Origin: Pengzhenrongella frigida
GTDB lineage: Bacteria > Actinomycetota > Actinomycetes > Actinomycetales > Cellulomonadaceae
DNA: 64,000 bases
Assembly (NCBI RefSeq): GCF_004168625.1
Contig: NZ_SDWW01000001.1
Location: 1 to 64,000, forward strand
Direction of reading: 5' to 3'
This document shows positions 1-64,000 of this stretch, piece after piece (within the stretch, counting starts at the first letter, position 1; the number at the start of each line of letters is the position of its first letter). The translations under genes and the position numbers were made by a program. The notes under the pieces were generated by a model. It was not told the DNA's origin. It saw only the letters and a list, made by a program, of their open reading frames with translations, and did not search any database.

Positions 1-78
1 GCTGCCGCAACTCCGTCTTTGTGGTCCTGAGCGGACAATCTTGAGCGTGCCATATCCACGCTAAGCGACACAGTACAC

Positions 79-1860
79 ATGTTCGAGAGCGCGGGTTCAG
101 GCCAGGGAGCGGGCGAGGTCACGGCGGGTGTCGTGACACCCGCGCCGCGACCCGGACCCGACGCGCCCGAGCCCGCCGCATCGTCGGTCGAGCCGCTGGG
201 AGCGACGCCGGTGACGGTCGCGGCGAGCGTGGACCTGGTGTTCGCGGCCATGATCGCCGAGCTGCTGGTGCGCCCGTCCGCGACCACCCACACCCCGCCC
301 GCCACACCCCGCACCCCCGGCACCCTGTCCGGCGCCAGACGACGACGCCCACCGGCCTCGGGGGCCCCGGACTGGGCCCCGGGCGGGATCGCGGGCATCC
401 TGGACGCCCACACCCCCGGCATCGACCTGACCACCCTGCTCGACGACCTCGACCCCGCCCACGTGTCCGACACCGCCCTGATCGAGATCATCGCCGCCTG
501 GGAACGCACCAGCTCCTGGGCCGCGGCCCGCCAAGGCGACGCCATCGCCGAGCTCGCCGCCCGCCGCACCACCAGCCGCACCCTGGAGTTCACCGGCGAC
601 GAGATCGCCGCCCGCCTGGCCATGACCCGCACCGTCGCCGAAGCCAAGGTCACCCTCGCCCAAGCCCTCACCGCCGCCCCCGAGGTCCACACCGCCCTGA
701 CCACCGGCACCATCGACACCCGCAAAGCGATCATCCTCACCGAAGACACCGCCCACCTGCCCCGCGACCACGCCCGCGCCCTGCAAAGCGCCGTCCTGCC
801 CGACGCCGGCGACCTCACACCCCCCGCCCTGCGCAACCGCCTACGCCGCACCGAGCTCACCACCAACCCCGCGGCCACCACCGACCGCCACACCCGCGCC
901 GCCGCCGGTCGCCGCGTCACCCTGACCCCCGCCAACGACGCCATGGCCTGGCTCACCGCCTACCTGCCCGCCCCCGACGCCACCACCATCTACGACGCCC
1001 TCACCGCCCTGGCCACCACCACCGCCCCCCGCCCCACCAGCACCAGCAGCACCGGCGGGACCGGGTCAGGTGGCGCGGACGCGCCCGGCGCCCCCGGCGA
1101 CGACCGAGGCATCGACGCCCGCCGCGCCGACGCCCTCACCGACGTCCTACGCACCGTCCTGGACACCGGCCTGACCCTGACCGGCACCCACCTGGCCACC
1201 ACCCACCGGCGCCGCCCGCACCTGAACGTCACCGTCGCGGCCACCACCCTGCTCGGCCTGGACAACACCCCCGCCGAGCTCGCCGGCTACGGCCCCATCC
1301 CCGCCCACCTGGCCCGCCAGATCGCCACCGACGCCACCTGGCGGCGGATCCTGACCGACCCCACCACCGGCGACACCCTCGCCGTGGGGACCTGCACCTA
1401 CCGCCCCGGCGCCGACCTGACCCGCACCATCGCGACCCGCGACACCACCTGCACCTTCCCCGGCTGCCGCACCCCCGCCTACCGCTGCGACCTCGACCAC
1501 CTCACCCCCTACGACCACACCCTCCACCCCGGCAGCGACCACCTCACCGGTCACCCCAGCCATCCACCCCAGACCCGGTGCGAGAACCTGCACACCCTGT
1601 GCCGCCACCACCACCGCCTCAAGACCCACACCAACTGGGACGTCTACCGCGACCCCACCACCGGCACCACCCACTGGACCGCACCCACCCAACACCGCTA
1701 CGCCCGACCCCCCACCCCCGCCGCAAGCCCCACCCGCGCCGCGACATCCGGCGCACCCGGCGCACCCGGCGGCAGCCCGCCAGGATCCGAACCACCCGCC
1801 TCCGAACCGCCCGCCTCCGGACCACCGCGCCACGACCTCGGACCACCACCACCGTTCTGA
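79..1860 (+). CDS. DUF222 / HNH endonuclease-signature protein (13E12 family)
   Basis: 593 aa. Residues about 110-330 form the alpha-helical DUF222 region. The C-terminal 110 residues carry an HNH nuclease fold: CTFPGC, then CDLDHLTPY, then CENLHTLCRHHHRLKT, giving the two zinc-binding Cys pairs, the catalytic DH and the terminal HH/H. Both ends are low complexity: Pro/Ala-rich at the N-terminus and repeated PPASEPPAS-type units at the C-terminus. These proteins occur in many copies per genome in actinobacteria; their cellular role is not established, although the HNH residues are intact enough for nuclease activity. The ATG at 79 is the first start available and has no good ribosome binding site; the true start could lie further in, because the first ~90 residues are unstructured. 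It stands alone on the plus strand. Confidence 0.85.
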   Translation: MFESAGSGQGAGEVTAGVVTPAPRPGPDAPEPAASSVEPLGATPVTVAASVDLVFAAMIAELLVRPSATTHTPPATPRTPGTLSGARRRRPPASGAPDWAPGGIAGILDAHTPGIDLTTLLDDLDPAHVSDTALIEIIAAWERTSSWAAARQGDAIAELAARRTTSRTLEFTGDEIAARLAMTRTVAEAKVTLAQALTAAPEVHTALTTGTIDTRKAIILTEDTAHLPRDHARALQSAVLPDAGDLTPPALRNRLRRTELTTNPAATTDRHTRAAAGRRVTLTPANDAMAWLTAYLPAPDATTIYDALTALATTTAPRPTSTSSTGGTGSGGADAPGAPGDDRGIDARRADALTDVLRTVLDTGLTLTGTHLATTHRRRPHLNVTVAATTLLGLDNTPAELAGYGPIPAHLARQIATDATWRRILTDPTTGDTLAVGTCTYRPGADLTRTIATRDTTCTFPGCRTPAYRCDLDHLTPYDHTLHPGSDHLTGHPSHPPQTRCENLHTLCRHHHRLKTHTNWDVYRDPTTGTTHWTAPTQHRYARPPTPAASPTRAATSGAPGAPGGSPPGSEPPASEPPASGPPRHDLGPPPPF

Positions 1861-1891
1861 CGCGAGAGCCGATCTGCACTTCTGCGCTCTC

Positions 1892-1929
1892 GCCCCAGCA
1901 CGGTGAACCAGCCCCAGCACGGTGAACCA
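1892..1929. repeat. 19-bp tandem duplication after the DUF222 gene
   Basis: The 19-bp unit GCCCCAGCACGGTGAACCA occurs twice in perfect tandem, starting 32 bp after the stop of the DUF222/HNH gene. The 140-bp gap that holds it contains no other recognisable gene. Confidence 0.85.
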
Positions 1930-2000
1930 GGGAGATCCCAGGACCGGTCACCGTGGGTCAGAACGGGACTTACCCCGCAGGATGACTGATACTCATCGAC

Positions 2001-3665
2001 ATGAGTGCACCCTTACCTCGGGAGCCGAGCGCGACGCCCGGCGCCGACGATCCCCGACCTCCAGCACTCTCGCCAGAGGTCTCGGCCACCCCCACGGTGC
2101 TCGCGGCAGTGGCCGGAATCCTCGCGGCGGCGACGACCCTCGGCGTCGCACAGCTGATGTCGGCTCTCGTCTCCCCCGACGCATCACCGTTGGTCGCCGT
2201 CGGCGGGGCCTTCATCGATGCGACGCCTCCGTGGCTCAAGGACTTCGCCGTCGCGACGTTCGGCACGGCCGACAAGCTCGTGCTGCTGATCGGCATGGGC
2301 CTCGTGATCACGGCCCTCGCGGCCCTCGCGGGCGTGCTCGGACGCCGCCGATGGTGGCTCGGGGCCGCGCTGGTCGTGCTCCTCGCCGGGGTGGGCGCCG
2401 CCGCTGCCGCACTGCGGCCCGGCGCCGGCACGCTCGCACCGTTGCCGAGCATCGCCGGCGCCGCTGCCGGGCTGTACGCGCTCCGGGCGCTCCTCGCGCG
2501 CATCCCCGAACCGGCGCCGTCGTCGAGATCCACCGCCGCGTCGGACTCCTCCGCCGCGTCGGACACCTCCGCCGCATCGACCACCACCCCCGGTGGCTTC
2601 GACCGCCGCTCGTTCCTGACCGCCGCGGTGGTCACGACGGCGATCGCCGCCCTGGCTGCGGTCGGCGGTCAGCTCCTCAGCCAGGCCACCCGGACGGTTC
2701 AGGCCGCCCGCGCCGCGATCCGACTCCCGGGCGCGGCCCGACCCGCTGCCGCGCTGGCACCCGGGGTGGAGGTGGACGTCGTCGGCGTCACGTCGTTCGT
2801 CACTCCGAACGACGACTTCTACCGGATCGACACCGCCCTCCTTGTCCCCCAGGTGGATGTCGAGAGCTGGTCGCTCCGAGTGCACGGCCTGGTCGAGGAG
2901 GAGGTCGTCCTGTCGTTCCAGGACCTGCTCGACGCCGAGCTCGTCGAGTCCTGGGTCACGCTCACCTGCGTCTCGAACGAGGTCGGCGGGACCCTCGCCG
3001 GCAATGCGAAGTGGCTGGGCCTCCCGGTGCGCGAGGTGCTCGCCCGCGCCCGACCGACGGCCGATGCCGACATGGTGCTCTCGACCAGCTCTGACGGGTT
3101 CACCGCCTCCACGCCGCTGGGCGCGCTCACCGACGACCGCGACTCCCTGCTCGCGATCGGCATGAACGGCGAGCCGCTGCCCATCGAGCACGGCTTCCCG
3201 GTCCGCATGATGGTGCCCGGCCTGTACGGCTACGTCTCGGCGACCAAATGGGTGGTCGACCTCGAGGTGACCCGCTTCGCCGACCGGCGGGCGTACTGGA
3301 CCGACCGCGGTTGGTCAGCCGAGGGTCCGATCAAGACCGCGTCCCGGATCGAGGTGCCCCGGCCCGGCGCCTCGGTCTCCGCCGGACGTGTCGCGGTCGG
3401 GGGCACCGCGTGGGCGCAGCACCGCGGGATCACCCGGGTCGAGGTCCGGGTGGACGACGGCGACTGGGCGCCCGCCACCCTGGCCACCGAAGCCTCGGTC
3501 GACACCTGGCGGCAGTGGTCCTACGCGTGGGACGCGACGGCCGGGGATCACACCCTCACGGTGCGGGCGACGGACGGGACCGATGAGGTCCAGACGAGCC
3601 AGACGGCTGCACCCGCCCCCGACGGCGCGAGCGGCTGGCACTCGGTCGACGTGTCGGTGAGCTGA
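2001..3665 (+). CDS. Membrane-anchored molybdopterin-dependent oxidoreductase (sulfite oxidase/YedY superfamily)
   Basis: 554 aa. Residues 30-165 contain about four hydrophobic segments. A Tat-like motif DRRSFLTAA followed by one more hydrophobic stretch (about residues 200-225) then leads into an extracytoplasmic catalytic part. Residues 270-420 match the oxidoreductase molybdopterin-binding domain; Cys323 in TLTCVSNEVGG is at the place of the Moco-ligating cysteine. Residues about 440-545 are the Ig-like Mo-cofactor dimerisation domain. Proteins of this build transfer electrons to or from small oxyanions or oxides outside the membrane; the substrate here cannot be read from sequence. No haem-binding domain is seen, so an electron partner must be supplied elsewhere. 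The ATG at 2001 gives an intact first membrane segment but lacks a clear Shine-Dalgarno. Confidence 0.85.
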   Translation: MSAPLPREPSATPGADDPRPPALSPEVSATPTVLAAVAGILAAATTLGVAQLMSALVSPDASPLVAVGGAFIDATPPWLKDFAVATFGTADKLVLLIGMGLVITALAALAGVLGRRRWWLGAALVVLLAGVGAAAAALRPGAGTLAPLPSIAGAAAGLYALRALLARIPEPAPSSRSTAASDSSAASDTSAASTTTPGGFDRRSFLTAAVVTTAIAALAAVGGQLLSQATRTVQAARAAIRLPGAARPAAALAPGVEVDVVGVTSFVTPNDDFYRIDTALLVPQVDVESWSLRVHGLVEEEVVLSFQDLLDAELVESWVTLTCVSNEVGGTLAGNAKWLGLPVREVLARARPTADADMVLSTSSDGFTASTPLGALTDDRDSLLAIGMNGEPLPIEHGFPVRMMVPGLYGYVSATKWVVDLEVTRFADRRAYWTDRGWSAEGPIKTASRIEVPRPGASVSAGRVAVGGTAWAQHRGITRVEVRVDDGDWAPATLATEASVDTWRQWSYAWDATAGDHTLTVRATDGTDEVQTSQTAAPAPDGASGWHSVDVSVS

Positions 3666-3726
3666 CCCGCACGCGGCGCACCGGCACCTCTCAGAGCAGC
3701 GACCAGCGTCGGTGCGCTGACCTCGA

Positions 3727-3771
3727 CTCAGAGCGCGGCGCCTCAGAGCGCGACGGCTCAGAGTGCGGCGA
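3727..3771. repeat. 15-bp tandem repeat (3 units) crossing a stop codon
   Basis: Three 15-bp units of the form CTCAGAGCGCGGCGC lie at 3727-3741, 3742-3756 and 3757-3771, with 1-3 differences. The stop codon of the minus-strand gene ending at 3758 (TCA on the plus strand) is inside the third unit. Every unit repeats a TCA in the same phase, so loss or gain of a unit would shorten or extend the protein by exactly five residues or leave it unchanged. Confidence 0.85.
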
Positions 3772-4420
3772 CTCCGGGCGCGCCGGTCGGCTCGGGCGCT
3801 GCCACGTCGCGGACCCAACGCCCGTCCTCGGCCCGGAACCCGACGCGCGCGTAGTAGTCCTGCGGGTCGGCGATGTCGGACGGTGCCACGAGGCGCCGGA
3901 AGCCCGCCTGCGCGAACACGCCGCTGCGGCGGTAGACGAACTCGCCCGGGGTGAAGTCGCGGAACCGTTTGGTCACGTAGTCGAGCTCGACCTGCCCGAC
4001 GCCGTCCCCGGCGTCGCGCACGACGACGACCCCGACCATCTCGTCGCCCCGCAGCACAAGGAAGGCCAACCGACCGGGCACGCCCTGCTCCCACGCGAAT
4101 CCCGGCTGGAAGGTGCGGATGTCGGCGAGGTTCACCCCGAGCACGTGCGCCAGATACGCATCGGTCGGCTCGACCTCGACGACCTCGTACGTCGCCTCGT
4201 CGTGCCGCTCACGCTGCAGCCGGATGAGCCAGTACACGTCGATGATCGCGATCACGCCGTTCATCGCCACGAACGGCCAGATGCTCAGCGCCGCGTTGTA
4301 CCCGGTCGCGAGCACGGCTCCGACCAGGTTCAGCACCCGGAAACGCAGGACACGTGCTTGGGCGAGGGAGGCGACCACGAGGGCCGAACCCAACCAACCG
4401 ATGACTTCGAGCCAGACCAT
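3758..4420 (-). CDS. Membrane protein with C-terminal GNAT-like domain
   Basis: 220 aa from the ATG at 4420, chosen because MVWLEVIGWLGS opens a clean first membrane segment. Residues 1-75 hold about three hydrophobic segments with the pattern of small YgjV-type membrane proteins (IGWLGSALVVASL, then a stretch ending in VYWLIRLQRER). Residues about 85-205 are soluble, and the order of strands and the end YYARVGFRAEDGRWVRD look like an N-acetyltransferase-type fold; I cannot identify an acetyl-CoA loop with confidence. It is convergent with the molybdopterin oxidoreductase and its stop lies inside a 15-bp repeat array. The domain pairing (membrane bundle plus GNAT-like) is by eye only. Confidence 0.6.
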   Translation of the reverse strand: MVWLEVIGWLGSALVVASLAQARVLRFRVLNLVGAVLATGYNAALSIWPFVAMNGVIAIIDVYWLIRLQRERHDEATYEVVEVEPTDAYLAHVLGVNLADIRTFQPGFAWEQGVPGRLAFLVLRGDEMVGVVVVRDAGDGVGQVELDYVTKRFRDFTPGEFVYRRSGVFAQAGFRRLVAPSDIADPQDYYARVGFRAEDGRWVRDVAAPEPTGAPGVAAL

Positions 4421-4503
4421 GCCAGGGAGCCTAGTCTCGGCGGCTAGCCTGGCCGAGCCCCGGCGACCTCGACGGCGCGCCACGGTGCACGAAGGAGCGA
4501 GTC

Positions 4504-5433
4504 ATGCGGGTGGGCATCATCGGTCTGGGATCGATCGCGCAGAAGGCCTACCTGCCGGTCCTGGCGTCGTTGCCGGGGGTCACGCCCGTGCTGGTCACGC
4601 GGGACCCCCGCACGCTCGCCGCGATCGGGGACGCCCACCGGATCCCGGACCGGTTCGGGTCGGTCGACGACGCGATCGCCGCCGGTCTGGACGCCGCGCT
4701 CGTGCACACCCCGTCGCCCACGCACCCCGAGATCGCCTCGTTGCTGCTCCGTGCGGGCGTGCCCGTCCTCGTCGACAAGCCGTTGGCCACCCGGTACGAG
4801 GACGCCCGCGACCTGGTCTCGCTCGCCGCCGAGCTCGACGGCTCGCTGATGGTCGGGTTCAACCGCCGATACGCGCCCGCCTATCGGGCCCTCGCGGACT
4901 GGTCGGACGCCGACGTCGTCACCCTCACCAAGCACCGCGCCTCGGCTCCGGGCGTCGCCCGCGACATGGTCTTCGACGACTTCATCCATGTGATCGACAC
5001 TCTGCGGTTCCTGGTCCCGTCCACCCTCGCCGATCTCGTGATCACCACGTCCGTGGCCGACGACGGCCGCTGCCGCCGTCTCGCGGTCCAGTTCACCGGG
5101 ATCGACGACCGGCTCGCCGTCGGCGTCATGAGCTGGACGGCCGGGCTGACCGACGAGGTCCTGGACGTCATCGGCGACGGCCGCCGGCGACGGGTCACGG
5201 ACCTCGCCGACGTCGAGGACCTGGTCGGCTCCGCGCGCCTCACCCGCCGCGACGGCTGGGCGCCCGTGGGCCGGCTCCGCGGCTTCGAGTCGATGGTCGA
5301 GACCTTCCTCGCCGCCGCCCGCGACGGTCGCCGTCTGGACCCGACGGACGCCCTCGTGACCCACGAGATCTGCGAGCGCGTCGTGCACCACGCCACCCGG
5401 CCGGGGCGTGGTGACGCGGCCGGGCCCGAGTAG
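4504..5433 (+). CDS. Gfo/Idh/MocA family oxidoreductase
   Basis: 309 aa. The N-terminus GIIGLGSIAQKAYLP is the Rossmann dinucleotide-binding loop. VDKPLATRYEDA at about residues 92-103 is the EKP-type motif holding the conserved Lys, and VGFNRRYAPAYR follows as in this family. The C-terminal two-thirds is the usual alpha/beta substrate domain. Members oxidise or reduce sugars, inositols or virulence-factor-like substrates with NAD(P). No sugar operon surrounds it, so the substrate is unknown. The start has a good ribosome binding site (GAAGGAGCG, 4493-4501). Confidence 0.85.
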   Translation: MRVGIIGLGSIAQKAYLPVLASLPGVTPVLVTRDPRTLAAIGDAHRIPDRFGSVDDAIAAGLDAALVHTPSPTHPEIASLLLRAGVPVLVDKPLATRYEDARDLVSLAAELDGSLMVGFNRRYAPAYRALADWSDADVVTLTKHRASAPGVARDMVFDDFIHVIDTLRFLVPSTLADLVITTSVADDGRCRRLAVQFTGIDDRLAVGVMSWTAGLTDEVLDVIGDGRRRRVTDLADVEDLVGSARLTRRDGWAPVGRLRGFESMVETFLAAARDGRRLDPTDALVTHEICERVVHHATRPGRGDAAGPE

Positions 5434-5448
5434 GAACGCCGGCGAAGC

Positions 5449-5475
5449 CTTACAACGAGTGCCGAGGTGTCGATG
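5449..5475 (+). promoter_or_regulatory. Sigma-28-like promoter (CTTA-N16-GTCGATG)
   Basis: CTTA at 5449-5452 and GTCGATG at 5469-5475 are separated by exactly 16 bp. Transcription would start near 5483, giving a leader of about 30 nt with a GGAAGGTC ribosome binding site in front of the lipoprotein ATG at 5513. It is the weakest of four such elements in the window, with one mismatch in the -35 and two in the -10 relative to CTCA/GCCGATA. Confidence 0.45.
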
Positions 5476-5512
5476 CTTTAGCCGACAGTCGCACACTTGA
5501 CGGAAGGTCACC

Positions 5513-6070
5513 ATGGACGCCCGCCGCCGGAACCGCACAGCCGCGGCCACCACCGCGATCGGGATCCTCGGAATCCTCGCCGCCTGCAGCAGCACCGCGC
5601 AGGCGAGCCCCGTCGTCGTCGTGCACGAAGCCACCCTGGCGACGCTGTCGAACCTCGAACCTCCCACCGCGGCCGACGTCGCCCTCACCGTGGAGCGGGC
5701 CGACGGCACTCTCGTCCAGCTGAGCATCCCGCAGCTCGAGGCACTGCACACGGTCTCCGCCGAGCTGTACGAGCCCTTCCTCGACACCCGGGTGACGTTC
5801 CAGGGCGTACCCCTGCGGGATCTGTTCGCGTTCCTCGAGATCCCCGCGTCCGCCACCCAGCTGCACACCGTCGCCCTCAACGAGTACGAGGTCTACCTCC
5901 CGGTCTCGATCGCGGACGACCCCGAGGCGATCCTCGCCACCCGGGCCGACGGCGAGCTGATCCCGCTCGACGAAGGTGGACCGACCCGCGTCGTGCTCAC
6001 CGACGACCACCCCCAGGCACATGACGAGTCCCTCTGGATCTGGAGCCTGAAGATCCTCTCGATCCCATGA
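5513..6070 (+). CDS. Lipoprotein with degenerate molybdopterin-binding (sulfite oxidase-like) fold
   Basis: 185 aa. A lipoprotein signal peptide ends at lipobox LAAC (Cys25). The remainder resembles a stand-alone oxidoreductase molybdopterin-binding domain: a DLFAFLEIP segment where the full enzymes have the VREVL-type helix, EYEVYLPVSI, and the characteristic end ESLWIWSLKIL. The Moco-ligating cysteine is absent: the only Cys in the protein is the lipobox one. It is therefore unlikely to be a redox enzyme and may instead bind a ligand outside the membrane. Its stop overlaps the start of the GGDEF/EAL gene (ATGA), so the two are translationally coupled, which suggests it is the sensory partner of that membrane protein. 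Confidence 0.7.
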   Translation: MDARRRNRTAAATTAIGILGILAACSSTAQASPVVVVHEATLATLSNLEPPTAADVALTVERADGTLVQLSIPQLEALHTVSAELYEPFLDTRVTFQGVPLRDLFAFLEIPASATQLHTVALNEYEVYLPVSIADDPEAILATRADGELIPLDEGGPTRVVLTDDHPQAHDESLWIWSLKILSIP

Positions 6071-8856
6071 CCGCCGAGCCATCGCCCAGTGCACCCTCGA
6101 CCACTGCCCCATCGCCCAGTGCACCCTCGACCACCGCGCCATCGACGATCAAGCCGTCGACGATCAAGCGGGGCGGCTGGTTCCGACACCAGCACGTGTC
6201 ACCCCTGCAGGCGTTGTTCGGTGTCGGTCTGGTCCTCATCGGGTCCGCGACCCCTGCACTCGTCCTGTGGGACTACTCGGGCCTCAGCTCGACGGTGGAG
6301 AGCTTCGGCATCGCGCAGAACGTCACCGGGGTCCTCGCCGACGCGCAGCGCGACACGTTGCTGACGGTCATCGCCCTCGACGCGCTCGAGGAGGACCTGG
6401 CGGACGACCAGGCGGACGACGACGGCACGACGATCGGCACCGTCCAGGCGCAGGTCGCGTTCCTCGGTCAGCAGCTCAAGGTGCTCGAGTCGCAGGTCCT
6501 GACCTCCAAGAACGCCCCCCGGATCCGCCAGGCCGTGCAGGCCCAGGTCGCGCTCAGTGACCGGCTCGACCAGCTCACCTCGACCGACGACCCGCCCGAT
6601 CGCGAGGCCGTCCTGGCGGCGCTCCCGGCGATGAAGCAGGACGCGACGCTGGCCCAGAGCGCGCTGCGTGGCCTGTACGGGGAGTACGAGAACGCCTTCT
6701 ACGGTGACCTCTCCGACCAGCTCGGGGCGGGCCGCGGCCGGCAGGTGGTGATCTTCGGGTTCGCGCTGGTCTCGCTCGCGTTGGGCGCCGGCCTGGCCTG
6801 GTCGCTCCGCGCGAGCGTGCGCCGCGACTTCGACCAGGCCTACGACCTGCTCGCCCGGGAGGCGGCCGAACGCACGCTCGCCCAGGACGCTCTCGGGCGC
6901 AGTGAACGACTGTTCCGCGCGCTCGTGCAGGAGAGCCGCGACCTCACGCTCATGCTCGACGGCGACCTCCAGGTCACCTACGCGAGCCCGTCCGCGGGGC
7001 TCCTGCTCCGCGAGTCCCGGCGGGGGTCGAGCACCACGTCCCTCCTCGATCTCGTGCACCCGAGCGCCGCCGTGTTCGTCGCCCAGGCGGTCCAGCAGTG
7101 CCTGACGGAGCCGGGTCGGAGCATCCAGCTCGATCTGCCGTTGCTGCTCGACCCGCCGTTGCCGGTGTCGCCGCAGCTGGACCCGTCGCAGCTGGACCCG
7201 TCGCGGCTGGACCCGTCGCGGCTGGACCCGTCGCAGCCGGACCCGTCGCAGGTGGACCAGTCGCAACCGGACCAACCCGGCGCAGCCGGCGTCGTCGCCC
7301 CGGACCTCGCGCCGCCCGACCACCACTTCGTCGTGCAGCTGACCAACCTCCTGGACGACCCCGCGATCCGCGGGATCGTCGCCAACGCGCACGACGTCAC
7401 CGACCGCACCCGCCATGCCGCCGCGCTCGAGCACCTCGCCTACCACGACCGCCTCACCGGCCTGCCGAACCGGCTGAGCCTTGAATGCGACCTCGAGGTG
7501 CTCGACGTCCGGTGCTCCGGGGCGACCGTCGTCGTGCTCGACCTCGACGGGTTCCGCGTGGTCAACGAGCGGATCGGCGAGGACGACGGCAACGGCCTGC
7601 TGCGCGACCTGGGCCACCGGCTCGCGTTGCTGGCCGACTTCTCCGCCTTCCACCTCGGCGGCGACGTGTTCGCCCTGCTGGGCGCGACGGCACTCGACGG
7701 CCCGGCGGTGGAACGCCTCGTCACCGAGGTTCGCCGCCAGGTGGCGGCCGCGGGCACCGAGAAGCACAACCTGCAGCTCAGTGCCGGGATCGGGGTGGCG
7801 ATGGGGTTGCTCGCGACGGTGCACGGGCACGAGGTGCTCCGGCACGCCGACTCGATGGTCCATCAGGCGAAGCTGCAGGGCGCCGGTCGGCTCGTCGTGC
7901 TCGACGAGGCGCGCACCCAGGCCGCGGCCGAACGCAGCGCGGCGGCCGAGAAGCTGTCGCACGCGCTCGAGCGCAACGAGCTCGAGGTCTACTTCCAGCC
8001 GATCGTCGACGCCCAGAGCCGGCAGTGGGTCGCGGTCGAGGCTCTCCTGCGCTGGCACTCCCTGGACGGCTTGATCTCCCCCGCGACGTTCATCCCGATC
8101 GCCGAGCAGACGCGTCTGATCCTGCCGATCGGCCGCTGGGTGCTTGCCACCGCCGCCCGCGAGGTCGTCCGCGTCCGTGCGATCACCGGGCTGCCGCTGC
8201 GCGTGAACGTCAACGTGACGGCGTGCCAGCTGCAGGAGACCGACTTCATCGAGCACGTGCTCACGGTCCTGGCCGAGACCGGCCTCGAGGCCGACGCCCT
8301 CGTCCTCGAGCTCACCGAGTCCGCCGTGCTCGACGACCCCGAGGCGGCGGTCACGATGCTGTCCCGAGCACGAGCCGCCGGGATGCATGTCGCGCTCGAC
8401 GACTTCGGCACCGGCTACTCGTCCCTGAGCCACCTCCTGCAGCTCCCGGTCGACATCGTCAAGGTCGACCGCTCGTTCCTGCGCAACGTGACCACCTCGG
8501 CGCGTACCCGGCAGCTGCTGCACGCGCTCGTCGACCTCGCGCACCAGCTCGACATGAGCGTCACCGTCGAGGGGGTCGAGTCCGAGGACGAGAACGCCGC
8601 CGTCGTCGAGGCGGGCTGCGACACGATCCAGGGCTTTCTGCTGGCGCGCCCCATGCCGGTCGCGGCCCTGCTCGCCCTGGCCGCGGAGAACCTCGCCCCC
8701 CGACCGGTCGGCGCGCTCCCGGTCGGCGCGCTCCGAGGGGTGGGCGCCGACGCTCCGGGCACCCCCAGCCCGTGGTCGTCCCAGGTCCCCGGCCCGGCGA
8801 CCCCGCGCAGCACCGCCCGGGCTGTCCCGCAACCTAGCGCGTCTCGGGCACCATGA
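6067..8856 (+). CDS. Membrane PAS-GGDEF(degenerate)-EAL protein, probable c-di-GMP phosphodiesterase
   Basis: 929 aa. After a repetitive Pro/Ser/Thr N-terminus comes a membrane segment (about 45-65), an extracytoplasmic helical sensor region (65-215), a second membrane segment (about 222-240), a PAS-like region (280-455, interrupted by a run of PSQLD/PSRLD pentapeptides), a GGDEF domain and an EAL domain. The cyclase signature near residue 531 reads GGDVF, so diguanylate cyclase activity is unlikely. The EAL domain keeps its catalytic residues: VEALLRW (Glu at about 658), the Asn in NVNVTAC, LELTES, DDFGTGYS, VKVDRS, VEGVES and QGFLLARP. It should hydrolyse c-di-GMP, possibly with the degenerate GGDEF as a GTP sensor. 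It is coupled to the upstream lipoprotein and ends overlapping the convergent oxidoreductase gene by 23 bp. Confidence 0.9.
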   Translation: MTAEPSPSAPSTTAPSPSAPSTTAPSTIKPSTIKRGGWFRHQHVSPLQALFGVGLVLIGSATPALVLWDYSGLSSTVESFGIAQNVTGVLADAQRDTLLTVIALDALEEDLADDQADDDGTTIGTVQAQVAFLGQQLKVLESQVLTSKNAPRIRQAVQAQVALSDRLDQLTSTDDPPDREAVLAALPAMKQDATLAQSALRGLYGEYENAFYGDLSDQLGAGRGRQVVIFGFALVSLALGAGLAWSLRASVRRDFDQAYDLLAREAAERTLAQDALGRSERLFRALVQESRDLTLMLDGDLQVTYASPSAGLLLRESRRGSSTTSLLDLVHPSAAVFVAQAVQQCLTEPGRSIQLDLPLLLDPPLPVSPQLDPSQLDPSRLDPSRLDPSQPDPSQVDQSQPDQPGAAGVVAPDLAPPDHHFVVQLTNLLDDPAIRGIVANAHDVTDRTRHAAALEHLAYHDRLTGLPNRLSLECDLEVLDVRCSGATVVVLDLDGFRVVNERIGEDDGNGLLRDLGHRLALLADFSAFHLGGDVFALLGATALDGPAVERLVTEVRRQVAAAGTEKHNLQLSAGIGVAMGLLATVHGHEVLRHADSMVHQAKLQGAGRLVVLDEARTQAAAERSAAAEKLSHALERNELEVYFQPIVDAQSRQWVAVEALLRWHSLDGLISPATFIPIAEQTRLILPIGRWVLATAAREVVRVRAITGLPLRVNVNVTACQLQETDFIEHVLTVLAETGLEADALVLELTESAVLDDPEAAVTMLSRARAAGMHVALDDFGTGYSSLSHLLQLPVDIVKVDRSFLRNVTTSARTRQLLHALVDLAHQLDMSVTVEGVESEDENAAVVEAGCDTIQGFLLARPMPVAALLALAAENLAPRPVGALPVGALRGVGADAPGTPSPWSSQVPGPATPRSTARAVPQPSASRAP
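6079..6168. repeat. In-frame tandem repeats at the N-terminus of the EAL protein
   Basis: A 30-bp unit (6079-6108, 6109-6138) encoding PSPSAPSTTA is followed by a 15-bp unit (6139-6153, 6154-6168) encoding PSTIK. Both are duplicated in frame. They form the disordered cytoplasmic tail before the first membrane segment. Confidence 0.85.
7183..7272. repeat. Six 15-bp in-frame units (PSQLD/PSRLD)
   Basis: Six imperfect copies of CCGTCGCAGCTGGAC encode PS(Q/R)(L/P/V)D pentapeptides in a loop of the PAS region of the EAL protein. No family member needs this insert, so it looks like a slippage-generated expansion. Confidence 0.85.
8704..8733. repeat. 15-bp duplication in the EAL protein tail
   Basis: CCGGTCGGCGCGCTC is present twice in perfect tandem and encodes PVGAL PVGAL just after the EAL domain, 120 bp before the stop codon. 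Confidence 0.8.
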
Positions 8857-10456
8857 GGATCGAGCCGGACGGGCACTCCGCCGCGCAGATCCCGCAGCCC
8901 TTGCAGTAGTCGTAGTCGATCTCGAACCGCTTCCCCGTCCCGAGCTTGATCACCGCGTTGTCGGGGCACACGCCGTAGCAGTTGTCGCACTCGAAGCAGT
9001 TGCCGCACGACATGCAGCGACGCGCCTCGTAGGCCGCCGTCTCGGCGTCGAGCCCCTGGACGACCTCCTCGAAACCGGTCGTGCGCCGGGCCGCCTCAAG
9101 CCGTGGGCGGACCGCGTGCGGAGCGTCGGCGTAGTACCAGGTGTTGAGCGCGGCGTACTCGGCCAGCGGGGCCTCGTCGGGCTCGACCAGCGCCGTGGCG
9201 CGCAGCCAGGCGTCGATCGCCCGGGCCGCCTTGGCCCCGTGCCCGACGCCGACCGTGACGGTCCGCTGGGCAGGCACGGCGTCCCCGCCGGCGAAGATGC
9301 CCGGGTGCCCCGTCATGAACGACGAGTCCACCTCGACGGAACCGTTCGTGAGCGTCAGGTCCGAGACGCCGTCGAGCAGCGACAGGTCGGTCTCCTGCCC
9401 CAGGGCCAGCACGAGGGAGTCCGCCTCGAGGTCCTCGAACTCGCCGGTCGGCTGCGGGAAGCCGGTCTCGTCGAGCTCCATGCGCTCGACCCGCAGGTGC
9501 CCGGCATCGGCGTGCGCGACCGTCGACAGCCACTTCACCACGACACCCTCCTCGATCGCCTCGGCCATCTCGGAGTCGTGCGCGGGCATCCGGTCACGCG
9601 TGCGCCGGTAGACGATCACCGACTCGCTCGCGCCGAGCCGCTTCGCGGTGCGCGCGGCGTCGACCGCGGTGTTCCCTCCCCCGTAGACCACCACGCGCCG
9701 GCCGAGCAGCGGCGGGTCGCCCTGCGCGACGTCGTGCAGGAGCGAGACGGCGTCGACGATCCGGGCCGCCTCCGCCGCCGGCACGTACGCCCGCTTGCCG
9801 ATCTGGGCGCCGACCGCGACGAACACGGCGTCGAAGCCCTCGGCGAGGGCCGCGGTCATGTCGTCGACCCGGGTGCTCAGCTCGAGCCGCACGCCGGTGG
9901 CCACGATCCGGGCGATCTCCGCGTCGAGGACGTCGCGTGGCAGGCGGTAGGCCGGGATGCCGTACCGCATCATCCCGCCGGGCAGCGGCGACGTGTCCCG
10001 CACGGTGACCTCATGGCCCAGACGCCGCAGCTGATAGGCGGCCGAGAGACCCGTCGGCCCCGCGCCGACCACGAGCACCCGCCGCCCGGTCGTCGTCGCG
10101 GGCACAGGCAACGCCCAGCCCTGCTCGATGGCGTGGTCGCCCAGGAACCGCTCGACCGCGTTGATCCCGACCGCCTCGTCGAGGAAGCTGCGGTTGCAGG
10201 CCGTCTCGCACGGGTGGTAGCAGACGCGCCCCATGATCGCGGGGAACGGGTTGGCCTCCACGAGCGTGCGCCAGGCCTGCTCGTACGAACCGTCCTCCGC
10301 GGCGTAGAGCCACTTCTGCGGGTCCTCCATCGCCGGGCACGCGTGCGCGCACGGCGGGGTGAGGTCCACGTACACCGGCCGCTCCACCCGCCAGGCGCCC
10401 GTGTGGTTGGCCAGGCTCGAGCCGACGTCGAGCGTGATGGCGAACGGCTTCTCCAT
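8834..10456 (-). CDS. GltD-like FAD/NAD(P) oxidoreductase fused to a 2x[4Fe-4S] ferredoxin domain (2-oxoacid oxidoreductase electron module)
   Basis: 540 aa from the ATG at 10456 (ribosome binding site GAGGAGGTG). Residues 1-110 are the GltD-type N-terminal iron-sulfur domain (CAHACPAMEDP, then CYHPCETACNRS). A first dinucleotide fold follows (VVGAGPTGLSAAYQLRRLG), then a second (VVYGGGNTAVDAARTAKRLG). The last 75 residues are a ferredoxin with clusters CMSCGNCFECDNC/CP and CKGCGICAAECP. It is the last gene of the four-gene operon and takes the place of a separate delta (ferredoxin) subunit. This architecture would let the oxidoreductase exchange electrons with NAD(P)H directly. The overlap with the upstream beta-subunit gene is TGATG. 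Confidence 0.88.
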   Translation of the reverse strand: MEKPFAITLDVGSSLANHTGAWRVERPVYVDLTPPCAHACPAMEDPQKWLYAAEDGSYEQAWRTLVEANPFPAIMGRVCYHPCETACNRSFLDEAVGINAVERFLGDHAIEQGWALPVPATTTGRRVLVVGAGPTGLSAAYQLRRLGHEVTVRDTSPLPGGMMRYGIPAYRLPRDVLDAEIARIVATGVRLELSTRVDDMTAALAEGFDAVFVAVGAQIGKRAYVPAAEAARIVDAVSLLHDVAQGDPPLLGRRVVVYGGGNTAVDAARTAKRLGASESVIVYRRTRDRMPAHDSEMAEAIEEGVVVKWLSTVAHADAGHLRVERMELDETGFPQPTGEFEDLEADSLVLALGQETDLSLLDGVSDLTLTNGSVEVDSSFMTGHPGIFAGGDAVPAQRTVTVGVGHGAKAARAIDAWLRATALVEPDEAPLAEYAALNTWYYADAPHAVRPRLEAARRTTGFEEVVQGLDAETAAYEARRCMSCGNCFECDNCYGVCPDNAVIKLGTGKRFEIDYDYCKGCGICAAECPSGSILMVPETR

Positions 10457-11454
10457 CAGAGCACCTCCTCCACAAGTCCGTACCGGGCGATGTTGCGGTC
10501 CGCCATCGCCTGCAGCCGGTCGATCACGTCGTCGCGCCGCACCGGCGAGAACAGGTGCTTGTACCGCCCCTGCAGCGTGAGGTACTCCTCGACCGGGACC
10601 TGGTGGCGGATCTTGCGCACCGAGGTCACCTCGCCGCGCTCGGCCTCGAAGACCGGGAAGTGCCCGCTCTCCGTGGCCAGCCGCGCGATCTTCACGGTGT
10701 CCTTCGACGCCGAGCCCCAGCCGAGCGGGCACGGGACCAGCACGTGCAGGTAGCGCGCGCCGTGCATCCCCATCGCCTTGTCGACCTTGGCCTCGAGGTC
10801 ACGCAGGTCCGCGACGGTGGCCGTGGCCACGTACGGGATCTCGTGCGCCACCGCGATCCGCGGCACGTCCTTGCCCTGGCCGAACACGTTGCCGGGCTCG
10901 TCGCCGACGGCCTGCGTCGTCGTCGTGCGCGCCGCGGGCGGGGTGGCGCCGGAGCGCTGCACGCCGGTGTTCATGTAGCCGCCGTTGTCGTAGCAGATGT
11001 AGAGCACGTCGTCGTTGCGCTCGAACATGCCCGACAGGCACGCGAAGCCGATGTCCACGGTCGCGCCGTCGCCGCCCTGCGCGACCACCCGCACGTCGTC
11101 CTTGCCGGTGGCTCGCAGCCCCGCCGCCACGCCGGTCGCCACGGCCGGGGCGTTGCCGAACAGCGAGTGCAGCCACGCCACGCGCCAGGAGGTCTCGGGG
11201 TACGGGGTCGAGAAGACCTCGAGGCAACCGGTCGCGTTCACGGTGACCATCCGGCCCTGCGCGGCGCGCATCGCGGCGTCGAGCACGTACCGCGCGCCGA
11301 GGGCCTCGCCGCAGCCCTGACAGGCGCGGTGACCCGAGGTCAGCGAGTTCGCCCGGCCCTGCTCGGACTGCGCGCTGCGCAGCTCGGGGTCGAGCAGCCG
11401 GTTGCCGACGGCGAAGCTGCCGACCTGGTAGAACTTCACACCGGTGGAGCTCAT
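10456..11454 (-). CDS. 2-oxoacid:acceptor oxidoreductase beta subunit (TPP-binding)
   Basis: 332 aa. The TPP/Mg-binding motif is GDGATVDIGF, followed by YICYDNGGYMNTGVQRSG, typical of pyruvate- and related 2-oxoacid-ferredoxin oxidoreductases. CQGCGEALGARYVL near residue 45 and the later Cys in NATGCLEVF supply ligands of the proximal [4Fe-4S] cluster. It pairs with the alpha subunit encoded 13 bp upstream. Pyruvate is the likeliest substrate (conversion to acetyl-CoA, CO2 and reduced ferredoxin), but 2-oxoglutarate or ketoisovalerate cannot be excluded. Confidence 0.9.
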   Translation of the reverse strand: MSSTGVKFYQVGSFAVGNRLLDPELRSAQSEQGRANSLTSGHRACQGCGEALGARYVLDAAMRAAQGRMVTVNATGCLEVFSTPYPETSWRVAWLHSLFGNAPAVATGVAAGLRATGKDDVRVVAQGGDGATVDIGFACLSGMFERNDDVLYICYDNGGYMNTGVQRSGATPPAARTTTTQAVGDEPGNVFGQGKDVPRIAVAHEIPYVATATVADLRDLEAKVDKAMGMHGARYLHVLVPCPLGWGSASKDTVKIARLATESGHFPVFEAERGEVTSVRKIRHQVPVEEYLTLQGRYKHLFSPVRRDDVIDRLQAMADRNIARYGLVEEVL

Positions 11455-11467
11455 GTCCGCACCTTCC

Positions 11468-12685
11468 TTAGGTCTGGGGCAGGACGTCGGCGAACCGGTC
11501 GACCGGGTGGAGCCGTCGCAGCTCCCGGTCGACGACGCCGGTGTCGAGGTCGAGGAAGGTCAGCGCGGGCAGCTCGTCGCGCACCGCCCGGCCGAGCATC
11601 TCCCGCAGCGACGTCGTGGTGATCGGACGCCCACCCAGTCCTGCGATCACGGTGCGCTGGCTGATCTCCGTGCCGGTCAGCGCGATCCGGACGTCGCCGG
11701 CGACGATGCCGCCGGCACCCACCGCGAGCGCCCGCTCGATCACGACGACCCGGCGGGCCCCCTGGACCGCAGCGTGGGTGGCCTCGTACGGGAACGGCCG
11801 GAAGGACGTGACACCCAGCAGCCCGACGCTGACGCCGTCGGCGCGTTCCGCGTCGATCACGTCCTGCAAGGTGCCGAACACCGACCCCAGCGCGATGACG
11901 ATCGTCTCGGCGCCGTCGGTCCGGTAGCTCCGGAGGAGCCCGCCCGAGTCCCGGCCGAACTGCGCGGCGAACTCGGCCGCGACCCGGGGGATGACGTCCA
12001 ACGCCTCGAGCTGGCGCATGTGCGCGAGGTAGCGCACCTCGGTGAACGCCTCCGGTCCGACCATCGAACCGATCGACACCGGGTCGTCCGGGTCGAGCAG
12101 CTGACGCGGCGAGTAGGGAGGAAGGAAGGCGTCGACGGCGTCCTGCTCGAGCACGTCGACCCGCTCCGTGGCGTGGGTCAGGACGAAGCCGTCCATGCAG
12201 ACCATCACCGGGACCGACAGCTCCTCGGCGATCTTGAACGCCTGGACGTGCATGTCCGCGGCCTCCTGGTTGCTGGTCGCGTACAGCTGGATCCAGCCGG
12301 AGTCGCGCTGCGACATCGCGTCGCCGTGGTCGTTCCAGATGTTGATCGGTGCCCCGATGGCGCGGTTCGCCACGGTCATGACGATCGGCAGACCCATCCC
12401 GGAGGCGTTGTAGACCGCCTCGACCATGTACAGCAGGCCCTGGCTCGCGGTCGCGGTGTACGAACGCGCACCGACCGCGCTCGCCCCGATGACACCCGAC
12501 ATCGCGGCGAACTCCGATTCCATGTTGACGTACTCGCACCCGCGGAGCTCACCGCTCTTGACCATCCGGCTGAGCTCTTCGACGATGTGCGTCTGCGGTG
12601 AGATCGGGTACGCGCAGATCACCTGCGGTCGGCTCGCGGCGACGGCGACCGCGACGGCCTTCGAACCCTCAACCTGCTGCAGCAT
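11468..12685 (-). CDS. 2-oxoacid:acceptor oxidoreductase alpha subunit
   Basis: 405 aa. PISPQTHIVEELS near residue 29 and NMESEFAAMSGVIGASAVGARSYTATASQ are the hallmark segments of the PorA pyrimidine-binding domain. The C-terminal part (YRTDGAETIVIALGS, later VVVIERALAVGAGG) is the transketolase C-terminal-like domain. The start overlaps the end of the gamma-subunit gene by 17 bp, so the subunits are translationally coupled. Confidence 0.9.
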   Translation of the reverse strand: MLQQVEGSKAVAVAVAASRPQVICAYPISPQTHIVEELSRMVKSGELRGCEYVNMESEFAAMSGVIGASAVGARSYTATASQGLLYMVEAVYNASGMGLPIVMTVANRAIGAPINIWNDHGDAMSQRDSGWIQLYATSNQEAADMHVQAFKIAEELSVPVMVCMDGFVLTHATERVDVLEQDAVDAFLPPYSPRQLLDPDDPVSIGSMVGPEAFTEVRYLAHMRQLEALDVIPRVAAEFAAQFGRDSGGLLRSYRTDGAETIVIALGSVFGTLQDVIDAERADGVSVGLLGVTSFRPFPYEATHAAVQGARRVVVIERALAVGAGGIVAGDVRIALTGTEISQRTVIAGLGGRPITTTSLREMLGRAVRDELPALTFLDLDTGVVDRELRRLHPVDRFADVLPQT

Positions 12686-13259
12686 GCGCGGTCTCCTTCA
12701 CGACGAGCTGGTACGCGGCTTCGGCTGCCGCCGTGTTGGACCGGGCCAGCGGTCCGGCGAAGCGCTCCTCGAGAGCCGCGATCACGCTCTCGAGCGAGAT
12801 CAGGCCGGTGAGGGCAGCGAAGGCACCCAGCAGCGGGACGTTGGGCACGGGCCGGCCGACGTGCTCCATGGCCAGCTCCGACGCGGGCACGGTCACGAGG
12901 TGCCCGGCGGGCAGCGCGGCGGCCGCCGTCCCGAGCCCCAGCTCACCGGGGCTGCGCATCGTGTTCAGCAGCAGGAAGCCGCCCGGGACCAGCCCGTCGA
13001 GCACATCGACCCGGCCCAGCAGGGACACGTCCTGGATGATCAGCGCGTCGGGCGCGGCGACCGGTTCGTGCGACCGGATGGGCGTGTCCGCGATGCGGCA
13101 GAAGGACACGACCGGGGCGCCGGTGCGCTCCGAGCCGAAGCTGGGAAAGGCCTGCGCGTGGCGGCCGGCACGGAAGGCGGCGACCGAGAGGAGCTCGGCA
13201 GCGGTGACCACGCCCTGTCCGCCCCGCCCATGGATGCGTACCTGGAACATGCCGATCAC
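12669..13259 (-). CDS. 2-oxoacid:acceptor oxidoreductase gamma subunit
   Basis: 196 aa. MFQVRIHGRGGQGVVTAAELL is the gamma-domain signature (GRGGQG), and ALIIQDVSLL and GFLLLNTMRSP follow as in PorG. It is the first gene of the operon gamma-alpha-beta-(GltD/ferredoxin). A DevR-type box lies 49-62 bp upstream of its start (13308-13321), where it could control the whole operon. Confidence 0.88.
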   Translation of the reverse strand: MIGMFQVRIHGRGGQGVVTAAELLSVAAFRAGRHAQAFPSFGSERTGAPVVSFCRIADTPIRSHEPVAAPDALIIQDVSLLGRVDVLDGLVPGGFLLLNTMRSPGELGLGTAAAALPAGHLVTVPASELAMEHVGRPVPNVPLLGAFAALTGLISLESVIAALEERFAGPLARSNTAAAEAAYQLVVKETAHAAAG

Positions 13260-13307
13260 CGGCCCCTTCGCCTCTTCCAGCGAACTCCTCGAGAGTCGGG
13301 GCTACGC

Positions 13308-13321
13308 AGGACCTAGGTCCC
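13308..13321 (-). promoter_or_regulatory. DevR/DosR-type box (GGGAC-CTAG-GTCCT) upstream of the ferredoxin oxidoreductase operon
   Basis: Read on the minus strand the sequence is GGGACCTAGGTCCT; its core GGACCTAGGTCC is a perfect 12-bp palindrome. It has the same GGGAC-N4-GTCCT form as the element at 17481-17494 and resembles the mycobacterial DosR consensus GGGACTTNNGNCCC. It is 49 bp from the gamma-subunit start, a suitable activator position. Confidence 0.5.
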
Positions 13322-13372
13322 TGGGCGAGCGGACGGCACCTCCGGTAAAGACGATCTCCGGTGGGCCAGATC

Positions 13373-13870
13373 TCACGACTCGGTGGCCGCGAGGTTGATC
13401 TCGATGCTCCGGGACCAGGCCGCGATCTCGTCCCAGTCCCGGAAGTCGCCGACCGCAGCACGCAGGGCGCGCACGAGGGCCCGCTCGCCGAACGAGAGCT
13501 TCTCCTTGTCGATCCGACCGGCGAAGGTCCGGTGGTCGCGGGCCCCCGTCACCTCGAGCGCGTGCGCCGCGTCGATCGCGTCCTCCGCGGGGGTGAGCGG
13601 GTCGCCGATCGGACCGGACGAGAACAGCCACACCGGGCGGACGGCGAGCTCGGGGGCGAGTCGCGCGGTGAAGTCGCGGGCCTCCTTGAGCCAGTGCCCG
13701 GCATACACCGCGCTGCCGAGCACGACCACGTCGACCCCCTCGAGGTCGGCCACCTGCTCCGGCGGTCGCACGTCGACGTCGTGCCCCGCCTGGGTGAGAT
13801 TGCGTGCGATGGCGGCGGCGATCTCCGCGGTCGAGCCGTGCTTGCTGGCGGCCGCGACAAGGATCTTCAT
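13373..13870 (-). CDS. Flavodoxin family protein (protoporphyrinogen oxidase-like)
   Basis: 165 aa from the ATG at 13870, chosen because MKILVAAASKHGSTAEIA begins directly with strand 1 and the FMN phosphate loop (SKHGSTAEIA). VVVLGSAVYAGHWLKEARDF and LFSSGPIG complete the flavin-binding loops; the latter are typical of the HemG/flavodoxin subgroup. It could serve as electron carrier for the adjacent 2-oxoacid oxidoreductase or in haem synthesis under low oxygen. The gene is separate from the oxidoreductase operon (113 bp gap) and lies downstream of a weak DevR-type box. Confidence 0.8.
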   Translation of the reverse strand: MKILVAAASKHGSTAEIAAAIARNLTQAGHDVDVRPPEQVADLEGVDVVVLGSAVYAGHWLKEARDFTARLAPELAVRPVWLFSSGPIGDPLTPAEDAIDAAHALEVTGARDHRTFAGRIDKEKLSFGERALVRALRAAVGDFRDWDEIAAWSRSIEINLAATES

Positions 13871-13973
13871 GGCTCGGTTCCCCCTCGATTGCTGTGTCCA
13901 CCACCACGTTCCCAGGTCGCCCGCCGTGGCGCGACCGGCGTGCACCCAGCCTCACGCACGGCCCAGCGTCACA

Positions 13974-13987
13974 CGGCACAAGGTCCC
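13974..13987 (-). promoter_or_regulatory. Weak DevR-type half box upstream of flavodoxin
   Basis: On the minus strand GGGACCTTGTGCCG: one perfect GGGAC half and a poor second half (TGCC for GTCC). It is 104 bp upstream of the flavodoxin start. Listed because its two neighbours have better copies; it could be chance. Confidence 0.2.
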
Positions 13988-14130
13988 TGGATCCCCCGCA
14001 GCGGTCGCCCTAGCGTTGAGCTGTCTGGACCGTGAACTTGCCCGGGAGGTGTCGCGGTGGCCGCCGTCGTGGTCGAGGGTCAGCGCACAAAGGCGAGCTG
14101 GCCGCTGCGCCATTTCCGCGGGGAAGCACC

Positions 14131-14610
14131 GTGACCGGATCGGCCGCTCGACTCGACCTGCTCGTCGCGGCGGCTCGACCCGGACCCCCCGACCAGGTCT
14201 GTCGGCACCGGGCGATCCTGGTCGGCGCCGAGGCGCTCGTGGCGCTCGGCGGGCTCGCCGGGACGGTCCAGCTGCTCACGGGCACCGTGACCCCGCCGGT
14301 CTCCGATCTCGAACCGCTCGGGCGGTCCACCTGGGTGCTGCCCGGGGTGTGGCTCTTCGCGACGGTGGCCGTCCCCGCCTCCGCGGCCGGGTGGCTGGCC
14401 TGGCGCCGCGCGCCGCTGGCCCCGCCCGCCGTGCTCGTCGCCAGCGGCACCCTCGCGCTCGAGCTGGTGGTGCAGATCCCGTTCATCGGGACGAACGTGC
14501 TTCAGGCCGTCTTCGGCGCGTTCGCCGGGGGCCTCGCCGGGCTTGCCCTGGACGCCCGGCGGGCGGGCTGGTGGCCCGCGGGCTGGTGGCCGGCGAGCGG
14601 GATCGGCTAG
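14131..14610 (+). CDS. Small four-helix membrane protein, unknown function
   Basis: 159 aa from the GTG at 14131 (GGGGAAG just upstream); an in-frame GTG at 14032 would add 33 basic residues and is less likely. About four hydrophobic segments follow one another (ILVGAEALVALGGLAG, TWVLPGVWLFATVAVPAS, APPAVLVASGTLALELV, VFGAFAGGLAGLALDA). The C-terminus is a duplicated GWWPA unit (15-bp repeats at 14566-14580 and 14581-14595). I do not recognise the family. It ends one base from the convergent MerR-family gene. Confidence 0.6.
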   Translation: MTGSAARLDLLVAAARPGPPDQVCRHRAILVGAEALVALGGLAGTVQLLTGTVTPPVSDLEPLGRSTWVLPGVWLFATVAVPASAAGWLAWRRAPLAPPAVLVASGTLALELVVQIPFIGTNVLQAVFGAFAGGLAGLALDARRAGWWPAGWWPASGIG

Positions 14611-15426
14611 TCAGCCGAGGGGCCACGCGACCTCCGTCCTCCAGCCGTCCGGGTCCGCGCGGTCGGGTCCGACCAGGTAGGCCTCACGCGGGTCGTCCCC
14701 GAGCCTGAGGTGGTGGTCCTCGACCCACTGCCCGATCGCCCGGTACGCCGTGCCGATCCGGTCGTACCGCCCCTGGTGCAACGTCGTCACGGCCCGCACC
14801 GGCGGCAGGAGGCGGGCGGTGACCGCGCGGGACCGGTCGACCGGGAGCCAGGCTCGAACCGGCAGCGCGAGCTCGGCGTCGACGTGGTCGGGATCGAAGC
14901 CCTCGCCGTGGTAGATCGTCATGGCCGGAGCAGCGAGCGCGCCGCCATTCCTGCTCACGTGCTGGCGAAGGAGAGTGAAGGCCGCCCCGGAGGCGGCCGG
15001 GAGCTCAGGCAGCGCACACCGGACGCGGGTCGAGATGAGGATCATCTCGGGCTTGTCCTCGATCGACAGCGTCCGTCCGGTGAGCGGGCCGAGATCGTCC
15101 AGGAGAGCGTCGAGCTCGATCAGCACCTCCTGCCGACGGGCCAGCTCGTCGGTGAGCCGACCCCGGTGCTCGACGAGCCTGGCGCGCACCGCAGCCGGGT
15201 CGCCGTCGCCGACGATGGCCCGGACCTGCTCCAGCGGCACGTCGAGAGCCCGGAGCGTCCTGATCGCGTGCGCGTCCGCAGCCTGCGTGGCGCTGTAGTA
15301 GCGGCGGTTCGTCGTGGCGTCGACGACGGCCGGTACCAGCAGTCCCTGGTCGTGGTACCGCCGCAAGGTGCGCACCGACAGTCGGCTGACCCGAGAGAAG
15401 TCCCCGATCGGGAGCATGCCGCGCAT
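14611..15426 (-). CDS. MerR-family regulator with GyrI-like effector domain
   Basis: 271 aa from the ATG at 15426 (an ATG at 15417 is also possible). Residues 4-70 are the MerR helix-turn-helix and wing (PIGDFSRVSRLSVRTLRRYHD, then NRRYYSATQA), followed by a coiled dimerisation helix (about 85-120). Residues 130-270 are a GyrI/BmrR-type small-molecule-binding domain (YHGEGFDPDHVDAELALPV, TLHQGRYDRIGTAYRAI, EAYLVGP). It is divergent from the BtrH-like gene, and a MerR-type operator (15482-15500) lies between them. The expected role is ligand-triggered activation of that gene. Confidence 0.88.
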   Translation of the reverse strand: MRGMLPIGDFSRVSRLSVRTLRRYHDQGLLVPAVVDATTNRRYYSATQAADAHAIRTLRALDVPLEQVRAIVGDGDPAAVRARLVEHRGRLTDELARRQEVLIELDALLDDLGPLTGRTLSIEDKPEMILISTRVRCALPELPAASGAAFTLLRQHVSRNGGALAAPAMTIYHGEGFDPDHVDAELALPVRAWLPVDRSRAVTARLLPPVRAVTTLHQGRYDRIGTAYRAIGQWVEDHHLRLGDDPREAYLVGPDRADPDGWRTEVAWPLG

Positions 15427-15477
15427 CTGCCAAGAGTAGGTGCGCGGCAGACCCGTCGGTGGGCCGACAGACCGGGG

Positions 15478-15508
15478 TTGTACCTCTCCCTGCGGGAGGT
15501 CGGATGCT
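15478..15508 (+). promoter_or_regulatory. MerR-type promoter/operator with 19-bp spacer, leaderless transcript predicted
   Basis: -35 TTGTAC (15478-15483) and -10 GATGCT (15503-15508) are separated by 19 bp, the overlong spacing MerR regulators correct by DNA distortion. The dyad ACCTCTCCCTGCGGGAGGT (15482-15500) fills the spacer. The predicted transcription start falls at about 15515, which is the A of the ATG of the downstream gene. Confidence 0.65.
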
Positions 15509-15514
15509 GGGTCC

Positions 15515-16600
15515 ATGACCGATCAGTCCGACCATCCTGCACACGGGGTCGCCAGCTCCCGCCTCTCCCCGTCGGTGGAGCCGTTCGCCGGCTTTCGCTC
15601 GTTTCGGACCCACCATTGCGTGACGGGTTCGATGCGCCACATGTACCAGCTCATGGGGCGTGACATGAGTGAGGAGCTGCTGCTCGGGCTCGGGGCCGGC
15701 GTCGGCTTCATCTACTGGCAGCGCACGGGCCAGCTGCCCTTTCTCGGCGGCAGGGCCAACACTGGACGCCCGAAGGAGGAAGGCCTCGAGCCACTGGCCG
15801 GGCGGCGCACCGGAGTAGTCGTCACCCGACACGCCACATCCAGTGCCCGCACGGCGCAGTCCGCGCTGGTCGCGGACCTGTCGGTCGGCACGCCGGCGAT
15901 GCTGCAGGTGGACATGGGCCTGCTGCCCTACTTCGACTTCCCCGTCGAGTACCACTTCGGCGGACACGTGGTCGCGGTGGTCGGGTATGACGAGCCGGGG
16001 CGCACGGTGCTGGTGTGCGACCGCGACACCACGCTGCATCCCGTCTCGCTGGAGTCCTTGGCCGCCGCCCGTGGTTCGCGATTCCAGCCGTTCCCGCCGA
16101 AGCATGCGTCGTGGACGTTCGACTTCACCCACCAACGGGCGCCGCGGCCCGACGAGGTCTGGGAGGCGATCAGCGAGGGCGCCAAGGCCATGCTGGAACC
16201 ACCGATCAGCAACCTCGGCATCCGTGGCATCCGCAAGACCGCCGCGATGCTGCCCCGGTGGCCGTCCCTGCTGGGTGTCGAGCTTCTGCCGGACGCCTGC
16301 TTCAACAGCTACCTCATGATCGACGCGATCGGCGGGACCGGTGGTGGCCTGTTCCGCACCATGTACGCCCAGTTCCTCGACGAGGCGGCAGCGATCACGG
16401 GCGACCCCGCACTGCCCGCGCTCGCCGCCGAGTTCCGCGTGGCGGGCGACCGGTGGCAGGAGGTGGCCGACCTGTTCCGCACGGCGCACCGGTCGACGGA
16501 TCCCGCCGGGCCCCTCTCCGAGATCCCACGGCTGCTGCGTTCGATCGCCGACCTCGAAGAGGCCGCCTGGGCAGACCTTCGTGCCCTCGGCCGGGCGTGA
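15515..16600 (+). CDS. BtrH N-terminal domain / DUF4872 protein
   Basis: 361 aa. Residues 20-160 match the BtrH N-terminal domain: THHCVTGSMRHMYQL with a probable nucleophilic Cys, LLLGLGAGVGFIYW, and HFGGHVVAVVGYD, which carries the likely His. This is a papain-like fold; BtrH itself is an acyl-transferase in butirosin biosynthesis. The C-terminal half is DUF4872 (EPPISNLGIRGIRKTA, then FRVAGDRWQEVADLF). The actual acyl substrate is unknown and no biosynthetic genes are nearby. The ATG coincides with the transcription start predicted from the MerR-type promoter, so it is probably read as a leaderless message. Confidence 0.8.
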   Translation: MTDQSDHPAHGVASSRLSPSVEPFAGFRSFRTHHCVTGSMRHMYQLMGRDMSEELLLGLGAGVGFIYWQRTGQLPFLGGRANTGRPKEEGLEPLAGRRTGVVVTRHATSSARTAQSALVADLSVGTPAMLQVDMGLLPYFDFPVEYHFGGHVVAVVGYDEPGRTVLVCDRDTTLHPVSLESLAAARGSRFQPFPPKHASWTFDFTHQRAPRPDEVWEAISEGAKAMLEPPISNLGIRGIRKTAAMLPRWPSLLGVELLPDACFNSYLMIDAIGGTGGGLFRTMYAQFLDEAAAITGDPALPALAAEFRVAGDRWQEVADLFRTAHRSTDPAGPLSEIPRLLRSIADLEEAAWADLRALGRA

Positions 16601-16660
16601 AGGCGAGCATTCCGGCCGAGGATGCAGCGCTGCCGGGCGAGGGCGGCGTCGTCGGGGAAG

Positions 16661-16749
16661 GTCAGCGCTGCCGGGCGAGGGCGGCGCCGCCCGGCGAGGT
16701 CAGCGCTGCCGGGAAAGTCAGCGCTGCCGGGAAGGTCAGCGCTGCCGGG
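16661..16749. repeat. 18-bp repeats downstream of and crossing the stress-protein stop codon
   Basis: GTCAGCGCTGCCGGG occurs at 16661-16675, 16699-16713, 16717-16731 and 16735-16749; the last three are 18 bp apart, and a related copy sits near 16622. The stop of the minus-strand gene (TCA, 16736-16738) is inside the last copy, so each copy carries a stop codon preceded by the same CGGCAGCGC codons. Confidence 0.85.
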
Positions 16750-17443
16750 CGAGGTTCGAGACGGTCCGCGGCGGCCAGGCCGAGCAGGCGACCCACGCGT
16801 TGATCGCGTCCGCACTGAGCTCGGGGCACGCGATCCCCACGTGCCAGGCGTCGTCGAGCGCCTCGGGGGTCGTGGCACCGTCGGCGCGGCCGCCCGAGCG
16901 CTCCAGCTCACCCTGCAGGGCGAGCCGGTAGGCGAACCGCAGCTCGCCGGACTGGGACCGCGTGCCCGAGACGGTGATGATGTGGCACCGCAGCGCACCG
17001 GACCGCACGGGCCTGCCCGCGTCGACGACCTCGGCGGACCGTCCCATCGACGCGACCAGGATCTCGGCGTGCGCCAGCTCCGGCCGCAGGAGGTCGCTCG
17101 TCGCCCACGGGATGCTGACCGCTGTCGCGTCCACGGTCGGCACGAGCCGCGCGACCGTCATCGCGCCACGCAGGTACTCCCGCGCGAAGGCCTCGAAGAG
17201 CGGCGTCGGTGCCTCGTCGAGGGCGCCGTACAGGTGCACCAGGCGCAGGTCTCGCCGGCGGGCAAGGCAGGACCCCAGGGCGACGTCGACCACTTCCGCG
17301 TCGTCGGCTCCCCCGTCCAGGACGGCCACGACCACCTTGCGGGCCCGGACCCGACGCGGCCGCAAACGCCCGAGCGCCGTCGGTGTCCCGGTCTCGAACC
17401 GGACCGACCCGGGACGGCGCTTGGTCGCGGTGATTGCAGTCAT
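16736..17443 (-). CDS. Universal stress protein-like protein
   Basis: 235 aa from the ATG at 17443. After a basic N-terminus, RARKVVVAVLDGGADDAEVV and ALGSCLARRRDLRLVHLYG give a UspA-like strand-loop-helix start, but the usual ATP-binding GxxGHG(S/T) end is not evident, so it may not bind nucleotide. In mycobacteria, usp genes are among the main DosR targets. Here a DevR-type box lies 38-51 bp upstream of the start, and the DevS-like kinase gene follows upstream on the same strand. Its C-terminus is fixed by the repeat array that contains its stop codon. Confidence 0.55.
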   Translation of the reverse strand: MTAITATKRRPGSVRFETGTPTALGRLRPRRVRARKVVVAVLDGGADDAEVVDVALGSCLARRRDLRLVHLYGALDEAPTPLFEAFAREYLRGAMTVARLVPTVDATAVSIPWATSDLLRPELAHAEILVASMGRSAEVVDAGRPVRSGALRCHIITVSGTRSQSGELRFAYRLALQGELERSGGRADGATTPEALDDAWHVGIACPELSADAINAWVACSAWPPRTVSNLARQR

Positions 17444-17480
17444 TTGCCCAGTAAACGGCGGTCTCTTAAAGGGTGCAAGA

Positions 17481-17494
17481 GGGACGAAAGTCCT
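17481..17494 (-). promoter_or_regulatory. DevR/DosR-type box upstream of the stress protein gene
   Basis: Plus strand GGGACGAAAGTCCT; the other strand reads AGGACTTTCGTCCC, which fits the DosR consensus GGGACTTNNGNCCC at all but the first base. It is centred about 45 bp upstream of the gene start, in the 79-bp gap between the kinase stop and the stress-protein start. Confidence 0.55.
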
Positions 17495-17522
17495 AGCAAT
17501 GCCGGCTCGCACCGGCACGCGC

Positions 17523-19121
17523 TCACTGGGGCGTCGGACCACCGAGCGGCACCCGCCAGGTGAGAACGGTCCCACCACGAGGGGCAGCCTCGAGGCGGAG
17601 CGAGCCCCCGGACCGCACGGCCCGGGCCTCCATGTTGGCCAGCCCGCTGCGCCGGACCACCTCGCTCGGCAGACCGATGCCGTCGTCCTGGATCTCCACG
17701 ACGAGCTCGTCGCCGACGCTGATCCGCACGATCGCCGAGGTGGCATGAGCGTGCCGCGCCGTGTTGGCGAGCGCCTCGCGCACAACCGCCACGGCGTCTT
17801 CGCCGAGGTCGCGCGGGACGACCGCCGTGACGCCGTCGGTGCGCAGCCGGGGCAGGAAGCCGAGCGGGACGCGCGCCTGGACGACCTCGGCGTCGATCTG
17901 GTGGCGGAACCCGAGGCCGTCCGAGCTCGACCTCCCGAGCCGGAAGATCGCCGAACGGATGTCCTTGATGGTCTCGTCGAGCTCGTCGACGGCGACGTCC
18001 AGCCGCCGGGCGACGTCGGCCCGCACGTCGTCCTGCGCGATGGCCTGCACCGACAGCCCGATGGCGAACAGGCGCTGGATCACCATGTCGTGCAGGTCCC
18101 GGGCGATCCGCTCCCGCTCCTCCAGCACCGCCAGGCGCGCACGGTCGGCCTGCGCGGCGGCCACGTCGAGCGCCAGCGCGAGCTTCTCCGCGAAGCCCGC
18201 CACCATCGCGAGCTCGACCAGCGGGCTCGTGGCCGCCCCGTCGTACGGCCACCCGAGCAGCAGGGCGCCGATCCATCGGTCACCGCTGCGCAGGGGGACG
18301 GCGAGCAGCCAGGTCGGTCCCGGCCGGTCGAGCGCCGCGCCGTCACCGATCGCCAGCACCGGCTCCGCTCCGCGCAGCGCCACGCCGGGGCCGTCCTCCG
18401 GCAGGTCGGCGGCGTGCGTGTACAGCGCGCCGATCGTCGCCCCGGTGATGTCCCTGGCCCAGGCGACGACGGCCTCCACCGCCCGGTCGAGGGGGAGCTC
18501 GCCGGTGAGCGCCGCGGTGCTGGCTGCGGCCGCCTCCAACCAGCGCTCGTGCTGCCGCGCGAGCCGGTAGGTGCGCGCGTGGTCGACGGCGACCCCGGCG
18601 GCAGCGGCGAGCGCGATGACGGTCTCCTCGTCGCCGGGCGTGAAGTCGAGCACGACGCCGTCGGCCCCTTGCTTGTCGGTGAGGTAGAGGTTGGCGTAGA
18701 CCTCGCCCGAGGCTCGCACGGGCAGCCCGAGGAACGAGCGCATCCTCGGGTGGTGCGGCGGGAAGCCGACGGCGGCCGGGTGCGTCGCCAGGTCGTGCAG
18801 GCGCAAAGCGTGCGGGACGTCCACGAGGTGACCGAGGAGCCCGTGGCCGCGGGGCAGCGCACCGATCGCCTGCCGGGTCGGGGGGTCGATGCCGCGGCTG
18901 ACGAACTCGCGCAGGGCCCCGTTCTCCCCGAGGACCCCGATCGCGCCGTAGCGCGCACCGGTCAGCTGGCACGCGGCGGTGACCAGCCGTTCCAGCACGA
19001 TCGCGAGGTCGAGCTCCGAGGAGACCGAGACGATGGCCTCCATGAGGGCGCGCAACCGCGCATCACCGAGCGACTCGGGGGGCGTCGACCGGGGCTGACC
19101 GGGCTCCATTCCTCCGAGCAT
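17523..19121 (-). CDS. devS: DevS/DosS-like two-GAF sensor histidine kinase
   Basis: 532 aa. Two GAF domains (about 40-185 and 200-325) precede the dimerisation and phosphoacceptor helix ERERIARDLHDMVIQRLF with His344, which closely matches DosS/DosT. The HATPase domain ends the protein (ALANTARHAHAT N-box, QDDGIGLP, GLANMEARA). No membrane segments are seen, as in DosS. In mycobacteria the first GAF binds haem and senses O2/NO/CO; whether this one does cannot be decided by eye. It is divergent from the response regulator gene with only 73 bp between, an unusual arrangement since devR-devS is normally one operon. Confidence 0.82.
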   Translation of the reverse strand: MLGGMEPGQPRSTPPESLGDARLRALMEAIVSVSSELDLAIVLERLVTAACQLTGARYGAIGVLGENGALREFVSRGIDPPTRQAIGALPRGHGLLGHLVDVPHALRLHDLATHPAAVGFPPHHPRMRSFLGLPVRASGEVYANLYLTDKQGADGVVLDFTPGDEETVIALAAAAGVAVDHARTYRLARQHERWLEAAAASTAALTGELPLDRAVEAVVAWARDITGATIGALYTHAADLPEDGPGVALRGAEPVLAIGDGAALDRPGPTWLLAVPLRSGDRWIGALLLGWPYDGAATSPLVELAMVAGFAEKLALALDVAAAQADRARLAVLEERERIARDLHDMVIQRLFAIGLSVQAIAQDDVRADVARRLDVAVDELDETIKDIRSAIFRLGRSSSDGLGFRHQIDAEVVQARVPLGFLPRLRTDGVTAVVPRDLGEDAVAVVREALANTARHAHATSAIVRISVGDELVVEIQDDGIGLPSEVVRRSGLANMEARAVRSGGSLRLEAAPRGGTVLTWRVPLGGPTPQ

Positions 19122-19194
19122 AGGGTCCGCAGGGCCGGCCAGTGGTGACCTTCGACTCTGCCTGGGTGGGCCATTTCGGAGCCACCATCAAGCG

Positions 19195-19917
19195 ATGAGC
19201 ACCGTTCGGGTCTTCATCCTCGATGACCAGGAGGTCGTGCGCACGGGGTTGAAGCAACTCATCGAGCGGGCCGAGGGGCTCGAGCTGGCCGGGGAGGCCG
19301 GCACCGCGGCCGAGGCGGTCGCCCTGATCCCCGCCCACCGGCCCGACGTCGCGATCCTGGACGCGCAGCTCCCGGACGGTTCGGGGATCGAGGTGTGCCG
19401 GCAGGTCCGGTCGCTCGATCCGGGGATCCGGGCCCTGATCCTCACGTCGTACGACGACGACGACGCCGTCCTCGCCGCGGTCCTGGCCGGCGCCGCGGGC
19501 TACGTGCTCAAGGACATCCGCAATCTCGACCTCGTGGCGCGCATCCGCGCGGTGGCCGCGGGCCGGGCCGTGATCGATCCCGACACCGTCGCCCAGGCGC
19601 AGGCTCAGCTCCGCAGCGGTCGCGGCACGCTGCGCGGGATGACCCTGACCCCCGACGAGCGGCGGGTCCTGCGGCTGATCGCCGACGGTCGGACCGATCG
19701 CGAGATCGCGGCGCGGCTCACGCTGAGCGGCGCGGCGGTGCGCGGCCACGTCGCGAACGTGCTCGACAAGCTGGGCACCACGCGGGGCAGGTACGGCATC
19801 GACGGCACTCCCGCAACGACCAGCACGGCCGGCATTGGCGGCCCGACCGGCACTCCCGCCACTCCCGCCACTCCCGCCACTCCCGCCACGGACGAGACCG
19901 TCGAGCGGGCGCGCTAG
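19195..19917 (+). CDS. devR: DevR/NarL-type response regulator
   Basis: 240 aa. The receiver domain is very DevR-like: FILDDQEVVR, AILDAQLPDGSGIEVCR (phosphoacceptor Asp56), LILTSYDDDDAVLAAVLAGA, YVLKDI. A LuxR-type helix-turn-helix covers about 150-200 (LTPDERRVLRLIADGRTDREIA). The recognition helix is SGAAVRGHVANVL, so the Lys/Lys/Asn contacts of mycobacterial DevR (in EKTVKNYV) are replaced by Ala, Arg and Gly; DNA specificity may be altered. The last 40 residues are an unrelated Thr/Pro/Ala tail made of 9-bp repeats. It is the likely partner of the divergent DevS-like kinase. Confidence 0.82.
   Translation: MSTVRVFILDDQEVVRTGLKQLIERAEGLELAGEAGTAAEAVALIPAHRPDVAILDAQLPDGSGIEVCRQVRSLDPGIRALILTSYDDDDAVLAAVLAGAAGYVLKDIRNLDLVARIRAVAAGRAVIDPDTVAQAQAQLRSGRGTLRGMTLTPDERRVLRLIADGRTDREIAARLTLSGAAVRGHVANVLDKLGTTRGRYGIDGTPATTSTAGIGGPTGTPATPATPATPATDETVERAR
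19852..19887. repeat. Four perfect 9-bp units at the response regulator C-terminus
   Basis: ACTCCCGCC repeated four times encodes TPA-TPA-TPA-TPA, ten codons before the stop. It adds a flexible tail to an otherwise standard response regulator. Confidence 0.9.
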
Positions 19918-21056
19918 CCGGCCGCGTGCGGGTACGCCGGTCCGCGGTGCTGGAACGACAGGATGTGCGGGTTCTGGATCACCCCGGCGCGGATCTCCAC
20001 CGCACGCCGCATCGTCTCGTCGTCGTCCCACACCGCGGGGCCGGCGAGGGCCGAGCCGAGGTACGGGAGCAGCGCCTCGCTGATCTCCCAGCTGGCGGAG
20101 TCCCACAGGTAGGACGGGCTGTGATCCACCGCGTAGTAGTGCAGGTCCCGGCCGAGGTCGACCGTCGGCTGCTCGAACGTCGTGGCGTGCGCCCAGCTGA
20201 AGCCCATCCCGTCGTCGCAGGAGACGTCGATGATCAGGCTGCCCGGCGCGAACGCGTCCAGGTCCCCGGTGTCGAGGAAGATCAGCGGTGCATCCGTGTC
20301 CTGCAGCACGCAGTTGACGACGATGTCGTGCTCCGCGAGGAACTGGGACACCGGGACGAGCCCCGCGTCGGTGAAGGCGCGACCACGCTCAGGCCGCACG
20401 TCGTCCCGCTCGAAGTGCACGATCCGGGCCGAGTGGATCGGCGCGCCCACCGCGGTCACGCCGCGATGGGTGAGCACGTCGACGTCGTGCACGCCATGGG
20501 CGTTCAGCGCGGTCACCGCGCCGCGGGCGGTCGCGCCGAACCCGATCACGACCGCGCGCAGCCGGCGCCCGTAGTCCCCCGTCGATCCGATGGCCGCGAG
20601 CGCGTGCAGCACGGAGCAGTAGCCGGCGAGCTCGTTGTTCTTGTGGAACACGTGCAGGTTGAACGAGCCGTCGTCCGTCCAGTAGTTCATGGCCTCGAAG
20701 GCGATCAGGGTGAGCCGCTTGTCGATCGCGAGCTGGGTGAGCGCCGTGTCCTGCACGCAGTGCGGCCAGCCCCACAGGGTCTGCCCGTCGCGGAGCTCGG
20801 CGATGTCGCTCAGCAGGGGCTTCGCGAGCACGACGACGTCGCACCGCGCGATGAGCTCCGCCCGCGGGAGCAGCCCCGCGACCAGCGGCACCAGCTGCTC
20901 GTCCGGTACCCCGAAGCTCTCCCCGTACCCGCGCTCGAGGAACAGGCGCGCGCGCACGTCCGGCGCGATCCGGTCCAGGTGACGTGGGTGGATCGGCAGC
21001 CGGCGTTCGTCGGCCTTGCGCGAGCGCGAGAGGACTCCGAGGCTTCGTTGCTCCAC
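19914..21056 (-). CDS. N5-(carboxyethyl)ornithine synthase-like dehydrogenase (alanine dehydrogenase/PNT superfamily)
   Basis: 380 aa from the GTG at 21056, which has AAGGTG seven bases upstream; longer frames start inside the promoter. The N-terminal domain begins LGVLSRSRKADERRLPIHP with the FLERGYGESFGVPDEQL segment typical of alanine dehydrogenase-type folds. The nucleotide-binding domain has VVIGFGATARGAVTALNAHG. Overall similarity is best to lactococcal CeoS, which condenses pyruvate with ornithine or lysine using NADPH. The exact substrate is not certain; saccharopine- or opine-type dehydrogenases are the alternatives. The 3' end meets the response regulator gene with a 4-bp overlap. 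Confidence 0.62.
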   Translation of the reverse strand: MEQRSLGVLSRSRKADERRLPIHPRHLDRIAPDVRARLFLERGYGESFGVPDEQLVPLVAGLLPRAELIARCDVVVLAKPLLSDIAELRDGQTLWGWPHCVQDTALTQLAIDKRLTLIAFEAMNYWTDDGSFNLHVFHKNNELAGYCSVLHALAAIGSTGDYGRRLRAVVIGFGATARGAVTALNAHGVHDVDVLTHRGVTAVGAPIHSARIVHFERDDVRPERGRAFTDAGLVPVSQFLAEHDIVVNCVLQDTDAPLIFLDTGDLDAFAPGSLIIDVSCDDGMGFSWAHATTFEQPTVDLGRDLHYYAVDHSPSYLWDSASWEISEALLPYLGSALAGPAVWDDDETMRRAVEIRAGVIQNPHILSFQHRGPAYPHAAG

Positions 21057-21159
21057 AGGTAGCACCTTACGTTTGGGCGCGCGGTTTCGTCGGTGAAATA
21101 CCGGCCCAGCCCTTCGGACCCTACTCCCCCCGTTCAACCACCAGTTCAGGTGTCGAACT

Positions 21160-21197
21160 AAACCGGTTTGACAACCACGGCTCAGAGGGCGTCTACT
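21160..21197 (+). promoter_or_regulatory. LacI-type operator overlapping the -35 of the regulator promoter
   Basis: The 10-bp palindrome AAACCGGTTT (21160-21169) overlaps a consensus -35 TTGACA (21168-21173); a -10 TCTACT follows at 21192-21197 (18-bp spacer). CCGG-centred palindromes are the classic LacI-family operator, so the regulator encoded at 21264 probably represses itself here. Confidence 0.65.
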
Positions 21198-21224
21198 GAA
21201 GTCAGCAACGTCGCTGGAGGTGAA

Positions 21225-21260
21225 ATGCCTGCATCGACCGGGACCTCGCTAAGGACATAG
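21225..21260 (+). CDS. Possible 11-codon leader peptide before the LacI regulator
   Basis: ATG CCT GCA ... TAG encodes MPASTGTSLRT. It has a strong ribosome binding site (GGAGGTG, 7 bases upstream) and its stop is 3 bases before the regulator ATG at 21264, whose own ribosome binding site is weak. This would couple translation of the regulator to that of the leader. Alternatively the ribosome binding site serves the regulator through reinitiation only. Too short for any family match. Confidence 0.4.
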   Translation: MPASTGTSLRT

Positions 21261-21263
21261 GCG

Positions 21264-22331
21264 ATGCCAGAAATCATCGAGCCCGTCACACAAAAACAAG
21301 CCCGCCCCACGATCAATGACGTGGCCACTCTCGCCGGCACGTCGAAGGCGACCGTATCTTTTGTCATGAATGGCCGGCACAATGTCGCCGCCGCCACCCG
21401 TGACCGCGTTCTCGCCGCAGCGGCCGAGCTCGGCTGGACCCCCAGCCAGCAGGCCAGGTCGCTGTCGAACTCCCGGGCCTACGCGATCGGGCTCGTCTTC
21501 GCCCGCCCGCCGGAGACCCTCGGGTCCGACGCCTTCTTCGCCCGATTCATCGCCGGTGTCGAGTCCGCGCTCGCCGACGCCGACCAGTCCCTGCTGCTCC
21601 GGTTCGTCGCCGACCCGGCGGCGGAGCAGGACGCGTACGGCAAGCTGCGCACGCACGGCCGGGTGGACGGGGTGGTGCTCACCGACGTGCGCCACCACGA
21701 CTCCCGGATCGCCTTCCTCGCGGACCTCGGCCTCCCGGCCGTCACCCTCAACCGCACCGACGCCCCCTCGCCGTTCCCCGCCGTCAGCCTCGACGACGAG
21801 CGCGGGACACGGGACGCCGTCGACTACCTCGTCGGGCTCGGGCACCGCCGCATCGCGTACGTCGGCGGACCCGAGATCTACCTGCACTCGACCCGGCGCC
21901 GCCTGGCGTGGCAGGGGGCGCTCGAGACGCACGGCCTCGCGGCGCACGTCTGCATCGAGACCGACTTCTCGGCGTCGAGCGGAGCGCGGGCCGTGCACGA
22001 GGTCCTCGCGCTCCCCCGCCACCAGCAGCCGACGGCGATCATCTACGCCAACGACTCGATGGCGATCGCCGGCGTCGTGGCGGCCCGCCAGGCGGGGCTC
22101 CGGGTCCCCCAGGACCTGTCGATCGTCGGCTTCGACGACGCCGAGCTGTCCGCCCACATCAACCCGCCACTGACCACGATCCGCTCCGACTCCTACGGGT
22201 GGGGCCGCACCGCGGCCGAAGTCCTCCTGCAGTTCCTGCACACCGGCGACAAGCCACCCGAGCGGATGCTCCCGCCCGCCGAGCTCGTGATCCGGCAGTC
22301 CGCCGGGCCTTGCCTCGGGGGTGACGACTGA
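21264..22331 (+). CDS. LacI-family transcriptional regulator
   Basis: 355 aa. The N-terminal helix-turn-helix TINDVATLAGTSKATVSFVMNG is complete, followed by the hinge (QQARSLSNSRAYAIG). Residues 70-350 form the periplasmic-binding-protein-like sugar-sensing domain (DGVVLTDVR, ISLDDERG-type segment at AVSLDDERGTRDAVDYL, AIIYANDSMAIAGV, SIVGFDDAELSAHINPPLTTI). It precedes the mannoside ABC transporter in the same direction and is the probable local repressor. The effector is presumably a mannose-containing oligosaccharide. Confidence 0.92.
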   Translation: MPEIIEPVTQKQARPTINDVATLAGTSKATVSFVMNGRHNVAAATRDRVLAAAAELGWTPSQQARSLSNSRAYAIGLVFARPPETLGSDAFFARFIAGVESALADADQSLLLRFVADPAAEQDAYGKLRTHGRVDGVVLTDVRHHDSRIAFLADLGLPAVTLNRTDAPSPFPAVSLDDERGTRDAVDYLVGLGHRRIAYVGGPEIYLHSTRRRLAWQGALETHGLAAHVCIETDFSASSGARAVHEVLALPRHQQPTAIIYANDSMAIAGVVAARQAGLRVPQDLSIVGFDDAELSAHINPPLTTIRSDSYGWGRTAAEVLLQFLHTGDKPPERMLPPAELVIRQSAGPCLGGDD

Positions 22332-22381
22332 CCGGACGGCACCACCGCGCAGCCTCTCCTCGGCCACGCGTCTCGCTCTGA

Positions 22382-22398
22382 CGCTTGTTCCTCAAGCG
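22382..22398 (+). promoter_or_regulatory. Inverted repeat in the leader of the binding-protein gene
   Basis: CGCTTG-TTCCT-CAAGCG, a perfect 6-bp inverted repeat with a 5-base centre, 24 bp before the binding-protein ATG. It could be a second regulator site or an RNA hairpin; no promoter could be assigned with confidence in this 90-bp gap. Confidence 0.35.
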
Positions 22399-22421
22399 CT
22401 CGTCTCACATGAAGGTGCGCA

Positions 22422-23711
22422 ATGAAGCGACCCCTGGTAGTCCTCACCGCCACGCTCGCCGCCGCGGGCATGCTCGCCGCCTGCTCGGGCGGCACCACCA
22501 CCCCGAAGGGCGCCGACGGCACCGCCGCGAGCGGCCCGATCAAGATCTGGTACTCGAACAACCCCAACGAGGTCGCGTGGGGTGAGCAGGTCGTCGAGGC
22601 CTGGAACGCCGACCACGCCGACGAGCAGGTGACCGGCCAGGAGATCCCGGCGGGTCGCTCGTCCGAAGAGGTCATCGGCGCCGCCATCACCGCCGGCAAC
22701 ACCCCGTGCCTCATCTACAACACGGCGCCGGTGGCCGTCCCGGGGTTCCAGAAGCAGGGCGGCCTGGTCGACCTGTCCACGTTCCCCGACGGGGCCGAGT
22801 ACATCGAGGCCCGCACCGGCGAGGCCGCCTCGCAGTACGTCTCCGCCGACGGCGACTACTACCAGATGCCGTGGAAGAGCAACCCGGTGATGTTCTTCTA
22901 CAACAAGGCGATCATGACGGCGGCCGGGGTCGACCCCGAGAACCCGCCGCTGGCCACCTATGACGAGTTCCTCGACACCTCGCGCAAGATCGTCGCGTCG
23001 GGCGCGGCCACGTACGCGATCTACCCGTCGCCGGCGTCGGAGTTCTACCAGTCCTGGTTCGACTTCTACCCGCTGTACGCGGCCGAGTCCGGCGGCACGC
23101 TGCTGGTGGAGGACGGCGCCTCGACGTTCGCCGGCGAGGAGGGCACGGCGGTCGCCGACTTCTGGCGGACGATCTACGACGAGAAGCTCGCGGGCAACGA
23201 GCCGTACACCGGTGACGCGTTCAACGACGGCGTCGCGGCGATCGCCAGCGCCGGGCCGTGGGCCGTCGAGTCGTACGGCGACATCGACTGGGGCGTCGCC
23301 CCGATCCCCACCTCGACCGGCACGGCCCCCGAGGAGACCTACACGTTCGCCGACTCGAAGAACGTCGGCATGTACAGCTCGTGCGAGAACACCGGCACGG
23401 CGTGGGAGTTCCTCAAGTTCTCGACGAGCGAGGAGCAGGACGGCACTCTCCTGGAGACGACCGGCCAGATGCCGCTCCGCGCGAACCTGACCGACGCGTT
23501 CCCCGACTACTTCGCGACCAACCCGGACTACACGACCTTCGCCGACCAGGCGAACCGCACGGTCGACGTCCCCAACGTCGAGAACTCGGTCGAGGTCTGG
23601 CAGACGTTCCGCGACGCCTGGACCAGCGCGGTCATCTTCGGCGAGGACGAGATCCCGTCCGCGCTGAAGGACGCCGCCGGCACCATCGACGAGCTCGCCG
23701 TGAAGAAGTAG
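22422..23711 (+). CDS. Sugar ABC transporter substrate-binding lipoprotein
   Basis: 429 aa. Signal peptide with lipobox LAAC (Cys21). Family-1 solute-binding fold: WYSNNPNEVAWGEQVVEAWNADH at the mature N-terminus, then QMPWKSNPVMFFYNKAIMTAAGVD and a C-terminal lobe with AWEFLKFSTSEEQ. It is followed 12 bp later by the first permease. With GH130 and ManA downstream, a manno-oligosaccharide is the likely ligand. The ATG is preceded by GAAGGTG. Confidence 0.9.
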   Translation: MKRPLVVLTATLAAAGMLAACSGGTTTPKGADGTAASGPIKIWYSNNPNEVAWGEQVVEAWNADHADEQVTGQEIPAGRSSEEVIGAAITAGNTPCLIYNTAPVAVPGFQKQGGLVDLSTFPDGAEYIEARTGEAASQYVSADGDYYQMPWKSNPVMFFYNKAIMTAAGVDPENPPLATYDEFLDTSRKIVASGAATYAIYPSPASEFYQSWFDFYPLYAAESGGTLLVEDGASTFAGEEGTAVADFWRTIYDEKLAGNEPYTGDAFNDGVAAIASAGPWAVESYGDIDWGVAPIPTSTGTAPEETYTFADSKNVGMYSSCENTGTAWEFLKFSTSEEQDGTLLETTGQMPLRANLTDAFPDYFATNPDYTTFADQANRTVDVPNVENSVEVWQTFRDAWTSAVIFGEDEIPSALKDAAGTIDELAVKK

Positions 23712-23723
23712 GCCGACACCCTC

Positions 23724-24686
23724 ATGTCCACCGGAACTGACGTACGGGCGTCGGGACCGCAGCGCGCAACCGCTGCGGCCCCGGCGCCCGGCGGGCGGCG
23801 CCGATCGCGCATCGAACGCGCGCTCGGCCGCCACCCCATGGGACTGCTCCTGGCGGCCCCCTACGCGATCTTCGTCGCCGCGGTGTTCGTCTACCCGCTC
23901 GGGCTCGGCGTGTGGATGTCGTTCCACGACTTCTACTTCACCGCCCCCGGCGTGGACGTCGCGAAGCCGTTCGTCGGCCTGGACAACTACGCCACCGTGC
24001 TCTCGGACCCGGACGTGCGCGCCTCGTTCGTGCACGTGGCCGAGTTCCTGGTCATCAACGTGCCGCTCACCGTGATCCTGTCGCTGCTGCTCGCCACGGC
24101 CCTGAACAGCGCGATCCACTGGCGCGGCTTCCTCCGCGTGTCCTACTACGTCCCGTACATCGCCGCGAGCGTCGCGATGGTCACCGTGTGGATGTTCATG
24201 TTCAACTCGGGCGGCATCGTCAACCAGATCCTCGGGCCGCTCGCACCGGATCCTGCGTGGTTGGTCAACAAGGCGTGGGCCATGCCGTCGATCGCGCTGT
24301 ACGTCACCTGGAAGCAGCTCGGGTTCTTCATCCTGCTGTTCCTCGCCGCGCTGCAGAACGTCCCCAAGGAGCTGAACGAGGCCGCCTCGATGGACGGCGC
24401 CACCCGGTGGCAGAGCTTCCGGGCGGTCACCATCCCGGCCGTGCGGCCCGCCACGACGCTCGTGGTCCTGCTCGCCATCATCACGGGGGCGAACCTCTTC
24501 ACCGAGCCCTACCTGCTCACCGGCGGCGGCGGCCCGAACGGCGCCTCCACCACCCCCGTCTTCCTGCTCTACCAGCAGGGAATCCAGCAAGGAAACCCCG
24601 ACATCGCCTCGGCGATCGGTGTGCTGCTGGTGGTCGGCGTGCTTCTGGTCACCTACGTCAGCCGCAAGATCACCGAGAGGGACTGA
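23724..24686 (+). CDS. Sugar ABC transporter permease (MalF-type)
   Basis: 320 aa. Six hydrophobic segments, the first at about residues 45-65, and the EAA loop NEAASMDGATRWQSFRAVTIP near residue 215, typical of carbohydrate-uptake permeases that contact the ATPase. No ATPase gene is present in the cluster, so a shared MsiK-type ATPase encoded elsewhere is expected, as in other actinobacteria. Confidence 0.9.
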   Translation: MSTGTDVRASGPQRATAAAPAPGGRRRSRIERALGRHPMGLLLAAPYAIFVAAVFVYPLGLGVWMSFHDFYFTAPGVDVAKPFVGLDNYATVLSDPDVRASFVHVAEFLVINVPLTVILSLLLATALNSAIHWRGFLRVSYYVPYIAASVAMVTVWMFMFNSGGIVNQILGPLAPDPAWLVNKAWAMPSIALYVTWKQLGFFILLFLAALQNVPKELNEAASMDGATRWQSFRAVTIPAVRPATTLVVLLAIITGANLFTEPYLLTGGGGPNGASTTPVFLLYQQGIQQGNPDIASAIGVLLVVGVLLVTYVSRKITERD

Positions 24687-24687
24687 C

Positions 24688-25590
24688 ATGACCACCACTC
24701 AGAAACAATCCCCGGCGATCCTGAAGAATGATGCGGGAAGCACGTCGGGAAAGCGTCGGTCACGTACCCGCCAGCTGCTCCCGATGGCCCTTCTTCTGGT
24801 CGGGGCGGTCGGCTTTCTGTTCCCGTTCTACTACATGATTGTCGGCGCCCTGCAGGAAAAGCGTGACCCGACCCTCGCCGGGGCGCTCCCGTGGCCGTCG
24901 AACATGACCCTGAGCAACTTCACCGACATCAACGAGTCGATCGACCTCGGCCGGTCGCTGCTCAACTCGGGGATCTTCACCGGCGCCGTGGTGCTCTGCA
25001 CGCTCTTCTTCGGCGTGCTGGCCGGCTACGCGCTGGCGACCCTGAGCTTCCGCGGTCGCGGGCTGCTGTTCGCCGTCGTGCTGCTGCTGCAGGCGGTGCC
25101 GTTCCAGCTGCTGATGGTGCCGCTGTACGTCCTGCTGGTGCGCGGCTTCGGGCTGGGCGACTCCTACCTGGGCATGATCCTGCCGTTCGCCATCAACTCG
25201 GTCGCGGTGCTGATCTTCCGCCAGTTCTTCCTGCAGGTGCCCCGCGAGATGTTCGACGCGGCCCGGATCGACGGGGCCGGCGAGTTCCGCATCCTGCGGT
25301 CGATCGCGGTGCCGCTGGTCAAGCCGGCGATCCTCACGGCCGCACTCGTGACGTTCATCGGCCCGTGGAACGAGTTCCTGTGGCCCTTCCTCATCACGAA
25401 GGAGCAGAGCCTGCAGCCCCTCGCCGTCGCGGTCGCCAACTTCACGCAGACCGGCGCCGCGTTCCATGACAACCCGTTCGGCGCCATCCTCGCCGGATCC
25501 ACCGTGCTCGCCGTCCCGGCGGTCGTGCTGTTCATCGTGTTCCAGCGGCACTTCACCGCCACGGACGCCTCCACCGGAGTAAAGGGCTGA
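24688..25590 (+). CDS. Sugar ABC transporter permease (MalG-type)
   Basis: 300 aa from the ATG at 24688, one base after the stop of the first permease; an upstream in-frame start would lie inside that gene. Six hydrophobic segments and the EAA loop DAARIDGAGEFRILRSIAVP near residue 192. It pairs with the preceding permease to form the membrane channel of the mannoside importer. Confidence 0.9.
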   Translation: MTTTQKQSPAILKNDAGSTSGKRRSRTRQLLPMALLLVGAVGFLFPFYYMIVGALQEKRDPTLAGALPWPSNMTLSNFTDINESIDLGRSLLNSGIFTGAVVLCTLFFGVLAGYALATLSFRGRGLLFAVVLLLQAVPFQLLMVPLYVLLVRGFGLGDSYLGMILPFAINSVAVLIFRQFFLQVPREMFDAARIDGAGEFRILRSIAVPLVKPAILTAALVTFIGPWNEFLWPFLITKEQSLQPLAVAVANFTQTGAAFHDNPFGAILAGSTVLAVPAVVLFIVFQRHFTATDASTGVKG

Positions 25591-25594
25591 CCCC

Positions 25595-26662
25595 ATGCGC
25601 ACTGACAACCTCGTCCCGTACACGCTCACCCGCCTCGGCGTGATCATGACCCCCGAGGAGGGCAACCCCCTCGAGGCCGAGGGGGTGCTCAACCCCGCGA
25701 CCGGGCACACGCCCGACGGCACGCTGTACCTCCTGCCCCGCCTGGTCGCCACGGGCAACGTGTCCCGGGTCGGGCTGGCCAAGGTCGTCCTCGACGGCGG
25801 CGTCCCCGTCGGCGTCGAGCGCGAGGGTGTCGTCCTGGCGCCCGACGCCGGCTGGGAGCGCGGCACCGGCTCGGCCGGGACGGAGGACCCCCGGATCACC
25901 TACATCGAGGCGCTCGGGCTGCACGTGATGTCCTACGTGGCCTACGGGCCGCTCGGGCCGCGGCCCGCGCTGGCGGTGTCCGAGGACCTGCGCGAGTGGC
26001 GCCGGCTCGGGCCCCTGCACTTCGTCTACCAACCGGAGCTCGACCTCGACCTCAACCTGTTCCCGAACAAGGACGTCGTGTTCTTCCCGGAGCCCGTGCC
26101 GGGTCCGGACGGGGTGCTGTCGTTCGCGATGCTGCACCGCCCGATGTGGGACCTGGGCTGGGTCCGCGACGGCGAGGGCGTGCACCTCCCGGCCGGCGTC
26201 ACCGACGAACGCCCGGGGATCTGGATCTCCTACGTCCCCGTCACCGACGTGCTCGCGGACATCGCCAACCTCGTCAACCAGCACACGAGCACGCTCGTCG
26301 CGATGCCCGAGTTCCCGTTCGAGGAGCTCAAGGTGGGCCCCGGGCCGGCTCCGATCAGGGTGCCGGAGGGCTGGCTCCTGATCCATCACGGCGTGCGGGG
26401 CATGCTCGTCAAGGGCGTCGACCAGCAGGCGGGCGTCAACTACGCCGCCGGGGCGATGATCCTCGACGCGAACGACCCCTCGAAGGTCGTCGCGCGCACG
26501 AGCGAGCCGATCCTGGCGCCGGAGACCGCGGACGAGACGTCCGGAATCGTGCCGAACGTCGTGTTCCCCACCGCGATCGAGGAGATCGACGGCGTCCGCT
26601 ACGTCTTCTACGGCATGGCCGACAGCAAGATCGGCGTGGCACGCCTCGACCGAGTGGCGTAA
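25595..26662 (+). CDS. Glycoside hydrolase family 130 phosphorylase (beta-mannoside phosphorylase)
   Basis: 355 aa. The five-bladed beta-propeller family signature GTEDPRITY (catalytic Asp) is at about residue 90; NLFPNKDVVFFPEPV and MLHRP follow, the latter supplying phosphate-binding residues. GH130 enzymes phosphorolyse beta-1,4-mannosyl linkages (mannosyl-glucose, manno-oligosaccharides or mannosyl-GlcNAc) to give mannose-1-phosphate. No signal peptide: it acts on imported sugars in the cytoplasm. It starts 4 bp after the permease stop and is followed by manA. Confidence 0.88.
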   Translation: MRTDNLVPYTLTRLGVIMTPEEGNPLEAEGVLNPATGHTPDGTLYLLPRLVATGNVSRVGLAKVVLDGGVPVGVEREGVVLAPDAGWERGTGSAGTEDPRITYIEALGLHVMSYVAYGPLGPRPALAVSEDLREWRRLGPLHFVYQPELDLDLNLFPNKDVVFFPEPVPGPDGVLSFAMLHRPMWDLGWVRDGEGVHLPAGVTDERPGIWISYVPVTDVLADIANLVNQHTSTLVAMPEFPFEELKVGPGPAPIRVPEGWLLIHHGVRGMLVKGVDQQAGVNYAAGAMILDANDPSKVVARTSEPILAPETADETSGIVPNVVFPTAIEEIDGVRYVFYGMADSKIGVARLDRVA

Positions 26663-26706
26663 GCACTGTCTCAGGGGTTTCGCGCTTCATTCGAGGAGGA
26701 CCAATC

Positions 26707-27903
26707 GTGTACATGCTGACGAACCCGTGGCTGCGGTACGCCTGGGGATCCGTGGACCTGCTCCCGGCCCTGCTGCACCAGCGACCGGACGGGCGCCCGG
26801 TCGCCGAGATCTGGATGGGTGCGCACGCGGCGCTCCCGTCGTCGATCGAGATCGGCGACCGGGAGGTCGGGCTCGACGAGTTCGTCGAGGGCAGCCCGGA
26901 CGAGGCGCTGGGGGCCGAGGTCGCGCGGCAGACCGGCGCGCACCTGCCGTTCATGCTGAAGTTCCTGGCCGCGGGCCAACCGCTGTCGCTCCAGGTGCAC
27001 CCGACCCGCCCCCAGGCGGAGGAGGGCTACCGGCGCGAGGACGCCGCCGGCATCCCGCTGAACGACCCGGCCCGCAACTACCGCGACCGGGAGCACAAGC
27101 CCGAGATGCTCTACGCGCTGACCCCGTTCGACATGATGTGCGGCTTCCGGCCGGTCGAGGTCATCTCCGAGCTGCTCAAGGGCCTGCACGTACCGGACCT
27201 CGATCCGATCGTCGGGCACCTCGACGCCAGCGACCCCGCCGAGGCGCTGCGCTCGGCGCTGACCGCGCTGCTGACGGCCGAGCCCACGGTCCAGCAGCAC
27301 GTCACGGCCGCCGTCGTCGCCAGCGCCCTGGCGCACCGCGACGAGCGGCCCGAGTACAGCCTGGTCGTCGAGCTCGCGGAGAGCTTCCCGCACGACATCG
27401 GCATCGTCGCGTCGCTGTTCCTCAACGTGCTGCGGGTCGAGCCCGGCGAGTCGGTGTTCATCGGCCCGGGCATGATCCACTCCTACATCCGGGGTCTGGG
27501 CCTGGAGCTCATGGCGACGTCGAACAACGTGCTCCGGGCCGGGCTGACCGCCAAGCACGTCGACGCCCCCGAGATGCTGCGGCTTGTGAGCTTCGCATCC
27601 GGGGAACCCGAGCGCCTGCGCCCGGCCCCGTCCGGCGGGGCGACCGTCTTCACCCCGCCGGTGACGGACTTCGCCCTGTGGGCGTATCTCCCGGCTGGAC
27701 CGGACGACTTCGGCACCCGCGTCTCCCTGATCCCCCCGGCGTCGGGCGCCCGCATCGCGGTCTGCTGCGCGGGGCACTGCACGCTGACCTGCGGGGACCA
27801 GCGGCTGGTGCTGCAACCCGGCCAGTCCGCCTTCCTCCCGGACGCGGACGGCGCGATCGAGATGACCACCACCGGCACGGTCGCGGTGGCCTACGCGCCC
27901 TGA
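26707..27903 (+). CDS. manA: Mannose-6-phosphate isomerase, class I
   Basis: 398 aa from the GTG at 26707 (AGGAGGA ends 6 bases upstream; the ATG at 26713 is spaced too far). Zinc ligands are visible: the Q and H of SLQVHPTRPQA, the E of DREHKPEMLYAL, and the H of GPGMIHSYIRGLGLELM. It interconverts mannose-6-phosphate and fructose-6-phosphate, feeding mannose released by the GH130 route into glycolysis. The C-terminal cupin extension (GARIAVCCAGHCTLTCGDQ) is normal for the class. Confidence 0.93.
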   Translation: MYMLTNPWLRYAWGSVDLLPALLHQRPDGRPVAEIWMGAHAALPSSIEIGDREVGLDEFVEGSPDEALGAEVARQTGAHLPFMLKFLAAGQPLSLQVHPTRPQAEEGYRREDAAGIPLNDPARNYRDREHKPEMLYALTPFDMMCGFRPVEVISELLKGLHVPDLDPIVGHLDASDPAEALRSALTALLTAEPTVQQHVTAAVVASALAHRDERPEYSLVVELAESFPHDIGIVASLFLNVLRVEPGESVFIGPGMIHSYIRGLGLELMATSNNVLRAGLTAKHVDAPEMLRLVSFASGEPERLRPAPSGGATVFTPPVTDFALWAYLPAGPDDFGTRVSLIPPASGARIAVCCAGHCTLTCGDQRLVLQPGQSAFLPDADGAIEMTTTGTVAVAYAP

Positions 27904-27962
27904 CCGGTCGCGGATCGCAGGTCCGCACCAGTTCCGCACGACAGCAGGCCCGCAAGACAGGT

Positions 27963-27987
27963 GAGGCCCCTCCGCCGGAGGGACCTC
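27963..27987 (+). terminator. Hairpin between manA and the secreted protein gene
   Basis: GAGG-C-CCCTCC-GCC-GGAGGG-A-CCTC: a 6-bp inner stem with a 3-base loop plus a 4-bp outer stem (one mismatch). There is no T-run, so it may be a processing or partial-termination site rather than a full terminator. Confidence 0.45.
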
Positions 27988-28019
27988 GCGTCGCGCACGC
28001 CCAAAAAGACAGGTCAACG

Positions 28020-30146
28020 ATGACCGCACGATCGCACGCCACCGCCCGTCCGCGTCCCCATACCCGCACCGTGACCGCCGTGGGGCTCGCCGTCGCGATG
28101 CTCGTACCCGCCCTGGCGACGGGCGCCGACGCCGCTCCAGCGGCGCCGGTCGGCTGGGCGACGAGCGACGTCGGCCCGGCACCGGACGGTCAGCTGACCA
28201 ACCTGGCCCACCTCGACTTCCTCGGGGACACGGTCTCGCCGCCGGCGCTGGCCGGTCACACGACCTACCGGCTCGACACCGAGCCGGACCTCGGGGTGCT
28301 GTGGACCTACGCCGACCGGCGCGACGGCGGCGTGTACGAGCGGGTCGGCGGCGGGCCGCACGACACCGCCACCGACACCTGGGCCCAGGGCGCGTTCAAC
28401 ACCGACGACCTGGCCCGCGCAGCGGTGGTGTACCTGCGCCACTGGAAGCTCGACGGCGACACGCACAGCCGGGACGCCGCGTACCAGCTGCTGCGCGCGG
28501 TGACCTACATGCAGACGACCGCGGGGGCCGACGCCGGCAACGTGGCGCTGTGGATGCAGCCGGACGGCTCGCTCAACCTCAGCCCGGTCCCGGTGGAGCT
28601 GCCCGACCCTAGCGACTCCGGCGAGTCCTACTGGCTGGCCCGCACCGTGTGGGCGCTCGGCGAGGGCTACGCGGCGTTCGCCGTCGACGACCCGGAGTTC
28701 GCCGCGTTCCTCGGCGACCGGATCGATCTCGCGCTGACCGCGCTCGAGCGCCAGTCCCTGAGCCGGTACGGGACCTGGGACGTGGCCGACGGCGCCCGCG
28801 TGCCGACCTGGTTGATCGTCGACGGCGCCGACGCCACCGGCGAGGCCGTCCTGGGCCTGAGCGCCTTCGTCGAGTCCGCCCCGGCCTCGACGCTGACCAC
28901 CCGCGCGGCCACGGCGGTCGCCCGGTACGCCGAGGGGATCGCCGCGATGTCCAGCGGTGACTCCACCACCTGGCCGTACGGCGCGATCCTGCCCTGGACG
29001 CACTCGCAGTCGATGTGGCACGCCTGGTCCTCGCAGATGCCCGCCGCCCTGGCGCGCGCGGCCGACGCCGTCGGCCGCCCGGACCTGCTGGACGCTGCGG
29101 TCACCGACGTGGCCGGGTTCACGCCGTATCTGCTGACCGCCACCGGCCCGATCAACGGGTGGATGCCGTCGCCGTCGGACACCACCCAGATCGCGTACGG
29201 GGTCGACTCGCGCGTGCAGTCCTTGCTCGCGGTCGCCGACACGACCGGCCGGCCGGGCCTGGCCCAGCTCGCCGGGATCTCCGCGTCCTGGTACTTCGGC
29301 GCCAACCGCGCGGGTGCGCCGATGTACGACCCGGCCACCGGCGTGACCTTTGACGGGCTCAACGGCGACGGCGTCGTCAACCAGAACTCCGGCGCGGAGT
29401 CGACGATCCACGGGCTGCTGACGATGCTCGCGCTGGACGCCCACCCCGACGCCGCCGCGACGGCACGGTCCGCGACCTCGCTGGTCGACCTCAACGGGGT
29501 GCAGGTGGTCGAGGCCGAGTCCGCGACCCTCAGCGGCGGCGCCGTCACCGCGCCGGCTCCGTCCGCCTGGACCGGCGAGTCGCTCTGGAGCGCCGGCAGC
29601 TATCTCGAGCTCGCCACCGGGGCCCGCGCGGCGTGGACGCTGCCGGCCTCCGACCAGCCCCGGGTCGTCCAGGCGGTGGTGGACCTGCACGCCGCCACCC
29701 CCACGGGCACCGGTGCCGCGCGGCTCGACTGGTCGACCGGTCGGACCTCGCTCGGGACCGTGGACCCCGGTACCGGCGGCGACCAGGGCGTGACCGAGGC
29801 GCCCGGTGCCCTGACCCCCGTCAGCCTGCCGCGCGAGCTGCCGGCCGGCGCCACCGCGCTGAGCGTGGCGGTCCGCCGCGGCGCCACCACCGGTGCCCGC
29901 GTGGACGCGCTGCTGCTCAAGCCGCGCGTGTCGCACCTCGTGCTCGACGGCCCCCACGGCGGCACCGCCCTGGTGCAGAACGCGGGCTCGCGCACCGAGG
30001 CCGCAAAGGTCGCGCTGCCGGGCGGCGGCAAGGCGACCGTGCGCTCGTACGACGCCACGGGCACGCTTCGCCAGGAGAGGACCATGCGCGGCGCGGTGCT
30101 CACGGTCCAGGTCCGGGCGGGCGGGTTCACGGTGCTCACGCGCTGA
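28020..30146 (+). CDS. Large secreted protein, helical-toroid-like domain plus C-terminal carbohydrate-binding-like domain
   Basis: 708 aa. The basic N-terminus and a hydrophobic stretch ending GADAAPAAP form a Sec signal peptide. Residues about 60-480 contain repeated helical stretches with conserved Trp/Tyr/Asp (DADRRDGG-like YADRRDGGVYERVGGG, SYWLARTVWALGEGY, LPWTHSQSMWHAW, INGWMPSPSDTTQIAYG), suggesting an alpha/alpha-barrel glycan-active enzyme. Residues about 495-620 (VVEAESATLSGG, SLWSAGSYLELA) look like a CBM6/35-type beta-sandwich, and the last 80 residues are a further beta-domain. I cannot place it in a glycoside hydrolase family. It is the only exported protein of the mannoside cluster, so it may attack the polymer outside the cell. 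Confidence 0.6.
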   Translation: MTARSHATARPRPHTRTVTAVGLAVAMLVPALATGADAAPAAPVGWATSDVGPAPDGQLTNLAHLDFLGDTVSPPALAGHTTYRLDTEPDLGVLWTYADRRDGGVYERVGGGPHDTATDTWAQGAFNTDDLARAAVVYLRHWKLDGDTHSRDAAYQLLRAVTYMQTTAGADAGNVALWMQPDGSLNLSPVPVELPDPSDSGESYWLARTVWALGEGYAAFAVDDPEFAAFLGDRIDLALTALERQSLSRYGTWDVADGARVPTWLIVDGADATGEAVLGLSAFVESAPASTLTTRAATAVARYAEGIAAMSSGDSTTWPYGAILPWTHSQSMWHAWSSQMPAALARAADAVGRPDLLDAAVTDVAGFTPYLLTATGPINGWMPSPSDTTQIAYGVDSRVQSLLAVADTTGRPGLAQLAGISASWYFGANRAGAPMYDPATGVTFDGLNGDGVVNQNSGAESTIHGLLTMLALDAHPDAAATARSATSLVDLNGVQVVEAESATLSGGAVTAPAPSAWTGESLWSAGSYLELATGARAAWTLPASDQPRVVQAVVDLHAATPTGTGAARLDWSTGRTSLGTVDPGTGGDQGVTEAPGALTPVSLPRELPAGATALSVAVRRGATTGARVDALLLKPRVSHLVLDGPHGGTALVQNAGSRTEAAKVALPGGGKATVRSYDATGTLRQERTMRGAVLTVQVRAGGFTVLTR

Positions 30147-30230
30147 CGCACCGGCGTCCCCCGCCCGGCGGAGTACGGTCGCCTCACTCGGTCCGCCACC
30201 CATCCCGGACCCTCTGCTGGAAGAAGAATC

Positions 30231-31073
30231 GTGACTCGAATCGCTGTGACCGGGGCCTTCGGGAAGGCTGGACGGGCCATCGTGGCGGACCTGCTGGCGC
30301 ACGGGTACGACGTCACCGCGTCCGACGTCGTCGGGCCGGCGGGGGCCGACAGCCCGCTCGGGGTCGAGATGGTCCATGCGGACCTGACCGACTACGGGCA
30401 GGCCATCGAGGTCCTCGCCGGCGCGGACGCCGTCGTGCACGTCGCCAACATCCCCTCGCCCGGGCGCGCGACCGCGCCCGAGACGTTCGCGCAGAACGCG
30501 ACGATGAACTCGAACGTGTTCCTAGCCGCGCAGCGGCTCGGGCTCGAGCGCGTCGTGTGGGCGTCGAGCGAGACCACGCTCGGGCTGCCGTTCGACGTGC
30601 CGCCGCGGTACGCACCGGTGGACGAGGCGCACTTCCCGCTGCCGACGTCCACGTACGCGCTGTCGAAGGTCATCTCCGAACAGCTCGCCGAGCACATCTC
30701 CGCCTGGTCCGGGATCCCGTTCGTCGGGCTGCGTCTGTCCAACATCTTCCGGCCGCAGGACTACGCCCAGGTGCCGTCGTTCCAGGGTGACGCGACCCTG
30801 CGCCGCTGGAACCTGTGGGGGTACATCGACGTGCGCGACGCCGCCACGGCGTTCCGGCTCGCGCTCGAGGCCGACGTCACCGGGTCGCACAACGTGATCA
30901 TTGCCGCCGCCGACACGATCATGGACCGCCCCTCGGCGGACCTGCTCGCCGAGGTCTTCCCGGGGGTTGCCCTCACCCGCGAGATCGGAGAGTTCGAGAC
31001 GCTGCTCGCGATCGACGGCGCCCGCGCGCTGCTGGGGTTCGCCCCCGCGCACTCCTGGCGGGACGAGGTCTAG
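30231..31073 (+). CDS. NAD(P)-dependent epimerase/dehydratase (extended SDR)
   Basis: 280 aa from a GTG with GGAAGAAGA upstream. VTGAFGKAGRAIV is the SDR nucleotide-binding loop and STYALSKVISEQLAEH carries the catalytic Tyr-x3-Lys. LRLSNIFRPQDY and GYIDVRDAATAFRLALE are typical of UDP-sugar epimerase-type members. Substrate unknown. Placed after the mannoside cluster, but an 84-bp gap and a separate ribosome binding site leave membership in that operon open. Confidence 0.85.
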   Translation: MTRIAVTGAFGKAGRAIVADLLAHGYDVTASDVVGPAGADSPLGVEMVHADLTDYGQAIEVLAGADAVVHVANIPSPGRATAPETFAQNATMNSNVFLAAQRLGLERVVWASSETTLGLPFDVPPRYAPVDEAHFPLPTSTYALSKVISEQLAEHISAWSGIPFVGLRLSNIFRPQDYAQVPSFQGDATLRRWNLWGYIDVRDAATAFRLALEADVTGSHNVIIAAADTIMDRPSADLLAEVFPGVALTREIGEFETLLAIDGARALLGFAPAHSWRDEV

Positions 31074-31114
31074 GCGCTCGACGAGGCCTCGGCACGAGCC
31101 TGGGCGCGTCGAGG

Positions 31115-32305
31115 TCAGGCGCGCGCCGGGGCGTCGTCCGCGCTGACCACGAGCACCGCCACCGCGGTCGTGATCGGGATGGCGAGCACGAGCCCGATCG
31201 ACCCGACGAGCGTGCGGACCACCTCCTCGGCGATCTCCCCGCTGGTGAGGGTGTCGACGAACGAGTTCTCGAGCATCGCCACCAGCAGGAGCAGGGGCAG
31301 GGCGGCCCCGACGTACGCGAAGGCGATCGTGTAGACGGTCGAGGCGATGTGGTCGCGGCCGATCCGCATCGCCCGACCGAAGAGCTCCCGCCGGGACGCC
31401 CCAGGGTTCGCCGCGCGCAGCTCCCAGACCGCGGACGACTGCGTGATCGTCACGTCGTTGAGCACCCCGAGCCCGGCGAGGATCAGCCCGCACAGGACCA
31501 CGCCGCGCAGGTCGACGTCCGGCGCGTACGACGGCAGCATCAGCGCCGACTCGTCGGAGAGCCCGGTCAGGTGCGCCGCGCCGGAGGCCCAGTAGCCGAT
31601 GCCGCCGGTGACCGCCAGGCCCACGACGGTGCCGAGCAGCGCCGTCGTCGTCCGCGCCGAGAAGCCGTGCGCGACGTACAGCACGACGAACATCACGCCC
31701 GACGCCGTGACCAGGCCGACCGCGAGCGCGTTCGAGCCGGCGAGCAGCGCCGGCAGGGTGAACGCGGCGATACCCGCGAGCGCCAGGCCGAGGCCGACCA
31801 GTGCGGCCAGGCCCCGCCAGCGCGCGACGGCGACGACGAGCACGGCGTAGCAGATCGCCAGCAGCCCGATCGGCGCCGTCCGGACATGGTCCATGAAGAT
31901 GTAGGGGCTGCCGTAGCCCGCCGCCTCGGCGATGTACATGACCTTGATCCGGTCACCGGGACCGAGGCCGGCGGCGAGGTGCTCGGGCGGGACCTGGACC
32001 TCGACGAGGTCGCCGCCGTCGTCGAGCCGCGCCGTCACGCCGGCGACCCCGTCGGTGATCCCGTCCACCGGGACGCCGACGACCTCGGCGCGCACGAACT
32101 GGCTCCCGGACCCCGTCACCGGGATCGTGCCGACGACGGAATCACCGCGCGGCCACAGCGTGACCGCGCCGAGGATCGTCGCGAGCAGGATGGGCAGGAG
32201 CGCGGCAGCGAGCAGGAGGCGCACCCGGCGCGACGCGCGCGGGGCGGGGCCGGGGGCGTGGGCATGGGCATGGCCCTCGGGGGCGCGCAGGTCGGTGTCA
32301 GACAT
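31115..32305 (-). CDS. YibE/F-like multi-spanning membrane protein
   Basis: 396 aa from the ATG at 32305. A His/Ala/Pro-rich cytoplasmic N-terminus, one membrane segment, an extracytoplasmic beta-rich domain (about 55-165), then seven hydrophobic segments from about residue 175. LIAGLGVLNDVTITQSSAVWELR, with the conserved GVLNDVTITQ stretch, identifies the YibE/F family, whose transport function is unknown. It is convergent with the epimerase gene. Confidence 0.82.
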   Translation of the reverse strand: MSDTDLRAPEGHAHAHAPGPAPRASRRVRLLLAAALLPILLATILGAVTLWPRGDSVVGTIPVTGSGSQFVRAEVVGVPVDGITDGVAGVTARLDDGGDLVEVQVPPEHLAAGLGPGDRIKVMYIAEAAGYGSPYIFMDHVRTAPIGLLAICYAVLVVAVARWRGLAALVGLGLALAGIAAFTLPALLAGSNALAVGLVTASGVMFVVLYVAHGFSARTTTALLGTVVGLAVTGGIGYWASGAAHLTGLSDESALMLPSYAPDVDLRGVVLCGLILAGLGVLNDVTITQSSAVWELRAANPGASRRELFGRAMRIGRDHIASTVYTIAFAYVGAALPLLLLVAMLENSFVDTLTSGEIAEEVVRTLVGSIGLVLAIPITTAVAVLVVSADDAPARA

Positions 32306-32439
32306 TGCCGACAAGCATTGCCCGGGGCCGGTTCGCCGGGCCGCAGGCGCGATGGTGTGTCGTGGTCGCGGGCATCCCCGCTCGGGCCGCGGCGATTCGG
32401 CATAATCCGTGGTGAACCCACGACACCGCGGAGGTCCCC

Positions 32440-32907
32440 ATGGTCACCAGCCGACGGCACATCGCCCTCGTCGCGCACGACAACAAGAAGGTCGAGCTGT
32501 TGCGCTGGGCCGAGTTCAACCGGGGCACCTTGAGCAACCACGAGCTCTACGCGACGGGCACCACGGGAACGATGCTCGAGTACGAGCTGGGCCTGCCGGT
32601 GACCCGTTTCCTGTCCGGCCCGATCGGCGGGGACCAGCAGATCGGCGCCCGGATCGCGGAGGGCGTCATCGACATGCTGATCTTCTTCTGGGACCCGCTC
32701 GAGCCGCAGCCGCACGACCCCGACGTCAAGGCCCTGCTGCGGATCGGCACGGTCTGGAACGTGCCGATGGCCTGCAACGTCGCCTCCGCCGACCTGATGA
32801 TCTCGTCGCCGCTGCTCGAGAACGAGTACGAGCGCACCCGCCCGGACCACAGCCCGCGCGCCTGGGACGGCACCGCTCCGGAGCCGGAGATCCCCGAGCC
32901 GTCCTGA
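32440..32907 (+). CDS. mgsA: Methylglyoxal synthase
   Basis: 155 aa. [10 protein letters not shown] at the N-terminus, ATGTTGTML (phosphate loop), [18 protein letters not shown] and [23 protein letters not shown] with the catalytic Asp residues, and [12 protein letters not shown] are all family hallmarks. It converts dihydroxyacetone phosphate to methylglyoxal and phosphate, an overflow bypass of lower glycolysis. The ribosome binding site GGAGG is at 32430-32434. Monocistronic; a CATAAT -10-like sequence at 32401-32406 is the only promoter hint. Confidence 0.93.
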
Positions 32908-33097
32908 CGGTGCAGCCGCCCGCCCATTCCTCGGCGCGCGGGGGCCATTCATGGTATTGATCCAAAGATCCAAATTCGGGCGTTGATGACATTTCGGGAA
33001 AGGCGCTGGACCGGCTGGAGTTTTTGACCCCGTGACTCACATCACGCGCTAAGTTGACTCATAGTTCAGACCCCGCGCTCCCGAAAGAGGCCTCCTC

Positions 33098-34177
33098 ATC
33101 AACGTCACCCTGTCCCGGACGATTGCTGTGACCGCGTGCGCCGCCCTGGCCCTGACCCTCGCCGCGTGCGGCGGCGGCAGCGACGACCCGGCCAAGGGCT
33201 CCGGCGCCGCGGCGGACGCCCCCGTGGGCCCCCTCGACGAGTACTTCCAGAAGATGTACGGGGGCGGCGGCGAGGCGGCCGACGACGAGAAGATGATGGC
33301 GGACTCCAACGCCCAGATGGTGAAGGTGGAGGAGCTGGCCGCGGCCTGCATGGCAGAGGAGGGGTTCGAGTACCTCCCCATCGACTACTCCGCCTCGATG
33401 ACCCAGGGAATGAGCTCCGACGAGCTCGACGTGGAGTGGGGCACCAAGGAGTTCGCGGAGCAGTACGGGTACGGCGCCACGACCGACCCGGGCGGCTACC
33501 AGGCGGCCTCGATGGAGGCGAACGCGGACGGGACCGACGAGATGGTCGACCCCAACCAGGAGGCCGTGGAGGCCATGTCCGAGACCGAGCGGACGGCCTT
33601 CTACGCGGCCCTGTACGGCGAGCAGACCATGGACCCGGAGGCCGATCCCGAGGAGATGCAGGAGTACAACTGGGAGACCGCGGGCTGCCAGGGCAAGGCC
33701 CAGCACGAGGTCTACGAGGGCGGGCTGGAGGCCGACGCGTTTGCCGGCCTCCAGGAAGACATCACGGCGATGTACGACGCGGTCCAGGCCGATCCGCGCC
33801 TGGCCGACGTCAACGCCGAGTGGGCCTCCTGCATGGCCGATGCCGGCTTCGACGGGTTAGCTGCCGTCGGGGACGGGGAGACCTCGATCTACGACGAGGT
33901 CAACGTGCTGCAGGAGGGGCTCTACGCCGACGTCGACCCGGCCGTCGAGATGACCGAGGAGCTCAACGCGCAGATGCAGACCGACCTCCAGGACAAGATG
34001 GCCGAGATCACGCCGCGCGAGATCAAGACGGCGGTCGCCGACTTCGGCTGCCGCGAGGACGTGGACTTCGACGACGTCAACCAGAAGATCAGCTTCGAGC
34101 TCCAGCAGGAGTTCGTCGACGCGCACAAGGCCGATCTCGACGCCTGGCTCGCGGCGACGACCGCGTCGAAGTCCTGA
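33098..34177 (+). CDS. Acidic secreted lipoprotein, apparently starting at ATC
   Basis: 359 aa from the ATC at 33098, or 349 aa from a GTG at 33128. The ATC start is preferred: AAAGAGG lies 7 bases upstream, and the extra residues (xNVTLSRTIAV) supply the Arg-bearing n-region of a lipoprotein signal ending at lipobox LAAC. From the GTG the signal has no positive charge and no ribosome binding site. The mature protein is acidic and Met-rich, without a family I recognise; repeated CMAEEGF/CMADAGF and paired Cys segments suggest two internal halves. It precedes, 4 bp away, an adaptor-ATPase-permease exporter, so it may be its extracytoplasmic component. Confidence 0.7.
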   Translation: MNVTLSRTIAVTACAALALTLAACGGGSDDPAKGSGAAADAPVGPLDEYFQKMYGGGGEAADDEKMMADSNAQMVKVEELAAACMAEEGFEYLPIDYSASMTQGMSSDELDVEWGTKEFAEQYGYGATTDPGGYQAASMEANADGTDEMVDPNQEAVEAMSETERTAFYAALYGEQTMDPEADPEEMQEYNWETAGCQGKAQHEVYEGGLEADAFAGLQEDITAMYDAVQADPRLADVNAEWASCMADAGFDGLAAVGDGETSIYDEVNVLQEGLYADVDPAVEMTEELNAQMQTDLQDKMAEITPREIKTAVADFGCREDVDFDDVNQKISFELQQEFVDAHKADLDAWLAATTASKS

Positions 34178-34181
34178 CGAC

Positions 34182-35777
34182 GTGCGGCTTCCACGCCTGT
34201 CGGGTTCCACCCGCACGATCTGGCTGATGGCCGTCACCGCGGTCATCGCACTGGTGGCCGGCCTCGGCCTGAGCCGCCTGATCACCTCGCCGGCCGAGGC
34301 AGCCGCGAACGCCGCGCCTCCGACGGCCGGTCCGATCACGGTCCCGGTCGAGCGACGCGTGCTCGCGACCGACGTCGTGCTGCGCGGTGACGCGGTCTAC
34401 GAGGACCCGGCGAGCATCACGCTCGAGACCGGCGACCTCGGCGGTCCGGCTGTCGTCACGGGCCAGGTCCCCGAGGTCGGCGCCACGCTCAACGCCGGCG
34501 ACCTCGTGCTCGAGCTGGCCGGGCGGCCGGTCATCCTGCTGCCCGGCGACCTGCCCGTCTACCGGACGCTGCGCGCCGGGGTGTCCGGACCCGACGTCGT
34601 GCAGCTCAAGGCCGCGCTGGTCGCGCTCGGGATCGATCCCGGCGATCCGTCCTCCCCCGCGTACGACGCGGCCACCGCCGCCGGCGTCGCCGCGCTGTAC
34701 GCCCGAGCCGGCTACCCGGCGCCGTCGGCGGGCGAGGAGGCCGAGCTGGCCCTCGCCGGTGCCCGGGACGCCACGCGGGCCGCCGACGACCAGGTCGCCA
34801 GTGCCGAGCGGGCGCTCACTGCGGCCAAGGCCGGCCCCGGTCAGGTCGACCTGGTCACCAAGGACAATCAGATCCGGGTCGCCCAGCGGGCCCTGGCGGA
34901 CGCCCAGGAGCTCGTCGGACAGGTCGATCCCGACACCGGCCGACCGATGGTCACCGCGAGCGAGATCGCCAACCTCACCGATCAGGTCACCGCCGCCTCG
35001 GTCGACCGCGATGCCCTGCTGGCACCGGCGGACACCTCCGAGGAGCGCGCGGCCCTCACCGCCGCCCAGCGCGCCCGGACGGAGGCCGGCACGGACCTGA
35101 CCACCGCGCAGCGCAACGTCCTGACGCCGCTGCCCTCGAGCGAGATCGTCTACCTGACGTCCATCCCGCGCCGGGTCGACTCCGTCGAGGTGCACCGGGG
35201 CTCGACCGTCGCCGGCACCGCGGTGATGAGCGTGTCCGGCGCAGCACTGCAGATCGCCGGCAGCGTGGTGGCGTCCGACGCCGACCTGATCGCCGTCGGG
35301 ACGGTCGTGGCGATCGCGCTGCCCGGAGGCGACGAGGTGCCGGGCACGGTCGTCTCGATCGGCGCCCCGGTCGAGGGCGCCGACGCCGACGCCGCGGCCG
35401 AGAAGGCCGATGCGAACCGCACGCGCGTCATCGTCGTCCCTGCCGAGCTCACCGAGCCGCAGCGCGCCGAGCTCCAGGGCGCGAACGTCCGGATGACCAT
35501 CCGGGTCAGCGCGACCGACGGCGAGGTCCTCGCCGTCCCGACCGCCGCCCTCACCGCCGGACCGGGCGGGGAGGCCCGCGTCGAGGTTCTCGCCGACGAC
35601 GGCACCTCGACGCTCGTGACCGTCGAGACCGGCCTGGCCGCGGACGGGTTCGTCGAGGTCACCTCGACGGCGGCGGCGCTCGCCGAGGGCGACCGCGTCG
35701 TGGTCGGGGTCACCGGCAGCACGACCGAGGACGAACCGGAGGACGAACCCACGAGCGCCGACTCGGACGCGCCGTGA
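34182..35777 (+). CDS. MacA/HlyD-type periplasmic adaptor with peptidoglycan-binding-like insert
   Basis: 531 aa from a GTG. One membrane segment (about 13-33), then an adaptor: barrel and lipoyl-like parts (VVTGQVPEVGATLNAGDLVLELAGRP), a peptidoglycan-binding-like helical unit (SGPDVVQLKAALVALG), a coiled coil (about 185-320) and a C-terminal barrel (RMTIRVSATDGEVLAVPTAALT-type segment at 440-460). In actinobacteria such adaptors pair with MacB-type ATPase/permeases to export peptides, lipids or antibiotics. Its stop overlaps the ATPase start (GTGA). Confidence 0.82.
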   Translation: MRLPRLSGSTRTIWLMAVTAVIALVAGLGLSRLITSPAEAAANAAPPTAGPITVPVERRVLATDVVLRGDAVYEDPASITLETGDLGGPAVVTGQVPEVGATLNAGDLVLELAGRPVILLPGDLPVYRTLRAGVSGPDVVQLKAALVALGIDPGDPSSPAYDAATAAGVAALYARAGYPAPSAGEEAELALAGARDATRAADDQVASAERALTAAKAGPGQVDLVTKDNQIRVAQRALADAQELVGQVDPDTGRPMVTASEIANLTDQVTAASVDRDALLAPADTSEERAALTAAQRARTEAGTDLTTAQRNVLTPLPSSEIVYLTSIPRRVDSVEVHRGSTVAGTAVMSVSGAALQIAGSVVASDADLIAVGTVVAIALPGGDEVPGTVVSIGAPVEGADADAAAEKADANRTRVIVVPAELTEPQRAELQGANVRMTIRVSATDGEVLAVPTAALTAGPGGEARVEVLADDGTSTLVTVETGLAADGFVEVTSTAAALAEGDRVVVGVTGSTTEDEPEDEPTSADSDAP

Positions 35778-36535
35778 GCGTGGTCGACCTCCTCGGCGAT
35801 CCGGTCCCCGGGGACCACACCGAGGAGGCGGGCGACATCCGGGTCGGCGGCACCGTCGCGCCGCCCGTGATCGAGCTGCGGGCCCTGACGCGCACGTTTG
35901 CCGGCACCCCGCCGGTCCTTGCGGTGCGCGGCGCCGACCTGCGCATCGCGGCCGGGGAGTACGTGTCCGTGATCGGTCCGTCCGGATCGGGCAAGTCCAC
36001 GCTTCTGCACATCCTCGGCCTGCTGGACCGCCCGACCTCGGGCGACTACCTGTTCGACGGCGTCCCCACCGGCGCCGCCTCCGACGCCGACCGCGCGGCC
36101 CTGCGGGGTGGCCGGATCGGGTTCGTCTTCCAGGCGTTCCACCTGCTGCCCCACCGCACCGTGCTCGACAACGTGCTGCTCGCCACCCTGTACAGCGGCG
36201 TGCCCCGCCCCGAGCGTCGACCCCGGGCGCTGGCGGCGCTCGATCGGGTCGGGCTCAGCCACCGGCTCGACTTCCTGCCGATCGTGCTCTCGGGCGGGGA
36301 ACGTCAGCGCGTCGCGATCGCGCGGGCCGTGATCTCCTCGCCGCACGTGCTGCTCGCCGACGAGCCCACCGGCAACCTCGATGCGGCCACCTCCGGCGGT
36401 GTCCTGGACCTGTTCGACGAGCTCCACCGGGACGGCCTCACGCTCGTCGTCATCACGCACGACGCGGGCGTCTCCGCCCGCGCGCAGCGCCGGATCCGGA
36501 TCGACGACGGCACCCTGACCGAGGTCACCCGATGA
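35774..36535 (+). CDS. ABC transporter ATP-binding protein (MacB/LolD type)
   Basis: 253 aa. Walker A GPSGSGKST, Q-loop FVFQAFHLLPHRT, signature LSGGERQR, Walker B VLLADEPTGNLD and the H-loop ITHD are all intact. Overlaps the adaptor gene by 4 bp and the permease gene by 4 bp (ATGA), so the three are a single translational unit. Confidence 0.93.
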   Translation: MSVVDLLGDPVPGDHTEEAGDIRVGGTVAPPVIELRALTRTFAGTPPVLAVRGADLRIAAGEYVSVIGPSGSGKSTLLHILGLLDRPTSGDYLFDGVPTGAASDADRAALRGGRIGFVFQAFHLLPHRTVLDNVLLATLYSGVPRPERRPRALAALDRVGLSHRLDFLPIVLSGGERQRVAIARAVISSPHVLLADEPTGNLDAATSGGVLDLFDELHRDGLTLVVITHDAGVSARAQRRIRIDDGTLTEVTR

Positions 36536-37917
36536 GCCGGCTCGAGCCGGCCCGCGTCCGCCGCCCGCGCCTGCGCCTGCCCCACCTCCGCCTGCGCCTG
36601 CGCCTGCCGAGCGTCCGCCTGCCGCGCCTCCGCCTGCCGCACCTGCCGCGCCCCGGCCGTCTGCGCCGCCGCGGGTCGGACGCCGCGGCCCTGGGTTCCG
36701 CCCGCGACCGGTTCGGGCTGCGCGACCTGATCGCCGAGGCCGCCTACGGCGTGGGCGCGCGACCGGGGCGGCTGGTCCTGACGATCATCGGCACCGTCCT
36801 CGGGGTCGGCTCGCTCGTGGTCACGGTCGGCCTCGCCCAGACCGCCGCCGGGCAGATCGCCCACCAGTTCGACGCCGTCGCCGCCACCCAGGTCGTCGTC
36901 GAGCCCGCCACCGCCCGCACCCAGGGCGGCAGTCGCGCGATCGGGTCCATCCCGTGGGACGTCGCCGACCGCCTCGAACGGATCGCCGGGGTCGAGGCCG
37001 CCGGCGGCATCGCCGCGGTCGACGTCGCCGGCGCCGAGATCACCGCCGTGCCGGTCAACGACCCCTCCGCCGCTCCCCTGGCTGCCCCCAAGGTCCTCGC
37101 GACCACCCCGGGCCTGCTCGACGCCGTCCGCGGCACCATCGTCACCGGCCGCTACTTCGACTCCGGCCACGACGAGCGTGCCGACCGGGTGGTCGTGCTC
37201 GGCGCCCGGGCCGCCACGCGCCTGGGGGTCAACCGGGTCGACCGTCAACCGTCGATCTTCATCGGTGAGCGCCCGTACACCGTGATCGGCATCATCGACG
37301 GCGTCGCCCGGCGCACGGACCTCCTGGACGCGGTCATCCTGCCGGTGGGCACCGCTCGCGTGGACTTCGCCCTGGCCGGCCTCGACCAGGCCCAGGCCAC
37401 GATCGCCGTCGGCGCCGGGCCGGTCGTCGCCGACCAGGCTCCGCTCGCCCTGGATCCGAACAGCCCGGAGAACATCGAGGTCCAGGTCCCCCCGGACGCC
37501 TCGGCCGTCCGCACGAGCGTCCAGGCCGACATCAACGCGATCTTCCTCGCGCTCGGCGCCGTCGCGCTCCTCGTCGGTGGCCTCGGGATCGCCAACGTGA
37601 CCCTGCTCAGCGTCCGGGAGCGCACCGGTGAGATCGGGCTGCGCCGCGCTCTGGGCGCCAGCAAGGCGGACATCGGCCGGCAGTTCCTGGTCGAGTCCGT
37701 CGTGATCGGCCTGCTCGGCGGGCTGATCGGCTCGGCGACCGGCGTCGCCGCCGTCATCCTCGTCTCGCTCGCCCAGGGCTGGACCCCGATCCTCGACACC
37801 GTCGTCGTGCTCGGCGCGGCCCTGCTCGGCGGCGTGATCGGCCTCGGCGCCGGGACCTACCCGGCCCTCAAGGCGGCCGGGGTCGAACCCATCACCGCCC
37901 TGCGCGGCGGGGCGTGA
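36532..37917 (+). CDS. MacB-type ABC exporter permease (FtsX family)
   Basis: 461 aa. A membrane segment at about 80-105, a large extracytoplasmic domain (about 110-330), then three C-terminal membrane segments with the FtsX hallmark VRERTGEIGLRRALGASKADI between the first two. The first 40 residues are an odd Arg/Leu/Pro repeat (RLRLPHLRLRLRLP-type), highly basic and encoded by repeated CGCCTG codons; MacB proteins do not normally have it. The last nine codons are copied downstream as 27-bp repeats. Confidence 0.9.
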   Translation: MSRLEPARVRRPRLRLPHLRLRLRLPSVRLPRLRLPHLPRPGRLRRRGSDAAALGSARDRFGLRDLIAEAAYGVGARPGRLVLTIIGTVLGVGSLVVTVGLAQTAAGQIAHQFDAVAATQVVVEPATARTQGGSRAIGSIPWDVADRLERIAGVEAAGGIAAVDVAGAEITAVPVNDPSAAPLAAPKVLATTPGLLDAVRGTIVTGRYFDSGHDERADRVVVLGARAATRLGVNRVDRQPSIFIGERPYTVIGIIDGVARRTDLLDAVILPVGTARVDFALAGLDQAQATIAVGAGPVVADQAPLALDPNSPENIEVQVPPDASAVRTSVQADINAIFLALGAVALLVGGLGIANVTLLSVRERTGEIGLRRALGASKADIGRQFLVESVVIGLLGGLIGSATGVAAVILVSLAQGWTPILDTVVVLGAALLGGVIGLGAGTYPALKAAGVEPITALRGGA

Positions 37918-37978
37918 GTCACAACCCTGCGCGGCGGGGCCTGAGTCACAACCCTGCGCGGCGGGGGGTGAGCTCCAC
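37898..37978. repeat. Three 27-bp tandem units covering the stop codons of two convergent genes
   Basis: CCCTGCGCGGCGGGG plus 12 further bases repeats at 37898-37924, 37925-37951 and 37952-37978, the second with one mismatch and the third diverging after 22 bases. The permease stop (37915-37917) is in unit 1 and the antiporter stop (37946-37948) is in unit 2. The unit encodes the end of the permease (ALRGGA, then stop). Confidence 0.9.
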
Positions 37979-39121
37979 CGGGTAGACCGAGCGCCGCCCG
38001 AAGCCCCGGGCGAGGAGTGGTCCGCCGACCCCGAGGACGAGCACGTACGCGCTGGCCAGCGGCCCGATCTCGGTGTAGCCCGCGAGGATCGCCAGGCCGG
38101 CGATGAGGATCGAGAACTCGCCCCTCGCCACCAGCGAGACCCCGGCGCGGACCCGGCCGCGCCTGCCCACGCCGTCGCGCCGCGCGGCGTACCAGCCCGT
38201 CGCCACCTTCGTCCCGGCGGTCACCACCGCGAGCGCGAGCGCCACGGGCAGCGCGGGCAGCACCTCGGTCGGATCGACCCGGAGCCCGAACGACAGGAAG
38301 AAGATCGCGGCGAACAGGTCGCGCAGGGGCGTCAGCACGGCGCGGGCCCGACGGGCCGTCTCGCCCGGGATGGCAAGTCCCACGAGGAACGCACCGACCG
38401 CGGCGGACGCGCCGAGCAGGTAGCTGAACCCGCCGACCAGGAGGGTCAGCCCGAGCACGCGGAGCAGGATCTGCTCGTCGTCCTCGTGCTGGATCAGGCG
38501 GCCGAGGTGGTCGCCGAACCGGCGGACCAGGACGAGGAGGGTCACCACCACGGCGACGGCCAGGACGGCGCCGGCACCGGCCCGCCCGGGGGTGCCCCCC
38601 GCGAGCAGGACCGCGAGCACCGGGAGGTAGACCGCCATCGCGAGGTCCTCGAGCACGAGGACCGACAGCACGGCCGGGGTCTCGCGGAACGCGGTGCGCC
38701 CCAGGTCGCTGATCAGCCGGGCCACGATGCCCGACGACGAGATCCAGGTGATCCCCGCGAGCGCGAGGCAGGCCTGCCACGGGAACCCCAGCAGCACGCC
38801 CGCCAGGTACCCGGGTGGCGCGTTCAGGGCGAAGTCGACCGCACCGCTCGGGCCGTGCCGGCGCATCGAGGCGGTGAACTCGGCCGCGGAGAACTCCAGC
38901 CCGAGCAGGAGGAGGAGCAGCAGCACCCCGATCTCCGCGGTGGTCTCCACGAACGGTGCGGTCGCCGCGACGCTCGCCACGCCGCCGTCGCCGAGGAACA
39001 GCCCGGCCAGGACGAACAACGGCACCGGGGACAGCCCGACCCGCCGCGCCGCCGTGCCGAGCACCCCGAGCAGGAGCAGCAGCAGTCCCAGTTCGACGAG
39101 GAAGCCACCGACCTCGCCCAT
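37946..39121 (-). CDS. Cation/proton antiporter (CPA2, KefB/KhtU-like)
   Basis: 391 aa with about 12 hydrophobic segments. LLLLLLGLEFSAAEF, ALAGITWISSSGIVARLISDLG and VLVLEDLAMAVYLPVLAV are the core motifs of CPA2 exchangers, including the paired helix-break region and the acidic LED. No C-terminal TrkA domain is fused: the regulatory part is the separate gene 4 bp upstream. Together they probably export K+ or another monovalent cation in exchange for H+. Confidence 0.9.
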   Translation of the reverse strand: MGEVGGFLVELGLLLLLLGVLGTAARRVGLSPVPLFVLAGLFLGDGGVASVAATAPFVETTAEIGVLLLLLLLGLEFSAAEFTASMRRHGPSGAVDFALNAPPGYLAGVLLGFPWQACLALAGITWISSSGIVARLISDLGRTAFRETPAVLSVLVLEDLAMAVYLPVLAVLLAGGTPGRAGAGAVLAVAVVVTLLVLVRRFGDHLGRLIQHEDDEQILLRVLGLTLLVGGFSYLLGASAAVGAFLVGLAIPGETARRARAVLTPLRDLFAAIFFLSFGLRVDPTEVLPALPVALALAVVTAGTKVATGWYAARRDGVGRRGRVRAGVSLVARGEFSILIAGLAILAGYTEIGPLASAYVLVLGVGGPLLARGFGRRSVYPVELTPRRAGL

Positions 39122-39125
39122 CGGG

Positions 39126-39605
39126 TCAACCGGAGACGATCCGGCGCACGCCGTCGATGGCGGTGTCGGTCCCGATGACGACGAGCGCGTCGTCGCCCAG
39201 CAGGATCTCGCTCGGGATCGGCGAGGCGATCACGCCGTCACCGCGCACGATCGCCACGACCGACGCCCCGGTCAGGGTGCGGGCACGAGTGGCGCCCAGC
39301 GTCTTGCCCGCGAACCGCGAGCCGACCGGCACGGCCACGGTTGCCGCCGCCAGCCCGGGGATCTCACGGGTGAGGTCGGCGAAGCGTTCGGTGATCCGTG
39401 GTGCACCGAGGATCTCCGCGACCGTGTCGGCCTCCTCGCGGGAGAACATCGCCACCGGCAGGGCGGCGTCCGGATCGGCACGCCCGTACCGGACGAACTC
39501 GAACCGGCCATCCCGGTGCGCGACGACGCCCATCCGCATCCCGGCCTCGGTGTCGAACTCGTAGCGCACGCCGACACCGGGCAGCAGGATCTCGGTGACG
39601 TCCAT
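39126..39605 (-). CDS. TrkA-C domain regulatory subunit of the antiporter (KhtT-like)
   Basis: 159 aa. The N-terminal half (DVTEILLPGVGVRYEF) resembles the KhtT N-domain, and residues 75-158 are a TrkA-C domain (VGSRFAGKTLGATRARTLTGA, then LLGDDALVVIGT). In Bacillus, KhtT binds c-di-AMP and gates the KhtU exchanger. First gene of the two-gene operon; the exchanger start follows after 4 bp. Confidence 0.85.
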   Translation of the reverse strand: MDVTEILLPGVGVRYEFDTEAGMRMGVVAHRDGRFEFVRYGRADPDAALPVAMFSREEADTVAEILGAPRITERFADLTREIPGLAAATVAVPVGSRFAGKTLGATRARTLTGASVVAIVRGDGVIASPIPSEILLGDDALVVIGTDTAIDGVRRIVSG

Positions 39606-39626
39606 GGGTCCATCTTGCCGGTGCGG

Positions 39627-41270
39627 CTACTGCCCCGCAGCCGTCTGGGACGGCCCGTCGCGGTGCCCCACCTCGGCGAGGGCCGCTGCCTCGGGCGCGG
39701 CGCGGACCAGCGCGGCGGGCTCCGCCGGGGACAGCGCGGCGGCGTCCACCGCGAGCCCGGCTGCTTCCTCGGCGGCGTCCTCGGCTGCGGACTCGGCGGC
39801 GGCTTCGGCGTCCGCTGCGCGGTGCGGTCGGTGGGCGCGCCGCAGGAACACGCCGGGCACGTGCGGCCGCTGCCGGGTCCCGCGCCGCAGCGGGGCGCCG
39901 AGGAACTCTCCCAGGGTCACCCCGGCCGCCAGGGAGAGCCCGATCAGCGCGGCACCGAGCATGTTCGCGGCTCCCGGGCCGAGCGCCGACGTCGGCTCGT
40001 TGACGAGCTGGAACAGCGCACGGTAGATCGCCATCCCGGGCAGCAGCGGCACGATGCCGCTCACCGAGATCACGATCGGCGGCACATGGATACGCGGCCC
40101 GAGCGTCTCGGCCAGGAAGCCGATCAGCAGGGCGGCGACCGCGCTGGCGACCGCCGGGCCGACGCCGATCTCCCGGATCACGAAGTAGACGATCCAGGCG
40201 GCCCCGCCCGCGCCGGCCGCCGCGGCGGCCGCTCGGGGCCGCGCGTACTGCGCCATGCTCCAGGCGCCGGAGATCACGACCGAGGCGAGCACCTGGACGA
40301 CGAAGGAGCCGTTGGCCTGCTGGTTGTCGGTCATCACCAGCTCGACACCGGCCCGGCGAGCGACGTCGAGCACCCCACCGACGCCCACGACGATGCCCAG
40401 GGTGAGCACGACGACCTCGAACGTGCGCCCACCGGCCGTGACGGGGAACCCGCTGATGGCGTCCTCGGCGGCGCCGACGAGCGAGGTCCCGGCCAGCAGC
40501 ACGACGATGCCGGACGCGACCACGAGCGACGGCGGCAGGTCGACGAACCCGACGGGGAGCCGCGGGACCAGGACGTACAGGCCGACCGCGACGAGGGTGG
40601 CGATGGCCGCCCCGATGCCCTGCAGGAAGAACGGCGGCAGCCCCCACCGGTCCAGCGCCCAGATCGCCCGGTCGATGACGGCGGTCGTCGCGCCGGCCAC
40701 GACCGCGACGGCGGGCCCACCACCGAGCAGGACGGCGACCGCGGCCGCGAGCACGGCGAAGAACAGCGTGACGACCCAGCGCCGGTAGGCGTGCGGGGCC
40801 TCGACGATCTCGTCCAGCGCGAGGTGGTGCACCTTGAGCCGGCCGAGAGCCTCGTCGATCGGGATGCGCTCGGCGCCGATGTCACGGCTGAGCTGCATGA
40901 CACGTCCGAGGCGCCCGTAGTCGAGGCCGCTGATGCGCGCCACCCGCATGAGGGTGATCGGGAACGTCCCGGGCCCCCGGTCGTACGAGATCGTGATGGA
41001 GGTGAAGGTGACGTCGGCCTGGCACCCGAGCAGCCCGAACGCGCGCGCGGTGCGGTGGATCGCGGCGGTCACGTCGGCGGCCGAGGCGCCGAGGGCGAGC
41101 ATCGCCTCGCCGAGGCGGAGCGCCAGCTCGAGCGCCCCCTGGACGACGGCCTCGTCCAGCCCCGCGTCGGTCGCGCGTCGACCGACCTGCGCGCTGGGGA
41201 GGCGGCCGAGCACCTGCCGGGTGAGCTTTCTGACACCTGCGGCGCCACGCATCCCTCCGGCAACAACCAC
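39627..41270 (-). CDS. thrE: Threonine/serine exporter, ThrE family
   Basis: 547 aa from the GTG at 41270; an ATG at 41252 (MRGAAGVRK) is also possible. The cytoplasmic N-domain (about 30-180; LRLGEAMLALGASAADVTAAIHR and ISYDRGPGTFPITLMRVA) is the ThrE/DUF1212 domain. Ten hydrophobic segments follow, in two groups, with the PPIVISVSGIVPLLPGMAIYRAL motif in the second. The last 70 residues are Ala/Glu-rich and disordered. Exports threonine and serine in Corynebacterium. Confidence 0.9.
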   Translation of the reverse strand: MVVAGGMRGAAGVRKLTRQVLGRLPSAQVGRRATDAGLDEAVVQGALELALRLGEAMLALGASAADVTAAIHRTARAFGLLGCQADVTFTSITISYDRGPGTFPITLMRVARISGLDYGRLGRVMQLSRDIGAERIPIDEALGRLKVHHLALDEIVEAPHAYRRWVVTLFFAVLAAAVAVLLGGGPAVAVVAGATTAVIDRAIWALDRWGLPPFFLQGIGAAIATLVAVGLYVLVPRLPVGFVDLPPSLVVASGIVVLLAGTSLVGAAEDAISGFPVTAGGRTFEVVVLTLGIVVGVGGVLDVARRAGVELVMTDNQQANGSFVVQVLASVVISGAWSMAQYARPRAAAAAAGAGGAAWIVYFVIREIGVGPAVASAVAALLIGFLAETLGPRIHVPPIVISVSGIVPLLPGMAIYRALFQLVNEPTSALGPGAANMLGAALIGLSLAAGVTLGEFLGAPLRRGTRQRPHVPGVFLRRAHRPHRAADAEAAAESAAEDAAEEAAGLAVDAAALSPAEPAALVRAAPEAAALAEVGHRDGPSQTAAGQ

Positions 41271-41408
41271 TGCCTGATTCTAGCCGGGCGTACCGGCCTG
41301 GCCGACGCGCGCGATCGCCCGGCGAGAAGGGCGGACACTGGTGGCGTGCCATGGCGATCGGCGACGCGGACCTCGCGCGCGGCGCCACGACGAGAGGTCC
41401 TGATCACC

Positions 41409-41735
41409 GTGATCCTGTGCGTCCCCGTTACCAGCAACGGCCAGGTCGACCCTCGATGGGGCAAGGCCGACCGGGTCGCGGTGGCCGACGTGGTCGACGG
41501 CCAGATCGCGACCTGGCAGGAGATCGAGACCTCCTGGAGCCGCCTGCACGACGAGGGCACCCCCGGCTCGCACCATGCGCGGGTGGTCACGTTCCTGCGC
41601 GAGAACAAGGTGGAGGCGGTGGTCGCGAACCACATCGGGCAGGGGATGGTGCGGATGCTGGCGACGATGCAGCTGCCGGTGCACCTCGACGCAGCCGGCG
41701 ACGCGCGCGCGGCGGTGCTCGCGGCGGCCGGCTGA
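41409..41735 (+). CDS. NifX/NifB-type iron-molybdenum cofactor-binding-fold protein
   Basis: 108 aa from the GTG at 41409, with AGAGGT 10 bases upstream. VPVTSNGQVDPRWGKADRVAVADVVDG at the N-terminus and the later NHIGQGMVRML segment are characteristic of the dinitrogenase FeMo-cofactor-binding domain. No nitrogenase genes are present; such solitary domains are widespread in actinobacteria and of unknown role. Divergent from thrE. Confidence 0.82.
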   Translation: MILCVPVTSNGQVDPRWGKADRVAVADVVDGQIATWQEIETSWSRLHDEGTPGSHHARVVTFLRENKVEAVVANHIGQGMVRMLATMQLPVHLDAAGDARAAVLAAAG

Positions 41736-41742
41736 TCGGCGA

Positions 41743-41780
41743 CTGGCCGATCGGCCGCCGGCCGGCCGCCGGCTGGTCGG
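41743..41780. repeat. Palindromic GGCC/CCGG-rich cluster between convergent genes
   Basis: GGCCGATCGGCC (41743-41754) is a perfect 12-bp palindrome and is followed by overlapping GCCGCCGGCC units. It fills the 52-bp gap between two convergent stops and could act as a bidirectional terminator stem, but there is no T-run on either strand. Confidence 0.4.
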
Positions 41781-41787
41781 TGGCTGG

Positions 41788-42183
41788 TCAGGCCGACGAC
41801 TGGTCGCGCGCCGCAGCGGGCCGGGCCACCCGGGCCCCCGCCATGATCGCGACGACCAGGGCGATCCAGTCGACGACCAGTCCGGCTGCCGCGCTCGACG
41901 CGGACGGCAGGAGCGCACCGCAGCTCACGACCACGGCCCCGAGCAGCACGCGGTGCCACCAGTCACGGTCCAGGAGCACCCCGGCCGCGGCCGCGACGAA
42001 CGCGGCCGCGGCGACCAGGCACAGCACCCCGACCGCCAGCCCGGCCGGCGACCCGGGGGTCGGGCTCACGTCGGCGAACCGCAGCCAACCCGGCTCGCCG
42101 AGCCGCCACAGCAGCACGACCCCCACGAGGTGCATCAGGCCGTGGCCTGCCAGCGCCGCGGCCCCCGCCCGCCGGCCGATCAT
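41788..42183 (-). CDS. Small four-helix membrane protein coupled to the ABC exporter
   Basis: 131 aa from the ATG at 42183, which overlaps the permease stop (TGATG). Four hydrophobic segments (AALAGHGLMHLVGVVLLWR, GLAVGVLCLVAAAAFVAA, WHRVLLGAVVVSCGALLPS, GLVVDWIALVVAIMAG). Unknown family. Coupling suggests it is an accessory part of, or is protected by, the upstream exporter. Confidence 0.6.
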   Translation of the reverse strand: MIGRRAGAAALAGHGLMHLVGVVLLWRLGEPGWLRFADVSPTPGSPAGLAVGVLCLVAAAAFVAAAAGVLLDRDWWHRVLLGAVVVSCGALLPSASSAAAGLVVDWIALVVAIMAGARVARPAAARDQSSA

Positions 42184-44726
42184 CAGTCGGAGGCGACCGC
42201 GTCGAGCACGGGCAGGCGGGCGGCGCGCAGGGCCGGCCACAGGGCGGCCAGGACCCCGACGACGGCAGCCAGCGCGAGCATCGCGGTGAGCTGGGCCCAC
42301 GGGATGACCAACGTGGTGAGCCCGGAGTCGGCGAACACGGTGGGCATGACCGCCGCGACGCTCACCCCCACGACCACGCCCACCACGGTGCCGAACACCG
42401 CGGTCAGGACGCTCTCGATGGTGACGATCCCGGCAAGCTGGAGCCGACCCAGGCCCACGGCGCGCATGAGCCCGATCTCGCGGGTCCGTTCGATCACCGA
42501 CAGGGCCAGGGTGTTGACGATGCCCAGGATCGCGATCACGATCGACAGCCCGAGCAACGCGTACAAGATCACCAGGATCTGGTTGACCTGGTTGGCGAGC
42601 TCGGCGGCGAAGTCCTCGGCGTCGAGCACCGAGAGCACCACGTACGGGGCGGCGACCTCGACGAGGTCGGCCCGCAGGGCCCCGAGCCCGGCACCAGGCG
42701 CGGCCGTGACCAGGAGCATCTCGACGGTCGTGTCGGCCGGCCGGATGACCTGGGCGAGCAGGGCGTCGGAGACGATGATCGGTGCGCTGATCATCTGGGT
42801 GTCGATGATCGCGCCCACCGGGGCCGTCACCGACCCCGCCTCTGCGGCCAGGGTGACCTGGTCGCCGACCTGCCAGCCGAGATCCTCGGCCGTCGCCTTC
42901 TGCACCGCGAGCTCGCCGTCCGCGAGGGTGGCCAACGAACCGTCGGTCACGTCGATGTCGACCGTGCGCCCGAACGCCTCCGGGGGGAGGGAGACCACGA
43001 TCATCGACTCCGCCGCCGTGGTGGCTTCGCCCGGTCCGCTCACGTGCGCGGAGCCGTAGCTCGCCTCGTCGACGGAGCCGACCGTGGCCAGTCCCCGGAC
43101 GTCCGCGACGGCACCGCTCGGTACCGCCTGCGTGGCCGACTGCACGGAGAAGTCGGAGATCCAGCCGTCCTCCACGATGGCGCGGGTGGAGGCGGTCGCC
43201 GAGGCGGCCAGGACCGAGGCGGCCCCCACCAGGGCCATCCCGATCATGAGCGCGCCGGCGGTGTTGGCGGTGCGCCGCGGGTTGCGGATGACGTTGCCCC
43301 GGGCCAGGCGGCCCAGCGGTCTGACCGCCGCGACGAACACCGCGGCGAGCACGCCGAGCGTGTGGCGTGCGATGACCGGTGCCAGCACCAGCACGCCGAC
43401 CACCAGCCCGCCGGCGCCGAGCCCGAGCATCGTCGCGCCGTCGGTCTCCGGCCGCACGAGCGCGGCGAGGAGCGCGGCCGCACCGGCAGCCACGATGACC
43501 GTGCCGGCGATCGCGCGCACCCGCAGGGACTTGTCCGTCGTTGCGACGTCGTCGCGCATGGCCTCGACCGGCGCGGTCAGGGCCGCCCGCCGCGCGGGCA
43601 GCGCGGCCGCGACGATGCTCACCACGGTGCCGATGACCAGCGAGATGACCACGGTGCCGGCACTGAGCGGGATGCTCCCGGACAGGTCCATGCCCATCTG
43701 CTCGAACGCGATCCGCAGCAGCGAGACCAGGCCGAGCCCGGCCGCGATCCCCAGCGCGGACCCGAGCAGGCCCACGACGGCGGCCTGGATGAGGATCGAG
43801 GCGAACACCTGGGACGGGGACGCGCCCACCGCACGCAGCAGGGCGAACTCGCGCATGCGCTGGCGCACCGACATGGAGAACGTGTTGGAGATGATGAACG
43901 CCCCGACGAACAGCGAGATCCCGGCGAAGACCAGCATGAACGTCTGGACGAACCCGAGCATGCTCTCGATGTCGGTTCGGGCCTGGTCGCGCATGTAGTC
44001 CCCGGACACCGCCTCGGCGCTGCCGGCGGACAGCACGGGGGCGAGCCGGTCGACGAGGCTCGTCTCGGACACCCCCGGGGCGGCGTATACGGAGATCATG
44101 GGCACCTGACCGTCCGCCGCGAACACCGCGGTCGCGGTCGGAACGTCGAGGAACACGATCGTCGCCCCTGCCATCGGCGCGCCCATCGAGACGTCGGCGA
44201 CGACCGTCACGTCGCGCACCTCGCCCCCGAGGACGACCTGGGTGAGGTCCCCCACCGCCAGCCCGGAGGACGCGAGCGTCTCGGACTCCAGGGCGATCTC
44301 GTCCGCCGACCGCGGCAGCCGGCCCGCCACGACGGTGACCGAGGGGTCGTCCGGGTCGAGCGCCGTCCCGAAGCTGGGCGCCTGCGTGCTGGTCACGGCG
44401 GTGCCGTCGGAACCGACCAGCACGATCGCGCCGGAGATCTCGGGCAGGGCCAGGTCGACCCCGTCGATGTCGGCGAGGGTCGGCGCGAGCGAGGCCGGGA
44501 TCAGGTTGCGGGTGTCGCCCACGTCGGAGGCGGCCGACAGCTCGCTGCCGCGCACGTACGCATCACCGGTCATCGAGCTGTCGACGATGCCGCTGAAGGT
44601 CGAGGACATCATGGTGCGCAGCGAGAACGTGCCCGCCACGAAGGCCACCCCGAGGGTGACGGCGAGGACCGACAGGATGAACCGGACCAGGTGGGCGCGG
44701 ATCCCGCGCAGGGCCACGCGGCCCAT
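42183..44726 (-). CDS. Two-module FtsX-type ABC exporter permease
   Basis: 847 aa. Two FtsX modules. Each has a first membrane segment, a large extracytoplasmic domain and three further segments; the signatures are VRQRMREFALLRAVGASPSQV (about residue 290) and VIERTREIGLMRAVGLGRLQL (about 770). This is the architecture of actinobacterial lipoprotein- or peptide-export permeases. Its start overlaps the ATPase stop (TGATG). Confidence 0.9.
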   Translation of the reverse strand: MGRVALRGIRAHLVRFILSVLAVTLGVAFVAGTFSLRTMMSSTFSGIVDSSMTGDAYVRGSELSAASDVGDTRNLIPASLAPTLADIDGVDLALPEISGAIVLVGSDGTAVTSTQAPSFGTALDPDDPSVTVVAGRLPRSADEIALESETLASSGLAVGDLTQVVLGGEVRDVTVVADVSMGAPMAGATIVFLDVPTATAVFAADGQVPMISVYAAPGVSETSLVDRLAPVLSAGSAEAVSGDYMRDQARTDIESMLGFVQTFMLVFAGISLFVGAFIISNTFSMSVRQRMREFALLRAVGASPSQVFASILIQAAVVGLLGSALGIAAGLGLVSLLRIAFEQMGMDLSGSIPLSAGTVVISLVIGTVVSIVAAALPARRAALTAPVEAMRDDVATTDKSLRVRAIAGTVIVAAGAAALLAALVRPETDGATMLGLGAGGLVVGVLVLAPVIARHTLGVLAAVFVAAVRPLGRLARGNVIRNPRRTANTAGALMIGMALVGAASVLAASATASTRAIVEDGWISDFSVQSATQAVPSGAVADVRGLATVGSVDEASYGSAHVSGPGEATTAAESMIVVSLPPEAFGRTVDIDVTDGSLATLADGELAVQKATAEDLGWQVGDQVTLAAEAGSVTAPVGAIIDTQMISAPIIVSDALLAQVIRPADTTVEMLLVTAAPGAGLGALRADLVEVAAPYVVLSVLDAEDFAAELANQVNQILVILYALLGLSIVIAILGIVNTLALSVIERTREIGLMRAVGLGRLQLAGIVTIESVLTAVFGTVVGVVVGVSVAAVMPTVFADSGLTTLVIPWAQLTAMLALAAVVGVLAALWPALRAARLPVLDAVASD

Positions 44727-45583
44727 CAGTGACCGACCGAGGTGGCAGCCACGCCCGACTCGTCGTCGGCCGCGAGGTCGTTCGCGCCGAGCGAGCCGAG
44801 GACCTCCAGGACCGAGGCCTGGGTCGGGTTGGTGAGCTCGCCGACCAGCAGGCCGTCGGCGAGGAACAGCACCCGGTGCGCGTAGGTCGCCGCCCGCGGG
44901 TCGTGGGTGACCATCACCACGGTCTGGCCGAGGTCGTCCACCGACCGGCGCAGGAACCCCAACAGCTCCGCGGAGGACTTCGAGTCCAGGTTCCCGGTCG
45001 GCTCGTCGGCGAAGATCACCGCGGGCTTGGCCACCAGCGCCCGAGCGCACGCCACCCGCTGCTGCTGCCCCCCGGACAGCTCGTTCGGGCGGTGGTGCAA
45101 CCGCTTGGCCAGCCCGACGGCGGCCACGATCGCGTCGAAGTGGGTCCGGTCGACCGGGCGGCGGGCGATGTCCAGCGGCAACGTGATGTTCTCCGCCGCC
45201 GTCAGCGTCGGGACCAGGTTGAACGCCTGGAAGATGAACCCGAGCCGGGTGCGCCGCAACCGCGTCAGCTGCCGCTGGTTCATCCGGCCGACGTCCTCGC
45301 CGTCGATCACCACGGTGCCCGCGGTGACCGTGTCGAGCCCGGCCATGCAGTGCATGAGCGTCGACTTGCCCGACCCCGACGGCCCCATGATCGCCGTCAG
45401 CTCCCCGCGCACGAAGTCGACGTCGATCCCCGCCAGCGCCTGCACGGCGGTGTCCCCGGAACCGTAGGTCTTGACCAGGCCACGCGCGGAGGCGATCACG
45501 GACCCGCGTCCGGCCGGTTCGCTGGCGGACCGGCCGTCCGTCTGGGTGTCGCCGGCGAGGAGTGCGGTGCTCTGCGTGGTCAT
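44726..45583 (-). CDS. ABC transporter ATP-binding protein (LolD/MacB type)
   Basis: 285 aa from the ATG at 45583 (AGGACGAGC just upstream). Walker A GPSGSGKST, Q-loop FIFQAFNLVPTLT, signature LSGGQQQR, Walker B VIFADEPTGNLD, H-loop VTHD. The first 35 residues are a non-conserved Ser/Thr/Gly-rich tail and the last 35 a variable acidic tail. First gene of the operon ATPase-permease-131-aa membrane protein. Its start codon and ribosome binding site lie inside a perfect 10-bp inverted repeat. Confidence 0.92.
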   Translation of the reverse strand: MTTQSTALLAGDTQTDGRSASEPAGRGSVIASARGLVKTYGSGDTAVQALAGIDVDFVRGELTAIMGPSGSGKSTLMHCMAGLDTVTAGTVVIDGEDVGRMNQRQLTRLRRTRLGFIFQAFNLVPTLTAAENITLPLDIARRPVDRTHFDAIVAAVGLAKRLHHRPNELSGGQQQRVACARALVAKPAVIFADEPTGNLDSKSSAELLGFLRRSVDDLGQTVVMVTHDPRAATYAHRVLFLADGLLVGELTNPTQASVLEVLGSLGANDLAADDESGVAATSVGH

Positions 45584-45648
45584 GCTCGTCCTGTCTGACT
45601 CGGTGCTGCGCGAGAAGGTGGGCGTTCTGTGGTGCCTTGACGAGCATG
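45581..45648 (-). promoter_or_regulatory. Long-range inverted repeat hiding the ATPase start codon
   Basis: CATGCTCGTC (45581-45590) and GACGAGCATG (45639-45648) are perfect 10-bp inverted repeats, 48 bases apart. In the mRNA of the minus-strand ATPase gene the downstream arm is GACGAGCATG, containing the start ATG and part of the ribosome binding site; the upstream arm could pair with it. The stem would block initiation until opened by heat, a ligand, a protein or a translating ribosome. Confidence 0.5.
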
Positions 45649-45928
45649 TCGAGTGACCGACCCGCACGGCATCGGGGATGGCCCTGACCCGACCCTGATC
45701 TCTCCCTGAGTGCGACCTGGGGATTCCCTGTGGGTCATACGTCCCGACCCGAGGATCCCCTACCCGCGGTACAAAGAGCACGGCAATTTCTGCGCGAGGC
45801 AATGACGCCGCAACACCTGGGAACGAAAGGGACAGATGGTTCGACGCCCACCCAAACGATGGGAGTATTTGGCGCAGCCCCCCGGTACCACGCCCGCGCG
45901 GCCCGGACGTGAAACAGCTGGAGATGAC
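45584..45928. other. 345-bp divergent intergenic region
   Basis: The only gap above 300 bp in the window. It separates the ABC exporter operon (minus) from the SpeD-like/LuxI-like pair (plus). Apart from the start-codon inverted repeat I see no gene. An in-frame ATG at 45836 with AAAGGGA nearby could extend the SpeD-like protein by 31 residues, but that part does not look like the domain. GC content drops around 45770-45860 (GGTACAAAGAGCACGGCAA and neighbouring AT-richer stretches), so promoters probably lie there, but I could not assign a convincing pair of boxes. Confidence 0.6.
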
Positions 45929-46270
45929 GTGCGAGACCTGGCCCCTGAGATCTGCCGACAGCGACTCGTCGTCGAAGGGCTCTGCCGCGAGCCGATCGAC
46001 GCCGCTTCGATCACCGCGTACCTGTCGACCCTGTCGAAGACGATCGACATGGTCGCGCTGATGGAGCCCGTGACGCACCAGTCCCCGCTCTACGGGTGGG
46101 CCGGGTGGATCCACTGGGAGACCTCCGGCGCGCACTTCTACGCCTGGGACGTCCCCCGCCTGTTCTTCAGCGTCGACGTGTACGCCTGCAAGGCCTTCTC
46201 CGCCGCCGCCGTGGTCGACCTGACCCGGGAGTGGTTCGAGGCGACCGACGTGGTCTTCAAAGAGTTCTGA
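45929..46270 (+). CDS. SpeD (S-adenosylmethionine decarboxylase)-fold protein lacking the canonical pyruvoyl serine
   Basis: 113 aa from the GTG at 45929 (GGAG five bases upstream). The order QRLVVEGL, GWAGWIHWE, GAHFYAWD, FFSVDVYACKAF mirrors prokaryotic SpeD (LLVDLYG, GVVLLAESH, HTWPE, AAVDIFTC). At the autocleavage site SpeD has Glu-Ser-His; here it reads Thr65-Ser66-Gly67-Ala68-His69, so the residue before His is Ala and pyruvoyl formation at the usual place is not possible. The conserved Cys of the FTC motif is kept (Cys87). It may bind AdoMet without decarboxylating it, or be a divergent enzyme using Ser66. Coupled by TGATG to the acyltransferase gene. The fold assignment is by eye. Confidence 0.6.
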   Translation: MRDLAPEICRQRLVVEGLCREPIDAASITAYLSTLSKTIDMVALMEPVTHQSPLYGWAGWIHWETSGAHFYAWDVPRLFFSVDVYACKAFSAAAVVDLTREWFEATDVVFKEF

Positions 46271-47034
46271 TGGCGGCCGAGACCCGGATGTACTTCGGCG
46301 CGCAGGGCGCACTGCTCGCCTCCGCCCGGGAGTGCGAGGCCGAGGTGTTCCTGCGGTGGTTCGGCAACACCCGCGAGCAGCTCGACGCGGAGTACGGCCC
46401 GTACGAGGACAGCTCCGTCTTCCTCGTCATCGCCGACTCCCACGACGAGGTCCTCGGTGCGGTCCGGCTGCTCGTCCCCGGGGGCGCGGCCGGGCTCAAG
46501 ACGCTCACCGACATCGGCGACGAGCCCTGGGGTGTCGACGGGACGCGCGCGAGCGCCGCGGTCGGCCTCGACCTCGGGACCACCTGGGAGATCGCGACCC
46601 TCGGGGTGCGGCGCGGCACGGCGGCGAGCGGGCTGCGGCTCTCGCTCGCGCTCTACCACGGCCTGATGACGGTGGCCCGCGCGAACCGGGTGACCTCGTT
46701 CGTGGCCATCCTGGACGAGCGGGTCCGCCGCCTGCTGGGGTCCGTCGGGATCGTGATGCGCGCGCTGCCGGGAACGAGCACGGCGGCCTACCTGGGCTCG
46801 GCGTCGAGCACCCCGGTCTTTGCGCACTTCACCCCCATGGTCGAGAACCAGCGTCGCCAGTTCCCCGACTCCTACCGCCTGGTCACCCTCGGGATCGGCC
46901 TCGACGGCGTCGCGGTCCCGAGCCTGGCCGGCTTCCGGCTGGGTTCTCGTGGGTCCGCGGCTCCGGTCGGGCAGCCGGTGGCCTCTCCCCTGGCCGTCCT
47001 CGCGGCGCGATCAACCCTGGTCGGGCGCAGCTGA
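46270..47034 (+). CDS. LuxI/FeeM-type N-acyl (amino acid or homoserine lactone-like) synthase
   Basis: 254 aa; ATG overlaps the previous stop. The N-terminal half follows the autoinducer-synthase pattern: Arg20, VF at 26-27, Trp30, the acidic pair near 46-47, then FLVIADSHDEVLGAVRLLVP with the G-x2-RLL-x-P motif (Arg66). The second half continues with WEIATLGVRR, a central helix (LALYHGLMTVARANRV) and VGIVMRALPG, as in GNAT-fold LuxI and FeeM enzymes that use acyl-carrier protein or acyl-CoA. LuxI enzymes are rare in actinobacteria. The coupled SpeD-like gene, from another AdoMet-using family, suggests a joint product. The last 40 residues are a disordered tail overlapping the convergent GGDEF-EAL gene by 24 bp. 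Confidence 0.62.
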   Translation: MAAETRMYFGAQGALLASARECEAEVFLRWFGNTREQLDAEYGPYEDSSVFLVIADSHDEVLGAVRLLVPGGAAGLKTLTDIGDEPWGVDGTRASAAVGLDLGTTWEIATLGVRRGTAASGLRLSLALYHGLMTVARANRVTSFVAILDERVRRLLGSVGIVMRALPGTSTAAYLGSASSTPVFAHFTPMVENQRRQFPDSYRLVTLGIGLDGVAVPSLAGFRLGSRGSAAPVGQPVASPLAVLAARSTLVGRS

Positions 47035-49374
47035 CCAGCCGGTCCCTCTGCCCCGGGTCCGTCCGGGCTCCGACCGGCGCGCCGTGCCGGGAACGGCATC
47101 GAGCCCGTCGAGGCCGGGGACTCCGTGCTCGGCGCACCAGCGCCGCACCCAGGCCGCCACCTCGTCAGCAGGCATCGGCCGGGCGATCTGATACCCCTGG
47201 AAGACGTCGACCCCGAGCGGGATCAGCTCCGCCGCCGTGGCCGCATCCTCGACGCCCTCGGCGACCAGCCGCAGGCCGAGTGCGTGCGCCATGTGGGTCG
47301 TGGTCTGCACGATCATCCGGCTCCGCTCGTCGGTGACGACCGTGGAGACGAACGACCTGTCCATCTTGAGCTCCTGCACCGGCAGGTCCCGCAGGTAGGC
47401 CAGCGACGAGAACCCGGTGCCGTAGTCGTCGATGGACACCTGGACGTGGTGCGCGCGCAGGTCGTACAGCGCCTCGCGCGCCCGCTCGGGGTCCGACAGG
47501 AACGAGTCCTCGGTCACCTCGATGAGGATGCTGTCGCCCGGCAGCCCGGCATCGTCGAGCGCCTGGAACAGCACCGGCAGCAGCTGATCGCCGATGAGCT
47601 CCGGCGGGGCGCAGTTCATCGCCACCCGGAACGTGAACCCCAGGTCCACCCAACGACGGGTGTCGGCCAGCATGCGGCGCAGCACCGTCTCCGTCACCGC
47701 CGGCATCAGACCGGACCGGCGAGCGTCCGGCAGGAACGCGATCGGCGAGAGCAGCCCCTCCGTGGGGTGCTGCCAGCGGACGAGCGCTTCCATGGCCACC
47801 ACCTGGCGGGTGCGCGCGTCCACCTGCGGCTGGTACCAGACGACCAGCTGGTCCTCGGCGATCGCCTGGCGCAGGTCCTCGCCGCGCCGCAACCGCTGCC
47901 GCGAGAAACCGTCCTGGGAGGTGTCGAAGTGCAGCACCCCGGCCCGGGAGTGCTTGGCCTCGTACATGGCGATGTCGGCCCGGCGCAGCAGCTCGGTCGA
48001 GGAGGTGTCGGCCGCTTCCCGGACGGTGATGCCCACCGAGGCATCGATCGAGAGGTCGATCGAGTCGACCCGCAGCGGGGACTGCAGCACGACGCGCACC
48101 AGCTGCGCGATCTCGAAGAACCGGAGCTCGTCATGACCGGGAGCGAGCAGGGCGAACTCGTCCCCTCCCAGCCGAGCGACCAGGACGTCCGGGTCGAGCG
48201 CAGCCCGCATCCGGTTCGCCAGGGTCTTGAGGACCTCGTCACCGACGGCGTGGCCCAGGCTGTCGTTGATGTCCTTGAAGCCGTCGAGGTCGAGCAGCAT
48301 GAACCCGAGCGGAGACCCGTCCCGCAGGGCCTCGTCGGCCGCCGCGAGCAGGGCCCGGCGGTTGGGCAGCCCGGTCAGCTCGTCCGTGAGCGACAGCCGC
48401 ATGGCCTCGGCCGCCCCCTGCGCCTCGCGCAGCGCGAGCATCATGCGCGCCCCGGCGCTCACGAGCGTGACGATCGCCGGCAACATGATGTAGATCCCGA
48501 TCCCGCCCGGAGGGTGCAGGACGAGCACGGTGACCGCGAGCGCACCGGCGACGGGGAGCACCCCCATGTTCTGGCGCTCGATGGGGCGGGCCACGATCGG
48601 CGTCGGGCACGAGATCGCCCCGCTGACGATGGCGATGAAGCTGAAGCCCCAGATCGCGTCGAGCAGGAGGCTCGAGGAGTACGAACCGGCCGAGAGGCTG
48701 GAGATGAACGTGGTGTCGGCCGCCGCCAGACCGAGGAAGCCCGCAGCCAGGGTGAGGGTGCGTCGGGAGTGATCACGCATCCGCAGCATCATCTGGGCGA
48801 GCACGAGGGTGGCCAGGATCAGGTCGATCAGGGGGTAGAGGATCGCGAGGAGCAGCTGCAGACCGCCCCGCGAGAACGTCCCGGACAGCGGGGTGAGGAG
48901 CGCGAAGCCGGCCAGGCAGATCGCGGCCCCGCAGACCACGGCCGCCTCGAGCCAGACCGCGGCCGTCGGCAGGCGTCGGCGGGGCACGTCGAGCAGGAGG
49001 AACGCCGCCATCCCGAGGTACGAGGCCAGGTAGAGGACCTCGCCGGGTGCGGGGAACGTCACCGCCGTCACTGCCTGGCTGGCGCTGACCATCGCGGCGC
49101 CGCCGGCCCACAAGGCGATGCCCGCCGCCAGGAAGAGGAGCGAGAGCCGCCGGCTCGGGTGGTGGACGGCCGCGACGAGCAGGCGCACGAACTGGGCGAC
49201 GAAGAAGAGGGTCAGCGTGATCGCCACAGCCGATCGGACCTGGCTGCTGTCCTGAGAACCGGGCAGGGAGAGGATCCACACGGAGCCCACCCCGACGATC
49301 CACCAGACGGCGGCACCGAGCCCCCGGATCGTCCCCGCTGCGGCCGAACGGGGAGCGACGCCTCGTGGGGCCAT
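47011..49374 (-). CDS. Multi-spanning membrane GGDEF-EAL protein
   Basis: 787 aa from the ATG at 49374 (AGGGAG upstream). About nine hydrophobic segments occupy residues 15-310 and form an integral sensor. The GGDEF domain (about 330-490) has an intact ARLGGDEFALL at about residue 403, so cyclase activity is possible. The EAL domain (about 505-755) has MEALVRWQHP, the Asn in FRVAMNCAP, IEVTEDSF, DDYGTGFSS, LKMDRSFV and VAEGVED. Either or both activities could be present. Its promoter region has a sigma-28-like element at 49449-49475. It faces the SpeD-like/LuxI-like pair tail to tail. Confidence 0.9.
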   Translation of the reverse strand: MAPRGVAPRSAAAGTIRGLGAAVWWIVGVGSVWILSLPGSQDSSQVRSAVAITLTLFFVAQFVRLLVAAVHHPSRRLSLLFLAAGIALWAGGAAMVSASQAVTAVTFPAPGEVLYLASYLGMAAFLLLDVPRRRLPTAAVWLEAAVVCGAAICLAGFALLTPLSGTFSRGGLQLLLAILYPLIDLILATLVLAQMMLRMRDHSRRTLTLAAGFLGLAAADTTFISSLSAGSYSSSLLLDAIWGFSFIAIVSGAISCPTPIVARPIERQNMGVLPVAGALAVTVLVLHPPGGIGIYIMLPAIVTLVSAGARMMLALREAQGAAEAMRLSLTDELTGLPNRRALLAAADEALRDGSPLGFMLLDLDGFKDINDSLGHAVGDEVLKTLANRMRAALDPDVLVARLGGDEFALLAPGHDELRFFEIAQLVRVVLQSPLRVDSIDLSIDASVGITVREAADTSSTELLRRADIAMYEAKHSRAGVLHFDTSQDGFSRQRLRRGEDLRQAIAEDQLVVWYQPQVDARTRQVVAMEALVRWQHPTEGLLSPIAFLPDARRSGLMPAVTETVLRRMLADTRRWVDLGFTFRVAMNCAPPELIGDQLLPVLFQALDDAGLPGDSILIEVTEDSFLSDPERAREALYDLRAHHVQVSIDDYGTGFSSLAYLRDLPVQELKMDRSFVSTVVTDERSRMIVQTTTHMAHALGLRLVAEGVEDAATAAELIPLGVDVFQGYQIARPMPADEVAAWVRRWCAEHGVPGLDGLDAVPGTARRSEPGRTRGRGTGWSAAPDQG

Positions 49375-49448
49375 CGACAACTCCCTAGTCTGCGGCCTTC
49401 TGCGAACCAGGCTCGAGCGGTCGACGCGACTGCGGCAACCATCATTCA

Positions 49449-49475
49449 CATCGGTATGCGAACCGTCGACTTGAG
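49449..49475 (-). promoter_or_regulatory. Sigma-28-like promoter (CTCA-N16-ACCGATG)
   Basis: On the minus strand CTCA (49475-49472) and ACCGATG (49455-49449) with exactly 16 bp between. The start of transcription would fall near 49441, 67 bases before the ATG of the GGDEF-EAL gene. Confidence 0.5.
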
Positions 49476-49525
49476 CCTTCGCCCGCGACGTTCGCGCCGC
49501 GAGCCTACCTGCGGACCGACTCAGG

Positions 49526-51295
49526 TCACCCGCGCGTCGATTCGACCAGGTCGGCCCGCCGCCGGCGGCGATCGGCCTGTTCCGCCGGATCCGGGACGGG
49601 CACGGCCGCGAGCAGGGCCCGCGTGTACGCGTGCTGGGGCGCATTGAGGACCGCGGCGGTCGTGCCGACCTCGACGAGCCGCCCGGTACGCATCACCGCG
49701 ACATCGTGCGCGACGAGGTCGATGACGGCGAGGTCGTGGCTGATGAACAGGCAAGCGAAGCCCATCTCGGTCTGGAGCTGCTGGAACAGGGCCAGCACGG
49801 TCGCCTGGACCGACACGTCGAGGGCACTGGTCGGCTCGTCGGCGATCAGCAGGTCCGGCCCCAGCACGAGCGCCCTGGCCAAGCTGACGCGCTGCCGCTG
49901 GCCGCCGGAGAGCTCGTGCGGGAAGCGACGGGCGAAGGACGCGGGCAGCTCCACCGCCTCGAGCAGCTCCGCCACCCGGCGTCGGCGGGAGGCGTCCGAC
50001 CCCACCGCGTGCACCGAGAGCGGTTCGGAGATGGCTGCCCCGACGCTGGACCGCGGGTTCAGCGAGGCCGACGGGTCCTGGAACACGAACCCGAACCGCC
50101 GACGCAGGTCCCGCAGCACCCGGGGCGAGGCGGTCCGCAGATCCGTGCCGAAGACCTCGATGCTGCCGCTCACGGCCGGCACCAGGCCCACCGTGGTGCG
50201 CCCCACCGTCGTCTTGCCCGATCCGGACTCGCCAACCAGGCCGAGCACCTGGCCGGGCGCGATGGTGAACGAGACCCCGTCGACCGCGCGCAGACGGGGG
50301 GCCCCGAGCCGACCGGCGAACTCCACCACGAGGTCGCGGACCGCCAGCGCCGGGATCGAGGGCGGCACGACGACGGGCGGACCGGGAACGGAGGTGACGA
50401 CCGCCGGGCCAGGAGCGGCTGCCACGGCGGCCGGGCCGGGATCGGCGCTCAGCGACCGGCCCTGGCCCAGGTGCGGGACCGCGGCGAGCAGCCGGCGCGT
50501 GTACGGGTGCGCGGGAGCAGCGAAGATCTGCGCGACGGAGGCCTCCTCGACGACCTCGCCGCGGTACATCACCACGACCCGGTCGGCCAGGTCGGCGACC
50601 ACGCCCATGTTGTGGGTGATCAGCACGATCGCGGTGCCGAGGCGGTCGCGCAGGTCGCGCAGCAGCTCGAGGATCGCAGCCTGGACGGTGACGTCGAGAG
50701 CCGTGGTCGGCTCGTCGGCGATGATCACCTCGGGCTCGCACGCGATTGCGATCGCGATCATGACGCGCTGCTTCTGTCCGCCCGAGAGCTGGTGCGGGTA
50801 CGAGTGGATGCGGCTGGCCGCGTCCGGGATGCCCACGAGCTCGAGAAGCTCGACGGCGCGGGCGCGGGCGGCGCGGCGGGACATCGGCCGGTGCACGCGC
50901 AGGGCCTGCACGACCTGCCAACCCACGGTCCGGACCGGGTCCAGCGAGGTGGCGGGCTCCTGGAAGATCATCGCGATCCGGTCCCCGCGCACCTTGCGCA
51001 TCGACTCCCCGCGCAGGCCGGTGAGCTCGACGCCGTCGAGCTGGGCCGACCCGGCGACGGTGGCCGTGCCGGGCAGCAGCCCGAGCAGCGCGCGCGAGCT
51101 CACCGACTTGCCGGACCCCGACTCCCCCACCACGGCGACGATCTCGCCGGGGGCGACGGTGAAGCTGACCTCGCGCACGGCGCGCACCGGGCCGGCGTCG
51201 GAGGCGAACGTGACCGAGAGCCGGTCGAAGGCGAGCACGGGCCGGGCCGGGCCGGTCGAGGCGGTGGGGACGGCGGGCACGGTCGGGGCGGTCAT
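49526..51295 (-). CDS. Fused two-domain ABC ATPase of a dipeptide/oligopeptide transporter (DppD-DppF fusion)
   Basis: 589 aa. Two complete ATPase units. First: GESGSGKSV, LSGGQKQRV, VIIADEPTTALD. Second: GESGSGKTT, LSGGQRQRV, LLIADEPTSALD, each with the family's LFISHDLAVI or LITHNMGVV segment. They are joined by a Pro/Val/Ala-rich linker (about 290-325) of low complexity. Last gene of the uptake operon; its ATG overlaps the upstream permease stop (ATGA). Confidence 0.92.
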   Translation of the reverse strand: MTAPTVPAVPTASTGPARPVLAFDRLSVTFASDAGPVRAVREVSFTVAPGEIVAVVGESGSGKSVSSRALLGLLPGTATVAGSAQLDGVELTGLRGESMRKVRGDRIAMIFQEPATSLDPVRTVGWQVVQALRVHRPMSRRAARARAVELLELVGIPDAASRIHSYPHQLSGGQKQRVMIAIAIACEPEVIIADEPTTALDVTVQAAILELLRDLRDRLGTAIVLITHNMGVVADLADRVVVMYRGEVVEEASVAQIFAAPAHPYTRRLLAAVPHLGQGRSLSADPGPAAVAAAPGPAVVTSVPGPPVVVPPSIPALAVRDLVVEFAGRLGAPRLRAVDGVSFTIAPGQVLGLVGESGSGKTTVGRTTVGLVPAVSGSIEVFGTDLRTASPRVLRDLRRRFGFVFQDPSASLNPRSSVGAAISEPLSVHAVGSDASRRRRVAELLEAVELPASFARRFPHELSGGQRQRVSLARALVLGPDLLIADEPTSALDVSVQATVLALFQQLQTEMGFACLFISHDLAVIDLVAHDVAVMRTGRLVEVGTTAAVLNAPQHAYTRALLAAVPVPDPAEQADRRRRRADLVESTRG

Positions 51296-52398
51296 CGACC
51301 GGCCTCCTCGGTCAGCGGGGCCCCGGCGGCGAGGCCGTCGGGATCCGGGTCGAGCGGGCTGTCGTGGGCCTGGCGGGGTCCGCCGTCGGCCACGCTGGGG
51401 GCGTCGTCGGCCACGATCTCGGCCTCGTCCGCCGTGGTGGCACCCCCGCCGCGGGTGCGGAGCATCGGGTTGAGGATGTCGTTCAGGCTCTCCCCCACGA
51501 GCGTGACGCCCGTGACCACCAGGACGATGGCCAGGCCGGGGTACACCCCCGTCCACCAGATGCCGTTCGAGGTGTCCGACAGCGCCTTGTTGAGGTCGTA
51601 CCCCCACTCGGCGGCCGACGACGGCTCGATGCCGAAGCCGAGGAAGCCGAGCCCGGCCAGGGTGAGGATCGCCTCGGACGCGTTCAGGGTGGCGAGCACC
51701 GGGATGGACTGCGAGACGTTGGGCAGCACGTGCCGGAAGATGATCCGGCGCGGCCTCGCCCCGGTGATCCGGGCGGCGTCGACGAACGGCTCGTTCTTTA
51801 CCGACACCGTCTGGTTGCGCACCACCCGGAAGTACTGCGGCACGAACACGACCGTGATGGACAGGGCCGCGGCGAAGATCCCGCCGAGCGGGGTGGACCG
51901 CCCGTTCGTGATCATGATCGCGACCACGATCGCGAGCAGCAGCGACGGGAACGCGTACAGCGCATCGGTCACGAGCACCAGCGCGCGGTCGACCTTGCCG
52001 CCCACGTACCCGGACACGACCCCGAGCGGGACACCCACGAGCAGGGAGATCGACACGGCCAGCACGATCACCGCGAGCGCGGTGCGGGCCCCGAAGATCA
52101 CCCGGGACAGCACGTCCTGGCCACCGACGGTGGTGCCGAACCAGTGCGCGGCCGACGGCGGCTGCTGGGTGCCGAACACGACGCCGTCGGCCCGGTCGAC
52201 GTTGAACCCGTACGGAGCGAGCACGGGTGCCAGCACCGCCACCACGACGAATACGGCAATGATGGTGAGCCCGGTCAGGAGCATCCCGCGCTGCAACCCG
52301 TGGGTCGAGCGCAGCAGCGCCATCCCCGGCAGGCCCCGACGTCGGGTGGGTGCCAGCGGCGTCAGGCCGCTGGTCTCGGTGACGACGATCGCGGTCAT
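51292..52398 (-). CDS. Dipeptide/oligopeptide ABC transporter permease (DppC type)
   Basis: 368 aa. An N-terminal OppC_N segment (LTGLTIIAVFVVVAVLAP), five further hydrophobic segments and the EAA loop VDAARITGARPRRIIFRHVLPN near residue 200. A disordered acidic C-terminal extension of about 50 residues is not part of the family. Start overlaps the first permease's stop (TGATG). Confidence 0.92.
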   Translation of the reverse strand: MTAIVVTETSGLTPLAPTRRRGLPGMALLRSTHGLQRGMLLTGLTIIAVFVVVAVLAPVLAPYGFNVDRADGVVFGTQQPPSAAHWFGTTVGGQDVLSRVIFGARTALAVIVLAVSISLLVGVPLGVVSGYVGGKVDRALVLVTDALYAFPSLLLAIVVAIMITNGRSTPLGGIFAAALSITVVFVPQYFRVVRNQTVSVKNEPFVDAARITGARPRRIIFRHVLPNVSQSIPVLATLNASEAILTLAGLGFLGFGIEPSSAAEWGYDLNKALSDTSNGIWWTGVYPGLAIVLVVTGVTLVGESLNDILNPMLRTRGGGATTADEAEIVADDAPSVADGGPRQAHDSPLDPDPDGLAAGAPLTEEAGR

Positions 52399-53507
52399 CA
52401 GTACCTCACCCTCGGGTCGACGAGCGCATTGACGACATCGATCAGGAAGCTGGAGAAGGCCACGACGACGGCGATGGCGGTGACGATGCCCTGCACGGCG
52501 ACGAAGTCGCGCGCGAGGAGGTACCGCGAGAGCACGTAGCCCAGGCCCTGCCACTCGAACGTGGTCTCGGTGAGGATCGCCCCGCCGAGCATCATCGCGA
52601 TCTGCATGCCCATCACCGTGACGACCGGCACCATCGCGTTGCGGAAGGCGTGCTTGCGCACCACGACCCGCTCGGAGACCCCGCGCGCCCGCGCCGCGGT
52701 GACGTAGTCCGTCCGCATGGTCTCCAGCAGGTTGATCCGGATCAGCCGGATGAACACCCCGGCGGTGAGCAGGCCGAGCGCGAGCGCCGGCAGGATCGCG
52801 TGCTCGAGGACGTTGAGGATGTACCCGGGGTCCCCGTAGAGGATCGCGTCCACGATCATGATGTTCGTCTTCGGCGTGACGTTGGTCAGGGCGATCTCGA
52901 CCGAGGCCGAGGCACGGCCCGACGCGGGCAGCCAACCGAGGGTCGCGGAGAAGAGCAGCTTGAGCAGCAGCCCGACGAAGAACACCGGGGCGGCGTAGAC
53001 CAGCACGGCGAACAGCCGGATGCTCACGTCCGGCAGCCGGTCGCGGTAGCGCGCGGCCAGCCGGCCGAGCGGGAGCCCGATCGCGAACGCGACCAGCAGC
53101 GCCCACATGGTGAGCTCGAGCGTGGCGGCGCCGTTGGTGACCAGCACCTCGCTGATCTCGCGGCGGTCGGTCAGCGCGGTCCCGAAGTCCCCGCGCACGA
53201 GGCCGCCGAGGTACTCCGCGTACTGCTGCAGGATCGGCCGGTCGAACCCGGCGGCCGCCTTGCGCTCGGCGAGCTGATCGGCGGACAGCCGACCCCCCTG
53301 CGACGCGGTGATCGGGTCACCGATGACGCGCATGAAGAAGAACACGACGGTGACCAGGATCAGCACCGTCGGCACGATCAGGGCAAGCCGCACCAGCAGG
53401 TACCGGACCAGCGGCGACCGCACCAGCGGACCGCGCGGAGCCCGCGCGCGGGCTACGTCGGTGGCGGGAGGTGCGGGCGGGGCGGGGGGGACGACGGTGA
53501 CTGCCAT
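52398..53507 (-). CDS. Dipeptide/oligopeptide ABC transporter permease (DppB type)
   Basis: 369 aa from the ATG at 53507. A Pro/Ala-rich cytoplasmic N-terminus, then six hydrophobic segments; the family's FFMRVIGDPIT loop follows the first, and the EAA loop TAARARGVSERVVVRKHAFRN lies near residue 270. It pairs with the DppC-type permease. Confidence 0.92.
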   Translation of the reverse strand: MAVTVVPPAPPAPPATDVARARAPRGPLVRSPLVRYLLVRLALIVPTVLILVTVVFFFMRVIGDPITASQGGRLSADQLAERKAAAGFDRPILQQYAEYLGGLVRGDFGTALTDRREISEVLVTNGAATLELTMWALLVAFAIGLPLGRLAARYRDRLPDVSIRLFAVLVYAAPVFFVGLLLKLLFSATLGWLPASGRASASVEIALTNVTPKTNIMIVDAILYGDPGYILNVLEHAILPALALGLLTAGVFIRLIRINLLETMRTDYVTAARARGVSERVVVRKHAFRNAMVPVVTVMGMQIAMMLGGAILTETTFEWQGLGYVLSRYLLARDFVAVQGIVTAIAVVVAFSSFLIDVVNALVDPRVRY

Positions 53508-53569
53508 GAGATCCGTTCGTGTCAGTGCGGGTCCGCTCGAGCGCGCTGCGCCCGCGGCCAGAACCGTGA

Positions 53570-53598
53570 GCGGGGGCCGCAACGAGCACGGCCCCCGC
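53570..53598 (-). terminator. Strong GC hairpin between binding-protein and permease genes
   Basis: GCGGGGGCCG (53570-53579) and CGGCCCCCGC (53589-53598) form a perfect 10-bp stem with a 9-base loop. It sits 15 bp after the binding-protein stop codon on the minus strand. No T-run. Such intercistronic stems raise the level of the binding protein over the membrane parts by stabilising the upstream message or terminating part of transcription. Confidence 0.55.
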
Positions 53599-53613
53599 CC
53601 ACGTCGTGGTGCG

Positions 53614-55233
53614 TCAGCTCTTGCTGAGGACCGAGTACCGGAACTGGAACGACGCGTTGAGCGTGTCCTGCACCCCGTCGACACCGTCGGCGGCCACGGC
53701 CACCTGCGAGCCCTGCAGCAGCGGCACGGTCGGGAGGTACTTCTCGGCGAGCTCCGTCTGGATCTTCTCGATCGTCGCGGCGCGGGTCTCCGGGTCGGCG
53801 TCCGTGCGCTCCGAGGCGAGCAGCGCGCTGATGTCGGCGTTCTCGAAGTGGTTGCCGAGGAAGTTGTCCACGTCGAAGAACGGCGTCAGGTAGTTGTCCG
53901 CGTCCGAGAAGTCCGGGAACCAGCCGAGCTGGTACGCCGGGTACGCGTCGGCCGTGCGCTCCTTGGCGTACGTGACCCACTCGGTCGACTCGAGCTGGAC
54001 GGCGAACAGCCCGGTGGCCTCGAGCTGACGCTTGAGGGCGTTGTACTCGGCGTCCGAGCTCGTGCCGTAGTGGTCCGGGTTGTACTGCAGGTTGAGCGCG
54101 ACCGGCGTGGCGACCCCGGCGTCGGCGAGGACCTTCGTGGCCGCGTCGACGTCGGGCTTGGTGCCGTAGATGTCCTCGAACGGCGTGGCCGCACCCGGCA
54201 GGCCGGACGGGACATAGGAGTACAGCGGCGTGTAGGTGTCCTTGTAGACCTGCGTCGCGATCTCCTGGCGGTCGATCGAGTACGCGAACGCCTGCCGCAC
54301 AGCGAACTTCTGCTCGGGGGTCTCGCCCGGCTGGGTGTTGAGGTTGAACACGACGTACCGGATCTCACCGCCGGGACCGCTGATGACGTTGACGCCGTCG
54401 GTGGTGCCCAGCGACTCGATGTCGGTCGGGGTGAGGCTGCGCGTGGCGACGTCGATCTCGCCGCTGGCGATGTCGAGCTTGAGGTTGTTCGAGTCCGCGT
54501 AGTACTTCAGCGTGACGCTGTCGTTCTTCGCCGCACCCTGCACGCCCGCGTAGTCGGCGTTCTTGGTGAAGACCACGAGCTCGTTCTTCTTGTACGACGA
54601 GATCGTGTACGGACCGGCGAAGGCCTCGGCCGCCACGATCGCGTCGTCGTCGAGGAGCGCATCGGCCGGGAACGTCTTCTCGTCCACGATCGGCCCCGCC
54701 GGGGAGGCGAGGATCTGCGGGAAGGTCTGGTCGTTGGCGCCCTTGAGGGTGAAGGCCACGGTCGTGTCGTCCACGGCCTCGACCGACTCGAGGTTCGTGA
54801 GCAGCGACGACGGGCCGTTCGCGTCGGCGATCGCGACCTGGCGGTCGAAGCTGAACTTGACCGTCGAGGCGGTGAGCGGGTTGCCGTTGGCGAACGTCAG
54901 GCCCTCCCGCAGCACGCAGGTGTAGACGGTGTCGGAGGTGTACTCGCAGCTCTCGGCCGCGTCGGGCGCGAGGTCGGCCCCACCCGGCTCGAAGCTCATG
55001 AGGAACGGGAAGACCTGGGTCTCGACGTTGAACGAGCCGTTGTCGTAGGAGCCGGCCGGGTCGATCGCGGTGACCTTGTCCGTGGTGCCGACCAGGATCG
55101 AGGCGCCTGCGGCGTCGTCCGATCCGCCGGTGGCGGCATCGTCCGTGCGTCCGGCGCCGCAGGCGCTCAGGGCCAGTGCGGCGACGGCGGCCGTGGCGAC
55201 CGCGCCGACAAGGCGGTGCGTGCTGTTCTTCAC
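53614..55233 (-). CDS. Dipeptide/oligopeptide ABC transporter substrate-binding lipoprotein (family 5)
   Basis: 539 aa from the GTG at 55233 (AGAGGATCC just upstream). Lipoprotein signal with lipobox LSAC. Family-5 features: GTTDKVTAIDPAGSYDNGS at the mature N-terminus, CEYTSDTVYTCVLREGLTFANGNPLTA, and TPFEDIYGTKPDVDAATKVLADAGV. First gene of the uptake operon. The ligand could be a peptide, opine, nickel chelate or similar; nothing nearby tells which. Confidence 0.9.
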   Translation of the reverse strand: MKNSTHRLVGAVATAAVAALALSACGAGRTDDAATGGSDDAAGASILVGTTDKVTAIDPAGSYDNGSFNVETQVFPFLMSFEPGGADLAPDAAESCEYTSDTVYTCVLREGLTFANGNPLTASTVKFSFDRQVAIADANGPSSLLTNLESVEAVDDTTVAFTLKGANDQTFPQILASPAGPIVDEKTFPADALLDDDAIVAAEAFAGPYTISSYKKNELVVFTKNADYAGVQGAAKNDSVTLKYYADSNNLKLDIASGEIDVATRSLTPTDIESLGTTDGVNVISGPGGEIRYVVFNLNTQPGETPEQKFAVRQAFAYSIDRQEIATQVYKDTYTPLYSYVPSGLPGAATPFEDIYGTKPDVDAATKVLADAGVATPVALNLQYNPDHYGTSSDAEYNALKRQLEATGLFAVQLESTEWVTYAKERTADAYPAYQLGWFPDFSDADNYLTPFFDVDNFLGNHFENADISALLASERTDADPETRAATIEKIQTELAEKYLPTVPLLQGSQVAVAADGVDGVQDTLNASFQFRYSVLSKS

Positions 55234-55318
55234 AAGGATCCTCTCGGGGGATGACACAGCCCTACCCGGGCTCAGGAGGTCGGCGCGGACGCCGGTGACG
55301 GGAGTCTGGCAGCGTTTT

Positions 55319-55334
55319 GTTACTCCCGCGTAAC
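55319..55334 (-). promoter_or_regulatory. Inverted repeat upstream of the peptide-binding-protein gene
   Basis: GTTAC-TCCCGC-GTAAC, perfect 5-bp arms with a 6-base centre, 86 bp upstream of the GTG start. AT-richer bases flank it, as expected of a promoter-proximal operator. The regulator is not encoded nearby. Confidence 0.4.
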
Positions 55335-55430
55335 TTTTCGGTCACTCTGCGGTCACGGCCCGTTCACCACCGTGCAAGATCCGGTGTCCACCATATGAGA
55401 TTCTGCGCAGCGAGCCGGCGCAGTCGGCGA

Positions 55431-56681
55431 TCAGACGGCGCGGGGCCGCACCAGCGAGGCCGCGCGTCGGGCCCCGGCGCGGGCCACCTCGACGTCGACG
55501 TCGTGCACGAGGGCGACGCCCATCCGGCGCCGTGGGAAGCTCTCGCCCTTGCCGAACAGGCGGATCTCGCTGTGCGGCACGCGCAGCGCGTCGTCGACCG
55601 CGTCGAACACGAGGCCGGACGCCTCGACCCCGCCGTAGATCACCGCACTGGCCCCCGGGCTCTTGAGCGCGGTGTCCACCGGCAGGCCGAGGATCGCGCG
55701 GGCGTGCAGCTCGAACTCGTTCTGCCACTGGGTGACCATCGTGACCATCCCGGTGTCGTGCGGCCGCGGGCTGACCTCGTTGAACCAGACCTGCTCACCG
55801 GAGACGAACAGCTCCACGCCGAACACACCCTCACCGCCGAGGTTCTCGGTCACGGCTCGCGCGATCTGCTGCGCGCGTTCGCGGGCGACCGGCGGCATCG
55901 GGTGGGGCTGCCAGCTCTCGACGTAGTCGCCCCCGACCTGCCGGTGGCCGATGGGTTCGCAGAAGTACGTCCCCACCTCGCCGTCGGCGCCCCGCGCCCG
56001 GACGGTGAGCTGGGTGATCTCGTAGTCGAAGTCGACGAACGCCTCGACGATCACGCGCCCGCCGGCGACCCGGCCGCCGGACATCGCGTGGTCCCACGCG
56101 GCCCGCACGCCAGCGGCGTCGTCGATCCGGCTCTGCCCCTTGCCCGAGCTGCTCATCACGGGCTTGACCATGCACGGGTACCCGATCCCCGCCCCCTCAG
56201 TGCCCGCGCCCTCAGTGCCCGCGCCCTCAGTGCCCGCGCCCTCGATCGCCGCGGTCAGCTCCGCCAGGGTGTCGCAGAACCGGTACGGGCTCGTGGGCAG
56301 GGCGAGGGTCTCGGCGGCGAGCCGACGGATGCCCTCACGGTCCATCGTGAGCCGGGTGGCCCGGGCCGTCGGGACCACACGCACGATCCCCTCGGCCTCC
56401 AGGTCGGCGAGCACCGCGGTCGCGATCGCCTCGATCTCGGGCACCACGACGTCGGGCCGCTCGGCGAGGATCAGCTCGCGCAGCTCGGCCGGGTCGCTCA
56501 TGTCGATCGTCCGGGCGTGGTGCGCCACCTGGTGACCAGGCGCCCGCGAGTACCGATCGACGGCGATCGTCTCCACCCCGAGGCGCTGCAGCGCGATCAC
56601 GACCTCTTTGCCGAGCTCACCTGCCCCCAGGAGCATCACGCGCGTGGCCGACGACGAGTAGGGGGTACCGAGGGGCTTCAT
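55431..56681 (-). CDS. purT: Formate-dependent phosphoribosylglycinamide formyltransferase (GAR transformylase 2)
   Basis: 416 aa from the ATG at 56681 ([19 protein letters not shown]). The ATP-grasp signatures [18 protein letters not shown] (N-terminal loop), [52 protein letters not shown]-type segment and the C-terminal [27 protein letters not shown] all fit PurT. It adds a formyl group from formate to GAR in purine synthesis. Between the central and C-terminal parts of the ATP-grasp domain sits an expanded EGAGT repeat (15-bp units at 56194-56238). Confidence 0.95.
56194..56238. repeat. Three perfect 15-bp units inside purT
   Basis: CCCTCAGTGCCCGCG three times plus a partial fourth, encoding EGAGT pentapeptides on the minus strand. 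It lies directly before the PCMVKPV strand of the ATP-grasp domain, so it must form a surface loop. Confidence 0.9.
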
Positions 56682-56776
56682 GGAGGTCACCCTCCCACGC
56701 GGTACCCGGCTAGCATTGCCCGAGGCCGACGCAGCGGTCGCCCTCCCCCGCACGACTCCGCCACCGTTTCGCACCA

Positions 56777-56803
56777 CTCAGCAACCGCGCCCCGCAGTCG
56801 ATA
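56777..56803 (+). promoter_or_regulatory. Sigma-28-like promoter (CTCA-N16-GTCGATA)
   Basis: CTCA (56777-56780) and GTCGATA (56797-56803), 16 bp apart. The predicted transcription start is at about 56811, which rules out the upstream in-frame ATG at 56680. The GTG at 56812 would then be read leaderless, or the ATG at 56842 after a 30-base leader. Confidence 0.55.
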
Positions 56804-56811
56804 GGACGGCC

Positions 56812-58752
56812 GTGCCCGCTCCGAGTTCTTCCTGCGCCGGCATGGACCCCCTCGTGCGTTCGCCGGACGCGCGAGCCGCGTGGCACCTGCTCGACGCGCT
56901 CGAAGCGCCGACCTGCACCGTCCGGGCCGACAGCGAGATCGTCGAGGGCAACTCCGCCTGGCGGCAGTTCGCGAGCCAGAACGGCGGACACCCCGCCACG
57001 ACGAGCATCGGCAGCAACTACCTGCAGGCGTGCGACCAGGCGATCGACGGCCCGGGCGCCGTCGGCGCGCGGCACGTGGCCACCGGGCTGCGCGCCGTCC
57101 TGGCCGGCGACGCGGAGCGCTACCAGAGCGAGTACCCCTGCCACGGCGACGGCGAGCAGCGCTGGTTCAGCGTCCGGATCGTCCCGCTCGAGGTCGACGG
57201 CGGCCCCGGGGCGCTGATCAGCCACGTCGACGTCACGGCGATGCACCTCGCGCAGGACGCCCTCGCCCACCAGGTGCTGCACGACGCCCTCACGGGGCTC
57301 CCCAACGGCGCTCTCCTCGCCGACCGGCTGGGCCAGGCCCTCGTGGACAGCATCCGCGGCGACCGTGGGGTCGGGGTCGCGTACATCGACATCGACCACT
57401 TCAAACGGGTCAACGACAGCCTGGGGCATGCCGCCGGCGACGCGCTGCTGGTGCAGGTGGCGCGGCGGCTCACCAGCTGCATGCGCGCGGGCGACACGCT
57501 CGCGCGGTACTCGGGGGACGAGTTCGTCGCCGTCTGGCGCGACGTCGCCTCCGACGAGGACGCCGCCATCCTCGGCGGTCGGCTCGCCCGGTCGCTCACG
57601 GCTCCGTTCGAGATCGGGGCCGCCTCGGTCAACATCACCGCGAGCGTCGGGGTCGTCGTCGGGCAGCCCACGCAGACGGGTGACGAGCTGATGCTCGCGG
57701 CGGACGCGGCGATGTACGACGCGAAGAGCCGCGGCCGCGGCCGGGTCCGCGTGTTCAGCGCCGAGCTGCGCGACCACCCGGGGGACGACCTCGCCACCGA
57801 GGTCGCGCTGCAGGCAGCCCTGTCCCGCTCCGAGCTCGTGCTGCACTACCAGCCGGTCATCGACCTGTGGACCGGTCGGGTGGTCGGGGTCGAGGCGCTG
57901 GTCCGCTGGCAGCACCCCGAACGGGGACTGCTCCCGCCACGGCACTTCATCCCGACCGCCGAGCTGAGCGGGCTGATCGTCCCGCTCGGCCGCTGGGCGC
58001 TGGACCGCGCGTGCCGCGACGCCGCAGCGATGACCGGACCGGCCGCCGGGCTCGACGTCGCGGTGAACCTCTCGGCCCGCCAGCTCACGCATCCGGACGT
58101 CGTGCGGCACGTGCGCGACGCGCTGGAGAGCAGCGGCCTCGACCCTCGCCGCCTCATGCTCGAGGTGACCGAGTCCGCCGTCCTGGAGGACGACGAGGTC
58201 GCGGCGGTCGCGCTCGACACGCTGTCCGCGCTCGGGGTGCGCATCGCGATCGACGACTTCGGCACGGGTTACAGCTCCCTGCTCTACCTGCGCCGGTACC
58301 CGATCGATGCGCTCAAGCTCGACCGCGCCTTCGTGTCCGGCCTGACGACCAGCCCCGACGACGAGGCGATCTGCGCCAGCGTGGTCAGCCTCGCGCACGC
58401 CGTCGGGGCCACCTCGATCGCCGAGGGGGTGGAGACCGTCGGGGAGTACGCCGCCCTGCGCGGCTACGGGTGCCAGCAGGCCCAGGGCTTCCTGTGGTCC
58501 CCCGCCGTGCCGATCGAGGAGCTCGCCGAGGTCGTGGTCGCGTGCCACCGGGTACCCCGACCGGCCCGGACCCGCCCGCACCTGCCGCACGCGACCCCAC
58601 CTGCGCCCGACGTGGCTGCGCACATCGCCAGCCTCCACCGGGACGGCGCCTCGCTGCAGACGATCGCCGCCGCGCTCAACCGCGCGGCCCGCTCCCCCCA
58701 GCTCGGTGGCCGCTGGACGGCGAGCACCGTCGCTCGCCACCTCGCGGGCTGA
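56812..58752 (+). CDS. PAS-GGDEF-EAL protein with C-terminal helix-turn-helix-like tail
   Basis: 646 aa from the GTG at 56812 (an ATG at 56842 is possible). Soluble: PAS-like domain (about 25-150), GGDEF domain with YSGDEFVAVW at about residue 233 (SGDEF, a permitted variant), EAL domain with VEALVRWQHPERG at about 360 and conserved VNLSARQL, LEVTESAV, DDFGTGYSS, LKLDRAFV, IAEGVE. Residues about 598-646 (IASLHRDGASLQTIAAALN ... GGRWTASTVARHLAG) resemble the small DNA-binding Recombinase domain of large serine integrases, an unusual addition. A sigma-28-like promoter precedes it. It is divergent from purT. Confidence 0.88.
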   Translation: MPAPSSSCAGMDPLVRSPDARAAWHLLDALEAPTCTVRADSEIVEGNSAWRQFASQNGGHPATTSIGSNYLQACDQAIDGPGAVGARHVATGLRAVLAGDAERYQSEYPCHGDGEQRWFSVRIVPLEVDGGPGALISHVDVTAMHLAQDALAHQVLHDALTGLPNGALLADRLGQALVDSIRGDRGVGVAYIDIDHFKRVNDSLGHAAGDALLVQVARRLTSCMRAGDTLARYSGDEFVAVWRDVASDEDAAILGGRLARSLTAPFEIGAASVNITASVGVVVGQPTQTGDELMLAADAAMYDAKSRGRGRVRVFSAELRDHPGDDLATEVALQAALSRSELVLHYQPVIDLWTGRVVGVEALVRWQHPERGLLPPRHFIPTAELSGLIVPLGRWALDRACRDAAAMTGPAAGLDVAVNLSARQLTHPDVVRHVRDALESSGLDPRRLMLEVTESAVLEDDEVAAVALDTLSALGVRIAIDDFGTGYSSLLYLRRYPIDALKLDRAFVSGLTTSPDDEAICASVVSLAHAVGATSIAEGVETVGEYAALRGYGCQQAQGFLWSPAVPIEELAEVVVACHRVPRPARTRPHLPHATPPAPDVAAHIASLHRDGASLQTIAAALNRAARSPQLGGRWTASTVARHLAG

Positions 58753-58758
58753 CCTGCC

Positions 58759-59574
58759 GTGGCGTACATCGGCCTCGACCTCGCATGGGGACGCAACGCC
58801 CGCACGGGCCTGGCCGCGCTCGATCCGGCCGGCCGGCTGACCGCGTCCGGCGCGGTCCGGACCGACGACGAGATCGCGGCCTTCGTCGCCGAGCACGCCC
58901 CGGGAGAGGTCGTGGCCGCGATCGACGCGCCGCTCGTGGTGCCGAACCTGACCGGCCGCCGGGTGTGCGAGGCGCTCGTCGCCCAGGAGTTCGGTCGCTA
59001 TCACGCCGGGGCGTACCCGGCGAACCGCTCCCGGCCGTACTTCGACCCACCGCGCGCCGCCACGCTCGCGGAGCGCTTCGGCTGGGACGTGGACCCCGGG
59101 ACGACCCCCTTGTCCGGCTCGTCCGTCGCGATCGAGGTCTATCCGCACCCGGCGATGGTCACGCTGTTCGGCCTCGCCACCGTCCTGCCGTACAAGGCCA
59201 AGCCCGGGCGCGACGTCGGCTCGCTGCGGGCCGCGTTCATCCTGCTGCTCGACCACCTCGAGCGCACCTGTGAGGACCCCCTGCAGCTGTCGCGATCCGC
59301 GCGGTGGGCAGGGCTGCGCCGCGCCGCGGCGACCGCCGAGCGCAAGAGCCAGCTCGGGGCGATCGAGGACGAGGTCGACGCGATCCTCTGCGCCTACCTC
59401 GCGTGGCTGTGGGGCCGCCAGGACCGGCGCATGCGGGTGCTCGGCGACGTCACGGGCGGCTACATCGTGATTCCGGGCACCGCCCAGGTACCGCCGGCGC
59501 CAGCGCCGCGAATGCCGCGGATCCCGTTTCCTCAACCCGGGGCACCTCCTGCCGATACAGGGGATAACCAGTGA
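58759..59574 (+). CDS. DUF429 protein (predicted RNase H-fold nuclease)
   Basis: 271 aa from a GTG 6 bp after the GGDEF-EAL stop. GLDLAWGRNARTGLAAL and AAIDAPLVVPN carry the first acidic residues of the DUF429 fold; EVYPHPAMVTLFGL and the C-terminal AIEDEVDAILCAYLAWL supply the rest, matching the family's acidic active-site layout. Function unknown. Its Pro-rich C-terminal coding end contains the promoter of the next gene. Confidence 0.85.
   Translation: MAYIGLDLAWGRNARTGLAALDPAGRLTASGAVRTDDEIAAFVAEHAPGEVVAAIDAPLVVPNLTGRRVCEALVAQEFGRYHAGAYPANRSRPYFDPPRAATLAERFGWDVDPGTTPLSGSSVAIEVYPHPAMVTLFGLATVLPYKAKPGRDVGSLRAAFILLLDHLERTCEDPLQLSRSARWAGLRRAAATAERKSQLGAIEDEVDAILCAYLAWLWGRQDRRMRVLGDVTGGYIVIPGTAQVPPAPAPRMPRIPFPQPGAPPADTGDNQ
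59531..59557 (+). promoter_or_regulatory. Sigma-28-like promoter (CTCA-N16-GCCGATA), perfect match
   Basis: CTCA (59531-59534) and GCCGATA (59551-59557) with a 16-bp spacer; the best copy of four in the window. It lies inside the last codons of the DUF429 gene, with transcription expected from about 59565 and a leader of about 42 bases before the diguanylate cyclase ATG at 59607. Confidence 0.6.
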
Positions 59575-59606
59575 ACTGATCGGAGTTCCCGAGCTGAAAG
59601 TGAGCG

Positions 59607-61247
59607 ATGGTGCTGCACGACCCCGTCGGCCTTGCCTACGCCGCGGCCGCCGTCGTCTTCGGCTGGATCGCCCGCCTCACCTGGGCGCGCCGGGCCCACA
59701 ACCCGGCCCTTGCCAGCTCCCTGGTGGTGGTCATGCTGGGGCTCGGGGCCTCGTGCGTCGCCAACGCGATCGCGGTGTCGAGCGCGAACGAGCAGACCGC
59801 GGCGATCGCGACGTTGGCGATCCTGCCCACCGCCGGCATCGCGGCCGGCGCGTTCTTCTGCCTCGGACTGAGCTGCGCACAGCCGCAGTGGCGGGCACAC
59901 CGAACCCTGCTCCTCTGGCTGCTGATCGAACCGGTCGCGATCACCGCGGCCGTGGTGACCAACCGCTGGCACGAGTGGGTGTACGCAGGCCCGGGCGCCA
60001 CCGACCTGACCGGGTCGGCCGCCTGGCTGCACGGCTCGGCGTACTGGTCGCACACGGGGTACTGCTACGCGATGTTCGGTGCCGGCTGCGTGCTGATCGC
60101 CTGGGGGTGGTGGACCGCCCCGGCACCCTTCCGGCGGCAGCGGCTCGCCTTCCTCCTCGCCGCCCTGATCCCGATCGCCGCCAACGTGGCCTACATCGCG
60201 AGCGGGTTCGACGAGGACGTCGATCCCACCCCGTTCGGGTTCGCCGTGACGGGCGCGATCATGGCCTACGCGATCTTCCGGCAGGAGCTGTTCACCCTGT
60301 CGCCCGTGGCGCGCGCCCTGATCGTCGACCAGATCGGCGACGCGGTGATGGTCGTCAACCCCGCCGGCCGCATCGTCGACCTGAACATCACGGCGTGCGC
60401 GCTCGTCCGGGCGGTGCACCCGCAGGCACCGGACGACCTGATCGGGCTGAGCGCCGAGGGGTACTGCGGCGAGGCCCACGGCTCGGACCAGTCCTCGACC
60501 GAGCTCGTCGTGGACCTGCCGGGCGGCCGGACCGAGTTCCAGGTGCGCTCGTCCCCGCTCCTCGACCGGCGCGGGAGGCTGCTCGGGGAGGTCCTCGTCG
60601 CGCGTGACGTCACCGAGGCGCACGCCCAGGAACGCCGCCTGATCGCCGCCAACACGCGCCTGATCGCCCAGGTCGAGACCATCGACCGGCTCCGCGCGGA
60701 CCTCGTCGAGCTGTCCAGCCGGGACCCGCTCACCGGGCTGCACAACCGGCGCTACATGGTCGACCAGTTCGGGCAGATGGTCACCGCGGCCGAGCGCACC
60801 GGGGAGCCGCTCGCGGTCGTCCTGCTCGACATCGACCGGTTCAAGGCCATCAACGACGTGCACGGCCATCTTGCCGGGGACGACGCCCTCGTCGCCCTCG
60901 CGCAGCGGATCCGGGCCCGGGCCCCGGCCGACGCGCTGGTGGCCCGCTGGGGCGGCGAGGAGTTCTTCGTCGCGCTGCCCGGCACCGACGGCGCCTGCGG
61001 ACTGGCGTTCGCCGACGACGTCCGCAGCCTGTGCGCGCAGGACGGCCTCCCCATCGCCGGGCAGGCGATCCCGTGCACCCTCAGTGGCGGGGTCGCCACC
61101 TACCCCGAGTCGGGCGTCACCCCCAACGAGCTGTTCCACGGTGCCGACCTGGCGTTGTTCGAGGCCAAGGACGCCGGTCGCAACACCGTGCGGCTGCACG
61201 TGCGCTTCACCGGGCCCACGCTCGACAGCCTGCTGCCGCAGACCTGA
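59607..61247 (+). CDS. Membrane 7TM-PAS-GGDEF diguanylate cyclase
   Basis: 546 aa. Seven hydrophobic segments occupy residues 1-225 in the pattern of the histidine-kinase-type 7TM sensor domain. A PAS domain (about 240-345; IGDAVMVVNPAGRIVDLN) and a coiled linker lead to a GGDEF domain (about 370-540). The latter has intact LLDIDRFKAINDVHGHLAGDDAL and RWGGEEFFVALPG at about residue 447, so it should make c-di-GMP. No inhibitory RxxD is seen before GGEEF. Expressed from the sigma-28-like promoter at 59531-59557. Confidence 0.92.
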   Translation: MVLHDPVGLAYAAAAVVFGWIARLTWARRAHNPALASSLVVVMLGLGASCVANAIAVSSANEQTAAIATLAILPTAGIAAGAFFCLGLSCAQPQWRAHRTLLLWLLIEPVAITAAVVTNRWHEWVYAGPGATDLTGSAAWLHGSAYWSHTGYCYAMFGAGCVLIAWGWWTAPAPFRRQRLAFLLAALIPIAANVAYIASGFDEDVDPTPFGFAVTGAIMAYAIFRQELFTLSPVARALIVDQIGDAVMVVNPAGRIVDLNITACALVRAVHPQAPDDLIGLSAEGYCGEAHGSDQSSTELVVDLPGGRTEFQVRSSPLLDRRGRLLGEVLVARDVTEAHAQERRLIAANTRLIAQVETIDRLRADLVELSSRDPLTGLHNRRYMVDQFGQMVTAAERTGEPLAVVLLDIDRFKAINDVHGHLAGDDALVALAQRIRARAPADALVARWGGEEFFVALPGTDGACGLAFADDVRSLCAQDGLPIAGQAIPCTLSGGVATYPESGVTPNELFHGADLALFEAKDAGRNTVRLHVRFTGPTLDSLLPQT

Positions 61248-61384
61248 GCCGCTCCCCCGCTGCGACGGTGCTCGCGCGCAACTTGCCGCGCAACTCGCCG
61301 CGCGACTCCCGCGCGCGCCGCGGGTCCGGCGGAGGCACGATGGAGTTCTAGCCGCGTCCTCGTCCACCAGGCGAAGGAGCCACG

Positions 61385-62716
61385 ATGAGCACCCGAGCCG
61401 ACGTCCCCGTCGCCCAGCCGACCTATCGGATCCGCACCCTGAACCTCCCCCCGGTCGTCGGGCACGAGGCCTACGTGCGGCGGGTGCTCGACCAGCCGCT
61501 GACCTATCCGACCTTCCTCGAGCTCAGCGGGGTGGCGCGCCATCTCGGGGTGACCACGGAGCTCAAGGACGTCGTCGACTACTTCGCCACCCCCGCGGGC
61601 CACACCCCGCCCGGCTTCCGGATCGCCTGGGCCGTCCAGTCCGGCGGGCTGCTCGAGGCCGACCTCGTGCGCGACCTGTCCTACGACGTCGACGGCGCGC
61701 TGCGCCCGACCAACCTGCTGTTCTCGGCCGACAGCGCCAACCCGTACGAGATCGCGCCGATCGCCGGGCTCGTCGCGAACCTGACGTGCAACCCGGGGAT
61801 CATCTACGACCTGTTCCTCAAGAACCCCGCGGCGAACGTCGGCGGGGTCTTCAAGGACCGCGACGAGGTCATGGCCGAGATCGGCCGGATCCTCGGCCCG
61901 GGGTGCGACATCAGCGTCGAGCTGAACAACCCGTTCGACCCCGACTTCGCCCGCATCATGGACGAGGTCGACAAGTTCCGCGAGATGCTCTCCCGCTGGC
62001 GGATCGTGATCAAGGTCCCGCACACCGGCCCGGTCAACGCGGACAACGTGGGCCAGCTGCTCTCGAGCGACAAGCACCTCGACCAACGCTGGTGGGAGCC
62101 CTCGACGGTCGACGCCTTCCGCGGGCACAACCTCGCCCTCCGACTGCGCGAGCAGGGCATCCGCGTCAACTTCACCCTGATGTTCGAGCCGTACCAGGCC
62201 CAGCTCGCGCTGCAGGCCCGGCCGTACTTCATCAACGCGTTCATCCGGCACCGCCTGATGCAGTCGACCCGGTTGGCGGACCTGCTCGACGACTTCGCCG
62301 CGACGGAAGACCCGAGCGTGCTCGCCTCGCTGCGCACCTACCTGATCCAACAGGACTACCTGGCCCGCACGGACACCGACTTCGACCTCACCGAGGCGCG
62401 GCAGATGGCTGAGCAGATCGTGGCCTACCGGCAGGTGCGGAGCGCCGCGGGGGTGGACGGGCTCGACGCCGTCCGGCACAACCTGCGCGTGCTGCGCTCG
62501 GCCAACCTGCCCGACACCCGACTGATCGTGTGCTCGATGGAAGGCCCCCGGAACTACCCGGAGATCGACCGGCTGCTCGCCAGCGACGAATTCGCGGACA
62601 TGAGCCGGCGACTGGTCCTCACCGCCGAGCCGGGCTACCTCGCCCGGTTCACGTCGACCAACCAGGTCGTCAGCTATCAGCGCCGCTTCATGACGGCCGC
62701 CCAGGGCCAGAGCTGA
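61385..62716 (+). CDS. Transaldolase-family protein
   Basis: 443 aa, longer than TalA/TalB (about 320) and TalC/Fsa (220). Core TIM-barrel motifs are recognisable: FSADSANPYEIAPIAGLVANLTCNPGIIYD, ISVELNNPFD, IVIKVPHTGPVN with the Schiff-base Lys, and VNFTLMFEPYQAQLALQARPYFINAFI. C-terminal 120 residues are extra. It may be a transaldolase or a fructose-6-phosphate aldolase releasing dihydroxyacetone; the neighbouring dihydroxyacetone kinase genes support the second. Ribosome binding site GAAGGAGCC. Confidence 0.72.
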   Translation: MSTRADVPVAQPTYRIRTLNLPPVVGHEAYVRRVLDQPLTYPTFLELSGVARHLGVTTELKDVVDYFATPAGHTPPGFRIAWAVQSGGLLEADLVRDLSYDVDGALRPTNLLFSADSANPYEIAPIAGLVANLTCNPGIIYDLFLKNPAANVGGVFKDRDEVMAEIGRILGPGCDISVELNNPFDPDFARIMDEVDKFREMLSRWRIVIKVPHTGPVNADNVGQLLSSDKHLDQRWWEPSTVDAFRGHNLALRLREQGIRVNFTLMFEPYQAQLALQARPYFINAFIRHRLMQSTRLADLLDDFAATEDPSVLASLRTYLIQQDYLARTDTDFDLTEARQMAEQIVAYRQVRSAAGVDGLDAVRHNLRVLRSANLPDTRLIVCSMEGPRNYPEIDRLLASDEFADMSRRLVLTAEPGYLARFTSTNQVVSYQRRFMTAAQGQS

Positions 62717-62771
62717 CCCCGGGCGGCGTCGTCACGGTGCTGTTCCAGCCGGCGACGTTGTTCCGGCCCGT

Positions 62772-63767
62772 TCAGAACACCCGGTAGGCGATCTCCGCCG
62801 GCGCGTCCAGCAGCGCGTCGATCTCCGGGTCCAGCCGGACCAGGGTCAGGGACGCCCCGGCCATGTCGAGCGACGTGCAGTACTCGCCGACGTAGCTGCG
62901 CCGCACTGCGATGCCCCTGGCCGCGAGCTTCTCGTGGGCGATGCCGAACAGCAGGTACAGCTCGCTGATCGGGGTGCCGCCGAGACCGTTGATCATCAGG
63001 GCCACGCTGTCCCCCGAGGTGTACGGCAGGTCGGGGACGACGGCGTCGAGCATCTCGTCGACGATCTCGTCGGCCGAGACGAGCTTTGCCCGACGGCGGC
63101 CGGGCTCGCCGTGGATCCCGACGCCGACCTCGATCTCGTCCGCGCCCAGGTCGAACAGCGGCGAGCCCTTGGCCGGCGGGGTGCACGCGGTCAGGGCGAT
63201 GCCGATGGTCCGGGTCACGGAGTTGACCTTCTCGCCGATCCGGACGACCTCGTCGAGATCGGCCCCCGCCTCCGCGGCGGCGCCGACGGCCTTCATGACG
63301 AAGAAGTTGCCCGCAACCCCGCGCCGGCCGACCGTCCAGGTCGAGTCCTCGACCGCGACGTCGTCGTTGATGAACAGCGTCTGGACCTTGATGCCGTCCG
63401 CGGAGCTCATCTCCTGGGCCATCTCGAAGGCCATCTTGTCGCCGGTGTAGTTGTTCACCAGCAGCAGCACGCCCTTGTCGGAGGCGAGCAGCTTGACCGA
63501 CTCGTACACGTAGTCCATCGGGGGTGCGGCGAAGACGTCACCCGGGCAGGCGCCGTCGAGCATCCCCTTGCCGACCGTCATCACGTGGGCCGGCTCGTGC
63601 CCGGAGCCCGAGCCCTGGATGATCGACACCTTGTCCTGCCGGGGCGCGTCCGCGCGCATGATGAGGTTGTACTCCGGGACGTACCGCAGGGTGTCCGGGT
63701 TGGCGAGCGCGATGCCCCTGAGCATCTGGGGGACGAACTGCTTGGGGTCGTTCACGAACTTCTTCAC
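62772..63767 (-). CDS. dhaK: Dihydroxyacetone kinase, DhaK subunit
   Basis: 331 aa from the GTG at 63767 (GGAGG five bases upstream). IIQGSGSGHEPAHVMTVGKGMLDGACPGDVFAAPP is split among the substrate loops; VGVGIHGEPG carries the His that binds dihydroxyacetone covalently; LLLVNNYTGDKMAFEMA is typical. With DhaL and a DhaM phosphotransferase subunit (or ATP) it phosphorylates dihydroxyacetone. Downstream of dhaL on the minus strand, reverse of the common dhaK-dhaL order. Confidence 0.95.
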   Translation of the reverse strand: MKKFVNDPKQFVPQMLRGIALANPDTLRYVPEYNLIMRADAPRQDKVSIIQGSGSGHEPAHVMTVGKGMLDGACPGDVFAAPPMDYVYESVKLLASDKGVLLLVNNYTGDKMAFEMAQEMSSADGIKVQTLFINDDVAVEDSTWTVGRRGVAGNFFVMKAVGAAAEAGADLDEVVRIGEKVNSVTRTIGIALTACTPPAKGSPLFDLGADEIEVGVGIHGEPGRRRAKLVSADEIVDEMLDAVVPDLPYTSGDSVALMINGLGGTPISELYLLFGIAHEKLAARGIAVRRSYVGEYCTSLDMAGASLTLVRLDPEIDALLDAPAEIAYRVF

Positions 63768-63806
63768 CGCTACCTCCACGACGTTGTGATGGGTGGGTTG
63801 GTCGAA

Positions 63807-63826
63807 CTGTTGAGCTGTTGAGCTGT
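63807..63826. repeat. 8-bp tandem repeat upstream of dhaK
   Basis: CTGTTGAG twice in tandem (63807-63814, 63815-63822) followed by CTGT, in the 75-bp gap between dhaL and dhaK. Possibly slippage; no structure obvious. Confidence 0.6.
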
Positions 63827-63842
63827 CCTTGGTGGGGCCGGG

Positions 63843-64000
63843 CTAGCCGGCGCGTGCGGCCTCACGTTCGGACCACTGGTCGGCGATCCGCTCGATCAGG
63901 ACCGCGACCGCGACGGCACCCGCGTCGGGTGAACCGATGCTGCGCTCGCCGGTGTAGCTCGCGCGCCCGCGCCGGGCCTGCATCACGGTGGTCGCCTCGG
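63843..64000 (-). CDS. dhaL: Dihydroxyacetone kinase, DhaL subunit (C-terminal part, cut by window edge)
   Basis: The last 51 codons are in the window. They read MQARRGRASYTGERSIGSPDAGA followed by an Ala/Val-rich helix and end EREAARAG. This is the DhaL C-terminal pattern (RGRASYxGERSxGxxDPGA) that closes the ADP/ATP site. The 5' part lies beyond 64000. It precedes dhaK by 75 bp on the same strand. Confidence 0.85.
   Translation of the reverse strand, partial: EATTVMQARRGRASYTGERSIGSPDAGAVAVAVLIERIADQWSEREAARAG

Follow-up and report, generated by a model that had tools for sequence, protein, structure and literature searches.

What do a small SpeD-like gene and an overlapping acyltransferase gene make together in the actinobacterium Pengzhenrongella frigida? 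We addressed this question in the window, by which we mean the whole stretch of 64,000 nucleotides analysed here, starting from an earlier note that had read the two genes as a coupled pair for the synthesis of a small molecule, possibly a signal. Both open reading frames (ORFs) described there are real, as is the TGATG at which the SpeD-like ORF ends and the acyltransferase ORF starts (Table 1). A GGAG motif lies five bases 5' of the start codon of the SpeD-like gene; an alternative in-frame start at 45836 would give a 144 aa ORF, and the similarity of relatives begins at the GTG. As set out below, the pair is a real, conserved two-gene unit and apparently one that has not been described previously, as the combination of SpeD with LuxI or FeeM is absent from the titles and abstract openings among the open-access matches listed, in the part of the lists shown.

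Table 1. Coordinates of the gene pair and of the neighbouring features in the window.
Feature	Position	Strand	Remarks
SpeD-like gene	45929..46270	+	113 aa, GTG start; predicted SpeD fold; Ser66 and Cys87 kept
Putative ribosome-binding site of SpeD-like gene, GGAG	45920..45923	+	likely, from sequence
FeeM/LuxI-fold acyltransferase gene	46270..47034	+	254 aa
GGDEF-EAL gene, multi-TM N-terminus	47011..49644	-	convergent; candidate sensor/output; recurrent neighbour
FtsX-type permease ORF	42183..45647	-	divergent; part of ABC exporter
ORF with ABC ATPase domain	44726..46312	-	5' part opposite SpeD-like gene
GGDEF domains	7438-7887, 47944-48390, 57277-57741, 60717-61184		

The SpeD-like protein passes the Pfam model AdoMet_dc (PF02675) with 29.6 bits against a cut-off of 25. 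A search of PDB sequences with this protein returned no AdoMet decarboxylase (AdoMetDC), and the same search with the acyltransferase reached LasI only at E 0.09; since neither gave a clear match, fold searches were needed. Structure prediction followed by a fold search, which the earlier note had proposed for both proteins, yielded a SpeD fold for the one and a LuxI/FeeM fold for the other, in agreement with what it had claimed. In the case of the SpeD-like protein, an AlphaFold2 model (pLDDT 96.8, built on an alignment of 52 rows including the window protein) matched the Thermotoga maritima AdoMetDC 1vr7 with a Z of 14.4 and an rmsd of 2.4 over 106 positions; Z values ranged from 14.3 to 14.4 across 1vr7, 1tmi and 1tlu, and Foldseek retrieved 1tmi at E 5.8e-6.

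The active site required closer attention, as the protein had been described as lacking the serine that forms the pyruvoyl group. Ala68 does fall at the place of this serine when profiles of 52 SpeD-like and ten canonical SpeD sequences are compared, but this alignment needs two gaps, and we prefer the one that follows. Once four bridging homologues were added, HHalign set Ser66 on the canonical serine with no gap (probability 92.5, E 5e-7), and a multiple alignment of three family, four bridging and five canonical rows placed Ser66 likewise. Most likely, then, the pyruvoyl serine is Ser66 and is not missing, a placement that depends on the four bridging sequences, as the close family alone pairs Ala68. 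Ser66, Gly67, Tyr71 and Cys87 are unchanged in all 56 SpeD-like rows, so the conservation that had been attributed to Cys87 is in fact complete. Ser66 and Cys87 stand at the places of T. maritima Ser63 and Cys83, and Tyr71 stands at that of His68 in 56/56 rows. According to PMC10407285, S63, H68 and C83 are essential for SpeD self-processing. The family is thus a separate branch of SpeD in which two of these three processing residues are retained; because His68 is replaced by tyrosine throughout, self-cleavage may not occur.

The bridging homologues carry ESG or DSG in place of the ESH of canonical SpeD, and come from plasmids of Nostoc, Acaryochloris and Halioglobus and from one actinobacterial genome (L085). 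The plasmid genes (L103:6001-6363, L104:6001-6357 and L105:6001-6357) encode distant SpeD-like proteins with the ESG/DSG...Y...C arrangement and 27.7-31.1% identity; their neighbours include genes for GFA and a hydrolase, a GNAT gene and an ORF that looks sirtuin-like by eye. No FeeM-like partner was seen in the stretches read at these three loci, where one GNAT gene was tested against the profile. Since these distant genes lie in other contexts, this branch of SpeD extends beyond the pair. In its own assembly the SpeD-like family has a single match, and spermidine synthase has none at E 0.001; the AdoMet_dc model found nothing in the assembly and missed even the window gene, which indicates the limited sensitivity of that scan.

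The acyltransferase stays below the cut-off of Pfam Autoind_synth (PF00765; 12.5 bits against 24), and its best sequence family, TIGR03694, is reached at E 5e-8 with 32.6 bits against a cut-off of 111.95, so that neither the Pfam nor the NCBIfam library names the family. Its AlphaFold2 model (pLDDT 90.5, from an alignment of 42 rows including the window protein) has FeeM (2g0b) as its top structural match, with a Z of 17.1 and an rmsd of 2.5 over 174 positions, followed by LasI (Z 16.0) and BjaI (Z 15.7). As a GNAT acetyltransferase comes next at Z 15.2, there is little doubt about the superfamily and more about the nearest family. The residue pattern from which a LuxI relative had been proposed stood in part: F27 and R66 are found in 42/42 rows and R20 in 39/42, while W30 is present in only 9/42. 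Besides F27 and R66, the residues E23, N33, E41, Y42, K77, D149, Y174, L175 and S177 are unchanged in all 42 rows, and an acidic residue is kept at 107. We take the hallmarks of LasI, in numbering and role, to be Trp33, Arg70 and Arg104. In the weak alignment with LasI (E 0.09), these fall on N33, R66 and T110, so that the Trp33 place is held by asparagine and the Arg104 place by threonine or serine in 42/42 rows. The protein therefore has a LuxI/FeeM scaffold with the LuxI hallmarks partly lost, and we do not file it as an acyl-homoserine lactone (AHL) synthase; a plain LuxI-type enzyme is not supported, given the score below the Pfam cut-off and the changed hallmark positions.

A scan of a collection of genome contigs revealed 107 relatives of the SpeD-like protein, and the best 80 of these, together with the window copy, gave 81 loci for examination. 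The survey across actinobacteria that the earlier note had called for bore out its pair: in 75 of the 81 loci (window included), the SpeD-like gene is followed on its own strand by an acyltransferase gene, whose match to the profile begins 19-205 bases (median 95) past the SpeD-like stop. These paired loci span many Actinomycetota and some Saccharibacteria. The acyltransferase match in L069 is weak (E 5.5e-4), and L014, L056, L057 and L064 run to contig ends. Across 71 loci, the spacing, counted to the first possible acyltransferase start after the SpeD stop and so minimal, is an overlap in 22, 0-30 bases in 42 and 31-200 bases in seven. The Saccharibacteria-type loci L057, L060, L062, L069 and L079 share a FolD-type gene upstream of the pair, as judged by clustering of neighbours and, for L062, by Pfam.

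Six of the 81 loci are unpaired. Two of them (L035 and L065) have a strong acyltransferase match elsewhere in their genomes (G595 and G599), and for the other four (L039, L053, L055 and L078) an acyltransferase match is absent from the whole genome, as it also is from G275, which has a distant SpeD-like gene. In the metagenome-assembled genomes of L035 and L065, the copy in question is a second, solo SpeD-like gene that adjoins an ORF resembling, by eye, old yellow enzyme or an esterase. In a Micavibrio genome (L055:8001-10614), a solo SpeD-like gene is accompanied by a class I/II aminotransferase gene and by a 255-aa ORF that matches no Pfam family.

The pair is rare within the phylum. The SpeD-like gene occurs in four of 396 genomes of the phylum and, within the window's family, in 12 of 200 genomes and two of 25 genera. 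The acyltransferase was likewise found in 4/396 phylum genomes at E 1e-6, strongly in the own genome and G284 only; as scoring covered the six top candidates in most genomes, this count is a lower bound, and the copy in G186 was missed. Mean identity over 71 loci is 68% for the SpeD-like protein against 36% for the acyltransferase, as might be expected if the head group were fixed and the acyl chain varied. Distances of the two proteins correlate over the same 71 loci (r 0.88, and 0.45 between groups), which shared descent alone could explain. A tree of 112 columns was poorly resolved and serves for grouping only. We also considered a phage origin and set it aside: a scan of viral contigs gave 27 pattern matches, none of which codes for a relative.

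The G186 copy belongs to a second acyltransferase subfamily. Its 291-aa protein (L111:6891-7766), which has no Pfam match, is 40% identical to the acyltransferase of L069, and the subfamily is related to the main family with an HHalign probability of 96.4. In G186 the gene order is SpeD-like (-), GGDEF-EAL (+, 4446-6938) and acyltransferase (-). There the 3' ends of the acyltransferase ORF and the convergent GGDEF-EAL ORF overlap by 48 bases (L111:6891-6938). The corresponding overlap in the window is 24 bases (47011-47034), and the GGDEF-EAL ORF of the window is probably too long at its 5' end.

Turning to the neighbours, the earlier note had included an ABC exporter and c-di-GMP in its signal reading. 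The exporter did not hold up as a conserved part of the unit. Neither its permease nor its ATPase was found by tblastn (E 1e-20) in the Actinotalea loci L002-L010, for which 8 kb of upstream sequence was available in eight of nine and 849 bases in L003; matches of ATPase type at a distance of 4.4-7.1 kb in L017, L018 and L027 were not taken as conservation. The 5' part of the ATPase ORF in the window, opposite the SpeD-like gene, is probably untranslated.

The link to c-di-GMP does hold as gene adjacency, in several lineages and arrangements. Because gene-call proxies were incomplete, recovering the SpeD gene in 41/81 and then 60/81 loci, statements about neighbours rest on tblastn. Counting matches of at least 240 residues that start within 4.2 kb, and with some contigs short, we found a GGDEF-EAL gene in 50 of the 81 loci: Actinotalea 9/9 (window included), Geodermatophilaceae 22/22, Acidimicrobiia 5/8, others 13/20, Micromonosporaceae 1/15 and CPR 0/7. 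The gene is convergent and downstream in the Actinotalea group, L044, L050, L068 and L073. Geodermatophilaceae and L036 have it upstream on the same strand, and in L020, L049, L056 and L059 it is upstream and divergent. In five of the seven CPR loci (5/81 overall), a histidine kinase lies downstream instead, and each of the five also has a response regulator upstream; HisKA_7TM was found in L079 and not in L062, the two CPR loci scanned. Hydropathy predicts about 5-10 membrane segments in the N-termini of the GGDEF-EAL proteins (where the contig is long enough) and 6-9 in those of the CPR kinases. A sensor domain shared by the two types was not found with HHalign (probability under 1), and comparisons among GGDEF-EAL groups gave probabilities from 0.2 to 100, so these N-termini appear to be related between some groups and not clearly between all.

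These genomes are rich in GGDEF genes, with 12-80 matches in each of eight genomes with pair-type loci and 45 in the own assembly, a c-di-GMP-rich genome with four such domains in the window. From the genome counts, the chance of a GGDEF gene within 4.2 kb on either side of a random site is about 3-9%. A single adjacency is therefore weak evidence, and repeated, rearranged linkage is stronger. Against such linkage, 14 of the 15 Micromonosporaceae loci have no GGDEF-EAL gene within 4.2 kb, although one of their genomes (G608) has 80 GGDEF matches. The pair is linked to membrane signalling genes in most lineages seen, and a synthase-type gene lies beside a sensor-type gene as in a quorum-sensing module, as far as adjacency goes.

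Taken together, these data lead us to propose, at even confidence, that the two genes encode enzymes which together make an acylated small molecule, most probably a signal, to be read by a membrane sensor. The SpeD-like protein would cleave itself and decarboxylate AdoMet or an amino acid to give an amine; the second enzyme, judging by its FeeM/LuxI fold, would transfer an acyl chain from a carrier to that amine; and the product, going by gene order, would be read in Actinomycetota by a multi-TM GGDEF-EAL protein setting c-di-GMP and in Saccharibacteria by a multi-TM histidine kinase with its response regulator. This proposal draws on the pairing in 75/81 loci, the two predicted folds and the retention of Ser66 and Cys87, on the lack of a spermidine synthase match beside a sole SpeD-like family match in the own assembly, and on the sensor genes (GGDEF-EAL in 50/81 loci and between the two genes in G186, a kinase in 5/7 CPR loci). 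Against it stand the tyrosine at the His68 place and the placement of Ser66 through four bridging sequences, the single Micromonosporaceae locus of 15 with GGDEF-EAL, the abundance of GGDEF genes in the genomes with the pair, the SpeD-like genes without a partner in the stretches read (L103-L105) or in the whole genome (L039, L053, L055, L078; G275), and the dissimilar N-terminal domains of the GGDEF-EAL proteins and kinases. It is tempting to extend the proposal to a new class of bacterial acylated-amine signal, the product of a pyruvoyl SpeD-like decarboxylase and a FeeM/LuxI-fold acyltransferase, that would be common, as one chemical language, to epibiotic Saccharibacteria, which would read it by a multi-TM histidine kinase, and to actinobacteria, which include a known host of theirs and would read it by membrane GGDEF-EAL proteins; this we regard as possible and rather doubtful.

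The same folds could serve other ends. The product might be an N-acyl amine lipid or surfactant that acts structurally or chemically and not as a signal, the sensor neighbours being regulatory or incidental. This reading would fit FeeM as top structural match, TIGR03694, a PEP-CTERM/exosortase-associated acyltransferase family, as best if sub-threshold sequence family, and the Micromonosporaceae loci; we think it unlikely, as sensor-type neighbours of two kinds recur in several arrangements and the pair is present in small-genome Saccharibacteria (about 1.0 Mb for the genome of L069). Less probable still is that the SpeD-like protein is no decarboxylase, stays uncleaved and, binding AdoMet, acts as partner or activator to an acyltransferase that uses AdoMet directly, as LuxI does. 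The trypanosome AdoMetDC prozyme, a dead activating paralogue, offers a precedent, and both the loss of His68 in 56/56 rows and the closeness of the genes on one strand, overlapping in the window, agree with it; a dead activator, however, need not keep processing residues, and Ser66 and Cys87 are invariant. We consider it very improbable that a canonical AHL synthase stands beside an unrelated SpeD of the spermidine pathway: the LuxI-fold matches, R66 and the acidic residue at 107 speak for such an enzyme, and the sub-threshold Autoind_synth score and the Asn and Thr/Ser at the LasI Trp33 and Arg104 places (weak alignment, roles presumed) speak against it, as does the absence of a spermidine synthase match from the assembly. 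Chance neighbourhood is barely credible with 75/81 loci paired over deep divergence, the high GGDEF density bearing on the sensor neighbour only. The signal reading thus seems the best supported, as far as sequences and models can tell. If it is true, c-di-GMP control in soil actinobacteria would be tied to a new compound, Saccharibacteria would gain a candidate signal common to relatives of a known host, and the SpeD fold would have a use that is without description among the open-access literature matches listed. Two genes suffice to put the question directly to the test.

How does the pair compare with known systems? With the class 1b AdoMet decarboxylase (SpeD) of T. maritima, the SpeD-like family has in common the fold and the positions of the pyruvoyl serine and catalytic cysteine; it differs in its tyrosine for His68, an N-terminal DLAPxIxRQRLxxEG signature, its pairing with an acyltransferase and an own genome without a spermidine synthase match. 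In PMC10407285, SpeDA and SpeDC are SpeD-derived arginine and ornithine decarboxylases found in polyamine gene clusters, and S63, H68 and C83 are expected to be conserved in them. They resemble the present family as neofunctionalised SpeD relatives in bacteria, candidate phyla included, whereas H68 is replaced by tyrosine here. FeeM, an N-acyl amino acid synthase, is the closest structure to the acyltransferase at 10% identity, and differs in that the enzyme here is paired with a SpeD-like gene. The AHL synthases LuxI, LasI and BjaI share the fold (Z 15-16), F27 and R66 with it, and differ in that it scores below the family cut-off with changed hallmark positions. An InterPro survey of autoinducer synthases (PMC5539150) found only 11 LuxI sequences in the Gram-positive and related phyla covered; the present family scores below the Pfam cut-off for the autoinducer-synthase signature used there. 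Closest in gene order are the 18 adjacencies of a LuxI homologue and a putative sensory kinase that Bernard et al. (2020) list for CPR in Table 1 (PMC7567580), which we set beside our CPR pairs by description only. LuxI-kinase adjacency in CPR is thus already known, and SpeD is absent from the main text of that paper; no link to SpeD appeared among the literature matches listed. As the same paper also cites the saccharibacterium TM7x, which lives with an Actinomyces, a pair common to Saccharibacteria and actinobacteria is worth noting.
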